NCBI RefSeq assembly: GCF_028735875.1
Contig: NZ_CP117834.1
Coordinates: 1,538,001 to 1,602,000 of the forward strand
Source: Shouchella hunanensis
GTDB taxonomy: Bacteria; Bacillota; Bacilli; Bacillales; Bacillaceae_D
Direction: 5' to 3'
Length of the DNA: 64,000 nt
Positions 1 through 64,000 of the stretch are shown here, piece by piece (the stretch's first letter is position 1; every line of letters starts with the position of its first letter). Both the position numbers and the translations under genes were made by a program. The notes under the pieces were generated by a model. The model was not told the DNA's origin. It saw only the letters and a list, made by a program, of their open reading frames with translations, and did not search any database.

Positions 1-1157
1 TTGGCAATGATATACGGTGTATTACAAGAAGGAGACACGGTATTTGTTGAGCGTGATTGTCATAAATCGGTTATGCATGCATTAGAGTTATGTAAAGCAA
101 ATGTCGTGTTCTTGTCGTCACAACGGTCAAGCGTCACCAATCATTCTCTAGGCGTACCATGTGAAGTGCTAAAACATGCGTACAAACAACATCCCCATGC
201 GAAAGCAATTATTTTAACCTATCCAAATTACTGGGGAAGTGTGATTGATTATAGCGAAACGTTTCGCTTTGCAAAGCATCATGGACTACTTCTATTAGTC
301 GATGAAGCACATGGTGCCCACTTTGTTGTGAGCAATGAAGCTTTAAATAGTCCGCCATCAGCACTACAATTAGGAGCAGATATTGTGGTACAGTCTGCTC
401 ACAAAATGCTACCAGCTCTGACGATGACAGGTTGGCTTCATTTTTCTACCACCATTGATCCACTTATCAAAAAACGAATAAAGCATGCGCTACAAATGTT
501 TCAATCAAGTAGTCCTTCTTATATCTTGCTTGCTTCATTAGATGGGGCAAGGGCATTTCTAGAAGAACAAGGTCATCTTGCTTATCGTGAAGCTCTTGAA
601 GCACGGAAAGACCTGTGTGAATGGATAGAGGTTCATCCAAATATAGAGTTAGTAGAAGAAGAAGCACGCTTTACAGACCCTTTAAAACTAATGGTAAAGC
701 CGACAAATAGTGGTACAGGAATGAGTGTTTTAAATGCATTGAAGCAAGTAGGGATAGATGCTGAAATGGCAGACCCGAACGTTGCGTTGCTTGTTTTAGG
801 ACTATCTAGCTTACATCCAGATACGCAGAAACGGTTAAATCATGTTACGATAGAATTAACACCCCTTAAAGAAAAAAAAGATGTTGAAGCAGGAGCTAAG
901 GGGAGTTTGTCCGAATTAATAAGAAGCAAAGATAATAAAGAAAACGTTGAGCTTCTGTCTCTACAAGATGCTGTTGGCAAAATAGCCGCTACGGACGTTA
1001 TTCCGTATCCTCCAGGTATTCCGCTCCTTTTAAAAGGAGAGAAAATTTCTGAGGAGCACGTAGAACAAATGAAACAGTTCCTTTCTACAGGGGTTGCCTT
1101 CCAAGGATTTCAGCCCTATGAAGGAATAGTAGTTGAGCGTAAATCAGGAGAAGAATA

Positions 1158-1158
<1 letters not shown>
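1..1158 (+). CDS. yaaO: Orn/Lys/Arg-type PLP-dependent decarboxylase, 5' truncated by the window
   Basis: C-terminal 385 residues of a fold-type I pyridoxal-phosphate decarboxylase of the ornithine/lysine/arginine class. The PLP aspartate lies in VDEAHGAH (about residue 101) and the Schiff-base lysine in SAHKMLPALT (about residue 134). The reading frame is open from base 1, so the TTG at position 1 is probably not the true start; family members are about 480 aa. The stop overlaps the tmk start (TAATG), indicating translational coupling, and yaaO also precedes tmk in B. subtilis. The substrate amino acid cannot be read from the sequence. Confidence 0.9.
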
Positions 1159-2127
<969 letters not shown>

Positions 2128-2145
2128 TTAATCGTGGTGGATGAA

Positions 2146-3135
2146 ATGAATAATTGGAACGATTGGATAGAGGCACAGCCACAGGTTGTGCCTATGTTAG
2201 TAGAGAGCATAAAAAAACAACGTCTTGCGCATGCTTACTTGTTTGACGGACAAGCTGGAAGTGGAACCATGGAGCTTGCTATTCTTCTCTCTAAAAGTTT
2301 TATGTGCCAGGAAAAGCAAGGGGCGAATCCTTGTTTAACATGCTTAGATTGTACACGAATAGACTCTGGTAACCATCCTGATCTACATAAGATTGCGCCT
2401 GATGGTCAGTCAATCAAACGGGAGCAAGTGGATTACCTCCAAAAAGAGTTTTCTTATCGAGGAGTGGAATCACGACAAAAAGTGTACATTGTCTCTGATG
2501 CGGATAAGATGACAGGAACGGCCGCTAATACGTTATTGAAGTTTTTAGAAGAGCCGCAAGGAGAGACATTAGCGATCCTTCTGACGGAACAGGTTGAAAA
2601 TGTGTTACCGACGATTAGAAGTCGAGCACAGCACATACGGTTTCACCCTCCACTAAAAGAAGAAATTGTAAAGCAACTAATGGAGAATGGGATTGATCAA
2701 AAACATAGTTCGTTTTTAGCCGAACTCACAGAAAATAAAGAGGCAGCATTACGTCTAACAGAAGACGACTGGTCTTTTCAAGCCAGAGGTGTAGTGTTAC
2801 AATTGATGCATGAGTTATACACAAGACCTGATCAAGCAATTATTACGTTAGCTGAAAAGTGGCTGCCGTTAATGAAAGAGCGCATTCATCAGGAAATGGG
2901 TCTTGAAATGATGACTTTATGGTTGCGAGACCTTTTATATATACGAGTTGGAAAGCAAGGAGAGCTTGTTTATAGCGATTTTTATGAATCCTATAAAGAG
3001 TTGTCGCTATCAACATCACAGCGTCTCATTACCCTTTCGTTGGCTAAAGTGATGGAAGCAAAAAGCCAACTTAGTGCTAATGTTGCCGTACAGTTAGTGA
3101 TGGAAAGATTGCTTTTCACGATACAGGAGGGCTAG
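2146..3135 (+). CDS. holB: DNA polymerase III delta' subunit
   Basis: Clamp-loader subunit of the replicative polymerase. The N-terminal AAA+ domain has a degenerate P-loop (GQAGSGTME, expected for delta'), a zinc-binding cysteine cluster (C-x8-C-x2-C-x2-C near residues 60-75) and the sensor region KFLEEP. I chose ATG 2146 because GGTGG lies five bases upstream; GTG 2134 (four residues longer) has no ribosome site. 329 aa, normal. Followed after two bases by ricT. Confidence 0.93.
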   Translation: MNNWNDWIEAQPQVVPMLVESIKKQRLAHAYLFDGQAGSGTMELAILLSKSFMCQEKQGANPCLTCLDCTRIDSGNHPDLHKIAPDGQSIKREQVDYLQKEFSYRGVESRQKVYIVSDADKMTGTAANTLLKFLEEPQGETLAILLTEQVENVLPTIRSRAQHIRFHPPLKEEIVKQLMENGIDQKHSSFLAELTENKEAALRLTEDDWSFQARGVVLQLMHELYTRPDQAIITLAEKWLPLMKERIHQEMGLEMMTLWLRDLLYIRVGKQGELVYSDFYESYKELSLSTSQRLITLSLAKVMEAKSQLSANVAVQLVMERLLFTIQEG

Positions 3136-3137
3136 TT

Positions 3138-3965
3138 TTGCACGAGGTTGTAGGTGTCCGATTTAAAAAAGCGGGCAAAATTTATTACTTCTCGCCAGGT
3201 TCTCTCGAAATAACTGGTGAAGAAGCTGTAATCGTCGAAACATCCCGAGGAGTCGAATACGGGAAAGTAGTCGTTTCACCAAAGTTTGTTGATGAACAAG
3301 ACGTTGTTTTGCCGTTGAAACAAGTTATTCGTTTAGCAACAGCTGAAGATACATTAGTTGTAAAAGAGAATCGCGAGGCAGCTCGAGACGCGATTGACGT
3401 ATGCACGAAGAAGATCGAGGAACACAACTTAGATATGAAACTCGTTGACGTTGAATATACGTTTGATCGTAATAAAGTATTGTTTTATTTTACTGCCGAT
3501 GGTCGTATTGATTTTAGAGAATTAGTAAAAGACTTAGCCGCTATCTTTCGGACAAGAATTGAATTGAGGCAAATCGGTGTAAGAGACGAAGCGAAGTTGC
3601 TCGGGGGAATCGGTCCTTGTGGTCGAATGCTTTGTTGTTCTACGTTCCTAGGTGATTTCGAACCTGTTTCAATTAAAATGGCAAAAGATCAAAATCTCTC
3701 ACTTAATCCCGCAAAAATCTCAGGACTTTGCGGTCGTTTAATGTGTTGTTTGAAGTATGAAAATGACACATATGAAGAAGCTAAGAAAGAAATGCCTGAT
3801 ATCGGTAAGAAAATCTCCACACCTGATGGAACAGGAAAAGTGATTGGATTGAATTTACTTGACCGAGTCGTTCAGGTTCAACTTTTTGAAGAAGAACAGA
3901 CGCTTGAATATGCTTTTGATGAATTAATGAAAAGTGAAAAGCTCACTTCAAAAGCAACGGATTAA
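3138..3965 (+). CDS. ricT: RicT (YaaT), PSP1-domain stage 0 sporulation / RNase Y specificity factor
   Basis: In B. subtilis RicT works with RicA and RicF in an Fe-S complex that stimulates the Spo0A phosphorelay and steers RNase Y mRNA processing. The 275-aa protein carries the PSP1 domain with a conserved cysteine set ([13 protein letters not shown] and [13 protein letters not shown]), the likely metal ligands. The start is TTG with AGGAGG seven bases upstream. It follows holB and precedes yabA, as in other bacilli. Confidence 0.95.
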
Positions 3966-3978
3966 TGAGGTGAACGAT

Positions 3979-4314
3979 GTGGATAAGAAGGCCATCTTCA
4001 TGCAGGTTTCAAGCCTTGAAGAACGAATTGGTGATTTGCACGAAGAATTACGAGGTTTAAAAGAGCAGCTCGCTTACTTAATTGAAGAGAATCATTATTT
4101 ACACATAGAAAATGAAAATTTACGTAAACGCTTAGAACCGGAAAAGCCTATTCTCCCTGAAGAGTTTGAACGTAAGAAGATGGTTGGAGAAGGTCATGAG
4201 AATTTGGCAAGGCTCTACCAAGAAGGCTTTCATATATGCAACACACACTATGGGAGTATTCGGCCTGAAGGTGATGATTGTTTGTTCTGCCTTTCATTTC
4301 TACATCAAAAATGA
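3979..4314 (+). CDS. yabA: replication initiation control protein YabA
   Basis: Negative regulator of DnaA that also contacts the DnaN sliding clamp. The 111-residue protein has an N-terminal coiled-coil/leucine zipper (residues about 8-55) and a C-terminal zinc-binding domain ([10 protein letters not shown] ... CLFCLSF). The GTG start at 3979 is set by GAGGTG at 3967-3972 and matches the family start MDKK; a longer in-frame reading back into ricT is unlikely. Confidence 0.94.
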
Positions 4315-4323
4315 AAATACCAG

Positions 4324-4355
4324 AAGCCGATCTCCGTATGTTGAGATCGGCTTTT
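4324..4355 (+). terminator. Rho-independent terminator after yabA
   Basis: An 11-bp stem (AAGCCGATCTC / GAGATCGGCTT) with an 8-base loop, followed by a short T run. It would end the yaaO-yabA transcript. Confidence 0.75.
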
Positions 4356-4376
4356 ACAGTAAAGGAGTGAGGCAAA

Positions 4377-5111
4377 GTGCTTAAAGAAGATGAGCGAATG
4401 GATCATATTGCAGGTACCACTTATCAGATCATCCAAAGCGATAACGTATTTACCTATTCAATTGATGCAATCTTGCTAGCACGATTTGCTTCAATCCCGC
4501 TTCAAAAAGGACGAATACTTGATCTTTGTAGCGGGAATGGCGTTGTTGGTATGACCATGACGGAGCGAACAAGAGCCGCTATCACGTTGATGGAACTGCA
4601 AGAACCACTTCATACAATGGCACAGCGATCGATTAAAGAAAATAACCTATGTGAAAATGTGACTGCTTTATGTGCTGATTTAAAGGAGATAAGACAACAC
4701 TTTGCACACGGTTTCTTTGATGCCGTTACATGCAATCCGCCGTATTTTAAACAATCCAGTCACGAACAAATAAAAGAGGAACGAACAAAGGCAATGGCTC
4801 GACATGAAATTGCTTGTACATTATCAGAGGTAGTGACATCAGCAGCTTATGTGTTAAAGCATGGTGGAAAATTAGCCATGGTTCATCGTCCAGATCGTTT
4901 GGTTGACATTATTGAAGCAATGAAACGAAATAAGATTGAACCTAAGCGGATTCGTTTTTGTCATAGTAAAGCAGGTAGCCATGCGAACATGCTTTTAATA
5001 GAAGGTATTAAAGGAGGCAAGCCTGGTTTAAAGACAGAGTCTCCGTTAATGGTTTACGATGAAGACGGTCGCTACACAAAGGAATTTAACGAGGCCTACT
5101 TTCGCTTATGA
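4377..5111 (+). CDS. trmN6: tRNA1(Val) (adenine-37-N6)-methyltransferase family (YabB/TrmN6)
   Basis: SAM-dependent N6-adenine methyltransferase predicted to modify A37 of a tRNA. The SAM-binding loop is LDLCSGNGVVG (about residues 44-54) and the catalytic motif NPPYF (about residues 120-124) is typical of N6-methylases. 244 aa. GTG start with AAAGGAGTG seven bases upstream. It overlaps yazA by four bases (ATGA). Confidence 0.9.
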   Translation: MLKEDERMDHIAGTTYQIIQSDNVFTYSIDAILLARFASIPLQKGRILDLCSGNGVVGMTMTERTRAAITLMELQEPLHTMAQRSIKENNLCENVTALCADLKEIRQHFAHGFFDAVTCNPPYFKQSSHEQIKEERTKAMARHEIACTLSEVVTSAAYVLKHGGKLAMVHRPDRLVDIIEAMKRNKIEPKRIRFCHSKAGSHANMLLIEGIKGGKPGLKTESPLMVYDEDGRYTKEFNEAYFRL

Positions 5112-5374
5112 AGCATTATATGTATGTACTTGAATGTGGCGATCAGTCTTGGTACACCGGCTACACGAATAATGTGGAGCAACGGTTACGCAAACACGAA
5201 GAAGGCAAAGGTGCTAAATACACTCGAGGTCGAGGACCGCTAAAGCTTATTTTTGTTGAAACGTTTGCAACAAAAGAGGAAGCATTAAAGCAAGAATATC
5301 AATTTAAGCGAAAAACAAGGCGCGCCAAGGAGCGTTACGTTTTAGAACGAAGGAGTTTACAAGGAAATGATTGA
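5108..5374 (+). CDS. yazA: GIY-YIG domain protein YazA
   Basis: Small (88 aa) single-domain UvrC-type GIY-YIG nuclease-like protein. It has YMYVLECGDQSWYTGYTNN (the GIY-YIG strand pair), R and H in the helix VEQRLRKHEEG, and the conserved glutamate in ALKQEYQFKRK. Its cellular role is not established. Overlaps both trmN6 and rsmI, consistent with a tight operon. Confidence 0.92.
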   Translation: MKHYMYVLECGDQSWYTGYTNNVEQRLRKHEEGKGAKYTRGRGPLKLIFVETFATKEEALKQEYQFKRKTRRAKERYVLERRSLQGND

Positions 5375-6239
5375 ACAAAAAAGTTATCCGCTTGAAGGTG
5401 GCGGTCTTTACCTAGTGCCAACCCCTATTGGCAACTTGGAGGACATGACAGTTCGAGCTATTCGGCTATTAAAAGAAGCCGATTATATTGCTGCAGAAGA
5501 CACGAGGCAAACAAAAAAGTTAACGAACCATTTTGAGATTTCAACACCGCTAGTGAGCTACCATGAACATAATAAGTATAAAGCGGGTCGAGAACTGGTA
5601 GAAAAGATAAAAGCCGGTGCTGTGATTGCTCTTGTCACTGATGCAGGAATGCCAGGCATCTCTGATCCAGGCGAAGATCTCGTTACACTCTGTTTGGAAG
5701 AGAACCTTTCTGTTATATCTTTACCTGGAGCGAACGCAGCGATAACCGCTTTAGTAGCATCAGGCTTATCAACCCACTCCTTTCTGTTTATTGGATTTCT
5801 ACCTAGAGGAAAAAAGGATCGCAAACTCGAATTAGAACGTCTACAAAAACAAACGGATACCCTTATCTTCTATGAAGCACCTCATCGGTTAAATCAAACA
5901 CTTCAAGCGATTTATGATGTATTTGGAAACCGAAACATCGTCCTGGCGAGAGAGTTAACGAAGCGCTATGAAGAATATAATCGAGGTACAGTGGAAGAGG
6001 CGATAGAATGGGTAAAGACTGGTCAAGTAAAAGGTGAGTTTTGTTTATGTATTGAGGGATATAACGGTGAAAGCCAAGAGGATGAAACCGAATGGCATCA
6101 CGCATTAACCGATATTCAACATGTAAAGCATTACGTGGAAATCGGTCTTTCTGAAAAAGAAGCGATCAAACAAGTTGCCAGTGATCGTGGATTAGTCAAA
6201 CGAGAGCTTTATCAACGGTATCATGAGGCAAAAAAATAA
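5367..6239 (+). CDS. rsmI: 16S rRNA 2'-O-ribose C1402 methyltransferase RsmI (YabC)
   Basis: Tetrapyrrole-methylase-fold enzyme that methylates the 2'-OH of C1402 in the decoding centre. It has LVPTPIGNLEDMTVRA (residues about 17-32), AEDTRQTKKL, and VTDAGMPGISDPG with SLPGANAAITALVASG. 290 aa, full length. The start overlaps the yazA end. The stop lies inside the convergent abrB terminator. Confidence 0.96.
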   Translation: MIEQKSYPLEGGGLYLVPTPIGNLEDMTVRAIRLLKEADYIAAEDTRQTKKLTNHFEISTPLVSYHEHNKYKAGRELVEKIKAGAVIALVTDAGMPGISDPGEDLVTLCLEENLSVISLPGANAAITALVASGLSTHSFLFIGFLPRGKKDRKLELERLQKQTDTLIFYEAPHRLNQTLQAIYDVFGNRNIVLARELTKRYEEYNRGTVEEAIEWVKTGQVKGEFCLCIEGYNGESQEDETEWHHALTDIQHVKHYVEIGLSEKEAIKQVASDRGLVKRELYQRYHEAKK

Positions 6240-6259
6240 ACCCGCCATGGGCAGGTTCA
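6231..6259 (-). terminator. abrB terminator
   Basis: On the minus strand, AACCTGCC-CAT-GGCGGGTT forms an 8-bp stem with one G-U pair, followed by TTATTTTTTT. It overlaps the rsmI stop, a tight tail-to-tail junction. Confidence 0.7.
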
Positions 6260-6264
6260 GATAA

Positions 6265-6546
6265 TTATTTTTTTGCCACATAGTCTTGGAGTTGTTCAAG
6301 TACAGCTTCGGCTCCTTGAGGGCTAAGTACGATCTTTCCATTTGCCAATGATAAGTTATCATCAGATACTTCACCTGTAACTTGGCATGTCATGTTGGCC
6401 TTGTATTTCTTCAAGATGATGCGGTCGTTATCAACATAAATTTCAAGTGCATCCTTTTCAGCAATGTCCAACGTACGACGAAGCTCAATCGGAATAACAA
6501 CGCGACCTAATTCATCGACTTTACGGACGATCCCAGTTGATTTCAT
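6265..6546 (-). CDS. abrB: transition-state regulator AbrB
   Basis: Global DNA-binding repressor of post-exponential genes. The N-terminal swapped-hairpin domain reads MKSTGIVRKVDELGRVVIP with LRRTLDI and ALEIYVD, characteristic of AbrB. 93 aa, full length. GGGGG lies upstream of the ATG. Encoded opposite to the flanking genes, as in B. subtilis. Spo0A-box-like sequences lie just upstream, the expected route of repression. Confidence 0.97.
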   Translation of the reverse strand: MKSTGIVRKVDELGRVVIPIELRRTLDIAEKDALEIYVDNDRIILKKYKANMTCQVTGEVSDDNLSLANGKIVLSPQGAEAVLEQLQDYVAKK

Positions 6547-6604
6547 TACGTTTCCCCCTTAGATATGAAGCCAGTGTATAGTCAAGAATAATTTTATGTC
6601 ATAT

Positions 6605-6658
6605 TTCGACATAATTCTATAGTAATCTAAGAATAACAATATTTCCAAAACAAGTCAA
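6605..6658 (-). promoter_or_regulatory. abrB promoter with Spo0A box
   Basis: Reading the minus strand: TTGACT (6658-6653), 17-bp spacer, TATTCT (6635-6630), then a TGTCGAA 0A box (6611-6605) a little downstream of the predicted start. A second similar sequence, TTGTCGCAA, lies at 6693-6685. In B. subtilis phosphorylated Spo0A binds downstream of the abrB promoters; the arrangement here matches. The promoter call is inferred from consensus only. Confidence 0.55.
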
Positions 6659-6777
6659 TCGCTTTAAATAAAAAAACTTATATTTTGCGACAATTTATTT
6701 TAAGCACTATGAAACCCGGCACAACAGTGTTTATAGAGGAAAAACATCTATTATAAAAAAGAAAGGAGAGGGTGAAA

Positions 6778-7731
6778 ATGGATATTCATGCAGATGTAAT
6801 TGTAAAATTGCAAGAATCAAACCAAAGATTAAAAGATACATATGCGCAGAGTAGTAGAAACAAAGACCTAATTCGACAAAAACTGACGAAAGAAGCGAAT
6901 GTCTTTCGACAAATGAAGCGTCTTTCTACAGACGACCTTGTAAGAGCACTTGCTGGACGAAAATTAGCGGGAACAGATGGATCCGTCAATCAGACTAAAG
7001 GGGAAGCGCCTCATATTATTTATTTGTTTCAAGCTGTTGCTAAGGCAACGGATGGTCGTGCGGAATGGGAGTCTGATTTATTTATTCCATTATTAGAACG
7101 TGAAGACGACGAGGAAGAAACGATTAGTAAGCAACGGGCAAAACGTTTAGCGGTTTTAGAATTAAAGGCGGCGCGATCTTTAATTGAAGCAGACGACATT
7201 GCTGTAATGTTAATGGACGGTGCACTTTATCATTATCGAATTGATGCAAAAGAGGAATGGGAAGAACTTCGAGATTCAGCTTTGAAACGTAACACGTTAT
7301 TAATTGGTGTATCTGAAGAAATTACAACAGAAAATTTGATCACTTTGGCAAGTTTTGAGACCTATGCTCGGAACCCATACTCATATGACCGAGATTTGTT
7401 ATTTGGCATGCTTGATCAAAATGAAATGATCTACATTGATACGATTCAGCATAAAGCAGGCTTGCTTTCAACGTGGATGCGACTAGGGGCAACCCCATCC
7501 ATTACAGGGTTTGATATGTTAGAAGAGCAAAGGGAGCATTTAAATTGGATTGGGGATTTACTTTGTACGCTTACCCCGTCTGAAGGTCGGGGTATACCAC
7601 TCTGGCTAGACCATATTGATAAGGAAATTCGCATAACAGACAAGCTCGTTGAAGGATTGGTGGAACAATACATTGATGAAGACATTCGTCGACAATTCTT
7701 TGTGAAATTGCGAACCGAACGACCGTATTAA
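6778..7731 (+). CDS. nurA: NurA-domain 5'-3' nuclease
   Basis: 317-aa protein with the NurA nuclease fold. The two expected metal-binding aspartates sit in GTDGSV (D67) and MDGALYHYR (D147). NurA acts with the HerA translocase in DNA end resection in archaea, and the pair also exists in some bacteria. ATG 6778 follows GAAAGGAGAGG at 6761-6770; an in-frame GTG at 6772 is less well spaced. herA begins 15 bases downstream, so the two are probably one transcript. Not found here in B. subtilis. Confidence 0.82.
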   Translation: MDIHADVIVKLQESNQRLKDTYAQSSRNKDLIRQKLTKEANVFRQMKRLSTDDLVRALAGRKLAGTDGSVNQTKGEAPHIIYLFQAVAKATDGRAEWESDLFIPLLEREDDEEETISKQRAKRLAVLELKAARSLIEADDIAVMLMDGALYHYRIDAKEEWEELRDSALKRNTLLIGVSEEITTENLITLASFETYARNPYSYDRDLLFGMLDQNEMIYIDTIQHKAGLLSTWMRLGATPSITGFDMLEEQREHLNWIGDLLCTLTPSEGRGIPLWLDHIDKEIRITDKLVEGLVEQYIDEDIRRQFFVKLRTERPY

Positions 7732-7745
7732 AAGGAGGAATCGCT

Positions 7746-9578
7746 TTGCAAGTTGTTGGAATTACTACTCAACATGAAGTGCATATAGCATCGAAATCAC
7801 ATAAGTTTCGCATGAATGAAATGCTTGTGATCGAAGACAAAGAGTTGAATGAACCTAAAGGTGAAGTTGTAGAAACGTTATCATATAATCGCTATATACC
7901 GATGGGAATGGACAAGGGGTTAGTAGATCGAAATGTGTTAGAGACTCTTGAAGCGATTGGGTATGACATTGGGCAAGATGATATCCATCTCGCGAAAGTG
8001 CGCTTATTTGATGAGGCCCAAAAGCCCATTCAAACAGGCGTCCGTGTGCGTCACCCAGAATTTAGTGAGATTGAGCATTTGCTTGTTTCAACATCGAAAG
8101 AGAAAGGCATGGTATTAGGGGAAATTAAGTCTACTGATTTTGTTGCTGAATCGCTTCCGGCACAGTTGAATGACATTCTGCATATGCAAGAACATGGAAT
8201 GGTGAGAGAACAGAATGGAGTACCGTTTATTTTCGATATTCGTGCCATGCAGCAATACCCACATATTGGTGTGTTTGGTGGCTCAGGATCAGGTAAATCG
8301 TTTGGTTTAAGAGTAATGCTGGAAGAGTTGATGAAATTAAAAATTCCTTCTCTTGTGTTCGATCCACATTTTGAAATGAACTTCACTGGAAAAACAGAAG
8401 CAGATCGTGGTGACGTCAACTATGCTTCTAGGTATGAGGTTGTTCAAATTGGTCGGGACGTCGGTGTTGATTTTTCAGCCTTATCAACTCGAGATGTAGA
8501 GCGATTACTTGGAGCGGCAGGGCATTTAACGGAATCAATGATTAATGTTATTCAAACGATCCACAAACGAAAAGACAGTTATCAAACGTTTAGTGATCGA
8601 ATTGCCAATTTAATAGATGCACTGGATATGGGCAAGCAAAAGGTCGAGGGCATGCTGCATGATGGTGGAATGACAAAAGATGACATTAGTCGTTATAGTG
8701 CATTCAAACAGTTACTTGATCAGTTTGGTAGCTTGCCTCCATCTTCTGTAAAGGGTATTCAATGGCGTGCAAACCGTTTAAATCAGGCAGGGCTTTTTCA
8801 ACAAAACATTCGAGCGATTGAGCACGGCATCCATAATGGTAAGCTTGTTGTGATTCAAGGGGCAGTTTGGTTACTGCAAGTGTTTGCTAGCTACGTGATA
8901 GGCTCTCTATACTTTAAACGTCGCGCTTATAAAGATGCAAAGCTGCAACAACAGCAAAGCGAGTTCTTTCCACCGTTTGTTGTGGTAACAGATGAAGCAC
9001 ATAACTTTGCGCCTAAAGGATACGAAGCGCCGGCTAAATCAGTACTGAAAGAAATTGCGCAAGAAGGAAGAAAGTATGGTACGTTTCTAATTTTCGCTAC
9101 ACAGCGTCCAACATTGCTGGATGAAACAATTACCGCACAGCTTAATTCTAAGTTTGTTTTTCGAACGGTTCGAGGAACGGACATTCAAACGATAAAAGAA
9201 GAAACGGATTTAACGGCAGAAGAAGGGAAGCGACTTCCTTATTTGCAATCAGGGGATGTGTTTGTCTCTTCTGCCATTATCGGACGAACCGTTGCTGTTC
9301 GTATTCGACTCGCTCATTCAACCAGCCCTCATACGATGAACCCATTTGATGAGCTTGAACAAATGAATAACGCTGGAAATGAAGAAATAGTTGCGGCACT
9401 TGAAGATTTCCTTCCTCTCGCAGAAATGCACGTTATGCAAAAACTAGATGATTTAAACAAACAGTCAGGAAAGTCGTGGGATGTATCAGAATGGAAAATC
9501 ACGTTAGAACAACTTTGTGAAGAAGGGCTTCTAACAAAACAAAAAACACCGTTTGCTACTCTTTATGATCGCACTTGA
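7746..9578 (+). CDS. herA: HerA-type DNA translocase ATPase
   Basis: 610-aa FtsK/HerA-superfamily ATPase. A beta-rich N-terminal (HAS-barrel-like) region of about 140 residues is followed by Walker A GGSGSGKS (about 178-185), Walker B VVVTDEAHNF (about 410-420) and a motor segment IFATQRPTLLDETI with RTVRGTD. Expected to form a hexameric ring that feeds DNA to NurA. TTG start with AAAGGAGG upstream. The neighbouring nurA supports the assignment. Confidence 0.85.
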   Translation: MQVVGITTQHEVHIASKSHKFRMNEMLVIEDKELNEPKGEVVETLSYNRYIPMGMDKGLVDRNVLETLEAIGYDIGQDDIHLAKVRLFDEAQKPIQTGVRVRHPEFSEIEHLLVSTSKEKGMVLGEIKSTDFVAESLPAQLNDILHMQEHGMVREQNGVPFIFDIRAMQQYPHIGVFGGSGSGKSFGLRVMLEELMKLKIPSLVFDPHFEMNFTGKTEADRGDVNYASRYEVVQIGRDVGVDFSALSTRDVERLLGAAGHLTESMINVIQTIHKRKDSYQTFSDRIANLIDALDMGKQKVEGMLHDGGMTKDDISRYSAFKQLLDQFGSLPPSSVKGIQWRANRLNQAGLFQQNIRAIEHGIHNGKLVVIQGAVWLLQVFASYVIGSLYFKRRAYKDAKLQQQQSEFFPPFVVVTDEAHNFAPKGYEAPAKSVLKEIAQEGRKYGTFLIFATQRPTLLDETITAQLNSKFVFRTVRGTDIQTIKEETDLTAEEGKRLPYLQSGDVFVSSAIIGRTVAVRIRLAHSTSPHTMNPFDELEQMNNAGNEEIVAALEDFLPLAEMHVMQKLDDLNKQSGKSWDVSEWKITLEQLCEEGLLTKQKTPFATLYDRT

Positions 9579-9654
9579 CAGATAGATGTATAGTTCGCTA
9601 TATTTTTGATAAGAATGAACAATATACGTTTCTATGAATGGATGAGTATAAAGT

Positions 9655-11860
<2,206 letters not shown>

Positions 11861-11871
11861 AATGATTACTA

Positions 11872-11902
11872 GGGAGCGGTGGAAACGAACCGCTCTCTTT
11901 TT
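11872..11902 (+). terminator. metS terminator
   Basis: GGGAGCGGT / ACCGCTCTC stem with an 8-base loop and a T5 run, just after the metS stop. Confidence 0.8.
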
Positions 11903-11987
11903 ACATTGCCCTGAAATCTTAGGAACCAAGTGTTGAAACGATCCAATAAAATGAACAGAAAATAAAAAAATAAATTAAAATTAACTA

Positions 11988-12034
11988 TTGAAATCGCTTT
12001 CACTATCGATTATGATCTTATTGAAACGTTTCAA
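11988..12034 (+). promoter_or_regulatory. SigA promoter with cre site and operator palindrome, upstream of the lacI-type gene
   Basis: TTGAAA (11988-11993), 17-bp spacer, TATGAT (12011-12016). TGAAATCGCTTTCA at 11989-12002 fits the CcpA cre consensus and overlaps the -35. TTGAAACGTTTCAA at 12021-12034 is a perfect 14-bp palindrome at the predicted transcription start, the likely operator of the LacI-family product of the next gene. Together they imply catabolite repression plus local control of the sugar island. Confidence 0.75.
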
Positions 12035-12054
12035 TTGAAAAGAGGAATATGTGA

Positions 12055-13029
12055 ATGCCCACATTAAAAGATGTAGCAAAAAAAGCAAAAGTAAGTGTGT
12101 CGACGGCTTCTTACGCTATGAATGGTAGCTCGTTAATCTTACCTGAAACAAAAAAAAGGGTTCATGATGCCGCAAAAGAGCTTGGTTATCGGATTAATGG
12201 ATCTGCAAAAAATTTAAAAAAAAGTAAAACCGAAATTGTAGCTGTATTTATTAGTGGATTTACTGGACCAGTTTTTAACGAAATGTTAGAAGGGGTTCAC
12301 GAGTACATTGCGAAGCACGGTTATGAATTAGTTGTTTGTGCGTCTAATGATAAACATAGATTGATTGTAGAAAATCATTTTGATGGGGCAATTATCCTTA
12401 ATTACCATATGGAAAATGATCTATTAGAGATGATTGCGTCAGAGAAGATGCCAATTATTGTACTAGATCGAGAAAGCCAGCACCCCCATATCCACTCATT
12501 GCTATTGCCAAATGATAAAGGTGTACAACAAATTATGGAAGCGATTACAAAGTCAGGTCATGAGCGGATAGGCTTTATGGCTGGTCAAGGATCATCGTTT
12601 GATGGAGAAAAACGACTTGAAGCATTTCAATCATTTATGCAAGAGAGGGATTTACCTATTTATTTGAGTGATTTTATTCGTGCTGATTTTACAGAAGAGA
12701 GCGGATACCACTGTATGGCAGCTTATTTAGAAAAAACAAGTGGAAAATCGCAAGCAACAGCCTTTGTTTGTGCCAATGATGAGATGGCAATCGGAGCCAT
12801 TCGTGCGAGTAAAGAAAAAGGCATGCGAATTCCAGAAGACATTGCCATTGTAGGTTTTGATGATATACCCATTGCTATGTACACAGACCCCCCGTTAACA
12901 ACGGTTCGGGTGAATAAGAAGCAATGGGGCAAAGAGGCAGCAAGACAACTACTGGATCGTATCGAAAAGAATCCAACTGAATTACCTCGAGAAACGATGG
13001 TTGAGTTAGTGAACCGCGGATCTTTATAA
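12055..13029 (+). CDS. LacI/GalR-family transcriptional regulator
   Basis: 324-aa regulator. The N-terminal helix-turn-helix (LKDVAKKAKVSVSTASYAMNG, quoted in part) is followed by the hinge helix and a periplasmic-binding-protein-like effector domain (about 60-324) ending in GFDDIPIAMYTDPPLTTVRV. It is the first gene of the island and its promoter carries a palindrome at the transcription start, so autoregulation and control of the downstream transport genes is likely. The effector sugar is unknown. Confidence 0.93.
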   Translation: MPTLKDVAKKAKVSVSTASYAMNGSSLILPETKKRVHDAAKELGYRINGSAKNLKKSKTEIVAVFISGFTGPVFNEMLEGVHEYIAKHGYELVVCASNDKHRLIVENHFDGAIILNYHMENDLLEMIASEKMPIIVLDRESQHPHIHSLLLPNDKGVQQIMEAITKSGHERIGFMAGQGSSFDGEKRLEAFQSFMQERDLPIYLSDFIRADFTEESGYHCMAAYLEKTSGKSQATAFVCANDEMAIGAIRASKEKGMRIPEDIAIVGFDDIPIAMYTDPPLTTVRVNKKQWGKEAARQLLDRIEKNPTELPRETMVELVNRGSL

Positions 13030-13070
13030 GCTACGATTAATAATGCCCATAAAGGTGAGGAGAGATTATC

Positions 13071-14432
13071 ATGAAAAAGTTCTTACTAATGCCAGTTGGA
13101 ATAATGCTAATTACATTAGCGGCATGTGGAGGAAATGATTCAGCAACAGAAGAAAACGGCGGAGACGATCAAGTTACCATTACATACGCTAGCTGGGGAA
13201 TTGGTCAAGATGGAGAAGAAAACCTCGATACGCTAATGATTGACGCTTTTATGGAGGAATATCCGCATATTAAGGTTGATATTGACCGGTCGCTTGACCC
13301 TGCTGATTGGAATAGCTCACTAGCTTCGGCTGCTAGCGCAAGTACAATGCCAGATGTGTTTACCATTGCCGAAGTACCATTGGGTTTAAGTAATAATTGG
13401 CTTCTTGATTTAAATGGGTTGACGGAAGCGGATGAGGAGTTTGGTGAAATACCAGAAGCAATTCGACTTGCAGTCAACTACAACGATTCTATCTATGCAG
13501 TGCCATCAGGAACGCAGATGCTTGGCTATTTCGTCAATAAAGATTTATTCAACCAAGGCAATTTAACGATTCCGAAGTATGGCTATAGCTTAGACGAATT
13601 TTCTACGGCCATTCGGGAAACATCCGATGTTCAGCAAGGTGTATCAGGTATTAATCAAATTTTTTCAATTCCAGACTGGTATCCATCGGTTGTAGATGAA
13701 ACAGCGGGCTGGTATACATTTAATGATGCTACAGGCTATGATCTCGCTAGTTCCAACTTCATTAATGGAGTGCAATTAGCATCTGATCTTGCAAATGGAA
13801 ACTATGCGTATGATTCGTTAGATGATGCACAAAAGGAGCGCTTTGCAGGAGACAATGCAGAAGAAGTATGGTTGAACGGCGATATTGCGCTTAAATGGGA
13901 TGGTACATGGAGTCTCGAAGGATTAAACAATGATGCAGAGTTTGATTGGGATTTTGTCGGTATTCCAGGCGGGCGTCCGGTTGTAACAAATGATTACCTA
14001 GGCATTTCTAGTTCAACAGAGCATGAAGACGAAGCCTATTTATTTTCAAAATGGATGGCGTTTGGGAAAGAAGGCTTCTTAAAACGAATTGAACTTGCTG
14101 ATGAAGCTGGCATTGTTGTGAATAAACTTCCAGTAACAGCTGACCAAGACGTATTGGATCAATTTTTTGCTAATATTGATGTTCCAGGAATAGAGCAAGC
14201 ATATGAAGGTATTGAGAACGCGGTCATTGAACCAATGAAAACGGTTCCGGGATATGTAGATTCTCGTTGGGAAGCACCAACAGGCATTTCAATTGGGGAT
14301 GAAGGAAATGCAACCATTGCAGCTCTTATCGATGCTGCAGTGCGTGGCGATATTAAAATAGAAGATTATGCAGTTCAATTAAATGAGTTAGCGAATAGTC
14401 GTTATGAAGAAAGCAAAGAGGCAATCGAATAA
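13071..14432 (+). CDS. ABC transporter extracellular solute-binding lipoprotein (family 1 type)
   Basis: 453-aa sugar-binding protein. A lipoprotein signal peptide ends in the lipobox LAAC (cysteine about residue 19), so it should be anchored to the outer face of the membrane. The rest is a family 1 solute-binding fold (for example ITYASWGIGQDGEENL, MPDVFTIAEVPLGLS, WLNGDIALKWDGTWSLEG). It is followed by a hairpin, which suggests that it is expressed at a higher level than the downstream genes. Confidence 0.9.
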   Translation: MKKFLLMPVGIMLITLAACGGNDSATEENGGDDQVTITYASWGIGQDGEENLDTLMIDAFMEEYPHIKVDIDRSLDPADWNSSLASAASASTMPDVFTIAEVPLGLSNNWLLDLNGLTEADEEFGEIPEAIRLAVNYNDSIYAVPSGTQMLGYFVNKDLFNQGNLTIPKYGYSLDEFSTAIRETSDVQQGVSGINQIFSIPDWYPSVVDETAGWYTFNDATGYDLASSNFINGVQLASDLANGNYAYDSLDDAQKERFAGDNAEEVWLNGDIALKWDGTWSLEGLNNDAEFDWDFVGIPGGRPVVTNDYLGISSSTEHEDEAYLFSKWMAFGKEGFLKRIELADEAGIVVNKLPVTADQDVLDQFFANIDVPGIEQAYEGIENAVIEPMKTVPGYVDSRWEAPTGISIGDEGNATIAALIDAAVRGDIKIEDYAVQLNELANSRYEESKEAIE

Positions 14433-14444
14433 ACAGTAAAAGAG

Positions 14445-14490
14445 AAAAAGCGCGTTAGACAACGTCATGCATTTGTTGTAAGCGCTTTTT
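14445..14490 (+). terminator. intra-operon hairpin/terminator
   Basis: AAAAAGCGC / GCGCTTTTT closes a 46-base hairpin with further partial pairing inside. It lies between the binding lipoprotein and the 960-aa gene, and could give partial termination or protect the upstream mRNA. Confidence 0.6.
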
Positions 14491-14547
14491 CATTTAAAAG
14501 ACTTTCGAGCAGCTCCTTTTAAGTATGAAAGGAAATGGGGGGGTTTG

Positions 14548-17430
14548 ATGTTAAAAAGAAGTTCTATTGTTTGTTTAACCATATTAGGTTTTCTAGCTTA
14601 TTCGCAACCAACTGTAGCAGAGACGACTGAAACACTTGAAGAGCTGGAGCTATCATACGATGAGGTTTATCAGAGCAACAAAGATGAGTACGGTAACAAA
14701 ATAAGTGATTCGCAACACTTTACTGTCAATCAATTTAAAGAATACGAAGGGATTGATCAGGACTACATCAATTGGGCAACGGATGGTCGTTTTACAGTAG
14801 AGGTGGATGTGGCTGAAGCTGGTTTGTATGAGATCGGTGTTGCATATCGGGTAACAGAAGAAACCCTCGTGCCTTCTGAAGGAGCTATTCTAATAAATGG
14901 TCATTATCCGTTCTCAGAGAGTAGAGGAATGATCTTTCCTAGTGAATGGATTCAAAATGAAACAACGTTTGAGCAGGATCGCTATGGAGCAGATATTATG
15001 CCTAGTCAGAGTCAACTACAAGACTGGCAAACGTTTCGATTAGGTGATTCAAGAAGAGTGGAACCATTTGCATTTGCGCTTGAGCAAGGACAGAACACGA
15101 TAGAATTCAAACATGTCCGAGGCGAAATGGATATAGCCCATGTAACGATCGAGCCGGTGACAGAGATTTCAACTTACGATACATACATAAGTGACATAGA
15201 CGACGAAGAGGTTATTAACGATTTAATTACAATTGAAGCCGAACACCCAAGCAAAAAAAACGAATCCTCTATACGACCAATTGTGACGCAGGATCCTTCC
15301 GTTTCACCGTATGAGACTGGAGCAAGGCTACTTAATACATTCGGGGGTGACTCTTGGAAAGTAAGTGGTCAATCTGCCTGCTGGTCTTTTGAAATTTCCG
15401 AGAGCGGATTTTATTATATTACTTTTAAGGCACTGGCAAACAACGATGCCAATAAAGATATATACCGTACCATTTATGTGAATGGAAGGATACCATTTGC
15501 AGAACTTAAGAGTTATCCATTTCCGCAAAGTGCTCATTGGGAGAACCAAACACTAGCTAATGATGCCAATGAGCCGTTTCGTATTAATTTGGAAGCAGGC
15601 ATGAATGAACTTTGTCTAAGGGTGGACGACACTCCTACGCAAGAGGTACAAAATGAGTTAACGCTCATTATGGCGGAAATGGATGAATTAACGTTATCAA
15701 TTAAACAATTAACTGGAAATCAGCAAGATGCAAGTAGAGGATGGCGTATTGAAGATTATATTCCCGATGTGTCCAATCGGTTACGCTCTTGGGCTCAGAA
15801 GGTCGAGACTGGAGCTGATAAGCTAAGGGCTGCAAGTACAAGTGAAGGAGATAGCGTTCAAGGTGTGTCACTAAGAGTAGCAGGGGATCGTTTACGCTCT
15901 TTAGCGGAGACACCGAACGAATTACCGAACCGCTTAAATGAATTATCTGAAGGCTCCAGTTCGGTTTCTCAAGTACTCGGGGATGTGTCCATTGCTTTAA
16001 GAGAACAACCACTTCTGCTCGATCAACTGTTCATTCATGGCAAAACTTTGTTGCCGGATGCAGAAGCTGGGTTATGGATGAAAACCAAAGAATCGGTAAG
16101 TCGCTTTTTTCAATCATTCAGTGGCGACGATTTAACAACGGTAAATACAGAGCACGATGTTGTTGAAGTGTGGGTTAATCGACCACGTCAATATGTTGAC
16201 TTAATGCAGTTAATGGCGGATCAACAATTTACACCGGAGACAGGAATTGAGGTCAGGTTTTCACTTATGCCAGATGAACAAAAGTTAATTTTAGCAAGTG
16301 CAGCTGACAGTCAACCAGATTTGGCATTAGGGATTAGTAACTGGCTACCATACGAGTTAGCCATTCGTGGTGCAGCGGTAGATTTAAGCCAATTCGACGA
16401 TTTTGATGACTATATGAATCAATTTGCCCCAGGGGCATTTATGCCGTTAATGATTGAAGATTCAATCTATGCGCTGCCAGAGACGCAAGATTTTTCGGTG
16501 TTGTTTTACAGAGAGGATTTAATGGATGCATTATCCCTACCTGTTCCTAATACATGGGGGGATGTGGTTGACATCTTACCAGAATTACAACGGTATGGTA
16601 TGAACTTCTATTCATCAATTGCAGGAGGTGCAGCCTTCAAGCCTTTTGCAGCAACAGCACCGTTTATCTATCAATTTCAAGGTCAAATCTTTGAAAAAGA
16701 TGGTATGGGTGTGGCCTTAAATGAAGATGAAGCACTGCAAGGTGTGCAGTTTATGGCTGATTTAAACACGATTTACAGTACACCCTTGCAAGTGCCAAAC
16801 TTCTATAATCATTTTCGGTATGGCTCACTTCCTTTAGGGATTGGAAACTTTGCAACTTACGTGCAGTTAACCTCTGCAGCGCAAGAATTGAGTGGCTGGG
16901 ATATTGCCCTGCATCCTGGTGTCGAACAGGAAGATGGCTCTGTCTCTCGTTGGGCCAGTGGTGCCGCGCAAGCTGGCATGATGTTTAACGGAAGCGACAA
17001 TCAAGAACAGGCATGGGCGTTGTTACAATGGTGGATGAGTAAAGAAACACAAAGGGAGTTTGCTCAAACCTTGCAAATGACGTACGGGGCAGAATACATG
17101 TGGAATACGGCTAACCTTGAAGCATTTAAAGAACTTCCATGGCCAGAGGAGCATAAAGACGTTATTTTAACGCAATGGGAACAATTAATTGAAGTGCCCA
17201 AAACACCATATGCCTATATGGTTGAACGGGAGATAAGTAATGTTTGGAATAAGATGGTCTTTGATGGTGAAAATGCTCGTTCGGCTGTTGATGATTCGAT
17301 TATTACGATCGATCGCGAGCTGCGCAGAAAGATGGAAGAGTTTGGCTATATGCAAGATGGAGAAGTGATCCGTCCGTACCCAATTCCGACAATTGAAGCG
17401 ATCAAACAGAAAACGAGGGAGAGCGAATGA
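14548..17430 (+). CDS. secreted multidomain solute-binding protein with tandem N-terminal carbohydrate-binding-like modules
   Basis: About 960 aa with a signal peptide (residues 1-25, cut after TVAE). Two similar beta-rich modules follow, at about 30-210 and 225-375: [10 protein letters not shown] ... ILINGHYPF and [10 protein letters not shown] ... IYVNGRIPF are clear internal repeats resembling carbohydrate-binding modules. A helical linker (about 380-530) leads to a family 1 solute-binding domain (about 540-960, [11 protein letters not shown] ... PDLALG). There is no lipobox and no clear membrane anchor. It overlaps the first permease gene by four bases. ATG 14548 follows a G-rich ribosome site; TTG 14545 is the alternative. 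Confidence 0.8.
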
Positions 17431-18320
17431 ATACACAACCAAGACAACACGTGAGCACTGCATTGTTCTTAGCTCCGTATTTACTCTTATTCATTCTCTT
17501 TATTGTCATACCAGTTCTTGCAGCAATTGTATTATCGTTTACGTATTTTAATGCAATTGAATTTCCAAGCTTTGTTGGCTTGGCGAATTATGTAAACGTA
17601 TTAACGCAAGATAGTGTGTTTATGCAGTATGTCTTGCCAAATACTGTCATCTTTGCGCTTATCGTCGGACCAGGCGGTTATATCCTTGCATTTATTCTTG
17701 CGTGGATGCTAGCGCAAATCACAAAAGTGCCGAGAACGATTTTAGCGCTAATCATTTACTCACCATCAATGACTTCTGGAATTGCGATGGCTGTTGTTTG
17801 GTCCATTATTTTTAGTGGCGACCAGAGTGGTTATTTAAACAGTCTCTTAATGCAGTGGGGAATGGTATTTGAACCAATTCAATGGTTACAGTCTCCACAG
17901 TATCTATTAGCGATTATGATTGTTGTTACTCTTTGGGGCAGTATGGGTGTCGGATTCTTAGCGATGTTATCAGGGGTTATGAACATTAATAAAGAGATTT
18001 ATGAAGCTGGTTATATTGACGGCATTAGCAATCGATTTCAAGAAATTATTTATATTACAATCCCATCTATGCGACCGCAAATGTTGTTTGGCGCTGTGAT
18101 GGCAATTGTGCAAACCTTTCAAGCTGGTGCGATTGGTGTCGCGCTATCTGGAGCGAATCCTACGCCTCAGTATGCAGGGCAGTTAATGGTTAACCACCTT
18201 GAAGATTTTGGTTTTATCCGCTACGAGATGGGCTATGCAGCTGCAATATCGGTTATCTTGCTTCTTTTTGTGTATCTTTTTTCGATCGTAGCAAGACGGT
18301 TATTTGCGGATAAAGATTAG
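17427..18320 (+). CDS. sugar ABC transporter permease (MalF type), pair A
   Basis: 297-aa integral membrane protein with about six helices, the first being [20 protein letters not shown]. The EAA loop that contacts the ATPase is [15 protein letters not shown]...P. Pairs with the next gene to form a heterodimeric importer; overlaps the 960-aa binding-protein gene (ATGA), suggesting they work together. No ATPase is encoded nearby. Confidence 0.92.
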
Positions 18321-18331
18321 GAGGAGCAGAC

Positions 18332-19213
18332 ATGGCGAGTTCGTTTCATGGGAGCAGAATGAATCCCGATAAATTTCACCTAAGTCAGCTGAAATTTTAC
18401 TTGTTTTTAATACCGCTTGCGATTTTTATGGCTATGCCAATCGTCTATATTTTTTCGCATGCATTTAAACCAATTGATGAGTTATTTGCTTATCCCCCGA
18501 GGTTTTTTGTCGACAAACCAACGATACAAAATTTTGCTGATTTAATTAACAATCGAAGCGAATCTGGAGTACCAATGTCCCGTTATTTATTTAACAGTAT
18601 TATCGTTACGCTTGTTGTTGTTGCCATTACCGTGTTTATTAGTTCAATGGCAGGCTACGTGCTATCGAAAAAGAAATTCAAACTAAAAAAAATGATATTT
18701 GAACTAAATACTCTCGCTCTAATGTTTGTTCCTGCGGCTGTAGGAATTCCAACGTACTTGCTTATCCAACAAATTGGTTTGCTCGATACATTTTGGGTTC
18801 ACATCCTGCCAATGCTTGCTATGCCAGTCGGTTTATTCTTATTGAAACAATTTATCGACCAGATTCCGAATGAGCTAATTGAAGCGGCACAAATGGATGG
18901 AGCGAAAGACATTCAAATCTATTGGAAAATTATTATGCCTTTGGTAGCTCCTGCACTGGCAACGGTAGCGATTTTATCTTTCCAAGCAGTATGGAACAGT
19001 GTAGAGGCATCAACATTGTATATCAACGACGAAAACTTAAAAACCTTTGCCTTTTACATGTCTACTTTAACAAGTGATGCTGCAGGAAATACGGTAGCTG
19101 GACAAGGAATGGCTGCAGCTGCAGCGCTTATTATGTTTTTGCCAAACCTAGTAATTTTTATTATTTTACAAAGCAAGGTAATGAATACGATGGCCCATTC
19201 AGGGATTAAGTAA
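18332..19213 (+). CDS. sugar ABC transporter permease (MalG type), pair A
   Basis: 293 aa, six predicted helices, EAA loop [20 protein letters not shown]. Partner of the preceding permease, which ends 11 bases upstream. AGGAGG lies just before the ATG. The C-terminus ([12 protein letters not shown]) is typical of MalG-type permeases. Confidence 0.93.
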
Positions 19214-19228
19214 GGGGGAAGGAACGAG

Positions 19229-21247
19229 ATGAAGCAAACACTGCTCACATGGCTCTTTATAATGATTGTCTGTCTCTTGCCATTGAGCGCACAGGCATCC
19301 GTTGAGGTTCCTTATAAAACTTATACACTTACTGGTGAAGGCTATCCGATTGAAACCCAAGTTGCATACGTACCGGTTGGAAATATTGGGTTGACGGGTG
19401 ATTTACTAGCGCCGGAAGATCTGTTTGTTGGGAAAGACAATTTGATTTATGTTGCCGATTCGGGTTTCCAGCACGTTGTTGTTTTTGACGAAGAGGGAAA
19501 ACGGATTCGGGAAATTGGGACTGGACTATTAAGGGAGCCACTTGGTGTTTTTGTTAACGAAGAAGGTATTTATGTTGCAGACTACGCGCTTGAAGAAATC
19601 GTTTTATTTAATCATAGTGGTGACCTCATCAACACATTCGGCAAACCAGATACACCTTTATATGGGGAGCGTGCAGCCTTCAAGCCTCAAAAAATCACGG
19701 TGGATCGTAGAGGCAACCTTTACGTTGTTTCTGAGGGATCAACAAATGGGATTGTCCAACTAAGTGCAGAGGGTGATTTTCTTGGTTTCTTTGGTGTCAA
19801 TCGCTTTGGAGGTTCATTGCTTTCCTTTTTACCGGATCTAATAACAAGCGAAACTCAGCGGGTAAATCAATTTTTACGGGTACCCCCTGCTCCAACGAAC
19901 ATAACGATCGATGAGCAGGGGCTCGTTTACACGGTAACGGCGGGTACGGATAATGAAGTCGTGCGGCGTTTGAATATTGCTGGTGCGAATATGCTTCCTT
20001 CTGATATAGCAGGTTCAAATCCAATGCGCGATGTGGCTGTTGGTGCAGCTGGTAATATGGTAACCATCTCGACGGACGGAACCATTTATGAGCTCGATCC
20101 AGAAGGCTACACACTGTTTTACTTTGGTGGAAAAGAAGATGGTACCAGTCGGGCAGGCTTGTTTGTTCAGCCAAGTGCAATTGAGGTCGATCGTAACGGC
20201 CAGCTACTTGTAGCCGATCGAGAAAAAGGGACAGTCGAGCTATTTAATCCGACAGGTTTTACGAGGAATCTTCACGAGGGAATTCGCTTGTTCACAGAAG
20301 GTTACTATGTTGAAAGTGAAGCGATTTGGCAAGATGTCTTACAGTTAAATGCCTCCTTCGCCCTTGCCCACAATGCGATTGGCCAGTCTGAGTTTAAACA
20401 ACAAAACTATAATAAGGCGATGGCTCGTTTTGAGCGTTCCAATAATTACAGTGCCTATTCTAATGCATTCTGGGAAGTGCGTTACGAATGGATGCAAGAA
20501 AAGTTAAGTTTGTTGTTCGCTTCCATTATCGGATTAATAACACTCCGTTTCGGCATCATTTATACAAACCGACGCTTTGGTTATTTAGCACCAGTAGAAA
20601 AAAGGTGGGTGCAGGTTAAGCGTTTAAAGTTATTTAATGAACTACTGTTTGTGTTTCGCTTTATTCGTCACCCAATTGATAGTTTTTATTATGTAAAAGA
20701 AAATAAACGGGTTTCTATTTTATCAGCTTCTATTCTGTATGTGTCTCTATTTATCTCGTATTTGTTTTTCATCTACGGTCGAGGGTTTATTTTCAGACCA
20801 ACACCACTAGAATACTTTTGGTTTACGTATGATTTACTCATATTTGCTACGCCGATCGTCTTTTTCTTACTTGTTAACTATTTGGTGAGCACCATTAGTG
20901 ATGGTGAGGGACGCTTTCGAGAGCTGTATATTGGCTTTATATATGCGAGTGCCCCCTTGTTAATAGGGCTCGTTCCTCTCGTATTCGTGTCCCGTATTTT
21001 AACGTTAAATGAAGCGTTTCTCTTTCAATTTAGTTTACTTAGCATGATTGTTTACGCACTAGTAATTCTTTTTATCATGCTGAAGGAAATTCATGATTTC
21101 ACATTTTGGGGTACGGTGAGAAATGTGGTCCTTACCATTTTTGGCATGATCTTGCTTGCTTTTGTGCTTATGATTGTTTATGTCCTATTTGATCAAGTCA
21201 TCCAGTTTTTAGCATCCATTTGGCAGGAGGTGCTCTACCGTGTTTAA
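19229..21247 (+). CDS. NHL-repeat beta-propeller / TPR / Yip1-domain membrane protein
   Basis: 672-aa protein of unknown function with a composite layout. A signal peptide (1-24, ending AQA) precedes an extracellular NHL-type propeller (about 50-345, with repeats such as NLIYVADSGFQHVVVFDEEG, EEGIYVADYALEEIVLFN and GQLLVADREKGTVELFNPTG). One TPR-like helical pair (about 352-410) follows, then a membrane helix, then a Yip1-like domain with about five helices (about 470-665). It lies between two permease pairs and overlaps the next gene by eight bases, so it probably belongs to the uptake system, perhaps as a sensor or surface scaffold (inference). Confidence 0.75.
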   Translation: MKQTLLTWLFIMIVCLLPLSAQASVEVPYKTYTLTGEGYPIETQVAYVPVGNIGLTGDLLAPEDLFVGKDNLIYVADSGFQHVVVFDEEGKRIREIGTGLLREPLGVFVNEEGIYVADYALEEIVLFNHSGDLINTFGKPDTPLYGERAAFKPQKITVDRRGNLYVVSEGSTNGIVQLSAEGDFLGFFGVNRFGGSLLSFLPDLITSETQRVNQFLRVPPAPTNITIDEQGLVYTVTAGTDNEVVRRLNIAGANMLPSDIAGSNPMRDVAVGAAGNMVTISTDGTIYELDPEGYTLFYFGGKEDGTSRAGLFVQPSAIEVDRNGQLLVADREKGTVELFNPTGFTRNLHEGIRLFTEGYYVESEAIWQDVLQLNASFALAHNAIGQSEFKQQNYNKAMARFERSNNYSAYSNAFWEVRYEWMQEKLSLLFASIIGLITLRFGIIYTNRRFGYLAPVEKRWVQVKRLKLFNELLFVFRFIRHPIDSFYYVKENKRVSILSASILYVSLFISYLFFIYGRGFIFRPTPLEYFWFTYDLLIFATPIVFFLLVNYLVSTISDGEGRFRELYIGFIYASAPLLIGLVPLVFVSRILTLNEAFLFQFSLLSMIVYALVILFIMLKEIHDFTFWGTVRNVVLTIFGMILLAFVLMIVYVLFDQVIQFLASIWQEVLYRV

Positions 21248-23501
21248 AAAGCTCGTTCGTGTGAGTATAACTTTTGGTGTTATTCTTTTTGCTGGACAAC
21301 AGCTTGTCTATGCGGAAGAGCAGGAGTCAGGAATAACCCCTTGGCAACGTTCAAATCAATTCACGCAACCTGATCATGCAGAACAGGCTAAACTTCCAGT
21401 TGTGAACCCGGAAGATCATGGGTTTATAAAAATGGCAGAAACAGAAGAACTAATTCTTTATGTAGAGCACGAGTCACTCGGGATTGCGATTAAAGCCAAA
21501 CAAACAGGCTATGTTTGGCAATCTGGCGTCCATGGTAATGAGGATGCCCAACTAAATGAAACGTGGCGAGATATGGCAAATTCAGCGCTAACTGTTGAGT
21601 ACTTAGACCAGCGTGACACGATCCAAACAGAAAGTCTTGTTACATACAATCCTGACATACATGTGGAGCAAACGGACTCAGGCTTTAAAGCAGACGTTGT
21701 GTTTGGACGATCAAATATTGAATTGACACTATTGGTTTCGTTAGATGGTGAACGATTGCAACTTACTATACCTGAAGAATCCATTGTAGAGGGTGATCGA
21801 GCTAAGCTTGTAACATTGCGCTTGTACCCGTTTCTAGGTGCTGCAGATGAGAACCTATCTGATGGATACTTATTTATTCCAGATGGAAGCGGTGCGTTAA
21901 TTCGATTTGAAGAAGAAGCAAGAGCGACTTCGCCATATCGAGCCCCTGTTTACGGAGAAGACGCAGCATTTGAACGGAATCAAACAGCCGTTTCTTTATT
22001 AAATGAGCCCTTATCAATTGCTTACCCCGTATTTGGTGTTGTACATGGAGAGAAACAAAATGGGTTCGCAACCATACTTGGAGAGGGTAAGCATTATGCG
22101 ACGATTTTGGCCTATCCAAAAGGAGCATCAACTGATTTTTATTGGGCGACTGCTTACTATACATTTCGTCATGAGTATTATCAACCAACTAATCAAAGTG
22201 GTGATGGTTTTAATACGTACCAAACTGAGCGACTTTTATACGGAATTGAACAAGAGCGTGTGTTCTTACAAGAGGATCATGCTAGCTATGTGGGGATGGC
22301 CCATGCGTATCAAGAATACTTAGCAACAAATGAACGACTGCCTGAGCAAAAGGATCAAGTGCAGCTAAATGTAACCTTCTTAGGTGGGGAAACAAAACGG
22401 CGCTTTTTTTGGAGGACGGTTGAACCTGTAACCCCTGTTGCAGCTATTGCTAACCACGCTGCAGAACTGAATCAGGCAGGTGTGAAGAACATGCAAATTA
22501 CGTATCGTGGTTGGCTGGCTGGAGGGTTGACAGGAACATTGCCGCGAAAGGATGGGTTTGAATCAGCACTTGGTACAACAGGTGAGCTTGCCTCTACACA
22601 ACAGTATCTAGCGGATCTTAACATTCCTTTTTATTTTCAAACCGATTATACGAAAGCGTACGATGGGGCTGCAGGCTTTTCAGGACAACATGATGTTGTG
22701 AGACGATTAAATGGTGAGGCTGCATTGGAGGTAAGAACGTTTTGGGATCATTTTTTGCTAACGCCTGAGTGGGCGCTTAACACTGTTGATGCAGATCTAT
22801 CGATGTACAAAGAGAATGGCATTAACCGATTATCGATTGATACGACCGCTTCTGAATTGTTTAGTCATTATACAAAAAGGACGGTTATGCAGCGCGACGA
22901 AGTGCTTCAACAATATGAAATGCTATTCGAAAAACTACTATCTGAAGTTGGGCCATTAGCACTGAATCGACCGAATGATTATGCCTGGAAGTATGCCGAA
23001 AGCTTTCAACAGATTCCCCTTTACTCGTCCAATTACACGGTAGTAACCGATACGGTGCCGTTTCTGCAAATTGTTTTAAAGGGGCATGTACCTTACTTTG
23101 GAGAATTCTCTAATTTTCATAATCAAACCGAGCAAGACCTTCTTCGGATGATTGAATACGGTGCTTATCCATCGTTCTTGTTAACAACAGAGTCTCCAGA
23201 TGTACTTTTCAATACGCCTTCCGAAGATTTATTTACGTCACAATTTTCTACGTGGAAAGAAGATGTGACGAATCAATATGAATTAGCAATTCAAACTTTA
23301 GAACCTGTTGAGGGTGAACAGATTATAAACAGAGTTGTGCACGGAACGGGATTAATTGAAATGGTTTATTCAAACGGACTATCGGTAGTTGTGAACTATC
23401 GGCAAGCGGATGCAACTATTAATGGACTGGTACTTTCTCCGTTAAGCGCCAAGACCGTCCAGAGTTCAGAACTTGCTAGAGACAAGGAGGATCGCCCATG
23501 A
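21240..23501 (+). CDS. DUF5696-like secreted protein of the sugar-uptake locus
   Basis: 753 aa with a signal peptide (1-25, ending VYA). The body resembles the DUF5696 family found beside carbohydrate ABC transporters: an N-terminal beta-rich region (GYVWQSG ... DGYLFIPDGSGALIRF, about 90-230), then a probable TIM-barrel-like half (FLGGETKRRFFWRTVEPVTP, TYRGWLAGGLTGTLPR, PFYFQTDY, about 365-650). Enzymatic activity is plausible but unproven. GTG start with GGAGGTG eight bases upstream; overlaps both neighbours. Confidence 0.7.
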   Translation: MFKKLVRVSITFGVILFAGQQLVYAEEQESGITPWQRSNQFTQPDHAEQAKLPVVNPEDHGFIKMAETEELILYVEHESLGIAIKAKQTGYVWQSGVHGNEDAQLNETWRDMANSALTVEYLDQRDTIQTESLVTYNPDIHVEQTDSGFKADVVFGRSNIELTLLVSLDGERLQLTIPEESIVEGDRAKLVTLRLYPFLGAADENLSDGYLFIPDGSGALIRFEEEARATSPYRAPVYGEDAAFERNQTAVSLLNEPLSIAYPVFGVVHGEKQNGFATILGEGKHYATILAYPKGASTDFYWATAYYTFRHEYYQPTNQSGDGFNTYQTERLLYGIEQERVFLQEDHASYVGMAHAYQEYLATNERLPEQKDQVQLNVTFLGGETKRRFFWRTVEPVTPVAAIANHAAELNQAGVKNMQITYRGWLAGGLTGTLPRKDGFESALGTTGELASTQQYLADLNIPFYFQTDYTKAYDGAAGFSGQHDVVRRLNGEAALEVRTFWDHFLLTPEWALNTVDADLSMYKENGINRLSIDTTASELFSHYTKRTVMQRDEVLQQYEMLFEKLLSEVGPLALNRPNDYAWKYAESFQQIPLYSSNYTVVTDTVPFLQIVLKGHVPYFGEFSNFHNQTEQDLLRMIEYGAYPSFLLTTESPDVLFNTPSEDLFTSQFSTWKEDVTNQYELAIQTLEPVEGEQIINRVVHGTGLIEMVYSNGLSVVVNYRQADATINGLVLSPLSAKTVQSSELARDKEDRP

Positions 23502-24364
23502 ATCGGTTAACGATGAAAACAAAAAAAACGCTAACTGGATATGGGTTTATACTTCCTTGGATCATTGGATTCGCGATCTTCACGGCATTTCCATTATTTT
23601 ATTCCATTTATTTAAGTTTTCATGATGTCATTATTACACCAAATGGCATTCAAACAACGTACACACATTTTTCAAATTATACGGATGCGTTTGTTGTCGA
23701 TAGTCAATTTGTGCAAATTCTAGTAACGTACTTACGTGAATTCGCGTTTTCCGTACCGGTCATTTTAGTGTTCTCTTTAATTATTGCGCTACTTTTAAAT
23801 CAGCCAATACGGTTTCGTGGATTGTTCCGGATGGTGTTCTTTCTGCCAGTTATTATTATAAGTGGGCCAGTGGTGAAACAATTAATTGATCAAGAAATGA
23901 CAAGTATACCTGTTCCAGAAAATAATCTTCTTTTTGTGTATTTACTAGCAGGTGATGGTATAGTCAGCACCGTTTTTACGTATTTAATGGATAATCTCGT
24001 TATGACTCTTTGGTTTTCAGGTGTACAAATTTTAATTTTTCTAGCTGCTTTGCAGAAAATTGATCGTCACATTTATGAAGCAGCAAAAATCGACGGTGCA
24101 TCGAACTGGGAATGCTTCTGGAAAGTAACGCTTCCAAGTTTATTTCCGATTGTGGTAGTAAATACCATCTATACTACGGTTATGTACTCCATTTTTGCAT
24201 TAAATGGTGTTGTACTTCATATCCAAAGCCATATGTTTCGTGTAGAGACTGGATTTGGTTACGCCTCTGCCTTATCTTGGATTTACTTTGCTGTTATCTG
24301 CTTACTCTTACTTCTAATCGTTGGCTTTATGACAGTACGCGGACGTAAGGGGGGAGCATCATGA
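23498..24364 (+). CDS. sugar ABC transporter permease, pair B
   Basis: 288 aa, six predicted helices starting GYGFILPWIIGFAIFTAFPLFYSIYLS (quoted in part), EAA loop EAAKIDGASNWECFWKVTLP. Overlaps the DUF5696-like gene upstream and the second permease downstream by four bases each. This is the second permease set of the island. Confidence 0.92.
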   Translation: MNRLTMKTKKTLTGYGFILPWIIGFAIFTAFPLFYSIYLSFHDVIITPNGIQTTYTHFSNYTDAFVVDSQFVQILVTYLREFAFSVPVILVFSLIIALLLNQPIRFRGLFRMVFFLPVIIISGPVVKQLIDQEMTSIPVPENNLLFVYLLAGDGIVSTVFTYLMDNLVMTLWFSGVQILIFLAALQKIDRHIYEAAKIDGASNWECFWKVTLPSLFPIVVVNTIYTTVMYSIFALNGVVLHIQSHMFRVETGFGYASALSWIYFAVICLLLLLIVGFMTVRGRKGGAS

Positions 24365-25317
24365 ATATACAAACTAAGAAAGTAAAGAAAAAGCGTTCCA
24401 TCGTTGGTTTCACAAAAATAAGAAAGCTGTTAATAGGGAGCCAAGATAATAGCGGGTTCATACTAAAGATACTTGTTTATAGTTTATTAGTCGCAATCGG
24501 ATATGTGTACTTATTTCCAGTGTTGTACATGGGTGTATTTAGCTTTAAACGTTTAGATGATTTACTAAATCCTCTCGTCACTTGGATTCCGACAGGACTG
24601 TATTGGGAGAATTTCAGTAGAGCATTAGAGGTGCTTAATTTTTGGCCAACATTATGGCAAACCTTGTATGTCACTGTTTTACCAGCTGCTATTCAAACAG
24701 GTGTTGCTGCTGTTGTTGGTTATGGATTTGCAAGATTTTCATTCCCTTTTAAGAAAACACTGTTTGCGCTCGTATTAGTGACGTTTATTATTCCTCCTCA
24801 AGTTACGTTGATTCCGCGTTATGTGTTTTTTAACGACCTTGGGTTGCTCGGAAGCATTCAATCGTTCCTTTTACCAGCTTTGTTTGCTCAAGGGATTAAC
24901 AGTGCCATATTCATTTTAATTTTCTATCAGTTTTTTCGATTACTGCCAGATTCACTTGAAGAGGCTGCACAACTTGATGGGGCGGGAAATGTACGCATTT
25001 TCTTAACCATTGCTTTACCAATGGCTGTACCAGCAATGATTATTTCATTTTTGTTTTCGCTCGTGTGGTATTGGAATGAAACGGGATTGGCAGCCATTTA
25101 CTTTGGAAATAGTTTAACAACCTTACCACTTGAACTACAGCGTTTTTCTATTGTTTATGAACAAATGTATGGTGGCGAAGGAAGTTTTGATTTTATTAAT
25201 GAAGGCATTCAAATGGCGGGGACACTTATTACCATTCTGCCGCTGCTCATTATTTATTTTATTGCACAGCGATGGTTTGTTGAAGGTGTAGATCGATCAG
25301 GAATAGCAGGAGAATAA
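24361..25317 (+). CDS. carbohydrate ABC transporter permease, pair B
   Basis: 318 aa, with a basic N-terminus (KKVKKKRS) and six predicted helices. The EAA loop is EEAAQLDGAGNVRIFLTIALP. Partner of the preceding permease. Probably energised by a shared MsmX-type ATPase encoded elsewhere, since none is found in the locus. Confidence 0.92.
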   Translation: MNIQTKKVKKKRSIVGFTKIRKLLIGSQDNSGFILKILVYSLLVAIGYVYLFPVLYMGVFSFKRLDDLLNPLVTWIPTGLYWENFSRALEVLNFWPTLWQTLYVTVLPAAIQTGVAAVVGYGFARFSFPFKKTLFALVLVTFIIPPQVTLIPRYVFFNDLGLLGSIQSFLLPALFAQGINSAIFILIFYQFFRLLPDSLEEAAQLDGAGNVRIFLTIALPMAVPAMIISFLFSLVWYWNETGLAAIYFGNSLTTLPLELQRFSIVYEQMYGGEGSFDFINEGIQMAGTLITILPLLIIYFIAQRWFVEGVDRSGIAGE

Positions 25318-25331
25318 GGGAGAGATTTACT

Positions 25332-26549
25332 TTGACTAGAGAAGACATTATTCAAGAAGAAGCGTATAGAAGTTTTTTATTTTTTTGGCAGGAGGCCAAT
25401 ACAGATTCATCTAGTCCTGGTTTTGGGTTAATACGGGATAAAACAGGTGACGACGCTGTTCATGTTGCCAGTATTGCATCGGTAGGATTTGGTTTGTCTG
25501 CAATCGTTATTGGAGTTGAGCGAGAATGGATTACGAAAGAAGAAGGATATAATCGAACGAAAGGGACATTAGAGACATTTCTGCATCGAGTGGAGCATAT
25601 CGATGGTTTTTTCTATCATTTTCTTGATATGAGAACAGCTAAACGCTACAAAGAATACCATGATTGTGCGTCTATTATTGATACATCTCTTTTTATAAAC
25701 GGTGCCATTACGTCAGCTGAATATTTCGGTGGAGATATTGCTAAGTTAGTCGAGCAAATCTATGAGCGGATAAATTGGCAAACGTATTACAACAAAGAAA
25801 CAAATCAATTCTATATGGGATTTGATGAAAAAACAGGTGGATTTGGTCAGTGGGATATGTACGCGGAGCAAATGATGCAATATATGCTTGGAACCGCGTC
25901 ACCTTCATACCCAGTCCCAGTGAAGATTTATGACGGATTTGAACGTCAAGTAGGTACATACGGGGACTACACGTTTTATCACTCACCAGGAGGGCAACTA
26001 TTTACACACCAGTTTTCACATGCATGGTTCCAATTTAAAGGAGTCGTTGATAAAGATGGAATTGATTGGTTTGACAATTCGATTAAAGCGACTCTTGCTA
26101 GTAGACAACACGCCATTGATCATCAAGACTCTTTTCAAACGTGGTCAGAGCATTCTTGGGGGCTAACAGCTAGTGAAGGGCCAAATGGTTATCATGGGCA
26201 CGGCACACCACCGTATCATCCACATGTTGATGTAAAAAATGATGGTACAGTAGCTCCATGTGCGGCTGCTGGTTCTATTGTCTTTACACCTGAACAATCG
26301 AAAGATGCTTTAGAACATTTTTATCGCAATCATCCTCAATTGTGGAGCAAATATGGGTTTTTAGATGCTTTTAATTTAGATATGGATTCGCCGTGGTATT
26401 CAGAACGCGTCATTGGGATTGATAAAGGCATTACATTGTTAATGATTGAGAATGAACGTAGTGGCTTAATATGGGATCTTTATATGAACAATGCCATTAT
26501 ACAGAGAGCACAAAAGCTATTGGGGTTTAGAACATTACAAGAAGTTTAA
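25332..26549 (+). CDS. glucoamylase-family (GH144-like) cytoplasmic glycosidase
   Basis: 405-aa protein of the 'glycoamylase' (PF10091) fold, an alpha/alpha barrel, relatives of which include GH144 endo-beta-1,2-glucanases. Signatures: AYRSFLFFWQEAN at the N-terminus, IDTSLFINGAITSAEYFGGD, FYMGFDEKTGGFGQWDMYAEQMM, SWGLTASEGPNGYHGHG and DGTVAPCAAAGS. No signal peptide, so it should act on imported oligosaccharides. TTG start after AAGGGAGAGA. Substrate specificity is inferred only. Confidence 0.75.
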   Translation: MTREDIIQEEAYRSFLFFWQEANTDSSSPGFGLIRDKTGDDAVHVASIASVGFGLSAIVIGVEREWITKEEGYNRTKGTLETFLHRVEHIDGFFYHFLDMRTAKRYKEYHDCASIIDTSLFINGAITSAEYFGGDIAKLVEQIYERINWQTYYNKETNQFYMGFDEKTGGFGQWDMYAEQMMQYMLGTASPSYPVPVKIYDGFERQVGTYGDYTFYHSPGGQLFTHQFSHAWFQFKGVVDKDGIDWFDNSIKATLASRQHAIDHQDSFQTWSEHSWGLTASEGPNGYHGHGTPPYHPHVDVKNDGTVAPCAAAGSIVFTPEQSKDALEHFYRNHPQLWSKYGFLDAFNLDMDSPWYSERVIGIDKGITLLMIENERSGLIWDLYMNNAIIQRAQKLLGFRTLQEV

Positions 26550-26563
26550 GAGGGGATGTTCCC

Positions 26564-28942
26564 ATGATCGAAATAAAAGAAAAAAAGATTTATATCGATG
26601 GCAAGCCCCAATTGATTCTATGTGGTGAAATTCATTATTTTCGGCTCGAAAAAACGGAATGGCAGGATCGAATAAACAAATTAAAAGCAGCAGGGTGTAA
26701 TGCTGTAGCTACATATGTTCCATGGATTTGTCATGAGTCAGTGGAAGGAGAAATCGATTTAACAGGGGAGACAAGGTCGGAATTAGATTTGATTAGTTAT
26801 ATCAACCTCTGTCACGAAAATGATCTCTATTTCATTGTGAAGCCAGGTCCGTTCATTATGGCAGAAATGAAGAATGAAGGAATACCTTACTGGATTTACG
26901 AAAAGCATCCTCATATTGTACCAATTGGCTGGGATGGAAGAGCAGGTTCAACGCCAACTGTTGATTATACGCACCCTGATTTTTTAAATGAAGCGAAGGG
27001 ATGGTATAAAGAGGTCATGACAGCAATTGTACCCATGTTACATGAAAACGGTGGGCCTATTATTGCTGTTCAACTTGATAATGAAGTGGGGATGCTTGAT
27101 TGGGTTAGCAACACACCAGATTTAACAGACCATGTTATTGCGTCATTTCTGAGCTGGTTAAGGGAAACGTATAGCGAAAGCGAGGATCGTTATCCGATTC
27201 CGCTAACCGCTGAAGCGATTCGTTCTCCAGATGAATCGTATACCGCTATGCTTCATTTGGACCTTGGCTATTTTATGCGACAACGATTTGCATTGTATAT
27301 TAAGTGTTTACGAGGTTATGCGGAGATGTTTGGTGTACATGCTATCCCATTTATTGTTAACATTCATGGAACTGGTGGTGGGCGTGGCTTTACGTTTCCA
27401 ATTGGCATTAGCCAACTTTATGAAAGTTATACCCAAGCACCTGGGTACTTGTCGGGTTCTGATATCTATTTTGGGGATTTAACGATGGAAACATTCCAAG
27501 ATTTGTATCTTATAAACGGAATGATGGATGCGGTTCATAGACCGGAACAACCCCTCTCATCTATTGAATTTAATTGTGGAGATGGTAACTTTGGTGAGAA
27601 TTATGGAGGGCGTTATGACCCTTCAGCAGCTGATTTAAAAGCAAGAATGTGTATAGCGCAAGGGAATCGGTTACTAAACTATTATTTATTTGCTGGTGGT
27701 CAAAATTATCGGTTTAATCAAGTGCACGGAGATGGAAATGATCGTATCGCTGCGACAGGGGAACGGCATGGATTTGCTGCGCCAATTGACCCTGAAGGCT
27801 ACGAAAATTATACATATCCACGTATGGCAGAATCCATTCAAACCGTAATGGCACAGAAGGAACAGCTTGCCGCGATGGAGGAAGAGCGAGATTCACTCGT
27901 GTTCGGCTTTATTCCTGATTATTTTATGACAGAATATCGCTACCCAAAGAGTCACAGGATGAAAATGTTGTACCAAAATCTTGAAACTTACCGCGCTCAT
28001 GGTGCATGGGAGATTATGGGCAGAGCGCTCTTGCTCGCTAACTATCGGTTTACAGGCCATGATGTTCAAAACAAGGAACTGGATCCTTCTGAACAAAAAG
28101 CAATTGTGCTCCCTTCGGCATCGTACATGAGTCGGTCGATTCAGAAAAAGCTCGTAACGTATATGAAAAACGGGGGCACGGTTTTATTGTACGGAGAAGC
28201 ACCCACGTATGATATGGAAGGGAACAAATGCCAACTCTTGCTTGAAGCGGCTAATGTGGAGGTTGTTAAGACGAGGCATGCAACTGAAAAGCAGTTTTTG
28301 TCTGTAGTGGCAAGGGGGCTAGCTTCTCCAAGACCTGAAGTGCGCACACACGTTGCACAAGTCTTTTCGAGTCAAGATGCAGAGCCGATCTTTCAGTTAT
28401 ACGGTACAGATGAGCTCACATCATTTAAAGAACAAGTAGGTCAAGGAACGCTAATGGTGATAGGAAATGCGTATCGTTGTGACATTGACTTGTTTCAAAA
28501 ATTGCTAACATCCGTAGGTGTACAGCCAACCCTTTCTCACGATTACAAGCATCACGGTCTTTTTATGACATCCACAAGAGATGAAAAGGGACAACGCTTT
28601 ATTCATGTGCTCAACTTAGATGGGCTTGAGAAGTCTTTTGCCATTTATGAACATAAACAAATGTTATTTAATCGCGTGAATGTCCATCTTGATGCACGGG
28701 CAGGTTTGCTACTGCCGCTTAATGTTTCTTATGGTTCTGTGAAAATACTATACGCTACAGCAGAGGTAAAGTGGTATCAGAAAACTTCGATGACATTTAA
28801 AGGGAGTCGTAAAGGTTTTGTGATTTTTTTACAGACAAAACAAGTTGTTCAAGTCGGTTCTGGAGTAATGGTGAAGCGCTTGGAAAAACATCATTATTTA
28901 CTGCAAGCAGAGCAAGCCGAATGTACAATAACGTTTAGGTAG
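26564..28942 (+). CDS. GH35-family beta-glycosidase
   Basis: 792 aa. The GH35 TIM barrel shows LCGEIHYFRLEKTEWQDRI, NAVATYVPWICHE, VKPGPFIMAEMKNEGIPYW and IIAVQLDNEVG, where E is the expected acid/base (about residue 175). SSIEFNCGDGNFGEN (about 328-342) contains the likely nucleophile glutamate. A Rossmann-like trimerisation domain and beta domains follow. No signal peptide. GH35 is mostly beta-galactosidase, but at least one member acts on beta-1,2-glucan, which would fit the GH144-like neighbour. Confidence 0.85.
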   Translation: MIEIKEKKIYIDGKPQLILCGEIHYFRLEKTEWQDRINKLKAAGCNAVATYVPWICHESVEGEIDLTGETRSELDLISYINLCHENDLYFIVKPGPFIMAEMKNEGIPYWIYEKHPHIVPIGWDGRAGSTPTVDYTHPDFLNEAKGWYKEVMTAIVPMLHENGGPIIAVQLDNEVGMLDWVSNTPDLTDHVIASFLSWLRETYSESEDRYPIPLTAEAIRSPDESYTAMLHLDLGYFMRQRFALYIKCLRGYAEMFGVHAIPFIVNIHGTGGGRGFTFPIGISQLYESYTQAPGYLSGSDIYFGDLTMETFQDLYLINGMMDAVHRPEQPLSSIEFNCGDGNFGENYGGRYDPSAADLKARMCIAQGNRLLNYYLFAGGQNYRFNQVHGDGNDRIAATGERHGFAAPIDPEGYENYTYPRMAESIQTVMAQKEQLAAMEEERDSLVFGFIPDYFMTEYRYPKSHRMKMLYQNLETYRAHGAWEIMGRALLLANYRFTGHDVQNKELDPSEQKAIVLPSASYMSRSIQKKLVTYMKNGGTVLLYGEAPTYDMEGNKCQLLLEAANVEVVKTRHATEKQFLSVVARGLASPRPEVRTHVAQVFSSQDAEPIFQLYGTDELTSFKEQVGQGTLMVIGNAYRCDIDLFQKLLTSVGVQPTLSHDYKHHGLFMTSTRDEKGQRFIHVLNLDGLEKSFAIYEHKQMLFNRVNVHLDARAGLLLPLNVSYGSVKILYATAEVKWYQKTSMTFKGSRKGFVIFLQTKQVVQVGSGVMVKRLEKHHYLLQAEQAECTITFR

Positions 28943-29001
28943 AGACGGACCTGTTCATTTACAGAGCATTCTCTTAGCTAATCAAGTGGTTAGTAACTAA
29001 C

Positions 29002-29033
29002 TTTACATTTTTTAATTTTTCAGGTAATGTAAA
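29002..29033 (+). promoter_or_regulatory. candidate promoter with inverted repeat, upstream of the ABC-F leader
   Basis: TTTACA (29002-29007), 17-bp spacer, TAATGT (29025-29030). TTTACATT and AATGTAAA form an 8-bp inverted repeat that overlaps both boxes. No recognised regulator motif. The remaining bases from the GH35 stop to here hold nothing else I can support. Confidence 0.4.
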
Positions 29034-29059
29034 AATGAATGAAGTAGGAGGTGAGTAGA

Positions 29060-29194
29060 TTGGATTCTTTTAATGGTAGCCAGGCAAAACGATTAGCGTA
29101 TTTATGGATGTGTCAGGCGATTTTTTCAGCAGTAGTTAAAAATTGGATTAGTCTGTCCGTTTTTAAACAACTGTATAGGAAAATAAACCATTAG
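29060..29194 (+). CDS. 44-codon ORF, possible leader peptide of the ABC-F gene
   Basis: TTG start preceded by GGAGGTGAG, encoding 44 residues beginning MDSFNGSQAKRLAYL and ending RKINH. No recognisable domain. Its stop lies at the 5' edge of a large inverted repeat enclosing a terminator, the layout of ribosome-mediated attenuators of ABC-F resistance genes. It could instead be a small protein or chance. Confidence 0.5.
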   Translation: MDSFNGSQAKRLAYLWMCQAIFSAVVKNWISLSVFKQLYRKINH

Positions 29195-29277
29195 AAAGAA
29201 ACACGTCTGTCTACTCGCATACGGTAACACATGCAGCAGCGATCTTTCGCTGCTTTTTTCGTGTTTTGTTTCTTTCT
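29193..29277 (+). promoter_or_regulatory. attenuator: terminator hairpin enclosed by a long-range inverted repeat, upstream of the ABC-F gene
   Basis: The inner hairpin AGCAGCGA / TCGCTGCT (29235-29254) is followed by TTTTT, an intrinsic terminator 40 bases before the ABC-F start. AGAAAGAAAC (29193-29202) is perfectly complementary to GTTTCTTTCT (29268-29277), and ACACG (29201-29205) to CGTGT (29260-29264). Ribosome position on the leader could decide which structures form. The mechanism is inferred. Confidence 0.6.
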
Positions 29278-29295
29278 TGACAAAAGGAGAAGCAA

Positions 29296-30921
29296 ATGAT
29301 TGATTTTTACGGCAAGAATATGGGTCAAAATTATGCAGGGAATCAAATTTTTGAGCAAGTATCCCTTCAATTAAATGCAGGGGAGCGCGTTGGATTAGTT
29401 GGTAGGAACGGAGAGGGAAAGTCTACACTAGCTAAGTTGATAGCTGGTATAGAAAAGCCTTCTGCTGGTGAAGTGGGTTGGCGCAAGGGATTAACAAAAG
29501 CGTTGTTAAATCAGACGCCTGACTATAAGGGGCTTTCTGTAAAGGATGTGTTAGAACTTCCTTTTTCTTCATTAAAGGAATTAGAAAAAAAGTTGAAAGG
29601 TATTGAAGTGAACTTGAGTAAGCCGCTAAGTCAGAAAGTGCTATCCCAGTTGCTAAACGAATACGCGGAATTACAAGAACGGTATAGCAATAATGGTGGA
29701 TATGACTACCAATCTACTATACGTAAAGTGCTTACAGGTCTAGGGTTGCAACAGTACTTGGATCAACAATGGGAATGGTTAAGTGGTGGAGAACGATCAA
29801 AAGTAGAACTTGCTTGCTTGATCGTAAAGAAGCCTGACCTTATTATTCTTGACGAACCCACTAATCATTTAGATCTTCTTGCTGTAGACTGGTTAATTCA
29901 TTGGTTGAACCAATATGATGGCAGTCTTGTCGTCATATCTCACGACCGCTTTTTTCTGGACCAAGTGATAACAAAAGTATGGGAAATGGATCAAGGTACG
30001 GTGTATGACTATAAGGGCAATTACACTAGTTTTATCCACCAGAGAGAAGAGCGATTGCTTAAAGCATTCCAGCATTATGAAAATCAGCAAAAGAAAATCA
30101 AAAAAATGAAAGAAACAATCAAGCGTTTAAAAGAATGGGCAAACCAAGCAAATCCACCTAATGCAGGTATGCATAGACAAGCAAAGAGTATGGAAAAAGC
30201 ATTGAATCGAATACAACTTATACAAAAGCCTGTTCATGGAAAGAAGGTAGATCTGACTTTTACCGAATCCCACCGCAGTGGTCGAGATGTGTTTCAATTT
30301 AAGGGTGTTTTCTTTGCTTATCGTGACAACGTTATTCTTAAAGAAGCTCACTTTCTTGCGCGACACCAAGAGCGAATTGCCATTACTGGACCAAATGGGG
30401 CAGGGAAATCGACAATTTTTGAACTATTGCGCGGGAAATATTCTCCGCAACAAGGGAATGTTATGGAGGGAGCCAGTGTTTCGGTAGGCTATTTGTCACA
30501 ACATATTCCTGAATTAGTTAATGAAAAGACAGTTCTAGAAGCATATCGAGAATATGCCGCTATTGATATTGGAGCAGCTCGTTCAAAGCTGGCACAGTTT
30601 TTATTTTATGGTACGGATGTGTATAAGAAAACAGAGGACTTAAGTGGAGGAGAACGAATGCGTTTGCGGTTGGCTCAACTAATGGAAGAATCCCATAATG
30701 TGCTGCTTTTAGATGAGCCTACAAATCACCTTGATATTGAATCGAGAGAAGTGTTAGAAGAAGCAATCGATCAATATGTTGGAACGGTTATAACGGTCTC
30801 CCACGATCGGTATTTTCTGAATAAGTATTTTCCTATTACGTACTGGTTACAAGAAGGGGTATTAACACGATATGAAGGATCCATTTCATATGCACAAGAC
30901 GTTCGAGCTAGAATGTCATAA
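29296..30921 (+). CDS. ABC-F family ATPase, probable ribosome-protection antibiotic resistance factor
   Basis: 541 aa with two ABC domains and no membrane segments. Walker A is GRNGEGKST (about 36-44) and GPNGAGKST (about 365-373); the signatures are LSGGERSK and LSGGERMR; both Walker B/H-loop sets are present (IILDEPTNHLD, LLLDEPTNHLDIES). The interdomain linker (about 250-320) is short and helical, as in VmlR/Vga/Lsa-type proteins that displace drugs from the ribosome. The regulated leader supports a resistance role over a housekeeping EttA-type role. The drug spectrum cannot be predicted here. Confidence 0.88.
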   Translation: MIDFYGKNMGQNYAGNQIFEQVSLQLNAGERVGLVGRNGEGKSTLAKLIAGIEKPSAGEVGWRKGLTKALLNQTPDYKGLSVKDVLELPFSSLKELEKKLKGIEVNLSKPLSQKVLSQLLNEYAELQERYSNNGGYDYQSTIRKVLTGLGLQQYLDQQWEWLSGGERSKVELACLIVKKPDLIILDEPTNHLDLLAVDWLIHWLNQYDGSLVVISHDRFFLDQVITKVWEMDQGTVYDYKGNYTSFIHQREERLLKAFQHYENQQKKIKKMKETIKRLKEWANQANPPNAGMHRQAKSMEKALNRIQLIQKPVHGKKVDLTFTESHRSGRDVFQFKGVFFAYRDNVILKEAHFLARHQERIAITGPNGAGKSTIFELLRGKYSPQQGNVMEGASVSVGYLSQHIPELVNEKTVLEAYREYAAIDIGAARSKLAQFLFYGTDVYKKTEDLSGGERMRLRLAQLMEESHNVLLLDEPTNHLDIESREVLEEAIDQYVGTVITVSHDRYFLNKYFPITYWLQEGVLTRYEGSISYAQDVRARMS

Positions 30922-30972
30922 TAACTGCTGGATCGATTGATTTACCGTTTTGAAAAGTACGAGCGAAAAAAG

Positions 30973-31036
30973 AAAAAAGTGCTTTCGACGAAACTGCTGT
31001 GGAAACAACAGCTAACCTGTCGTTAGCACTTTTTTT
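30973..31036. terminator. bidirectional terminator between the ABC-F gene and the universal stress gene
   Basis: AAAAAAGTGCT / AGCACTTTTTT outer stem with an inner CTGTTG-type hairpin. A-runs before and T-runs after let it serve both convergent genes. Confidence 0.7.
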
Positions 31037-31056
31037 AGGGTGGTTGCATAACCGTG

Positions 31057-31716
31057 TCAACGATCTACTTCTTCATCATCGATGTCGGTTAAACTAGCTA
31101 CTTTCCCATCATCAACTCGTACCTCTAAAAGTTGGTCATCTTTTTTTAGGGCAAAGATTCCACTATTAAAATCGGTTTGTAAATGTTTGAAGAAAATACC
31201 TTCATATGTTTGTCCGTCTAAGTCATCAAAATGAAGGTCAAAGGTGCCTTCTTCATCTTCTACTAAGTATGCATGAACACCGCGTTCAAAATTCCAGTCC
31301 TCTGTTTCCTCAGCACGCTCTTTCGGAACGACATGAAGATCAGCAAATGGGGCTTCTTCTAATAATTCGTGCACGATTGATCCACCAAGTAACTTCGCCC
31401 AAATGCTTTCGATAAACTGGCCAATTACAATTTGCGACGCGTGCAATTCTTTTGCTTTCGTTGTAATGACTTTTGTAATATCGTGATAATGTGATTTTTC
31501 TACAATAAGAGTAGCGTTAAATGTACCAGCTAATTCACGAAATAATGTCATATCCACTTCTTTATCATTTTTAAATTCTTCATCAGGTAAAGAATCAAAA
31601 ACAAGTATAGTTAAAGGGGCGTTTAACTGCTTAGCTAGTCCAGCACCTCGAGTAATGAGCTTTTTTCCATTGTGTCCATAATTTACGCAAACGAGTATGT
31701 TTTCTTTTATTGACAT
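31057..31716 (-). CDS. universal stress protein (KdpD-type USP domain)
   Basis: 219 aa. The N-terminal USP domain (1-150) begins ENILVCVNYGHNGKKLI and contains IVIGQFIESIWAKLLGGSIVHELL, resembling the USP domain of KdpD sensor kinases. An acidic C-terminal extension (about 155-219) is beta-rich and has no recognised domain. Monocistronic on the minus strand. The role is unknown; nucleotide binding is possible. Confidence 0.75.
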   Translation of the reverse strand: MSIKENILVCVNYGHNGKKLITRGAGLAKQLNAPLTILVFDSLPDEEFKNDKEVDMTLFRELAGTFNATLIVEKSHYHDITKVITTKAKELHASQIVIGQFIESIWAKLLGGSIVHELLEEAPFADLHVVPKERAEETEDWNFERGVHAYLVEDEEGTFDLHFDDLDGQTYEGIFFKHLQTDFNSGIFALKKDDQLLEVRVDDGKVASLTDIDDEEVDR

Positions 31717-31857
31717 GTATATACACTCCTTCCATCACTAAGCGATATTATTCCCTGATTTACAAGGGTTAAACGCGTTTTAAGCTCTCTAAAACAGACC
31801 CCGAATTTGAAATGCTTATCCATTTTATTTAAAATGCGTACAGAGAGGTGAAAAATC

Positions 31858-32631
31858 ATGTTGATTGATACACATGTACATTTAAATGCAGATCAGTTTG
31901 AGGATGACGTAAACGAAACGATTTTGCGAGCAAGAGAAGCTGGCGTTAAGGAAATGGTTGTAGTCGGTTTCGATGAGAAAACCATTAATCGAGCAATGGA
32001 ACTAATTGAAAAAGATGATCATATATATGCGGCTATTGGCTGGCACCCAGTGGATGCAGTTGATATGACAGATGATCATTTAAGTTGGATTGAAGAACTC
32101 TCAAAGCATCCAAAAGTAGTCGCACTCGGCGAAATGGGCTTGGATTATTATTGGGATAAATCGCCAAAAGAGGTGCAAAAAGACGTTTTTCGAAAGCAAA
32201 TCGCTCTGGCAAAAAAAGTGAAGCTTCCGATTATCATTCATAATAGAGATGCGGATCAAGACGTTGTGGATTTATTAGAAGAGGAGCAGGCAAAAGAAGT
32301 GGGTGGCGTCATGCATTGTTTCGGAGGAAGTGTTGAAACTGCTGAACGTTGTATAAAGAATAATTTTTATATTGGCTTAGGAGGACCAGTTACGTTTAAG
32401 AATGCAAAGCGGCCAAAAGAAGTGGCTAAGCAAATTCCATTGAATCGATTAGTAGTGGAGACAGATGCACCGTTTCTCGCGCCTCATCCGTACCGTGGAA
32501 AGCGAAATGAGCCTGCTTATGTGAAACGAGTAGCAGAGGATATCGCTGATATACGTGAAATGTCATTTGAGGAATTGTGTCAAAAAACAACTGAAAATGC
32601 AAAGAAATTATTTGGATTAAATGAACAATAG
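31858..32631 (+). CDS. yabD: TatD-family metal-dependent deoxyribonuclease (YabD)
   Basis: 257-aa TIM-barrel hydrolase. Metal ligands appear in LIDTHVHLNADQF, ALGEMGLDYYW, IIHNRDAD, GVMHCFGGS and VVETDAPFLAPHPYRG. The family acts as a 3'-5' DNA exonuclease or D-aminoacyl-tRNA deacylase. It reopens the conserved metS-yabD-yabE order that the sugar island interrupts. Confidence 0.93.
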   Translation: MLIDTHVHLNADQFEDDVNETILRAREAGVKEMVVVGFDEKTINRAMELIEKDDHIYAAIGWHPVDAVDMTDDHLSWIEELSKHPKVVALGEMGLDYYWDKSPKEVQKDVFRKQIALAKKVKLPIIIHNRDADQDVVDLLEEEQAKEVGGVMHCFGGSVETAERCIKNNFYIGLGGPVTFKNAKRPKEVAKQIPLNRLVVETDAPFLAPHPYRGKRNEPAYVKRVAEDIADIREMSFEELCQKTTENAKKLFGLNEQ

Positions 32632-32703
32632 AAAACAAATAATGCAGTGATAATGCAGGAAAATGTCAAAGATTACTGAAATATTACGTTTATGTAACGT
32701 CTG

Positions 32704-32732
32704 TTGACAGTGTACAGGTTGGTCTTTATAAT
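32704..32732 (+). promoter_or_regulatory. consensus SigA promoter for yabE
   Basis: Perfect TTGACA (32704-32709), 17-bp spacer, perfect TATAAT (32727-32732), about 25 bases before the yabE start. Confidence 0.85.
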
Positions 32733-32756
32733 TCAGTCCTTGAGGAGGGACTGAAA

Positions 32757-34058
32757 ATGGACCAATTGTCAAAACACGTTGATTTAACAAATAATCGACT
32801 TCCATTACAAACAAAAACGTTTCTCGTAGTTGGCCTATTTATTGCTCTTATTTTATTTTTTACTGGCTTATACGAATGGAACAAAAAATCCGTTATTATT
32901 AACGTAAACGGAGAAGAGTCGGTTATAACAACGCATGCACAATCAATAGAAGAACTACTTCTTAGTTTAGACATAGACGTAACCGAGCATGATCTGGTCG
33001 TACCACATCTTGAGACAGAATTATCTGATGACATGAACATTCTTTACAAGCAAGCGCATATGGTCACTTTAGAAGTGAACGATGAACAAGTTCAAGTGCC
33101 GACTACGGTGGACACCATCTATGATTTTATACAGGAACAAGGATATGATTATCGCTCAGAAGACCAATTAGTACCTCATGGTGAATCAGCTATTGAAGAC
33201 GGTTTGACTATTACATATAAACCTTCAGTTGAGCTTCATTTTGCATATGATGGAACGGAAGATACATACTGGAGTGCATCAGCGACTGTCGCTGACTTTT
33301 TGAAAGAAGCAAATGTGGAACTAGGTGAAGAAGACCGAGTAGAACCAAGTCTTAATGAAATCCTTGAAGAAGGCTTATCCATACAGCTAATTAGAGTTGA
33401 AAAAGTCACCGATGTCATTGAGGAGTCAACGGCGTACGAGACAATTCGTGAAAATGACGACACACTTAAAACAGGTGTAGAGCGAGTTGTTGAACAAGGC
33501 GAGCGCGGAAAACAAGAGCTTCATTATGAGATTACGTATGAAAATGGCGAAGAAATTAATCGCAAGTTAATTGATACAAAAATGGTAGCAGAGCCAAAAG
33601 AGCGAATTATTGCAGTAGGAACAAAAGAAGAAGAGGCGAAACAGTTTGTTGCGGAAACAAAAACAGCTAACGCTACCGTTAGTCAGCCGACAAAAACGAG
33701 CACGCCAAGTTCTTCAAATGAAACCAATAAACCAAAAGAACCTAGTCAACCAAAAGAAATGAATCAGGCAAAAACGATTCAAATGACAGCAACGGCTTAT
33801 TCAGCTGAATGTAATGGCTGTAGCGGGATTACGGCAACAGGCATTAATCTTTTAAGTGACCGCAATATGAAAGTTGTAGCGGTTGATCCAAGTGTAATTC
33901 CATTAGGGTCTAGAGTTCATGTAGAAGGTTATGGAGAAGCGATTGCTGGGGATACTGGTGGTGCAATTACTGGAAACAAAATTGATCTCCATGTTCCGAC
34001 AAGTAGTGAAGCAATGAGTTACGGACGTAAGACAGTCAATGTAACCATCCTTGATTAA
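32757..34058 (+). CDS. yabE: YabE: DUF348/G5/3D-domain cell-wall protein
   Basis: 433-aa exported wall-modifying protein related to resuscitation-promoting factors. One N-terminal helix (about 22-42) anchors or exports it. Three DUF348 repeats follow (about 48-225), then a G5 domain (about 225-290), a Ser/Thr/Pro-rich linker, and a C-terminal 3D domain (about 345-433) with the three aspartates in VVAVDPS, IAGDTGGAI and KIDLHVP. Likely lytic on peptidoglycan. Driven by the consensus promoter at 32704. Confidence 0.93.
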   Translation: MDQLSKHVDLTNNRLPLQTKTFLVVGLFIALILFFTGLYEWNKKSVIINVNGEESVITTHAQSIEELLLSLDIDVTEHDLVVPHLETELSDDMNILYKQAHMVTLEVNDEQVQVPTTVDTIYDFIQEQGYDYRSEDQLVPHGESAIEDGLTITYKPSVELHFAYDGTEDTYWSASATVADFLKEANVELGEEDRVEPSLNEILEEGLSIQLIRVEKVTDVIEESTAYETIRENDDTLKTGVERVVEQGERGKQELHYEITYENGEEINRKLIDTKMVAEPKERIIAVGTKEEEAKQFVAETKTANATVSQPTKTSTPSSSNETNKPKEPSQPKEMNQAKTIQMTATAYSAECNGCSGITATGINLLSDRNMKVVAVDPSVIPLGSRVHVEGYGEAIAGDTGGAITGNKIDLHVPTSSEAMSYGRKTVNVTILD

Positions 34059-34064
34059 ACCATG

Positions 34065-34099
34065 AAAAGAAGCGAACGCTAGTCGCTTCTTTTTTTTTT
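34065..34099 (+). terminator. yabE terminator
   Basis: AAAAGAAGCGA / TCGCTTCTTTT stem, 7-base loop, then a long T run. Confidence 0.88.
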
Positions 34100-34153
34100 G
34101 GTATAAAACAGCTAAAATAAAAGGAGTATATGTGATACATGAAAGAGGAAAAA

Positions 34154-35598
<1,445 letters not shown>

Positions 35599-35609
35599 AA
35601 CGAGTCACA

Positions 35610-35647
35610 GCCCCCTATATACTCACATAGGCTAGACGAGAGGGGGC
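35610..35647 (+). other. hairpin sequestering the yabG ribosome-binding site
   Basis: GCCCCCT (35610-35616) is complementary to AGGGGGC (35641-35647), which covers the yabG ribosome site. No T run follows, so termination is unlikely; translational modulation is possible. Confidence 0.35.
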
Positions 35648-35653
35648 AACGTG

Positions 35654-36535
35654 ATGACAGTGAAAACGGGTGATATAGTTGGTCGTCTCTCTTATAAATG
35701 TGATCTTTTATTTCGAGTATTGACCATTTCGAATGATGTAGTAACCCTTGTAGGGGAAGAAATGCGCTTACTTGCCGATGCGCCAATGGATGATTTAAAA
35801 GTGATGACGTTGAAGGAACGAGAAGAGGATAAAAATAAAGTGAAAGAGCAAGAAGAAGCCTCTTATCGTTTATTTCGTCAGGACGCAAAGCTCATGAAAC
35901 GCAGACAAGATTATCAAACACATGCTGGTTATGAAGAAACATCACATTTCTTTGAGTTAAGAGGAAGAGTGTTACACCTCGATGGTGATGCGAACTATTT
36001 AAATCGATGTACAGATATTTACAATAAATTAGGAGTTCCTGTTTACGGTGTTCATCTTGCGGAAAAAGAGATGCCGTCCCAATTAGCTTCTTTATTAAAA
36101 ATGGTGCAACCAGATATTTTAGTGGTCACAGGTCATGATGCGTATTCAAAAGCAAAAGGAAATCGAAATGACCTAAAGGCTTATCGTCACACAAAGTATT
36201 TCGCTGAATGTGTGCGTATTGCCCGTAATCATACAAAAGACCTCGATCGTTTACTAATCTTTGCCGGCGCGTGTCAGTCTCATTTTGAAACGTTAATACG
36301 AGCTGGAGCGAATTTTGCGTCTTCACCGGATCGTGTCAATATCCACGCCTTAGACCCTGTATATATAGCTTCTAAATTAAGTCGAACATCATTTTCTGAT
36401 ACGGTTAATTTATGGGATATTATTCGAAATACCATTACCGGCCAAAAAGGTCTTGGTGGAATTGAAACGAAAGGTAGCATGAGACTCGGATTACCATACA
36501 AAGAAGAATACGAAGATGAAATAGATCCTTCTTAG
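35654..36535 (+). CDS. yabG: sporulation-specific protease YabG
   Basis: Cysteine-type protease that processes spore-coat proteins (SpoIVA, SafA and others) in the mother cell. Conserved segments: PDILVVTGHDAYSK, LLIFAGACQSHFE (with the likely catalytic cysteine and histidine) and GANFASSPDRVNIHALDPVY. 293 aa. ATG 35654 is seven bases after GAGAGGGGG; GTG 35651 is the alternative. Confidence 0.95.
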   Translation: MTVKTGDIVGRLSYKCDLLFRVLTISNDVVTLVGEEMRLLADAPMDDLKVMTLKEREEDKNKVKEQEEASYRLFRQDAKLMKRRQDYQTHAGYEETSHFFELRGRVLHLDGDANYLNRCTDIYNKLGVPVYGVHLAEKEMPSQLASLLKMVQPDILVVTGHDAYSKAKGNRNDLKAYRHTKYFAECVRIARNHTKDLDRLLIFAGACQSHFETLIRAGANFASSPDRVNIHALDPVYIASKLSRTSFSDTVNLWDIIRNTITGQKGLGGIETKGSMRLGLPYKEEYEDEIDPS

Positions 36536-36815
36536 CTACTGGATGAACCGGCAGGAACTTGAGGAATAACAACATGAATGACGGGCGCTTCGATTATGAG
36601 CAACGTCAAAGCTCTTTTGAAAGCATGTCCGTCATCTTCTTACGCTATTGTTATTCTTTTTCCATGCGCGGCTTTAACGGATTTATTTACTGATGAAAGG
36701 CATGCCAAATTATCAATGGGTATATTTTTTAAAAAAAATTAATGAAAAGATGTCAATTTCTAATAAAATTGGACAAAAAACATATACTATCTACAACATA
36801 TTACAATATTAGTCA

Positions 36816-36881
36816 TTGACACAAGCATGGAACGTTGTTAAAATTATTTATTTTGACTTTCAAACCATTCCTTGGTATAAT
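36816..36881 (+). promoter_or_regulatory. tandem SigA promoters for veg
   Basis: P1: TTGACA (36816-36821), 17-bp spacer, TAAAAT (36839-36844). P2: TTGACT (36853-36858), 17-bp spacer, TATAAT (36876-36881). Tandem strong promoters are also known for B. subtilis veg. The A+T-rich stretch 36536-36815 before them holds no ORF or repeat that I can support. Confidence 0.8.
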
Positions 36882-36906
36882 GTCTATAGTGAGGTGGTTG
36901 TGGAAA

Positions 36907-37170
36907 ATGGCAAAGACGTTAATTGACATTAAGCGAGCACTAGATAGTAACATTGGAAAGAAAATAACAATTAAAGCAAATGGAGGACGTAAAAAATCGT
37001 CTGAACAGTCAGGTATGATTGAAGAGACGTATCCGTCTGTATTTATTGTTAAGCTAGATGAAGATCAAAATTCTGTTGAGCGTGTTTCTTATAGTTATGC
37101 AGATGTTTTAACGGAAACTGTACAATTACTATTACCAGGTGACAGCGGTAAGCCCGCAACGCTCATCTAA
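36907..37170 (+). CDS. veg: Veg protein (biofilm/SinR-linked)
   Basis: 87-aa protein starting [19 protein letters not shown] and containing [19 protein letters not shown] and [16 protein letters not shown]. In B. subtilis Veg stimulates biofilm gene expression by countering SinR. ATG 36907 lies nine bases after GAGGTGG; an upstream in-frame GTG falls between the promoter boxes and is rejected. Confidence 0.95.
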
Positions 37171-37176
37171 GAAACG

Positions 37177-37214
37177 AGACTTTCTTTCCAAAAAAAAGAA
37201 AGTCTTTTTTTTTT
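37177..37214 (+). terminator. veg terminator
   Basis: AGACTTTCTTT / AAAGAAAGTCT 11-bp perfect stem with a 7-base loop and a T-rich tail. Confidence 0.9.
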
Positions 37215-37269
37215 GGATTTGTGCACACTATAAACGCAGTTAATAATCAAGCAAAGGGGCGGTTTTATC

Positions 37270-37446
37270 ATGAGCAGAAGACGAGGCGTTATGTCCGATC
37301 GCTTAAAGGAAGAAATTGCAAAAGAGCTTGGCTTTTATGACACTGTAGAAAAAGAAGGTTGGGGCGGCATTAAAGCAAAGGATGCCGGCAACATGGTAAA
37401 GCGAGCAATTGAGCTGGCTGAACAAAACCTTCATGCACGAAAATAA
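37270..37446 (+). CDS. sspF: small acid-soluble spore protein, alpha/beta type SspF
   Basis: 58-aa DNA-binding spore protein: [22 protein letters not shown] (quoted in part), [11 protein letters not shown] and [16 protein letters not shown] are diagnostic. It coats DNA in the forespore and protects it. It lies between veg and ispE as in B. subtilis. AAAGGGGCGG precedes the ATG. Expression by SigG is expected from the family; I could not identify its promoter with confidence. Confidence 0.96.
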
Positions 37447-37455
37447 TTACTGTGG

Positions 37456-37496
37456 TCTATGGTTCAGTGGTATTCCCACTGAATCGTAGATTTTTT
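37456..37496 (+). terminator. sspF terminator
   Basis: 15-bp stem (TCTATGGTTCAGTGG / CCACTGAATCGTAGA, two G-U pairs) followed by TTTTTT. Confidence 0.88.
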
Positions 37497-37559
37497 GTTT
37501 AAACAATCTCTATTTGGGAATAGTAATACTACTAACCTATTAAATTGGAGATGATGAAA

Positions 37560-37643
37560 ATGAGTTTACAAGAATATATTACCGAAATTAACAATATGTT
37601 GGAAGAAGCGAAGACACCTGTACATAATGAGAATAACGAGTAA
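37560..37643 (+). CDS. 27-residue peptide ORF of unknown function
   Basis: ATG with GGAG nine bases upstream encodes MSLQEYITEINNMLEEAK and a short tail, acidic and helix-forming. It sits between two intrinsic terminators, so it looks like an independent small transcription unit. I do not recognise the peptide. Its position after sspF would fit a sporulation gene but nothing proves it. Confidence 0.5.
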   Translation: MSLQEYITEINNMLEEAKTPVHNENNE

Positions 37644-37645
37644 AT

Positions 37646-37674
37646 CACCCTTTTTTCACTAAGGGTGTTTTTTT
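37646..37674 (+). terminator. terminator after the 27-residue ORF
   Basis: CACCCTT / AAGGGTG stem with an 8-base loop and a T7 tail. Confidence 0.8.
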
Positions 37675-37763
37675 ATGATGCATCGAACAGGAGAAAAGGT
37701 GGTATGTTCGATTCACAAGTGATAAAATAACCTCAGCATTATGCATGTATAGAAGGTGAGAAA

Positions 37764-38657
37764 GTGAAGGTTTCCATTAAGGCACCGGCAAAGATTAATT
37801 TGTCATTAGATGTATTAAGAAAGCGTAACGATGGTTATCATGAAGTAAAAATGATTATGACCATGGTTGATTTAGCGGACCGAATTGATTTAACAAGTTG
37901 TGACTCTGGAAAAATAACGGTGGATGTTTCAGAGGGTTTTGTTCCAAATGACGAACGGAACTTTGCTTACCAAGCGGCCGCTTTGTTAAAGAAGAAATAC
38001 AAGGTATCAGCAGGTGTTCATATTTATATTACAAAGCGTATACCTGTAGCTGCAGGACTTGCAGGCGGAAGTAGCGATGCAGCAGCAACGTTGAAAGGGT
38101 TAAATCAGCTATGGGAGCTTGGTTTGACGCTGGATCAACTAGCTGAATTAGGTGCTGAAATTGGCTCTGATGTTTCTTTTTGTGTGTATGGCGGAACTGC
38201 GCTTGCCACAGGTAGAGGTGAAATCATTGAATCCATTCCATCTCCACCACCGTTATGGGTCATCCTTGCTAAGCCACCAATTGGTGTTTCAACTAAGGAA
38301 ATCTACGGTAATGTAAAGCTTCATCGGGCTAAGCATGCGGATATTGAAGCGATGCTTACAGCGCTTGAGAATCAAGATACAGACGGCATTTTCGCCCATC
38401 TTCATAATACGTTAGAAGATGTGACACTCGAATTGTATCCAGAAGTAAAGCATTTAAAGGACCAGATGAAACGATTTGGTGCAGATGCTGTGTTAATGAG
38501 TGGAAGTGGGCCAACTGTTTTTGGTTTAGTGAAAACAGAATCAAGAGTGAATCGAATTTATAACGGATTAAGAGGTTTTTGCGAAGAAGTTCACGCTGTT
38601 CGATTAATTCGTACAAGCAATACTTGTCCAAAACCGGATGAAAGTGATATCTTATAA
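37764..38657 (+). CDS. ispE: 4-diphosphocytidyl-2-C-methyl-D-erythritol kinase
   Basis: GHMP kinase of the MEP isoprenoid pathway. Starts [19 protein letters not shown] loop [15 protein letters not shown] (about 93-107); C-terminal motif [12 protein letters not shown]. 297 aa. GTG start with AAGGTGAG upstream. Runs 32 bases before the purR start, overlapping its ribosome-site region only slightly. Confidence 0.96.
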
Positions 38658-38688
38658 GTATATAATTCGGTTATGGCTCGGAGGGATT

Positions 38689-39516
38689 ATGAAAAAATTA
38701 AAACGTAGTTCACGTCTGGTTGATATGACGTATTTTTTGCTCCAACATCCACATGAAGTAATCTCATTAACGCATTTTTCGGAGCGTTACCAAGCAGCGA
38801 AGTCATCTATTAGTGAGGATTTAGTTATTATTAAAGAAATGTTTGAAGATGAAGGCTATGGAGCGCTGTTAACGATCCCAGGGGCAAGTGGCGGTGTGAA
38901 ATATATGCCGAGAATGAATAAGGAAGAAGCAGAAACGCTTGTTCATCAACTAGTCCTTGATCTAAATAAGCCGGAACGTATTTTACCTGGCGGGTATCTG
39001 TACATGATGGATGTATTAGGAAATCCTAAATTGTTACATGAAGTCGGTCGATTATTTGCGGCTGCGCTGTATGATAAAGAGATTGATGCTGTTATGACGG
39101 TTGCCACAAAAGGTATTCCACTTGCATATGCAGTAGGTCAGCACTTAGGAGTACCGGTTAGTATTGTGCGGCGTGATCATAGAATTACGGAAGGATCGAT
39201 GGTGAGCATTAATTATGCTTCAGGTTCATCAGACCGTATTCAAACCATGACTTTAGCAAGACGAAGCTTAGCTGCTGGTTCTAAAGTATTCATTGTGGAC
39301 GATTTTATGAAAGCTGGTGGAACTATTCGCGGAATGGTTGATCTATTAGCAGAATTTGATGCAGATCTAGTAGGGATCGGCGTGCTAGTTGAAGCGGCTG
39401 AGGTGTCTGAACGGTTGGTCGATGATTACGTGTCGTTAACGAAGCTAACGAATGTCGATGCTCGCGAAAAGCAGATTGAATTGTTAAGTGGGAATATATT
39501 AGATCGATTACATTAA
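38689..39516 (+). CDS. purR: purine operon repressor PurR
   Basis: PRPP-responsive repressor of purine biosynthesis genes. A winged-helix N-terminus ([15 protein letters not shown], about 6-75) is followed by a phosphoribosyltransferase-like domain with PRPP loop [14 protein letters not shown] (about residue 203). 275 aa. ATG 38689 follows GGAGGG; a longer in-frame reading from within ispE is rejected. Neighbouring ridA and prs are functionally related. Confidence 0.96.
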
Positions 39517-39530
39517 AAGGGGACAAAAAA

Positions 39531-39902
39531 ATGAAAATTGTTCATACGACGAATGCACCACAAGCAATTGGACCTTACTCACAAGGAATGATTGTAAACA
39601 ATATGTTCTACAGCTCTGGTCAAATTCCTCTAACAGCGGAAGGCGAACTTATAAAAGGAACAGTTGAAGAGCAAACGCATCAAGTTTTCCATAACCTTAA
39701 AGCGGTTTTAAAGGAAGCCGGCTCTTCTCTTGATAAGGTAATTAAAGCAACCGTATTCATTAAAGATATGAATGATTTTCCACGCATTAATGAGGTTTAT
39801 GGAGAATACTTCTCGGAGCATAAACCAGCCCGTTCATGTGTTGAAGTTGCTCGTTTACCGAAAGATGTATTAATTGAAATTGAAGTAATTGCTTTAGTAT
39901 AA
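39531..39902 (+). CDS. ridA: RidA family enamine/imine deaminase (YabJ)
   Basis: 123-aa trimeric deaminase that removes reactive 2-aminoacrylate-type intermediates. Conserved segments: [20 protein letters not shown], and the arginine in [21 protein letters not shown]. Follows purR by 14 bases, as in B. subtilis. Confidence 0.95.
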
Positions 39903-39907
39903 AAAAG

Positions 39908-39955
39908 AAAAAGCTAAGCGAAACGAAAGCTTCTCTGTTTTGCTAGCTTTTTTTT
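39908..39955 (+). terminator. ridA terminator
   Basis: AAAAAGCTA..GC / GCTAGCTTTTT imperfect stem with a T8 tail. Confidence 0.75.
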
Positions 39956-40095
39956 GTAAAAGGAATGACGTTTATATGAAGCGATTAAAGTTGTTTTAAC
40001 GTTTGTTTCTTATTACGGTTCTTGGTACGTTGTACTGAAACGAGGATGAAAGTAATTATTTTTTGAAAAATCGTAAAAAAACTTCAATTGTTTGA

Positions 40096-40120
40096 AGGAA
40101 AAAGGAAACCTCTCTAGAAT
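40096..40120 (+). promoter_or_regulatory. candidate SigH promoter for spoVG
   Basis: AGGAAAA (40096-40102), 14-base spacer, GAAT (40117-40120), the same boxes and spacing as the SigH promoter of B. subtilis spoVG. Confidence 0.65.
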
Positions 40121-40156
40121 GTAGTATACAGATAATCTATAAGAGAGGTGACCATC

Positions 40157-40453
40157 ATGGAAATTACTGACGTAAGGTTACGGCGTGTCCAAACGGAAGG
40201 GCGTATGCGGGCAATTGCATCTATAACAATTGACCATGAATTCGTTGTTCACGATATTCGTGTAATCGATGGAAACAACGGCCTATTCGTTGCAATGCCG
40301 AGCAAGAGAACACCTGACGGAGAATTTAGAGACATTGCACACCCAATCTCCTCTAAAACTAGGGAAAAGATTCAAGTGGCTGTTATAGACGAGTACGAGC
40401 GAGTAGGAGAATATGAAGACGCTACCAATTATGAAGAAGCTGGTGCTTCGTAA
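40157..40453 (+). CDS. spoVG: SpoVG regulatory protein
   Basis: 98 aa; [30 protein letters not shown] and [18 protein letters not shown] are nearly invariant in the family. A nucleic-acid-binding regulator affecting septation and post-exponential genes. ATG 40157 lies seven bases after GAGAGGTG; the in-frame GTG 40148 is inside the ribosome site. Confidence 0.97.
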
Positions 40454-40468
40454 CAATAGGTTGAAGCT

Positions 40469-40503
40469 AAACCAGTCTGTGCAAAACGCAGGCTGGTTTT
40501 TTT
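40469..40503 (+). terminator. spoVG terminator
   Basis: AAACCAG-CTG / CAG-CTGGTTT stem with a T7 tail. Confidence 0.85.
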
Positions 40504-40603
40504 GTATATTTTTCAAGTATGTAAAGACGTCCAGAGATATTGAAATACGTGGTGGTTTCAAGTATAGTTTTAATGATGAACATGAACGAGTGTGGAGGGG
40601 AAT

Positions 40604-41968
40604 ATGAGCGGACGATATGCAATTGTTCTTGCTGCTGGGCAAGGAACAAGAATGAAGTCAAAGCTTTATAAAGTGTTACACCCAGTTTGTGGAAAACCAA
40701 TGGTCGAACACGTTGTAGATCAAGCGAAAGCGGTCGGCTTTGATGACATCGCAGTTGTTGTTGGTCACGGTGCGGAGCAAGTAAAAGAAGCGATCCCAAC
40801 TGGCGCTTCCTTTGTACTGCAAAATGAGCAACTTGGTACTGGGCATGCGGTACAGTGTGCAGAATCATTGTTGAAAGGGAAGAACGGTACAACAGTGGTC
40901 CTGTGTGGTGATACGCCATTAATAACAGCCGAAACGTTAAAGACTCTGATTGCGTTTCATGAACAGGAAGCAGCAAAAGCAACTATCTTAACAGCATATG
41001 CCGACAATCCACATGGATATGGACGAATTATTCGTGGCTCAAACGGTGAAGTCGATAAAATAGTTGAACAAAAAGATGCATCTAGCGAAGAGCTTCGTGT
41101 GAATGAGATTAATACAGGTATTTACTGTTTTGATAACAATACGTTATTTGACGTATTACAAATGGTGACAAATGAGAATAAACAAGGTGAATACTACTTA
41201 CCAGACGTAATTGGACTCTTAAATAAAAAAGAGGAAAAAGTGTGTGCCTATGTTACACCAACAATGGAAGAAACCATTGGTGTAAATGATCGAGTTGCCC
41301 TAGCGCAAGCCGAAAAAGCGATGCAAGCACGAATTAACATGTATTGGATGACACAAGGGGTTACGTTCATTGATCCGAACACGACATATATATCCGTTGA
41401 TGCAACACTAGCACAAGATACGACACTATTTCCGAACGTTAGTATAAAGGGTAACTCTAACATTGGTGAAGATTGCATCATAGAGTCAGGTAGTGAAATT
41501 CACCATTCTGTCATTGAGAAAGGCGTTCACATTCGATCCTCTTATATTTATAATAGTTATGTACACGAAGGTGCTACTATTGGACCTTTTGCTCATATAC
41601 GGCCTGATTCGACTGTCGGTAAAGAGGTTAAAGTCGGTAATTTTGTGGAATTGAAGAAAGCAAGCATCAATGACCGTAGTAAAGTATCCCATCTAACGTA
41701 CATTGGTGATGCGGATATTGGCAAAGATGTTAACATTGGATGTGGGGTCGTGACGGTCAATTACGATGGCACAAACAAGCATCAAACAATCGTGCATGAC
41801 GGTGCGTTTATTGGCTCAGGATCAAACCTAGTCGCACCTGTTGAGATTGGGAAGCATGCATTTGTAGCAGCTGGTTCAACGATAACAAATCATGTAACGG
41901 ATTACTCACTGGCTATAGCACGAGCTAGACAAGTAGATAAAACAAATTATATAAAAAAAGATCAATAA
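40604..41968 (+). CDS. glmU: bifunctional GlmU: GlcN-1-P acetyltransferase / UDP-GlcNAc pyrophosphorylase
   Basis: Makes UDP-GlcNAc for peptidoglycan and teichoic acids. The N-terminal pyrophosphorylase domain has AAGQGTRMKSKLYKVLHPVCGKP (quoted in part: LAAGQGTRMKS) and a C-terminal left-handed beta-helix of hexapeptide repeats (about 250-454, IGPFAHIRPDS, GCGVVTVNYDG). 454 aa. ATG 40604 after GGAGGGG; the earlier in-frame GTG is rejected. Confidence 0.97.
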   Translation: MSGRYAIVLAAGQGTRMKSKLYKVLHPVCGKPMVEHVVDQAKAVGFDDIAVVVGHGAEQVKEAIPTGASFVLQNEQLGTGHAVQCAESLLKGKNGTTVVLCGDTPLITAETLKTLIAFHEQEAAKATILTAYADNPHGYGRIIRGSNGEVDKIVEQKDASSEELRVNEINTGIYCFDNNTLFDVLQMVTNENKQGEYYLPDVIGLLNKKEEKVCAYVTPTMEETIGVNDRVALAQAEKAMQARINMYWMTQGVTFIDPNTTYISVDATLAQDTTLFPNVSIKGNSNIGEDCIIESGSEIHHSVIEKGVHIRSSYIYNSYVHEGATIGPFAHIRPDSTVGKEVKVGNFVELKKASINDRSKVSHLTYIGDADIGKDVNIGCGVVTVNYDGTNKHQTIVHDGAFIGSGSNLVAPVEIGKHAFVAAGSTITNHVTDYSLAIARARQVDKTNYIKKDQ

Positions 41969-41992
41969 CATTTACTGGAGGTAACACAAGAA

Positions 41993-42943
41993 ATGGCAAA
42001 CTATAGCGACCCAAGCTTAAAGGTCTTTACTCTTAATTCTAACAAGGCTTTGGCTGAAGAAATCGCTCGACATATTGGAGTTTCTCTTGGAAAGAATTCT
42101 GTCATGCGCTTTAGTGATGGTGAAGTTCAAATTAACATTGAAGAAAGTATTCGTGGCTGTGATGTATACTTAATTCAATCAACATCGGCTCCAGCGAACG
42201 AACACTTAATGGAACTCTTAATTATGATTGATGCAGTAAAACGAGCTTCAGCGCGTACGATCAACATTGTTATGCCTTATTACGGCTATGCGAGACAAGA
42301 TCGAAAAGCACGGGCGCGAGAACCAATCACAGCTAAACTTGTGGCTAATCTGCTTGAAACGGCTGGTGCAACTCGTGTTTTAACAATTGACCTCCATGCA
42401 ACTCAAATTCAAGGTTTCTTTGATATCCCAGTTGACCAGTTAATGGGTGTACCAATTTTATCTGATTATTTTAGCAGCAAAGGGCTTGACGATATTGTTG
42501 TTGTTTCACCGGATCATGGTGGAGTGGTACGAGCTCGTAAAATGGCCGACCGCTTAAAAGCACCAATTGCTATTATTGATAAACGTCGACCAAGACCAAA
42601 CGTGTCAGAAGTAATGAATATTGTTGGTAATATTGAAGGAAAGACAGCCATTATTATTGATGATATTATTGATACAGCAGGAACAATTACACTTGCGGCG
42701 AATGCTTTAGTAGAACAAGGAGCAAAAGAAGTATATGCTTGCTGTACGCACCCTGTTCTATCTGGTCCAGCAGTAGATCGAATTCGCAACTCTAAGATTA
42801 AAGAATTGGTTGTAACGAATACAATTGATTTGGATGAAGAGAAAAAAGGTGCCAACATTACAGAGTTGTCTGTAGCGGAGTTGATGGCTGAGGCTATTAT
42901 TCGCGTACATGAAGATGCTTCTGTATCCACCTTATTCGATTGA
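41993..42943 (+). CDS. prs: ribose-phosphate pyrophosphokinase
   Basis: Makes PRPP from ribose 5-phosphate and ATP. Conserved: [34 protein letters not shown] (flexible catalytic loop), [13 protein letters not shown] and the PRPP site [13 protein letters not shown]. 316 aa. 24 bases after glmU, with GGAGG before the ATG. Confidence 0.97.
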
Positions 42944-42992
42944 TTTTTGTTATCACCCTAGAGAGAACTTACGAAAAAGAACAAGGAATTCT

Positions 42993-43018
42993 GTTTGAAA
43001 ACTGACCTTTAAGGGAAC
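42993..43018 (+). promoter_or_regulatory. candidate SigB-like promoter for ctc
   Basis: GTTTGA (42993-42998), 14-base spacer, GGGAAC (43013-43018), an imperfect match to GTTTAA/GGGTAT. B. subtilis ctc is a classic SigB gene, which is the main reason to look here. Confidence 0.35.
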
Positions 43019-43060
43019 ACAATTAACAGACGTGTAAAACTAAGATGAGGTGAAAGAAAG

Positions 43061-43717
43061 ATGACAGTATTACAAGCTCGTGATCGTAAAGACTTAACAG
43101 GACAAGAAACAAGAAATATTCGTCTAAATGGTTTTGTGCCAGGCGTACTATATGGTAATAAAATTGAGAGTCAGCCGGTTTCAGTAGAAAGTGTTGCTTT
43201 CTTAAAAACAATGAGAGAAGTAGGCCAAAACGGTTTATTTGATCTTGAATTAGAAAACGGTAAAAAGCACCACGTAATGGTGCAAGAAGTTCAAGTGGAC
43301 CCTTTGAAAAATCATTACACGCATATTGATTTCTTCGAAGTAAACATGAAAGAAAAACGTGATGCAAATGTACCTGTTCATTTAGAAGGGGAAGCGCCAG
43401 GAGCAAGCGAAGGCGGTATTGTGAACCATCTTCTTTATGAAATTACTGTACATTGTTTACCGGCGGATATTCCGGAAAGCATTACGGTAGACATTTCAAA
43501 TTTAAACGTTGGAGATACGCTATCAATTTCAGAGATGCGTTCCACTGTTTCTGTGGACATCGTGAATGAAGATGACGAAGCGGTTGTAACGGTACAAGCG
43601 CCAACGGTAACAGAAGATCCAGATGAAACAGAAGAAGATGGTACGACTGCGCTAGGTGTAGAAGCAACAGAAGAGCGTGAGGATGACGACAAAGATCGTC
43701 CGGGTCGTGTTGAATAG
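43061..43717 (+). CDS. ctc: 50S ribosomal protein L25/general stress protein Ctc
   Basis: 218 aa. The N-terminal L25 domain (1-95) binds 5S rRNA (VPGVLYGNKIESQPVSVES; HYTHIDFFEVNM) and a TL5-type beta domain follows (about 96-185). The acidic tail (about 186-218) is characteristic of the long Ctc form. Followed by a strong terminator. Confidence 0.95.
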   Translation: MTVLQARDRKDLTGQETRNIRLNGFVPGVLYGNKIESQPVSVESVAFLKTMREVGQNGLFDLELENGKKHHVMVQEVQVDPLKNHYTHIDFFEVNMKEKRDANVPVHLEGEAPGASEGGIVNHLLYEITVHCLPADIPESITVDISNLNVGDTLSISEMRSTVSVDIVNEDDEAVVTVQAPTVTEDPDETEEDGTTALGVEATEEREDDDKDRPGRVE

Positions 43718-43727
43718 TAAATAAAGT

Positions 43728-43768
43728 GACGAAAGGTATGACCCTTTGGGGTTATGCCTTTTTCGTCA
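43728..43768 (+). terminator. ctc terminator
   Basis: GACGAAAGGTATGACCC / GGGTTATGCCTTTTTCGTC, a long stem with two wobble pairs and an internal T run. Confidence 0.75.
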
Positions 43769-43790
43769 AGTTTGAATAAAGGAGTTACGC

Positions 43791-44351
43791 ATGAAGTTAA
43801 TTGTGGGGTTGGGAAATCCTGGTAAACAGTTTGATAACACAAGACATAATATAGGTTTCGACAGTGTTGACCTCATAGCTGAACAATTCGATTCTTCTCT
43901 TACTAAGCAAAAATTCAACGGCTTATATGGAGAAACGATTGTAAATGGTGAGAAAGTAATGTTGCTAAAACCTTTAACGTATATGAACCTTTCTGGAGAG
44001 TGTGTTCGGCCGTTTATGGATTATTTCAACGTAAGCTTAGAAGAGCTTGTTGTCTTGTATGATGATTTAGATATACCGCCAGGAAAAATACGTTTACGCC
44101 AAAAGGGTAGTGCAGGTGGTCATAACGGAATTAAATCACTTATTCATCATTTAGGAACCCAAGAATTTAACCGGGTTCGTATTGGTGTGGGACGTCCTAC
44201 TAACAATGAACCAGTTGTGAAATACGTCTTAAACCGTGCCGCAGGTGATGAGAAAGCGCTTTTAGAGGATGCCATTAAAAAGACGGCACAATCAATTGAA
44301 GCATGGATGACAAAGCCGTTCCTTGAAGTGATGAATGTATACAACCGATAG
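43791..44351 (+). CDS. pth: peptidyl-tRNA hydrolase
   Basis: Recycles tRNA from prematurely released peptidyl-tRNA (spoVC in B. subtilis). KLIVGLGNPGKQFDNTRHNIGF carries the catalytic histidine (quoted in part: NTRHNIGF), with LKPLTYMNLSGE and DDLDIPPGKIRLRQKGSAGGHNG (GSAGGHNG loop). 186 aa. AAAGGAG before the ATG. Confidence 0.96.
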   Translation: MKLIVGLGNPGKQFDNTRHNIGFDSVDLIAEQFDSSLTKQKFNGLYGETIVNGEKVMLLKPLTYMNLSGECVRPFMDYFNVSLEELVVLYDDLDIPPGKIRLRQKGSAGGHNGIKSLIHHLGTQEFNRVRIGVGRPTNNEPVVKYVLNRAAGDEKALLEDAIKKTAQSIEAWMTKPFLEVMNVYNR

Positions 44352-44415
44352 GATAATGTCTCATTCTTTTGATCATACTGTAAACAAGAATAACTGTTTA
44401 CAAGGAGTGATTAAA

Positions 44416-44643
44416 ATGGCTGTGCATTATGGTTGTAAGTACTGTCAAAAACAAATGGCAACGCTGGAAAATCAATATACTTTCGAGGAATTAGGGATAA
44501 GCAAATTAGGTGCCGTGGATCAGTTAGAGAGCGTTCGAGTAACTCAAGAAGGCGATGTCCATATTGCGGCAATTTGCGAGGATTGTTACCAAGCTTTTCA
44601 ATTAAATCCGCTTTTGCACGAAACTCAAAATGTGATTCATTAA
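44416..44643 (+). CDS. fin: anti-sigma factor Fin (YabK)
   Basis: 75-aa zinc-ribbon protein with CKYCQKQM and ICEDCYQAF cysteine pairs. In B. subtilis, Fin inhibits SigF and eases the SigF-to-SigG switch in the forespore. ATG 44416 after AAGGAGTGA; sits between pth and mfd as expected. Confidence 0.93.
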   Translation: MAVHYGCKYCQKQMATLENQYTFEELGISKLGAVDQLESVRVTQEGDVHIAAICEDCYQAFQLNPLLHETQNVIH

Positions 44644-44653
44644 TAGCAACAAA

Positions 44654-44685
44654 GCTTTGGTATCCTTAAAGACCAAGGCATTTTT
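44654..44685 (+). terminator. fin terminator
   Basis: GCTTTGGT / ACCAAGGC stem (with G-U pairs), 10-base loop, then TTTTT. Confidence 0.65.
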
Positions 44686-44766
44686 CAATTAAAACGAGCG
44701 TAGGATTGATAATACAAACGATATAGTGAAGTGCAAATCGTGTTAGCGAAATCAGGGGGAAAAGAA

Positions 44767-47700
44767 ATGTTAGGATTGCAACAGTTTGTCAGTGGAACGA
44801 ATGAGCTACAAACCATTGCTAACGGAATAGAAAAAGGTCAAAGTGAACAGGTGCTATCAGGCTTAACAGGTTCATCAAGAACAGTTGCGAGCGCTTCTCT
44901 TTATCGGGAAACGCAGCGCAATCAGCTCATTGTGACACATAATTTATTCCAAGCACAAAAAATGTACGAAGATCTTGTTGACTTATTAGGGGAAGAAAAA
45001 GTTTATCTTTATCCAGTAAATGAATTAATCTCAGCAGAAATTGCCGTTGCTAGTCCTGAAATGAAAGCGCAACGCATTGATGTGTTAAATCGACTTGTAA
45101 ATGGGTTTTCAGGAATTATTGTCGTTCCTCTAGCGGGGGTTCGCCGTTTACTACCGCCGAAAACATTATGGGCTCAGTATCAGCTGGATGTAACGGTTGG
45201 AACAGACGTTCAAGAACTTGATTCGTTTATTAGTCAGCTGGTGTCAATGGGTTATAGAAGAACCGATATGGTTTCAGCGCCTGGTGAAATGAGTGTCCGT
45301 GGTGGCATCATTGATTTGTATCCACTCACTGAAGAACATCCCATTAGAATAGAACTTTTTGATACAGAGATTGATTCTTTACGATACTTCTCGTTAGAAA
45401 CGCAGCGCTCTGAGGGACAGCTGGAAACAATTAAAATTGGACCTGCGGAAGAAGTATTGTTAACCTCAACACACTATAGTCATGCAGCTTCTGTTTTAGA
45501 AGAACAACTAAGCGTAACAACTAAGAAAGTATCGAATAAAAAAACACGAGAATCTTTGCAAGAGCGAATTCCGTTTGAAATTGCGCAATTAAAGCAAGGA
45601 CAACCGTTTGAAGGTATGTATAAATACATGTCGTTTTATTATGAGAGTCCGCATACGCTTCTCTCCTATATGTCAGAACACGCTGTTATTTGGATTGATG
45701 AAATAACTCGTGTAAAAGAGATGTCGGAAAACCTTATTAAAGAGGAAGCAGAGTGGCATACAAGCATGATTGAACAAGGGGCCATTGTGCACGGCGCAGA
45801 AATGTCCTATGAACTGCTAAATCGGTTACAAGAAGTCCCTCAATCAATTGTTTACTCAGCTTTATTTCAAAAACAAATTCCAGGGACAAAACCGCAACAG
45901 GTGCTTAATGTCTCTTGTAAATCCATGCAAAATTTTCATGGACAAATGGATTTGCTCACATCAGAAATCAATCGCTGGATTGCTAACCACTATACGGTTC
46001 TGTTTATTGCTGGAACAGAAGATCGGGCAAAACGACTTTCGTTAAATCTTTCTGATGAGAATATTGACGCTCATCTTATAGAAGGAAAAACAACTTTAAC
46101 GAGTGGAACGGTGCAAATTTACACGGGTCATTTGCATGCTGGGTTTGAATTACCTGAGCAAAAGCTTGTTGTTATTACAGAAGAAGAAGTGTTTGCCAAA
46201 CAAGCAAGAAAGCCAAAGCGCCGTCAAACAATGTCCAATGCAGAACGAATTAAAAGTTACTCAGAACTCGCTGTTGGAGACTTAGTTGTTCACGTTAATC
46301 ATGGTGTTGGGAAGTACTTAGGTGTTGAAACCTTAGAAATAAATGGCGTTCATAAAGATTACTTAAATTTGCGTTACGCTGGAAATGACAAGCTGTATGT
46401 TCCAGTAGAACAAATCGACCAAGTCCAGAAATATGTAGGATCTGAGGAAAAAGATCCAAAAATTTATGCGCTTGGCGGAAACGATTGGAAAAAAGTAAAG
46501 AGTAAGGTGAAGTCGTCTGTTGAAGATATCGCAGATGATTTAATCAAGCTTTATGCAGAAAGAGAAGCGAGCGTTGGGCACAAATTCTCAGAAGATGGGC
46601 CCGAACAGGGTGATTTTGAAGGTTCCTTCCCTTATCAAGAAACGGAAGATCAAACACGTGCCATTGCAGAGATAAAAGAAGACATGGAAAAGCAACGTCC
46701 GATGGATCGCTTGCTTTGTGGTGATGTAGGTTATGGTAAGACGGAAGTAGCAATTCGTGCTGCCTTTAAAGCCATTATGGATGGAAAACAAGTGGCAATC
46801 CTTGTCCCAACAACGATATTAGCGCAGCAACATTTTGAAACCATTTCAGAACGGTTCTCAGAGTTCCCAATTACGGTTGGTGTGCTTAGCAGATTCCGCT
46901 CGAGAAAAGAGCAAACGGAAGTACTAAAAGGCTTAAAGGCAGGTTCTGTGGACTTGGTTGTTGGAACCCATCGCTTATTATCGAAGGATATTGTGTTTAA
47001 AGACCTCGGCCTGTTAATTGTCGATGAAGAACAGCGATTTGGCGTCACGCATAAGGAAAAAATCAAACAATTAAAATCGAACATAGACGTATTAACCTTA
47101 ACAGCAACGCCAATACCAAGGACGCTCCATATGTCCATGCTAGGCGTACGTGACTTATCCATTATTGAGACACCTCCAGAAAATCGCTTCCCCGTTCAAA
47201 CATATGTGGTGGAATACAATCCATCCATTGTACGAGAAGCCATTGAGCGTGAAATGACTCGGGGTGGTCAAGTCTACGTTCTCTACAACCGCGTAGAAGA
47301 TATTGAAAGAATGACTGAACAAATAGCCATGCTCGTTCCAGATGCAAAGGTTTCCTATGCGCACGGACAAATGAATGAACGTGAGCTAGAATCGATTATT
47401 TTAAGTTTCTTAGAAGGTGAGAGTGACGTATTGGTCACTACGACAATCATTGAAACAGGTGTCGATATTCCGAATGTTAATACACTCATCGTTAGTAATG
47501 CCGATAAAATGGGTCTATCACAGCTTTATCAAATTCGTGGTCGAGTTGGTCGTTCAAATCGTGTTGCGTATTCATACTTTACGTACCAACAAGACAAGGT
47601 GTTAACGGAAGTAGCTGAGCGTCGACTTCAATCTATTAAAGAATTCACGGAACTTGGTTCTGGGTTTAAGATTGCGATGAGGGATTTAACGATTCGAGGC

Positions 47701-48309
47701 GCAGGTAATCTTTTAGGAGCCCAGCAGCATGGATTTATTGATTCGGTTGGTTTTGACTTGTACTCTCAAATGCTAAAAGAAGCAATTGATGAGCGGAAAG
47801 GAACAGGAGCGAAAGAAGAGACGTTCCAGTCAGAGTTGTCAATTAGTGTAGACGCTTATATTCCAGAGCGCTATATTCCTGATGCGAAGCAAAAGATTGA
47901 AATGTATAAGCGATTCAAAGGTATTGAAACAATGGATGACCTAACCGATCTTCAAGATGAATTAATTGATCGGTTTGGTGAATATCCGAAGCAAGTTGAA
48001 TACTTGTTAGGTCTTACGAAAATAAAGCACCTTGCTGATCAATATAAAGTAGAGAAAATCAATGAAGCGAAAGATGCCATTGTCATTCTCCTTTCAAATG
48101 AGACTACACAATCGATCAAAATTGCGTCATTCATGGAATCTGCTCGCGCCATCGGTCGATTTATAACAGTCGGAACTCAAGGGGATCAGTTGAAAGTAAC
48201 GATAAAAACAAAGAGTATGTTAGCAGAACAAATGCTAGATACGACGTTTGAAGTCCTACAAGCTGTGAAGCGAGCTCATCTAAGCCAAGATCACGTTACC
48301 GTTAGCTAG
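44767..48309 (+). CDS. mfd: transcription-repair coupling factor
   Basis: Displaces RNA polymerase stalled at DNA damage and recruits UvrA. UvrB-homology module at the N-terminus (about 1-330), RNA-polymerase-interaction domain with LKVGDLVVHVNHG-type sequence (AVGDLVVHVNHGVGKYLG, about 500), then a RecG-like SF2 translocase (GDVGYGKTEVAIRAAF, DEEQRFGV, TATPIPRTLHM, QIRGRVGRS) and a C-terminal D7 domain. 1180 aa. ATG 44767 follows AGGGGGA and matches the usual length; GTG 44731 is the less likely longer start. Confidence 0.97.
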   Translation: MLGLQQFVSGTNELQTIANGIEKGQSEQVLSGLTGSSRTVASASLYRETQRNQLIVTHNLFQAQKMYEDLVDLLGEEKVYLYPVNELISAEIAVASPEMKAQRIDVLNRLVNGFSGIIVVPLAGVRRLLPPKTLWAQYQLDVTVGTDVQELDSFISQLVSMGYRRTDMVSAPGEMSVRGGIIDLYPLTEEHPIRIELFDTEIDSLRYFSLETQRSEGQLETIKIGPAEEVLLTSTHYSHAASVLEEQLSVTTKKVSNKKTRESLQERIPFEIAQLKQGQPFEGMYKYMSFYYESPHTLLSYMSEHAVIWIDEITRVKEMSENLIKEEAEWHTSMIEQGAIVHGAEMSYELLNRLQEVPQSIVYSALFQKQIPGTKPQQVLNVSCKSMQNFHGQMDLLTSEINRWIANHYTVLFIAGTEDRAKRLSLNLSDENIDAHLIEGKTTLTSGTVQIYTGHLHAGFELPEQKLVVITEEEVFAKQARKPKRRQTMSNAERIKSYSELAVGDLVVHVNHGVGKYLGVETLEINGVHKDYLNLRYAGNDKLYVPVEQIDQVQKYVGSEEKDPKIYALGGNDWKKVKSKVKSSVEDIADDLIKLYAEREASVGHKFSEDGPEQGDFEGSFPYQETEDQTRAIAEIKEDMEKQRPMDRLLCGDVGYGKTEVAIRAAFKAIMDGKQVAILVPTTILAQQHFETISERFSEFPITVGVLSRFRSRKEQTEVLKGLKAGSVDLVVGTHRLLSKDIVFKDLGLLIVDEEQRFGVTHKEKIKQLKSNIDVLTLTATPIPRTLHMSMLGVRDLSIIETPPENRFPVQTYVVEYNPSIVREAIEREMTRGGQVYVLYNRVEDIERMTEQIAMLVPDAKVSYAHGQMNERELESIILSFLEGESDVLVTTTIIETGVDIPNVNTLIVSNADKMGLSQLYQIRGRVGRSNRVAYSYFTYQQDKVLTEVAERRLQSIKEFTELGSGFKIAMRDLTIRGAGNLLGAQQHGFIDSVGFDLYSQMLKEAIDERKGTGAKEETFQSELSISVDAYIPERYIPDAKQKIEMYKRFKGIETMDDLTDLQDELIDRFGEYPKQVEYLLGLTKIKHLADQYKVEKINEAKDAIVILLSNETTQSIKIASFMESARAIGRFITVGTQGDQLKVTIKTKSMLAEQMLDTTFEVLQAVKRAHLSQDHVTVS

Positions 48310-48348
48310 GAAGTAGTCATCAAATCAATAAGATATTTCATCAATTGG

Positions 48349-48378
48349 TGAATAGTTCTTAAAAAAGGAAGGATACTA
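48349..48378 (+). promoter_or_regulatory. candidate SigG promoter for spoVT
   Basis: TGAATA (48349-48354), 17-base spacer, GATACTA (48372-48378), close to the SigG consensus TGAATA/CATACTA. An imperfect stem (48366-48376 with 48394-48404) overlaps its -10 and lacks a T run. Confidence 0.65.
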
Positions 48379-48445
48379 CAGTTATAACAAATTGTATTCT
48401 TCCTAAATGATTTGATTTTACATCTTAGAAAGCGAGGCTTTATGT

Positions 48446-48985
48446 ATGAAAGCAACTGGAATTGTAAGACGTATTGACGATCTTGGCAGGGTTGTGATAC
48501 CTAAAGAAATAAGAAGAACGTTACGCATTCGTGAAGGCGATCCGCTCGAAATATTTGTTGATCGAGAAGGTGAAGTGATTCTAAAGAAATACTCACCAAT
48601 CTCTGAGTTAGGTGACTTCGCAAAGGAATATGCCGAGGCCTTATACGATAGTTTAAATCAATATGTGTTAATTTCTGATCGTGATACATATATTGCGGTA
48701 GCTGGCGCTTCTAAAAAAGAATATGCAAACAAGGCCGTTGGTGAAGTAATTGAAACTGTAATGGCTAACCGTAAATCTCACATGGAAGCGAATGCAGGCG
48801 AATATAACCTTGTTGGCGATCACAAAGATGATTATAAAGGCTACGTGGCGGCACCAATCATTGCTAGTGGTGATCCTATTGGTGCAGTTGTGATCTTTTC
48901 AAAGTCAGAAGCGCTATCAGGAAAACTAGAACAGAAAATGGCTGAAACCGCAGCTGGCTTTTTAGCCCGTCAAATGGAACAATAG
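48446..48985 (+). CDS. spoVT: stage V sporulation regulator SpoVT
   Basis: 179 aa. An N-terminal AbrB-type swapped-hairpin DNA-binding domain (MKATGIVRRIDDLGRVVIPK, about 1-50) and a C-terminal GAF-like domain (about 55-178). Regulates SigG-dependent genes in the forespore. The only other AbrB-fold gene here is abrB. Confidence 0.97.
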   Translation: MKATGIVRRIDDLGRVVIPKEIRRTLRIREGDPLEIFVDREGEVILKKYSPISELGDFAKEYAEALYDSLNQYVLISDRDTYIAVAGASKKEYANKAVGEVIETVMANRKSHMEANAGEYNLVGDHKDDYKGYVAAPIIASGDPIGAVVIFSKSEALSGKLEQKMAETAAGFLARQMEQ

Positions 48986-48990
48986 TGTCA

Positions 48991-49024
48991 AAAAACATAT
49001 GAGCGAGAGCGCTCATATGTTTTT
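48991..49024 (+). terminator. spoVT terminator
   Basis: Perfect 15-bp stem AAAAACATATGAGCG / CGCTCATATGTTTTT around a 4-base loop. Confidence 0.9.
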
Positions 49025-49078
49025 CTTTATTTCATTTAGTAGCCATGTAGAATAAAATAAAGAAAAAGGGAGGTTTAT

Positions 49079-49714
49079 ATGAGTACATTCTTTAAAGTTT
49101 GGATAAATCCGAGAGGGGTTATTCGTAACAAAATTGAGCAGGAAGCACAGGTACAACCATTTGGTAAATACTTACTGCTTGCCTACATATCTGGAATTTT
49201 TTCGATTATGTTTTCCTTTGAAATGGAAGCGCCTTTTTCAGCTTCAGTGTTTAGTCTTTCTGTATTTCTTGGTGCTATTGTTACGTCTGTGTTATCGGTA
49301 TTTTTAATGCCCGTTTTGTTTAAATGGTTTGGTAGTTGGGTTGGAGGTAGAGGTTCGTTAGCAGAAGTGAGAGTCGCTGTTATTTATACACAAGTGTTAC
49401 CTCAGATTTTTATTGGCATTTTACTATTACCTTTTATCTTACTAATTGGTGAGAGCTACTTCTTAGTTTTTGAAAATTCTTTAGAGCCCCAGCTTAGCGG
49501 CTTACAAAATTGGGCACTACTTGTTGCATCCTTACTTCTGATTGTGTTATTTATATGGCAATTTATTGTAATGCTACAAGGGTTAGGAGAGGCACATGGT
49601 TTTTCAGCGTGGAAGTCATTACTCGTCTATATTATTTTTACTGTTTTATTAACCATCTTCTTAGTCATTGTTGGTTTAATCTTGGCGTTAACGATTGGCA
49701 TACTGTTTATTTAG
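49079..49714 (+). CDS. Yip1-family membrane protein
   Basis: 211 aa with an amphipathic N-terminus (FKVWINPRGVIRNKI) and about five membrane helices, typical of bacterial Yip1/YIP1-domain proteins. No catalytic residues. Function unknown; bacterial Yip1 proteins often neighbour transport or envelope genes. It is convergent with a murG-type gene and similar in layout to the minus-strand protein at 50852-51460. Confidence 0.75.
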   Translation: MSTFFKVWINPRGVIRNKIEQEAQVQPFGKYLLLAYISGIFSIMFSFEMEAPFSASVFSLSVFLGAIVTSVLSVFLMPVLFKWFGSWVGGRGSLAEVRVAVIYTQVLPQIFIGILLLPFILLIGESYFLVFENSLEPQLSGLQNWALLVASLLLIVLFIWQFIVMLQGLGEAHGFSAWKSLLVYIIFTVLLTIFLVIVGLILALTIGILFI

Positions 49715-49720
49715 ACAATA

Positions 49721-49757
49721 GAAAAGGCCCCCAGTCTACTAGACAGGGGGCCTTTTC
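49721..49757. terminator. bidirectional terminator
   Basis: GAAAAGGCCCCC / GGGGGCCTTTTC with an inner GTCT / AGAC stem; serves the convergent Yip1 and murG-type genes. Confidence 0.9.
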
Positions 49758-49766
49758 TCGTACAGA

Positions 49767-50825
49767 TTAGATTCGGTTTAGTTGTTCAATAATGAGAGGA
49801 ACGGCGCGAGTTGCTTCGCTTTTCTGCATCGTTGTTAATATAGGCTCGCGATTCGCATATAAAGCGTGGATTTCTTTTACGAGTGCATCGCCTTTCATAG
49901 ATTCTTCCTCTAGCATGTGGGCATAGCCATTCTTTACAAACGTTTGTGCGTTCAAAATTTGGTCACCACGGCTACTCTGTCTCGACAACGGGATAATAAG
50001 CATAGGGATTTGCAATGCAAGAAATTCAAAAATAGCATTTGACCCACCCCGGGTGACAACGATATCTGCGGCTTGCATGAGGTGGGGAAGCTCTTCATGC
50101 ACATATTCATATTGTTTATAGCCACGCTTCCCTTCTAGTGCAGGATCAAGATGGCCTTTTCCACAGATATGAATGATTTGATACGTATTAAGCAAATCCT
50201 CTAGTGATTGACGAATGCCTTCATTAATCGCCTTAGCCCCTAAACTTCCACCCATTACGAGTAGTACGGGTTTCTGTTTAATAAAGTCAGTGAGTGCCAA
50301 CCCTTGTGTACGTGAACCAGACATTAAATCATCACGGATGGGTGAGCCGACAACGTTTGTTTGTTCGCTAGGAAAGTGTTTTGCTGTTTCAGCAAACGAC
50401 GTGTAGAACATCTTTGTAAAGCGCTTGGCAATTCGATTGGCTAAGCCGGGCGTTAAGTCACTTTCATGTAAGTGAACAGGAATGCCAAGTGAATAAGCTG
50501 CAATCACAACTGGAACCGTTACGAACCCGCCTTTAGAGAAGACCACATCAGGTTTCTCTTTTTTTAAAATTTTACGAGCCTGTCTAAGGCCGTTTGAGAT
50601 TCGAGCAAGATCTGTTACATTTTTCATATCGAAATAGCGTCTTAATTTGCCACTAGAAATTCCAAAATAAGGAATATTGTTTTTCTCCACAAGTTCTCTT
50701 TCAATGCCATCGTAAGAACCAATATAAGCGATGGACCACTTGCTTCGATCCATCTGATGAATAATCGCTAAGTTCGGTGTTACGTGTCCTGCGGTTCCTC
50801 CACCAGTAAAAATTATTTTTTTCAT
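49767..50825 (-). CDS. murG: MurG-type UDP-GlcNAc:lipid I N-acetylglucosaminyltransferase (second-copy type)
   Basis: 352-aa GT28 glycosyltransferase for lipid II. N-terminal glycine loop FTGGGTAGHVTPNLA, lipid-facing VFSKGGFVTVPVVIAA, acceptor ESDLTPGLANRI, donor-site VMGGSLGAKAIN and VTRGGSNAIFEFLALQIPML. In bacilli the main murG sits in the division/cell-wall cluster; a copy here, between spoVT and yabM, is probably the paralogue also found in B. cereus-type genomes (inference). Downstream of a Yip1 gene on the same strand. Confidence 0.85.
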   Translation of the reverse strand: MKKIIFTGGGTAGHVTPNLAIIHQMDRSKWSIAYIGSYDGIERELVEKNNIPYFGISSGKLRRYFDMKNVTDLARISNGLRQARKILKKEKPDVVFSKGGFVTVPVVIAAYSLGIPVHLHESDLTPGLANRIAKRFTKMFYTSFAETAKHFPSEQTNVVGSPIRDDLMSGSRTQGLALTDFIKQKPVLLVMGGSLGAKAINEGIRQSLEDLLNTYQIIHICGKGHLDPALEGKRGYKQYEYVHEELPHLMQAADIVVTRGGSNAIFEFLALQIPMLIIPLSRQSSRGDQILNAQTFVKNGYAHMLEEESMKGDALVKEIHALYANREPILTTMQKSEATRAVPLIIEQLNRI

Positions 50826-50851
50826 TCCATACCTCTCCGTCTATTTCAATC

Positions 50852-51460
50852 TTAACCGATTAGTAAGTGTGCTAGTAAATCGACTACAATGTACAGCCCT
50901 GCAAGACATCCAATCATGGCGATGATGACAAGCAGTGCTTTCAAGATACCAATCTTTTGTGCTTCGGAATAAGCAATCAAAAAAATGGCGAAAACCCAAA
51001 CGACTGTTAAGTCAATCATGACTGAGCCGAAACTAACGATCGTACGTAAGATCGGCGTTTGGGCTTGAAGGGTGAGTAAAGCGAGACCAAATAGAATCAA
51101 ATTAATTAAACCAACAAAAATGCCAGGCATAAACAAAGCGTAAACAAATACTTTTCGTGTCGCTTTGACGTCACCGTTTCCTCCATACCAACCGCCTACA
51201 TGGCCAAACGCAAAACTAAAGCCGTAATAAAGGATCGGTCCAGTAAATGCCCCAATTAAAATGGTAATGACAAGTGGAAGGAAATTACCTGTAGAAGCTA
51301 GAAGCAACGTTTCACTTCTAGAAAACCAAAAACTGGTTAACCCTCCAAAAATAATGGATAGTATGAGAGTCGCTTGTTTATGTATATCACTTTTTAATGT
51401 ATCTTTCATTGTTTGGCGAGGCGCAACCCATATGGCGAGCCATGGATTTGTTTGTTTCAA
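50852..51460 (-). CDS. Yip1-family membrane protein
   Basis: About 202 aa, starting (TTG at 51460) MKQTNPWLAIWVAPRQTMKDTL with AGGTGAT upstream. About five membrane helices. The longer in-frame reading to 51547 begins with a run that looks unlike family members. It lies 27 bases upstream of the murG-type gene and is probably co-transcribed. Function unknown. Confidence 0.75.
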   Translation of the reverse strand: MKQTNPWLAIWVAPRQTMKDTLKSDIHKQATLILSIIFGGLTSFWFSRSETLLLASTGNFLPLVITILIGAFTGPILYYGFSFAFGHVGGWYGGNGDVKATRKVFVYALFMPGIFVGLINLILFGLALLTLQAQTPILRTIVSFGSVMIDLTVVWVFAIFLIAYSEAQKIGILKALLVIIAMIGCLAGLYIVVDLLAHLLIG

Positions 51461-51637
51461 GCAATCACCTACTATATCATATCTTTTGTTCTTATCATAC
51501 CATGTTTTATGATTATGTATGAATAGGCTGAAAAAAGAATTAAACATGATAAGAATTCTAGTTCAATTTCGTGATGAGATAAGTTCGACAACATGCAAGG
51601 ATGATGCTATTTTAGAAAGGTAAAGGGGGAAGAGTAC

Positions 51638-53230
51638 TTGAATACATCACACGTGCTAAAAGGGGCTTTCCTCTTATCGGTTGCTGCACTCGTAACGAAA
51701 TTATTAAGTGCTGTCTACCGAATTCCTTTTCAAAATATGGCTGGAGATCTAGGTTTTTATGTCTATCAGCAAGTCTATCCTTTCTTTGGCATGATGACAA
51801 TCCTAGCCTTATATGGTTTTCCTGTTGTGCTGTCACGGCAAATTGCTGAGAAAAAAGCACAAGGAAAAGATGAAGAAGTCAACGAATTATTAAGCTATAC
51901 GTTTTTAGGATTATCGCTAGTATCCATTGTGATATGCGCGCTCTTTATAGTCTTTTCACGCCAACTTGCTTTATTTATCGGGGATGAATCTCTTACAGAT
52001 GTCATTCGACTTGTTGGGTTTGGGTTTTTATTTCTACCTGTTTTAAGTTTTTTTAGAGGAGCTGGGCAAGGGATAAATCATATGACGCCGACAGCACTAT
52101 CGCAAGTAAGCGAGCAATTTGTTCGGGTGCTAGCCATTCTTGTTTTAACGTATGTGTTAGCCTCTAGAGGATATGATGCCTACGTAATAGGGGAAGGTGC
52201 TATCTATGCCTCTCTTCTAGGTAGCGTAGTTGGCTGTGCTTTTTTACTTGTGCTAGCGAATAAAAAAGATATGCGTTTTCATACTCAACTTTCTTTCAAA
52301 AAGTTTTTCCGCCATCAGGCTGTTTTTTTAAAGCAAAGCTTGTTTATTTGTTTAAATTCACTTATTTTATTGCTATTTCAAGTTGTTGACGTTATGACCG
52401 TTGTACGCTCCTTACAAGCAACATCGATGTCCGATGTCGCGATCTACACAGCAAAAGGAGTCTATGATCGCGGCCAGCCTTTAATTCAATTAGGGACCAT
52501 TTTAATTACATCGATTGCTCTAGCCGTTGTACCATTATTATCAAACGCCCTCGCAACGAAAAGGTACAAGGATGCGCGACGCTATCGCGATGTCATGATG
52601 AGACTAACGATTCTGCTAGGTGGTGGGGCAACAATTGGGCTGTTTTTATTAATGGATTCAATTAACACCATGCTTTTTACAAACCAAGCAGGTACCGAAG
52701 TATTAAGAGTGTTTGTTTTGTCCATTTTTCCTTGTTCTATCTATTTGGCTGGGGCTGCTATTATTCAAGGGTATGGACGCATCCATATTCCGGTCTATGC
52801 AATCGTTGCAGGTATAGGAACAAAAATAATTGGAAATGTGATGTTTATAATGGTAATGAAGTCTACGATGGGTGCAGCCCTTGCAAATGTGTTAGCCTTT
52901 ACAGTGATGATGGGCATTGTGCTGTATTCGCTAAAAAAGATTGATCAGCGACTGTTTGTACAAAAGCAATCATATGTAATATTGCTTATCGTGCTGCTCA
53001 GTATGGGGGTACTCGTACTTGGGGTTAAGGCAGGAATGAATCAATGGCTTTCTTTACCAAGTCAACGAAGTGTTCATGCAATCCAAGCCCTTACTCTTGC
53101 AGGAATTGGTGCAGGTTATGTAGGGGTGGCAGTATTGTTTAGCAATATTTTTACGGTGCGAGAATGGGCTAGTGCGCCTAAATTAGCGGCTTTACGGAAA
53201 CAGGTTATTCAAAAGTTTATTAACAAATAG
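51638..53230 (+). CDS. yabM: MATE/Wzx-type polysaccharide flippase YabM (SpoVB-like)
   Basis: 530 aa with about 14 membrane helices, beginning LKGAFLLSVAALVTKLLSAVYRIPFQNMAGD (quoted in part), the SpoVB/MurJ superfamily opening. Predicted to flip a lipid-linked envelope precursor. TTG start with AAAGGGGGA upstream. Followed after nine bases by mazG. Confidence 0.92.
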   Translation: MNTSHVLKGAFLLSVAALVTKLLSAVYRIPFQNMAGDLGFYVYQQVYPFFGMMTILALYGFPVVLSRQIAEKKAQGKDEEVNELLSYTFLGLSLVSIVICALFIVFSRQLALFIGDESLTDVIRLVGFGFLFLPVLSFFRGAGQGINHMTPTALSQVSEQFVRVLAILVLTYVLASRGYDAYVIGEGAIYASLLGSVVGCAFLLVLANKKDMRFHTQLSFKKFFRHQAVFLKQSLFICLNSLILLLFQVVDVMTVVRSLQATSMSDVAIYTAKGVYDRGQPLIQLGTILITSIALAVVPLLSNALATKRYKDARRYRDVMMRLTILLGGGATIGLFLLMDSINTMLFTNQAGTEVLRVFVLSIFPCSIYLAGAAIIQGYGRIHIPVYAIVAGIGTKIIGNVMFIMVMKSTMGAALANVLAFTVMMGIVLYSLKKIDQRLFVQKQSYVILLIVLLSMGVLVLGVKAGMNQWLSLPSQRSVHAIQALTLAGIGAGYVGVAVLFSNIFTVREWASAPKLAALRKQVIQKFINK

Positions 53231-53239
53231 AGGTGTACG

Positions 53240-54694
53240 ATGGGAATGATTAAAGTAGTTGGTTTAGGAGCAGGAGAATTAGATCAGATGCCACTAGGTG
53301 TGTATCGTACCTTGAAGGGAGCACCGAATGTCCGTGTGCGTACCCTTGATCACCCGGTTGTGGCAGACTTGCAGCAAGAAGGCGTAACGTTTGAGTCCTA
53401 CGACGAAACGTACGAGCGATTTGATTCGTTTGAAGCCGTATACAAAACAATAGTAAACGACTTAATCGATCGTGCTCAAGTGGAGGATGTTGTATATGCA
53501 GTACCAGGTCATCCGTTTGTGGCAGAGAAGACCGTTCAGCTCTTACAAGACTCAGCCGATCACCATCAGGTGAAGCTAGAAGTTGTTGGAGGGACATCTT
53601 TTCTCGATCAAATGTATACGAGCCTTAGAATTGATCCAATCGAAGGCTGTCAAATTCTTGATGGAACGGTATTGAAGCAAGAGGAAATTCAAATGCGTCA
53701 TCATCTTATTATTGTCCAAGTGTATGATAGCCTCATTGCATCAGATGTTAAGCTTACGCTAATGGAAAGCTATCCAGACGATTATGAGGTGACAATCTGT
53801 ACGGCTGCGGGTACGGCAGAAGAGGAGCTTGTACGCGTACCGTTATATGAGCTTGATCATCAAACGGAAGTAAATAATTTAACTGCTGTGTACGTGCCGC
53901 CAGTTCAGGATGAAAAACTCCTTTATAAGGACATACAGTATTTAAAGGGCGTTATTGCTCGGTTACGGAGTCCAGAAGGTTGCCCTTGGGATCGAAAACA
54001 AACGCATCAATCATTGAAGCGATTCTTATTAGAGGAATCGTATGAAGTGCTCGAGGCGATTGATCAAGAAGATGATGAACAGTTAACTGAAGAACTTGGG
54101 GATGTGCTCCTGCAAGTTCTCCTGCACGCACAAATTGGTGAAGAAGCAGGGTATTTTCAGCTTGCAGATGTTATTGAGACGTTGACAGAAAAAATGATTC
54201 GTCGACACCCGCATGTATTTGGGGACAAGTCTGTGCAGTCTGCTGAAGATGTGACATCGGTCTGGGAAGAAGTGAAACGAAAAGAAAAGGCAGACAGCAA
54301 CATGTCACAGCCGAAGCGGTCGATTTCTTCCTTTCCTTCTATGTTGGCAGCAGCGGAAACGATGCAGAAAGACATTGCGAAAACCGGATTTGAATATGAA
54401 GCCATTGAACAAGTGTATGATAAAGTGTTAGAAGAGCTGAATGAAGTAAAAGCGGCTGAGGACCTAGAACTGGAGAAAGAATATGGTGATTTACTGCTCG
54501 CAGTTGTGAGCTTAGGTCGATTTATTAAGCAATCACCAGAAGTATCCCTGCATAAGGCATTAACGACTTTTCTAACAAGATTTGAGTATGTTGAAGCTCA
54601 AGCAGAAAAAGCAAGCATGACAATCGATGATGTGAATGTGACTACGCTGGACGCATGGTGGAAAGAAGCCAAGCGTTTAGAAAGCGATGAATAA
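53240..54694 (+). CDS. yabN: MazG/YabN fusion: tetrapyrrole-methylase-like domain plus nucleoside triphosphate pyrophosphohydrolase
   Basis: 484 aa. Residues 1-215 resemble a SAM-dependent tetrapyrrole methylase (VVGLGAGELDQMPLGVY; YAVPGHPFVAEKTV). Residues about 225-484 are two MazG units: RSPEGCPWDRKQTHQSLKRF, EESYEVLEAIDQED, EELGDVLLQVLLHA, with metal-binding glutamates. Hydrolyses aberrant NTPs; the role of the N-terminal domain is unknown. Confidence 0.94.
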   Translation: MGMIKVVGLGAGELDQMPLGVYRTLKGAPNVRVRTLDHPVVADLQQEGVTFESYDETYERFDSFEAVYKTIVNDLIDRAQVEDVVYAVPGHPFVAEKTVQLLQDSADHHQVKLEVVGGTSFLDQMYTSLRIDPIEGCQILDGTVLKQEEIQMRHHLIIVQVYDSLIASDVKLTLMESYPDDYEVTICTAAGTAEEELVRVPLYELDHQTEVNNLTAVYVPPVQDEKLLYKDIQYLKGVIARLRSPEGCPWDRKQTHQSLKRFLLEESYEVLEAIDQEDDEQLTEELGDVLLQVLLHAQIGEEAGYFQLADVIETLTEKMIRRHPHVFGDKSVQSAEDVTSVWEEVKRKEKADSNMSQPKRSISSFPSMLAAAETMQKDIAKTGFEYEAIEQVYDKVLEELNEVKAAEDLELEKEYGDLLLAVVSLGRFIKQSPEVSLHKALTTFLTRFEYVEAQAEKASMTIDDVNVTTLDAWWKEAKRLESDE

Positions 54695-54706
54695 AGGAGC
54701 CAACTT

Positions 54707-54961
54707 ATGAGACTTGATAAATTTTTAAAGGTATCCCGTTTGATTAAAAGACGAACATTAGCTAAAGAGATTAGTGATCAAGGTAGAATTACGGTGAACG
54801 GTCAAACAGCAAAGGCCGGTACCACAGTTAAGCCCGGAGATGAGCTTTCTATTCGTTTTGGTCAAAAGCTCGTCACCGTTGAAATTAACGACCTAAGAGA
54901 AACAACGAAGAAAGACACAGCAGCAGAAATGTATACTATTGTGAAAGAGGAATCGGTCTAA
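54707..54961 (+). CDS. rqcP: RqcP, S4-domain ribosome quality-control factor (YabO)
   Basis: 84-aa S4 RNA-binding protein: MRLDKFLKVSRLIKRRTLAKE, GRITVNGQTAKAGT, KPGDELSIRFG. Acts with RqcH in Ala-tail elongation on stalled 50S subunits. Its stop overlaps the next gene by one base. Confidence 0.94.
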   Translation: MRLDKFLKVSRLIKRRTLAKEISDQGRITVNGQTAKAGTTVKPGDELSIRFGQKLVTVEINDLRETTKKDTAAEMYTIVKEESV

Positions 54962-55590
54962 TGAAAGCATTTATTTTTGACATGGATGGGGTCATTATTA
55001 ATAGCGAACCTCTGCACTTTGCCGTTGAAGCGGAACTTGCAAAGGAGAAGGGCATTACGTTAAAAGAAGGAGAGCTCGAATCCTACGTCGGTACACGCGC
55101 AGATGAGATGTGGTCTTCCTTGAAAGCAGAGCACCAGGCAGACTTTGATGTAGATACGCTGTTACAAGAGGCAAATGAAAAAAAATTAGCCTATTTACGC
55201 GACGCCAACATGGAACCCATTGATGGTATTCGAGAGTTACTTGAACAATTAAAAGAAAAAGGCTACAAGATTGGCCTAGGATCGTCGTCAACTGTTGCTT
55301 TTATTGATGCAGTCTTAACCGGATTCTCCATAAAAGATCAATTTGATGTTGTCTTAAGTGGGGAACAAGTAGCAAAAGGGAAGCCTGCGCCAGACATTTA
55401 TTTAACAGTAGCTGATCGTCTAGGGGTTAGTCCTCAGCACTGCACGGTTTTAGAGGATGCTGCACACGGTGTTCAAGCAGGAAAAGCAGCTGGAATGACT
55501 GTCATTGGGTATGTGAATCCACATTCAGGAAATCAAGACTTGTCTAAGGCTGATTTACGTGTTGAAGACATCGCAGCTATTACCATCTAA
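54961..55590 (+). CDS. HAD-superfamily phosphatase, beta-phosphoglucomutase-like
   Basis: 209 aa with DxD motif FDMDGVIINSEP (aspartates 7 and 9), cap domain (about 16-80), motif II GLGSSS (about 105-110), motif III K in KGKPAPDIY, and motif IV LEDAAHGVQAGKAAGM. Probably a sugar-phosphate phosphatase or mutase; the substrate is unknown. Coupled to rqcP but not normally part of this neighbourhood. Confidence 0.88.
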   Translation: MKAFIFDMDGVIINSEPLHFAVEAELAKEKGITLKEGELESYVGTRADEMWSSLKAEHQADFDVDTLLQEANEKKLAYLRDANMEPIDGIRELLEQLKEKGYKIGLGSSSTVAFIDAVLTGFSIKDQFDVVLSGEQVAKGKPAPDIYLTVADRLGVSPQHCTVLEDAAHGVQAGKAAGMTVIGYVNPHSGNQDLSKADLRVEDIAAITI

Positions 55591-55606
55591 GTAGGTAATA
55601 TACATC

Positions 55607-55637
55607 AAAAAAGCGTACCATGGGGTACGCTTTTTTT
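55607..55637. terminator. bidirectional terminator
   Basis: Perfect AAAAAAGCGTACC / GGTACGCTTTTTT, 4-base loop; between convergent genes and touching the dehydrogenase stop. Confidence 0.9.
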
Positions 55638-56607
55638 AGCCTTTAACAACATCGGTCGGTGTTTCGCCTTTAGCACCAGCGACAAGATTTTGAATGGCAC
55701 GCATCGCCATCGCTTCTCTCGTAGCTGCAGTAGCCGAGCCGATATGAGGAGTAAGAGTAACATTTTTCATTGTTAAAAATGGGTGATCATGCGGTAATGG
55801 TTCGGTTTCAAACACATCGAGGGCTGCTCCAAAGATCTCGTTATTTTGTAAAGCCTCAATAAGTGCTCTTTCATCGATGACACTACCGCGAGCTCCATTA
55901 ACGAGTAATGCGGTTGATTTCATCTTGCGTAAAGCGTCTTTATCAATGAGGTGCTTCGTTTCATCTGTCAGAGGAACCGTTAATACGACGATATCTGAGC
56001 GTGAGAGCAGATCATCTAATTCCACTTTTTCAGCGTTATAGCGTTTCTCTGCTTCAGGTCGATGAGAACGATTGTGATAGAGGATGTTCATGCCAAATCC
56101 TTCCTTGGCTCGATGGGCGATTTTCTCACCAATTCGGCCCATCCCAACGATACCGAGTGTCTTCTCGTAAACATCTTGTCCAAATAAAGCGTCTGACGCT
56201 GTTTCTTTGCTCCATTCCCCGTTTTGAATGTGAGTATGTAATTCAGCGATTCTTCTAGAGCCGGATAAAATAAGACCGAACAGAAGGTCAGCTACCGTCT
56301 CGTCTAGTACATAAGGGGTATTGGTAAGCAACACACCCTCGTTTGCTAATCCTGTAGGGTCAAATTTGTCATAACCAACAGTTGCCGTACTAATCACTTT
56401 TAATCGGTCGCACCCTTCTACAAGCGCTGCATCCACTGCATGACCGGTAAGCAACGCACCATCAACTTGTTTCAAGATGGCTCTTAAATCATCCTGTTGC
56501 AGTGTCTTCTGTTGATCCCATATCGTATAAGAACAATGCTGGGAAAGGTACGTTAATGCGCTTTCAGGAACAGGATGTGCTAAGAATACTTTAGGTTTGC
56601 TCAACAT
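55636..56607 (-). CDS. D-isomer 2-hydroxyacid dehydrogenase (glyoxylate/hydroxypyruvate reductase type)
   Basis: 323 aa. NAD(P)-binding GIVGMGRIGEKIAHRA (about 152-167), catalytic arginine in NGARGSVIDE, glutamate in DVFETEPL and histidine in TPHIGSAT. Reduces glyoxylate, hydroxypyruvate or similar keto acids; the exact substrate is not determinable. Monocistronic on the minus strand. Confidence 0.88.
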   Translation of the reverse strand: MLSKPKVFLAHPVPESALTYLSQHCSYTIWDQQKTLQQDDLRAILKQVDGALLTGHAVDAALVEGCDRLKVISTATVGYDKFDPTGLANEGVLLTNTPYVLDETVADLLFGLILSGSRRIAELHTHIQNGEWSKETASDALFGQDVYEKTLGIVGMGRIGEKIAHRAKEGFGMNILYHNRSHRPEAEKRYNAEKVELDDLLSRSDIVVLTVPLTDETKHLIDKDALRKMKSTALLVNGARGSVIDERALIEALQNNEIFGAALDVFETEPLPHDHPFLTMKNVTLTPHIGSATAATREAMAMRAIQNLVAGAKGETPTDVVKG

Positions 56608-56723
56608 AAATCACTCCTAAGGGTGCCTTTTCTAGTAACTATAAGGCTTACGCAAATAGAAATCAAAAGAAAACCTTACCGTTGCCAATGAGGAAAATGA
56701 CACGATTGTGTAAAATGTTTGAC

Positions 56724-56783
56724 TTGAAATTCAAGCGATTGTTGCATACACTGTATTTATATATGAGAATGATTTTCATTATC
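56724..56783 (+). promoter_or_regulatory. promoter with Fur-box-like operator upstream of the FNR gene
   Basis: Candidate TTGAAA (56724-56729), 17-base spacer, TACACT (56747-56752). GAGAATGATTTTCATTATC (56765-56783) matches the 19-bp Fur box at 16 positions. Suggests iron-responsive repression. Confidence 0.65.
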
Positions 56784-56806
56784 CTGGCGAAATTGGAGGA
56801 AGGACC

Positions 56807-57871
56807 GTGCAACAAAACGAGATGTACGATCTTACAATTATTGGTGCTGGGCCTGCTGGGCTGTACAGTACGTTTTATGCGGGAATGCGAGACTTAAAAG
56901 TAAAATTAATTGAATATAATAGCGAATTGGGCGGAAAGATTCTCTTTTACCCGGAAAAAATTATTTGGGATGTAGGAGGCATGCCACCTACACCGGGGGC
57001 AACTCTTATCGATCAATTAGTTAATCAAGCAAATACATTTGATCCAACGATTTGTACAAACGAACATATTGAGAAGATGGTGCGTGAGCCTGACGGAACG
57101 TTTACACTATTTAATGATAAAGGTGATAAGCATTATAGCAAAACGGTTTTGCTGGCTTCAGGTCACGGAATTCCTGTTATGCAGAAGTTAGAGCTAGAGG
57201 GTGCAGATCGTTTTGAGGTGTCTAATCTTCATTATACGGTAACTCAAATTGAAAGTTTTCGAGATAAGCGCGTGTTAATATCAGGTGGCGGAAACGCTGC
57301 GGTGGATTGGGCAAATGAATTAGTCGGTGTAGCAAAAGAAGTCATTGTCTGCCACAGAAGGCACGATTTTGGAGGACACGAAAAAAACGTCGCTCATATG
57401 AAATCAAAAGTAGAGCTGCGAACACCGTTTCAAATTAAAGAGCTACATGGTGAGCTAGCAGCCATTGATTCAGTGACTCTCGCGCATTGTGATACTCAAC
57501 TTGAGGAGCGGTTTGACATTGATGCTGTCATTGTAAACCACGGTATGAAGATGGACGGGTGTTTTCTAATGGAAGCGGGCTTAGAGTTAGAGGCAGATGG
57601 ATTTGTCCGTGTTTCGCCATGCATGGAAACCAGTCAGCCTGGAATCTTTGCTGCTGGAGATGTGACAAGGCATGCAGGCAAGCTTCAGTTAATTTCAGGT
57701 GCATTTGTTGAAGGGGCTACAGCTGTGAACGGCGTTAAGCAATACCTTGATCCTGCTGCGACTAAACAAGCGTACGTTTCTTCCCATAATGAAAAGTTCA
57801 AACAACGAAACCAAGAAATTAAGATTGAACATAAGCATAAAGATAAACGAAAGAAACTAGAATTTACGTAA
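56807..57871 (+). CDS. ferredoxin-NADP+ reductase, thioredoxin-reductase-like type 2
   Basis: 354 aa flavoprotein. FAD site TIIGAGPAGLYSTFYAG (about 9-25), NADP site VLISGGGNAAVDWA (about 157-170), FAD site 2 GIFAAGDVTRHAGKLQ. No CxxC redox pair, so it is the FNR2 class rather than thioredoxin reductase; related to YumC and YcgT of B. subtilis. GTG start with GGAGGA upstream. The Fur-box-like site implies a role in iron or flavodoxin/ferredoxin metabolism. Confidence 0.9.
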   Translation: MQQNEMYDLTIIGAGPAGLYSTFYAGMRDLKVKLIEYNSELGGKILFYPEKIIWDVGGMPPTPGATLIDQLVNQANTFDPTICTNEHIEKMVREPDGTFTLFNDKGDKHYSKTVLLASGHGIPVMQKLELEGADRFEVSNLHYTVTQIESFRDKRVLISGGGNAAVDWANELVGVAKEVIVCHRRHDFGGHEKNVAHMKSKVELRTPFQIKELHGELAAIDSVTLAHCDTQLEERFDIDAVIVNHGMKMDGCFLMEAGLELEADGFVRVSPCMETSQPGIFAAGDVTRHAGKLQLISGAFVEGATAVNGVKQYLDPAATKQAYVSSHNEKFKQRNQEIKIEHKHKDKRKKLEFT

Positions 57872-57910
57872 GATATGTAGGGCGACTCTGTCCACTACAT
57901 ATCTTTTTTT
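57871..57910. terminator. bidirectional terminator
   Basis: AGATATGTAG / CTACATATCT stem followed by T7, between the convergent FNR and hypothetical genes. Confidence 0.8.
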
Positions 57911-57911
57911 A

Positions 57912-58394
57912 TTACCCTTGCTGTAACTCGGCGATGACTTGTTGAATGGAACGTGGATCTTTAGCACTCATTGAATCTCTTGTGAGACGAAAATAAGTCC
58001 GTTGACGATAGAGATAGAGAGTCGTAACCTGTTGGTTTTGAAATATCTTACGGACTGCTTGTAGCTCATTTTGTTCACCTGTTAATGGCTGTAGCTGGAA
58101 GTCAGGTACAATGAGGGCGCTCATATAGCGCAAAAAAGATAGAAGCGTAGTATGGACACGATAGGAAAAAATCGTGTTCTCGTTCATTATGAGAACCGCT
58201 TGATTAGGCCAGCTGCTTTTTTGTAAAGCGGCGTATAGAAGAGCGGCGTCGTCGGATTCAGTCAAATAAGAAGACGTACACAAAACAAGGTTAGCACCAG
58301 TACATTTGACGTCGTTGAACGTATGGATGTGCTGGATCTGTGGCGACATCAAGTTCTGTTCATCCATCGTCTCTGTGAGCAAATAGACGGTCAT
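57912..58394 (-). CDS. hypothetical protein
   Basis: 160 aa, no domain that I recognise. Begins MTVYLLTETMDEQNLMSP; contains LVLCTSSYLTESDDAALLYAALQ, hydrophobic strands and PRSIQQVIAELQQG at the end; an alpha/beta receiver- or Rossmann-like fold is possible. No signal peptide or membrane helix. GGAGAATGAC lies upstream of the ATG. Inserted between the FNR gene and yabP, transcribed against the spore genes. Confidence 0.65.
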   Translation of the reverse strand: MTVYLLTETMDEQNLMSPQIQHIHTFNDVKCTGANLVLCTSSYLTESDDAALLYAALQKSSWPNQAVLIMNENTIFSYRVHTTLLSFLRYMSALIVPDFQLQPLTGEQNELQAVRKIFQNQQVTTLYLYRQRTYFRLTRDSMSAKDPRSIQQVIAELQQG

Positions 58395-58415
58395 TTGTCA
58401 TTCTCCTTCTTGTCG

Positions 58416-58443
58416 GAATAAATAGCTTGTTCTACCATACTTA
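58416..58443 (+). promoter_or_regulatory. candidate SigE promoter for yabP
   Basis: GAATAAA (58416-58422), 13-base spacer, CATACTTA (58436-58443), compatible with the SigE consensus. yabP is a mother-cell SigE gene in B. subtilis. Confidence 0.5.
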
Positions 58444-58496
58444 AGCACTGCATAAGTATCAAGTAAAGAACTGTTTTTTCGAGGAGCGTGCATAGT

Positions 58497-58811
58497 ATGG
58501 ATCAAACAAACTACGAGTTTGGAGCACCAATGGGAAGGGAAAGAAAAAACAATGACCACGATATTACGATTAAAGGTCGCAAACAATTAGATATTACAGG
58601 TGTGAAGCAAGTAGATAGTTTTGATAATGAAGAGTTTTTATTGGAAACGGTCATGGGGTACTTATCAATTAAAGGTCAAAATTTGCATATGAAAAATTTG
58701 AATGTCGAGCAAGGGAATGTGTCAATAGAAGGAAAGATTTACGACCTTATTTATGTAGACCAGAATCAGCAAGGGAAATCAAAAGGATTATTTGGAAAGC
58801 TATTTAAATAA
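58497..58811 (+). CDS. yabP: sporulation protein YabP
   Basis: 104-aa spore protein; contains HDITIKGRKQLDITGVKQVDSF and LLETVMGYLSIKGQNLHMKNL, typical YabP (beta-rich). Required for spore cortex/envelope formation in B. subtilis. ATG 58497 is ten bases after GAGGAG; GTG 58488 is too close. Ends one base into yabQ. Confidence 0.94.
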   Translation: MDQTNYEFGAPMGRERKNNDHDITIKGRKQLDITGVKQVDSFDNEEFLLETVMGYLSIKGQNLHMKNLNVEQGNVSIEGKIYDLIYVDQNQQGKSKGLFGKLFK

Positions 58812-59368
58812 TGACACTAACTGTGCAGTTTCTATCAATGTTATCAATGGCCGCGATGGGCGTATGGCTCGGAGCGGCTTTAGATACCTATCATCGGTTT
58901 ATTGGTAAGAAACATTCCTTCGACATTCAAACAGCAGTAGCAGATTTTTGTTTTTGGACGGTACAGGCTCTACTCGTTTTCTATATCCTTTATCAGGTTA
59001 ATTTTGGAGAAGTTCGCATTTTTGTATTCATTGCTTTGATGCTAGGGTTTGCTGCATATCAAGCAATGTTTAAACATGTATACAACAAAATTCTTACCGG
59101 GATCATCTTTTTCTTCAAAAAACTTTTCGCTTTCTTAGTGTATGTTATAAAGACGCTATTGTTTAATCCTGTAAAATGGTTATTGCACATTTGTAGGCGT
59201 TTCGCTATGATGATAGTACTTACATTGTGGAGTCTTATCTTCTATTTGTTATGGAAACCACTTTATTTTGTCCTGTCTCTTCTAGGCGTTGTCAAAGTTG
59301 CCAAGAAAGGACAGCCTATCTTTGGAAAAATAAAGGGTTTCTGCGACCGTTTAATGAAGAAGAAGTAG
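58811..59368 (+). CDS. yabQ: sporulation membrane protein YabQ
   Basis: 185 aa with five or so membrane helices (first about 5-28). Opens LTVQFLSMLSMAAMGVWLGAALDTYHRF, typical of YabQ; a basic C-terminus ends LMKKK. Mother-cell protein needed for cortex formation in B. subtilis. Between yabP and divIC. Confidence 0.92.
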   Translation: MTLTVQFLSMLSMAAMGVWLGAALDTYHRFIGKKHSFDIQTAVADFCFWTVQALLVFYILYQVNFGEVRIFVFIALMLGFAAYQAMFKHVYNKILTGIIFFFKKLFAFLVYVIKTLLFNPVKWLLHICRRFAMMIVLTLWSLIFYLLWKPLYFVLSLLGVVKVAKKGQPIFGKIKGFCDRLMKKK

Positions 59369-59379
59369 GGGTGAGTAGT

Positions 59380-59757
59380 GTGGCGTCTAAACGAGCAACA
59401 ATCAGAGAAATTGATACAAAGTATATGGAACAACGGCAGCAGGAGTTAGATCGACAATCAAAGCGACGTAAAGGGTTATACAGACGCTTAACATTTATGG
59501 GCGTCGTGTTTGGGGTTCTAATGATTGTATGCGGTATTACCTTGTTTAAACAATCGGCTCAAATTAGCGAGAAAAAGGCAGAGGTTGAGAGTTTGCAAAC
59601 CGAGCAAGCAACGTTATTGGAAGAACGAGATTTCTTAAAGCAAGAGATTGAAAACTATCAAGACGTAGAGTATATTATGGAAATTGCAAGAAGAGATTAT
59701 TTCCTTACATTGCCTGGTGAGCAAAGAATTAACGTAACGAAGCAAAACAGCGATTGA
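59380..59757 (+). CDS. divIC: cell-division protein DivIC (FtsB-like)
   Basis: 125-aa septal protein. A short cytoplasmic segment with RRKGLYRRLTFMGVVF leads into one membrane helix (about 40-60) and an extracytoplasmic coiled coil (about 63-100). Works with DivIB and FtsL. GTG 59380 follows AGGGGTGAG; an in-frame GTG at 59371 lies within that ribosome site. Confidence 0.93.
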   Translation: MASKRATIREIDTKYMEQRQQELDRQSKRRKGLYRRLTFMGVVFGVLMIVCGITLFKQSAQISEKKAEVESLQTEQATLLEERDFLKQEIENYQDVEYIMEIARRDYFLTLPGEQRINVTKQNSD

Positions 59758-59783
59758 CACGTTTTTTTGCTGTCGAGTATAAT
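59754..59783 (+). promoter_or_regulatory. SigA promoter for yabR
   Basis: TTGACA (59754-59759), 18-base spacer, TATAAT (59778-59783), overlapping the divIC stop. Confidence 0.75.
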
Positions 59784-59833
59784 GTTTTCAAGTATGGAAT
59801 TTACCTAAAATTTTAAGGAGGATGTACGTTTTC

Positions 59834-60295
59834 ATGTCCATAGAAGCAGGCAGCAAGCTGCAAGGCAAGGTTACTGGTATTACACACTTTGGTGCATTCG
59901 TTGAATTACCAGAAGGAAAAACAGGACTTGTGCACATTAGTGAGGTTGCGGATCACTATGTTAAAGATATTAATGAACTATTAAAAGTCGGCGATGAGGT
60001 TACCGTTAAAGTCGTCAATGTAGAAAATGATGGCAAAATCGGACTCTCTATCCGCAAGGCTATTGACAAACCAGTAGAAGAAAAGAGACCGCCTCGTCCG
60101 TCTCGCCCTTCTCATTCTGATTCACCGCGTCCGAATCGTCAGTCAGGTGGTTTCCGAGGTGGAAGTAAACCGCGTGTCACACCATCTTTTGAAGATAAGA
60201 TGAGCCGTTTCTTAAAAGATAGTGAGGAACGCCTAACAACGATTAAACGTCAAACAGAATCAAAACGTGGCGGCAGAGGTGCGAAACGAGGTTAG
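59834..60295 (+). CDS. yabR: S1-domain RNA-binding protein YabR
   Basis: 153 aa. S1 domain (residues 1-75: KLQGKVTGITHFGAFVELPEGKTGLVHISEVADHYVKDI, quoted in short pieces: VTGITHFGAFVELPEG, GLVHISEVADHYVKDI) and a basic Arg/Ser/Gly-rich tail (about 80-153). I chose ATG 59834 because relatives begin MSIEAGSK; ATG 59822 directly abuts AGGAGG. The likely role is RNA binding at the ribosome, not determined. Confidence 0.93.
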   Translation: MSIEAGSKLQGKVTGITHFGAFVELPEGKTGLVHISEVADHYVKDINELLKVGDEVTVKVVNVENDGKIGLSIRKAIDKPVEEKRPPRPSRPSHSDSPRPNRQSGGFRGGSKPRVTPSFEDKMSRFLKDSEERLTTIKRQTESKRGGRGAKRG

Positions 60296-60346
60296 CATGC
60301 AGCTTGTGTAACGTATCGTCCGTTATATAGAACGAATGGTTAAGAG

Positions 60347-60374
60347 AAAGAGTGAAAAGATCACTCTTTTTTCT
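60347..60374 (+). terminator. yabR terminator
   Basis: AAGAGTGA / TCACTCTT stem, 5-base loop, T-rich tail. Confidence 0.8.
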
Positions 60375-60435
60375 TTTAATTCCTATTGACTTCAATAAAA
60401 AAAAGAAGTATATTAATAAGCGTCGTGAAAAACAT

Positions 60436-60509
60436 GGCGGTGTAGCTCAGCTGGCTAGAGCGTACGGTTCATACCCGTGAGGTCGGGGGTTCGATCCCCT
60501 CCGCCGCTA
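60436..60509 (+). tRNA. tRNA-Met(CAU), elongator
   Basis: 74-base cloverleaf: acceptor GGCGGTG / CGCCGCT, D-arm GCTC-AGCTGGCTA-GAGC, anticodon arm TACGG-TTCATAC-CCGTG with CAT, T-arm GGGGG-TTCGATC-CCCTC. The acceptor pairing and lack of the initiator's CGCGGGG end mark it as elongator rather than initiator. CCA is not encoded. The same tRNA-Met precedes spoIIE in B. subtilis. Confidence 0.97.
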
Positions 60510-60515
60510 TCAAAG

Positions 60516-60552
60516 AAAAAAGATGACTCTCATAAAGAGGGTCATCTTTTTT
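60516..60552 (+). terminator. tRNA-Met terminator
   Basis: AAAAAGATGACTCTC / GAGGGTCATCTTTTT stem with a T tail. Confidence 0.88.
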
Positions 60553-60753
60553 ATGTTATAGCTAGTGTGATGGATGATGGTAGAACCCATTTTTCTATTC
60601 TTAAACGTACTTTTGTCCGTCATTTGTTGGCAAAGGTAGTGTAAACTAGCAAGAATATGCTAGTCACCTTCTTAAAATTCTTACTTTTTGTGATTTTTTT
60701 TTGCTAGTTAAGCCGAAGAAGGTCGAAAGTCTTTTTTAACGCGTTACGTAATT

Positions 60754-60786
60754 CTGACAAATTCTGTTCTTTACAGTTGGTATAGT
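60754..60786 (+). promoter_or_regulatory. Spo0A-dependent SigA promoter for spoIIE
   Basis: CTGACA (60754-60759) and TATAGT (60781-60786) are separated by 21 bases, the same unusual spacing as the B. subtilis spoIIE promoter, which needs Spo0A-P. A 0A-box-like GGTCGAA lies at 60721-60727. The rest of the 60553-60753 gap shows no gene. Confidence 0.75.
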
Positions 60787-60821
60787 GACACTACGATATC
60801 TAAATAGGTGGTGGCGCAATC

Positions 60822-63341
60822 GTGAAAACAGAGAAGTCAAACGGAACGCTTTTAGCTACAGGTGCTTTTGAAAGAATAAATCATGTACAAGCCCGGTTAC
60901 AAGTAAGTGGACAAGCTTTGAAAAACATGAGCAAAACACTTTTCTTTGAATGGGGTTTATTAATCGCTCTTGTTGGTTTTCTTCTAGGAAGAGCGATGAT
61001 CTTAGCTGAGCTTACACCGTTTATCTTGCCATTTTTGGCTTCGGTCTTTTTACTGCGACGAAATCATGCTCTGATAGCTAGTATAGCGTTACTAGCGGGT
61101 ACAGTATTTAGTTATCATGGAGAAATCTTCTTTGCTTTAATAGGAATGGCAATCTTTCTTTTATTATATAGAGGTGCCAAAACATTTTTGGATCAACCAG
61201 GAAAAGCCCTACCTTACTTAGTCTTTGGGGCGAGTATACTGACTCGACTTGGTTTAGTATTTGTCACAACTGGAACGATTAGTCAGTATGCCTTAATGAT
61301 GGCAACCGTTGAGGCAGGCTTAAGCTTTATTTTGACAATGATCTTCGTACAGAGCATTCCGCTTATTACGGGAAAACGGGGCGGACAAGCTTTGCGAAAC
61401 GAGGAGATTATCTGTCTTATTATTTTGCTTGCTTCCGTCATGACGGGGACGATAGGGTGGGCATTAAATGATGTTGTCATGCAGCATAGTCTTGCTCGCT
61501 ACTTAGTGCTAATCTTCGCATTTGTAGGCGGTGCGGCGATTGGGTCTACCGTAGGTGTTGTAACGGGATTAATTTTGAGTTTGGCTAGTGTGGCGAGCTT
61601 GTATCAAATGAGTTTGCTTGCATTTGCTGGTTTATTAGGTGGTTTACTAAAAGAAGGAAACCGTATCGGTGTTGCCTTTGGGCTACTAGTTGGTACCTTA
61701 TTAATAGGACTGTATGGGGATGGAGGCGGCAGTATTTTCGCTACTGTAGCCGAAACAGGTATTGCCATTGCGCTATTTCTACTGACCCCAAGAAGTTGGC
61801 TTCGATCAATAGCAAAGTATATACCTGGTACTGTTGAACACGCTCAAGAACAACAGCAGTACTTACGAAAAGTTCGAGATGCAACAGCAGGACGAGTCGA
61901 GCGCTTCTCTTCGCTTTTCCAAACGCTATCGAACAGCTTTAAAGTCCAGCAAAAAAGTGATGAAGAACAACATTCAAACGATGTGGATGTGTTGCTTAGT
62001 CACGTCACGGAAAAAACATGCCAAACGTGTATGATGAAGGAAAAATGTTGGGTTCAAAATTTTAATCAAACGTACGATTCAATGGCGAAGATGGTTGAAC
62101 ATATTGAAGTGAATGGGACAATGAATGATCCGAAATTGCAACGTCAGTGGAGAAGCCATTGTCGCAAGCCTGATCAAGTTATTGCAGCGATTCATATGGA
62201 GACAAATCAATATCGAGCTAATAAAGAATTAAAACGGCAAGTTCAGGAAAGCCAGCGCTTAGTAGCAGATCAATTATTAGGGGTATCTAGAGTGATGGGG
62301 GATTTCGCTAAAGAAATTCAAAAAGAAAAGCAGCCTCATTTAATTCAAGAAGAATATATGGTCGATGCATTGCGTGGTGCGGGAATTGATGTTGGTCATA
62401 TCGACATTTATAGTATTGAAAGTGGGCGAATTGAAATTGAAATGAGCGTTCAATGTGATCATGATAATGGCGAGGCTGAAAAAATTATTGCACCGATGCT
62501 GTCAGACTTAGTAAAGGAGACCATCATATTAAAACGGGAGGAACCGCGTTTTTACGCAAATGGCTACAGTCATCTATCATTTGGTTCCGCTCAAGCATTT
62601 GTTATGGAATCAGGTGTAGCAAAAGTTGCAAAAGGAGGCGAATGGTTATCCGGGGACAATTATTCGATGATTGAGCTCAATAGCGATAAATATGCCATTG
62701 CTATTAGTGATGGGATGGGGAATGGTGAGAAAGCGTACTTAGAGAGTAGTGAAACGTTGGCACTTTTGCAAAAGGTACTTCAATCGGGTATAGAAGAAAC
62801 CGTAGCGATTAAGTCAGTGAACTCCATTTTGTCTCTGCGCAATACAGAGGAAATGTTCTCGACATTAGATCTGGCGATGATTGATATGAACGATGCACAC
62901 GCTAAATTTCTGAAAATTGGATCGACACCGAGTTTCATAAAGCGTGGAAACCGAGTATCAAAAGTGGAAGCTGGTAACTTACCGATGGGGATTATTCCCG
63001 AATTTGAAGTGGAAGTCGTGCAAGAGCAACTGCGAGATGGCGATTTACTTATTATGTGTAGCGATGGTGTGCTAGAAGCGAAGCGGTCTGTTGAGAACCG
63101 AGAACAGTGGATGAAGCGAATTATTTCTGAGATCGCAACAGACGATCCGCAAGAAGTTGCCGATATTATTTTGGAGCGGGTTATTCGCTCAGAGGATGGA
63201 AACATTATAGAAGATGACATGACGATTGTCGTCACACAAATAAAGCTACACAAGCCGAAGTGGACTTCCATTCCTATTCATCCTAAAGTTCAGAAGCAAA
63301 AGAAAGGCAGAGCGTTCTTTAAGCAAGCAACTGGAACGTAA
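60822..63341 (+). CDS. spoIIE: stage II sporulation protein E (PP2C-type phosphatase)
   Basis: 839 aa. About ten N-terminal membrane helices (about 45-330), a central regulatory/FtsZ-interacting region (about 335-590; includes CQTCMMKEKCW) and a C-terminal PP2C phosphatase (about 595-815) with metal-binding aspartates in ISDGMGNG (D630) and CSDGVLEAK (D748). Dephosphorylates SpoIIAA-P to release SigF in the forespore and shifts FtsZ to the pole. GTG start after AGGTGGTGG. Confidence 0.97.
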   Translation: MKTEKSNGTLLATGAFERINHVQARLQVSGQALKNMSKTLFFEWGLLIALVGFLLGRAMILAELTPFILPFLASVFLLRRNHALIASIALLAGTVFSYHGEIFFALIGMAIFLLLYRGAKTFLDQPGKALPYLVFGASILTRLGLVFVTTGTISQYALMMATVEAGLSFILTMIFVQSIPLITGKRGGQALRNEEIICLIILLASVMTGTIGWALNDVVMQHSLARYLVLIFAFVGGAAIGSTVGVVTGLILSLASVASLYQMSLLAFAGLLGGLLKEGNRIGVAFGLLVGTLLIGLYGDGGGSIFATVAETGIAIALFLLTPRSWLRSIAKYIPGTVEHAQEQQQYLRKVRDATAGRVERFSSLFQTLSNSFKVQQKSDEEQHSNDVDVLLSHVTEKTCQTCMMKEKCWVQNFNQTYDSMAKMVEHIEVNGTMNDPKLQRQWRSHCRKPDQVIAAIHMETNQYRANKELKRQVQESQRLVADQLLGVSRVMGDFAKEIQKEKQPHLIQEEYMVDALRGAGIDVGHIDIYSIESGRIEIEMSVQCDHDNGEAEKIIAPMLSDLVKETIILKREEPRFYANGYSHLSFGSAQAFVMESGVAKVAKGGEWLSGDNYSMIELNSDKYAIAISDGMGNGEKAYLESSETLALLQKVLQSGIEETVAIKSVNSILSLRNTEEMFSTLDLAMIDMNDAHAKFLKIGSTPSFIKRGNRVSKVEAGNLPMGIIPEFEVEVVQEQLRDGDLLIMCSDGVLEAKRSVENREQWMKRIISEIATDDPQEVADIILERVIRSEDGNIIEDDMTIVVTQIKLHKPKWTSIPIHPKVQKQKKGRAFFKQATGT

Positions 63342-63404
63342 GCGTATAAAAGCGTACCTTCATGGCGATGCTTGTAAGACTAAAAGCTAGCTGGAGGGAA
63401 TGCA

Positions 63405-64000
63405 ATGAAAGGGACTTTAAAGCAAATCTTACTGATAACAGATGGCTATTCAAATGATGGAGAAGATCCAATCGCGATTGCTCGACTAGCACAGGAGTTC
63501 GGAATCGCCGTCAACGTCATCGGTATTATGGGTGATCAAAAAGAAAATGCGCATGGATTAAACGAAGTAGAAGCGATTGCTGATGCTGGTGGCGGTGTAA
63601 GTGAGATTGTATATGCAAGACAATTATCGCAAACGGTTCAAGTGGTGACGCAGAAAGCGATGACGCAAACTTTACATGGCGTTATTAACCAAGAGTTAAA
63701 GCAAATCTTAGGTAAAGGAGAAGAAATGGATTCACTTCCCCCTGAAAAAAGAGGCGAGGTAATGGAGGTCGTAGACGAAATTAGTGAAACGGCTCATTTA
63801 GAAGTCTGTATTCTCATTGATACGAGTGCTAGTATGGCGAATAAACTTACTAAAGTTCAAGAAGCATTGGAAGATCTTTCAATTGGTTTACACTCTAGAA
63901 CCGGGGATACGTCTTTCGCTGTTTATACATTTCCTGGACGAAAATATCCAATCGAAAAAGTAATGGATTTTTCGCCGACGTTAAACCGTTTAACGAAATT
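63405..64000 (+). CDS. yabS: VWA-domain protein YabS, 3' truncated by the window
   Basis: Reads MKGTLKQILLITDGYSNDGEDP and runs to the window end (198 residues visible). The region about 131-198 has a von Willebrand factor A fold with a MIDAS motif DTSAS (D139). Usual length is about 240 aa. GGAGGGAA precedes the ATG. In B. subtilis yabS follows spoIIE; function unknown. Confidence 0.88.
   Translation, partial: MKGTLKQILLITDGYSNDGEDPIAIARLAQEFGIAVNVIGIMGDQKENAHGLNEVEAIADAGGGVSEIVYARQLSQTVQVVTQKAMTQTLHGVINQELKQILGKGEEMDSLPPEKRGEVMEVVDEISETAHLEVCILIDTSASMANKLTKVQEALEDLSIGLHSRTGDTSFAVYTFPGRKYPIEKVMDFSPTLNRLTK

Follow-up and report, generated by a model that had tools for sequence, protein, structure and literature searches.

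An operon of Shouchella hunanensis with a conserved seven-gene cassette and a probable role in beta-1,2-glucan import

Which glycan is taken up through the genes that lie between metS and tatD (yabD) in Shouchella hunanensis, and what do two pairs of permeases and two unfamiliar partner proteins contribute to its uptake? In the 64-kb window (the whole stretch of DNA that was analysed), the listing of open reading frames places eleven genes on the plus strand at 12055-28942, from a LacI-family regulator to a GH35 protein:

12055..13029, plus strand: LacI-family regulator (P0003; Pfam LacI and Peripla_BP_3)
13071..14432, plus strand: SBP1, a lipoprotein-type solute-binding protein (P0004; SBP_bac_1, lipobox)
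14443..14491, plus strand: stable hairpin between the SBP1 and large SBP genes (-19.4 kcal/mol, z -2.93, in a fold of 14433-14500)
14545..17430, plus strand: large SBP (P0005; two beta-sandwiches, a helical region and an SBP domain)
17427..18320, plus strand: permease A1 (P0006; BPD_transp_1)
18332..19213, plus strand: permease A2 (P0007; BPD_transp_1)
19229..21247, plus strand: membrane protein with NHL propeller, weak TPR and Yip1 matches (P0008; Pfam)
21240..23501, plus strand: DUF5696 protein with a predicted GH129-like fold (P0009; PF18952, E 1.4e-171; model and Foldseek)
23498..24364, plus strand: permease B1 (P0010; BPD_transp_1, E 1e-06)
24361..25317, plus strand: permease B2 (P0011; BPD_transp_1)
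25332..26549, plus strand: putative GH144-type endo-beta-1,2-glucanase without a signal peptide (P0012; PF10091, PDB matches, residues)
26564..28942, plus strand: GH35 protein of putative beta-1,2-glucosyltransferase type, without a signal peptide (P0013; PDB match, residues)

The first-pass annotation had described eleven genes that overlap or nearly touch, and the coordinates agree: the successive gaps are 41, 112, -4, 11, 15, -8, -4, -4, 14 and 14 bases. The genes probably form a single operon. The annotated content also stands (one LacI regulator, two SBP, four permease, one NHL/Yip1, one DUF5696 and two glycosidase-family genes), except that Pfam supports the TPR part of P0008 weakly (TPR_2, E 0.022, below the Pfam cut-off). 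Six hydrophobic segments follow residue 60 of the same protein. The listed start of the large SBP is TTG, with an ATG one codon downstream, and the Pfam match of permease B1 is weak.

Upstream of the regulator gene lie four sites that could control the operon:

11933..11946, no strand assigned: operator-like site TTGAAACGATCCAA, two mismatches against the palindrome at 12021
11988..12016, plus strand: promoter-like TTGAAA-17-TATGAT (10/12 matches)
11988-12002: cre-like site TTGAAATCGCTTTCA, overlapping the first hexamer of the promoter-like site
12021..12034, no strand assigned: perfect palindrome TTGAAACGTTTCAA, proposed LacI operator

The exact palindrome TTGAAACGTTTCAA has no other copy in the window, and it also precedes the LacI genes of the Shouchella genomes G001 and G006, in which the final base of the cre-like site differs. 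The LacI protein would repress from this palindrome, and catabolite control might act through the cre-like site. Five promoter-like sites with 10/12 matches occur in 11800-29400, and that at 11988-12016 is the only non-coding one; such sites are not enriched in this interval (28 found versus 46.9 expected from shuffles). Terminator-like hairpins are found 3' of metS (11871-11898) and 5' of the ABC-F gene (29235-29254), and terminator-like sites number 15 versus 13.6 expected.

Both glycosidase-family proteins point to beta-1,2-glucan. The best PDB chain for P0012 is XCC2207 (2.9e-50), a CpSGL-type endo-beta-1,2-glucanase matches at 7e-43, and all seven PDB sequences at E <=1 are XCC2207, the endo-beta-1,2-glucanase 5gzh and relatives, which we take to be classed in GH144 without exception. 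P0012 keeps E179, F224 and D117. E179 and F224 align with positions 225 and 272 of the 8xul chain, the clan's general acid Glu and conserved Phe (PMC12102758); position 225 of 8xul is itself a Gln, taken as the E239Q mutant. D117 aligns with D157 of 8xul and with a Glu of 4gl3, and we read it as the acidic residue at the candidate base position (CpSGL E142). For the conserved Tyr that helps to define the clan (XcSGL Y367), the alignment gives no sure counterpart: P297 stands opposite it, with a gap nearby and Y295 two residues off. P0012 is a GH144-type protein, and is presumably an endo-beta-1,2-glucanase.

The best PDB chain for P0013 is the beta-1,2-glucosyltransferase 7vkw (4.6e-60 over residues 6-693). 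All seven catalytic and -1 subsite residues are retained (Y52, E102, N175, E176, N275, E343 and Y378), among them an Asn whose counterpart in the glucosaminidase TkGlmA is Asp. The +1 subsite R349 is lacking (G341 in P0013) and W279 is replaced by T270, so the acceptor may differ from that of the glucosyltransferase; R349 is not kept in many homologues, according to PMC8861115. P0013 belongs to this type of GH35 by family and may share its activity. A plain beta-galactosidase is disfavoured by the best PDB match and the residues.

The large SBP (961 aa) points the same way in sequence, its SBP domain being closest to Lin1841 of Listeria innocua (1.6e-14); by fold, 5ci5 comes top together with 9xf5, which binds cyclic alpha-1,6-glucan, and Lin1841 ranks 13. 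No Pfam family exceeds its cut-off in the N-terminal half of P0005, and in this half of its homologues CBM_35 is matched in 18/28 and Golvesin_C in 17/28 (E <=0.5). Among the PDB profile matches of the N-terminal half, a designed coiled-coil protein comes first (3.6e-09), in our reading because of the helical part, and a region of cycloisomaltooligosaccharide glucanotransferase comes third (8.1e-06). A lipobox is present in 84/86 SBP1 proteins versus 4/105 large SBPs (overlapping sets), and the large SBP seems, from its sequence, to have no lipid anchor.

Seven of the genes form a cassette that recurs elsewhere in the order large SBP, permease pair A, NHL/Yip1 protein, DUF5696, permease pair B. 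This order is kept at 19/19 order-level loci, 61/80 named loci (the closest relatives) and 15/20 phylum-level loci. Our simple ORF caller misses genes near contig ends or where the DNA is GC-rich, and we think that such losses explain many of the incomplete loci; at one locus, L141, the cassette is divided, with N-D-b1-b2 followed by B-a1-a2. Moreover, the genomes with DUF5696, those with NHL/Yip1 and those with a full-length large SBP are the same 20/100; the other 80 have none of the three. The first-pass annotation named genes that never co-occur in other genomes as the outcome against it; these counts show the contrary, and its reading of the combination as specialised for oligosaccharide uptake, with surface components yet to be characterised, is supported. 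The literature searched, with most subscription journals outside its coverage, held no description of the cassette and no paper on DUF5696 (PF18952).

Because it accompanies varied enzymes elsewhere (GH43, GH26, GH30 and GH51-type), the cassette looks like a general glycan-import device. At L017 a 1,2-beta-oligoglucan phosphorylase (SOGP; PF21958, 3e-105) adjoins the cassette, and the 80 named loci include 17 with SOGP homologues and 32 with GH144 homologues. SOGP was found in 7/7 non-Shouchella genomes tested and in 0/4 Shouchella genomes tested. In a DUF5696 tree, one clade of 38 rows has GH144 or SOGP in the locus for 36; the tree was made with FastTree and has some long branches, and near-copies inflate this clustering.

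Since P0012, P0013 and the SBP domain of P0005 independently point to beta-1,2-glucan, and SOGP lies beside relatives of the operon, we consider it likely that the operon imports beta-1,2-glucan made by other bacteria, as pieces or as whole cyclic molecules, and that digestion is intracellular. Sequence matches place enzymes and a binding protein of beta-1,2-glucan type together in one operon, and the proposal is narrower than the beta-glucans and plant polysaccharides suggested by the first-pass annotation. By homology, SBP1, as a lipoprotein, and the large SBP, unanchored and with carbohydrate-binding-like domains, would catch the sugar outside the membrane, and two MalFG-like permease pairs would import it. 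GH144 would then cut the glucan intracellularly. No phosphorylase was found in this genome, and for that reason we propose that the GH35 protein and a GH3 beta-glucosidase encoded elsewhere would complete the breakdown.

The permeases carry an EAA-like motif in 106/106 (A1), 103/108 (A2), 98/108 (B1) and 105/108 (B2) sequences (overlapping sets), the lowest count being 14/18, for B1. The operon has no ATPase gene; MalK-type ATPase genes are encoded elsewhere, apart from permease genes, and an MsmX/MalK-like ATPase would be shared by these permeases. The DUF5696 model matches GH129 5opq nearly full-length (Foldseek E 4.3e-31, TM 0.74 by target length), and a profile match to NagBb has E 5.5e-05. 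It is these two results that make the case for a GH129-like fold, and not the local hhalign comparison with GH129 homologues (54% probability). The closest known enzymes are the GH129/GH101 alpha-N-acetylgalactosaminidases. NagBb D435 and E478 are, we assume, the catalytic acid pair of GH129; the aligned acid/base position is acidic in 8/59 DUF5696 homologues and both positions in 1/59, which disfavours a classical GH129 enzyme. P0009 itself has D534 and N576 there, with the nucleophile column uncertain by two positions. Acidic columns of the barrel region are conserved (639 in 59/59, 384 in 58/59, 604 in 56/59), so some other catalysis is possible, but DUF5696 is probably a glycosidase fold that binds rather than cuts.

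We tentatively propose that the products of the cassette work in the envelope as a single machine: an ABC importer with twin engines, whose surface assembly grips long or cyclic glycans for two permease pairs. The assembly would consist of NHL/Yip1 as membrane base, a non-cutting DUF5696 and the unanchored large SBP with its carbohydrate-binding domains. From their co-occurrence and the missing anchors, we infer that NHL/Yip1 and DUF5696 would act as a platform, holding the large SBP and passing the chain to the permeases. The beta-1,2-glucan operon would then be one of several substrate-specific editions.

How does this arrangement compare with known systems? The beta-1,2-glucan cluster of L. 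innocua (PMC12369401) comprises the SOGP Lin1839, the GH3 Lin1840 and the SBP Lin1841. Similar SOGP and GH3 genes adjoin the cassette in related genera; the Shouchella operon, however, has GH144 and GH35 instead of SOGP and an SBP of 961 aa, and it adds NHL/Yip1, DUF5696 and a second permease pair. To our knowledge, Listeria has none of these last three. The IALB_1185 cluster of Ignavibacterium album resembles the operon in combining GH144, a GH35 of the same subtype and an ABC importer, and in having no beta-glucosidase gene; unlike Shouchella, I. album uses a TonB-dependent transporter, its GH144 proteins are extracellular or in the membrane, and it has a SOGP-like protein (PMC8861115). As far as the source excerpts go, SOGP is not a defining part of the I. 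album or Streptomyces beta-1,2-glucan clusters. With CUT1 importers the operon shares a lipoprotein SBP, MalFG-like permeases with EAA-like motifs and a MalK-type ATPase gene outside the operon; it departs from them in its two permease pairs, its large SBP without a lipobox and its two constant partner proteins.

If the proposal is right, Shouchella and many other Bacillales could feed on beta-1,2-glucans that other soil bacteria make, and the question arises of how single-membrane bacteria take up long or cyclic glycans. They would import large glycans whole, through a functional Gram-positive counterpart of SusCD. One testable function would then cover many Firmicutes and Chloroflexi loci in which a Yip1 protein and DUF5696 accompany two permease pairs, and DUF5696 would have a fold, constant partners and a role that is probably not enzymatic.

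A rather unlikely alternative is that the genes encode two ordinary ABC importers, each an SBP with a permease pair, for different chain lengths. In this view DUF5696 would be secreted and active as a glycosidase, and NHL/Yip1 would be either a sensor or a membrane protein of unrelated function. Both permease pairs do look complete, with EAA-like motifs, the DUF5696 barrel acids are conserved (column 639 throughout), and the split at L141 makes two half-units distinguishable. Yet the large SBP, NHL/Yip1 and DUF5696 are inseparable across the 100 genomes, DUF5696 partners enzymes for very different glycans, unlike a substrate-specific enzyme, and few of its homologues are acidic at the aligned GH129 acid/base position. 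It is improbable, too, that a different glycan is the substrate (such as other beta-glucosides, or glucosamine or galactose chains) and that relatives of beta-1,2-glucan enzymes mislead. Bxy_22780, a GH35 adjoining GH144, is a beta-1,2-galactosidase (PMC11739564); P0013 is altered at R349 and W279, and its best NCBIfam match is an exo-beta-glucosaminidase, well below the cut-off (209 versus 1500 bits). For the ligand of 22hh, the nearest PDB chain to SBP1 (E 2.6e-90), no paper was found in the literature searched, and PMC13311272, a possible source, gives other PDB codes. Against these points stand the three independent components that indicate beta-1,2-glucan and the SOGP that accompanies relatives.

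The likely beta-1,2-glucan operon could also have arrived recently, as a genomic island that entered between metS and the next gene. metS ends at 11860 and tatD/yabD starts at 31858, 19,997 bases apart; the co-oriented block described between them is there, with its eleven plus-strand genes, but the interval also contains an ABC-F gene and, on the minus strand, a Usp gene. Since the island-less congeners G003 and G005 read metS-ABCF-Usp-tatD, the island in Shouchella separates metS from ABC-F; some other Shouchella junctions have additional genes between metS and tatD. Homology with G003 puts the island edges at about 11962/11963 and 28986/28987. Absence from 9/12 Shouchella genomes with the junction read, including the nearest, G003 and G005, would suit a recent arrival. 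However, the island occupies the same site in three Shouchella species (G000, G001 and G006), and at fourfold sites G000 and G001 show low identity both in the island (0.28-0.40) and in five neighbouring genes (0.29-0.47). One stretch of the G005 spacer gave no comparable operator match (6.5), but G003 retains 27/28 bases of the operator region, including a close version of TTGAAACGATCCAA (score 25.5 versus <=13.5 in 500 shuffles, for a segment chosen post hoc). The shared site, the low synonymous identity throughout and the G003 remnant led us to reject a recent insertion as highly improbable, and on the same evidence the earlier view of an island splitting a conserved metS-tatD junction is not supported. 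The operon appears to have been present in Shouchella for a long time, and at least one relative appears to have lost it.

By our reading of its sequence, the eleven-gene probable operon between metS and the ABC-F gene of Shouchella hunanensis is probably a beta-1,2-glucan uptake operon, a type already known, built around a conserved cassette of seven genes for glycan import. The genome containing the window has 4,064,600 bases, and positions 12055-28942 hold eleven open reading frames, all on the plus strand. Pfam names them, in gene order, as a LacI regulator, a solute-binding protein (SBP1), a large solute-binding protein (large SBP), permeases A1 and A2, an NHL/Yip1 protein, a DUF5696 protein, permeases B1 and B2, a PF10091 protein and a GH35 protein. 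The following features lie 5' of the operon:

11871-11898, terminator-like hairpin, 3' of metS
11933, second, weaker copy of the TTGAAACGTTTCAA palindrome
11988, cre-like site
11988-12016, promoter-like site (10/12 matches), the sole one outside a gene among five scoring 10/12
12021, perfect palindrome TTGAAACGTTTCAA, the single exact copy within the window

The scan of 11800-29400 gave fewer promoter-like sites than shuffled sequence does (28 seen versus 46.9 in shuffles). The palindrome also stands, exact, 5' of the LacI genes of two other Shouchella genomes, G001 and G006, where the cre-like site and the weaker copy are altered. A stable hairpin lies directly 3' of the SBP1 gene. Separately, a T-box leader precedes metS (9625-9848).

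The cassette runs large SBP-A1-A2-NHL/Yip1-DUF5696-B1-B2, an order kept at 19 of 19 order-level loci, a count that omits the broken G006 locus. The best 80 named loci, those closest to the window by DUF5696, divide as follows: 60 have exactly the seven cassette genes, one (L111) has the cassette followed by another importer, and the remainder are incomplete as called. At phylum level we picked 20 loci (16 genomes) from 55 strong places outside the window: the order holds in 15, four are incomplete as called, and one (L141) is permuted, with NHL/Yip1-DUF5696-B1-B2 preceding large SBP-A1-A2. NHL/Yip1 is immediately 5' of DUF5696 in all 20.

Of 398 genomes examined in the phylum, 39 have a match above cut-off to PF18952, the Pfam family of DUF5696, and matches also occur in Chloroflexi, Thermosipho and Clostridia records; Shouchella miscanthi AK13 has a DUF5696 protein with 100% identity to the one in the window. 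Twenty of 100 relatives encode DUF5696, and the same 20 carry strong NHL/Yip1 matches (E 1e-40 or better; in three more genomes the matches are weak and partial, at E 2.7e-4 to 9.3e-4). Among the matches listed, these 20 also have the large SBP including its N-terminal half, and the others of the 65 genomes with any large-SBP match have the SBP domain alone. In many cassettes (L030-L035, L130-L136) NHL/Yip1 is called as two reading frames of ~490 and ~210 residues. The literature searched yielded no mention of DUF5696 and no description of the seven-gene cassette, which, as far as we found, is a new, undescribed variant. Enzymes adjoining other cassettes are GH51-type and GH43 proteins in one set; GH26, GH43, GH3 and an esterase in a second (two of ten proteins without family); and GH30, GH106-type and GH3 in a third.

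Several lines of evidence point to beta-1,2-glucan as the substrate in the window. The PF10091 protein (P0012), the only one encoded in this genome, has as its PDB matches beta-1,2-glucanases and proteins related to them (best E 2.9e-50). Against the residues named in PMC12102758, its alignment places E179 at the general acid, F224 at the conserved Phe and D117 at the base candidate; for the conserved Tyr the alignment gives no clear position. The best PDB match of the GH35 protein (P0013) is the Ignavibacterium album beta-1,2-glucosyltransferase (4.6e-60, nearly full-length). It keeps seven of seven catalytic and -1 subsite residues named in PMC8861115, and substitutes Met for L100, Gly for R349 and Thr for W279. 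Neither enzyme has a signal peptide at its N-terminus, judged by eye, so the glucan should be imported ahead of cutting. PMC11739564 characterises GH144 enzymes as endo-acting, so uptake may extend to longer or cyclic molecules.

In the large SBP model (pLDDT 86.7), two beta-sandwiches and a helical region accompany an SBP domain. By sequence this domain is nearest to Lin1841 (1.6e-14), which binds beta-1,2-glucooligosaccharides of three to five units (PMC12369401); by fold, other sugar-binding proteins outrank Lin1841. SBP1 (13071-14432) has an unusually close PDB match in 22hh (five entries; 2.6e-90); the literature searched yielded neither a paper on that structure nor its ligand.

Genomic context also bears on the substrate. 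In a 111-row DUF5696 tree the window falls inside a well-supported 38-row clade, 36 of whose loci contain GH144 or 1,2-beta-oligoglucan phosphorylase (SOGP); one locus is too short to tell, and L065, lacking both, has GH35 genes. GH144 homologues occur in 32 and SOGP in 17 of the best 80 named loci. In L017, SOGP and a GH3 gene come directly after the cassette. SOGP was found in 7/7 non-Shouchella genomes tested (at least once, in G084, far from the cassette) and in 0/4 Shouchella genomes, island-less G003 among them. The window's own genome has a GH3 beta-glucosidase gene elsewhere (L150, G000:C1:934345), adjoining a LacI and an SBP gene, with 53% identity to the SOGP-linked GH3 of L017.

DUF5696 has a predicted GH129-like fold. 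The model is confident (pLDDT 91.5, pTM 0.92), GH129 enzymes match it over nearly its length, and the DUF5696 profile finds NagBb (5.5e-05). Aligned through GH129 homologues, N576 lies opposite the acid/base and D534 at the nucleophile or two columns off. Among 59 homologues, column 576 is acidic in 8, column 534 in 45, both in 1 and neither in 7. Four other acidic columns in the barrel region speak against a dead enzyme: 639 (59/59), 384 (58/59), 379 (58/59; Thr in the window protein) and 604 (56/59). In the cassettes L095, L100, L106, L108, L109, L110 and L112, several of them of arabinan type, DUF5696 has an acid at the acid/base column and none at the nucleophile column; the beta-1,2-glucan clade shows the opposite pattern.

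A simple lipobox pattern occurs in 84/86 SBP1, 4/105 large SBP and 12/117 DUF5696 proteins (the sets overlap, and start codons are those called). To be retained by a single-membrane cell, the latter two would require a partner; NHL/Yip1, which has six hydrophobic segments, suggests itself as that partner.

The island is at the same place in 3 of 12 Shouchella junctions read and absent from 9. At fourfold sites the window's genome and G001 have identities of 0.28-0.40 in the island genes and of 0.29-0.47 in five neighbours. The G003 spacer aligns with the window to 11962 and resumes at 28987, with 27/28 bases of the operator region retained, which we read as probable loss of an old operon from G003. 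At four other island-less junctions (L121, L122, L123, L125) the metS-ABC-F interval contains a gene for a 334-residue protein that looks secreted, plus a short helix-turn-helix-like gene on the opposite strand; in G007 (L126) it holds a 378-residue transposon-like gene (TnpB-type by eye). Upstream of the ABC-F gene (29296-30921), a short leader reading frame and a strong hairpin (28943-29295) look like translation-controlled attenuation; the leader is present also in G001, G002, G003, G005, G008 and G009.
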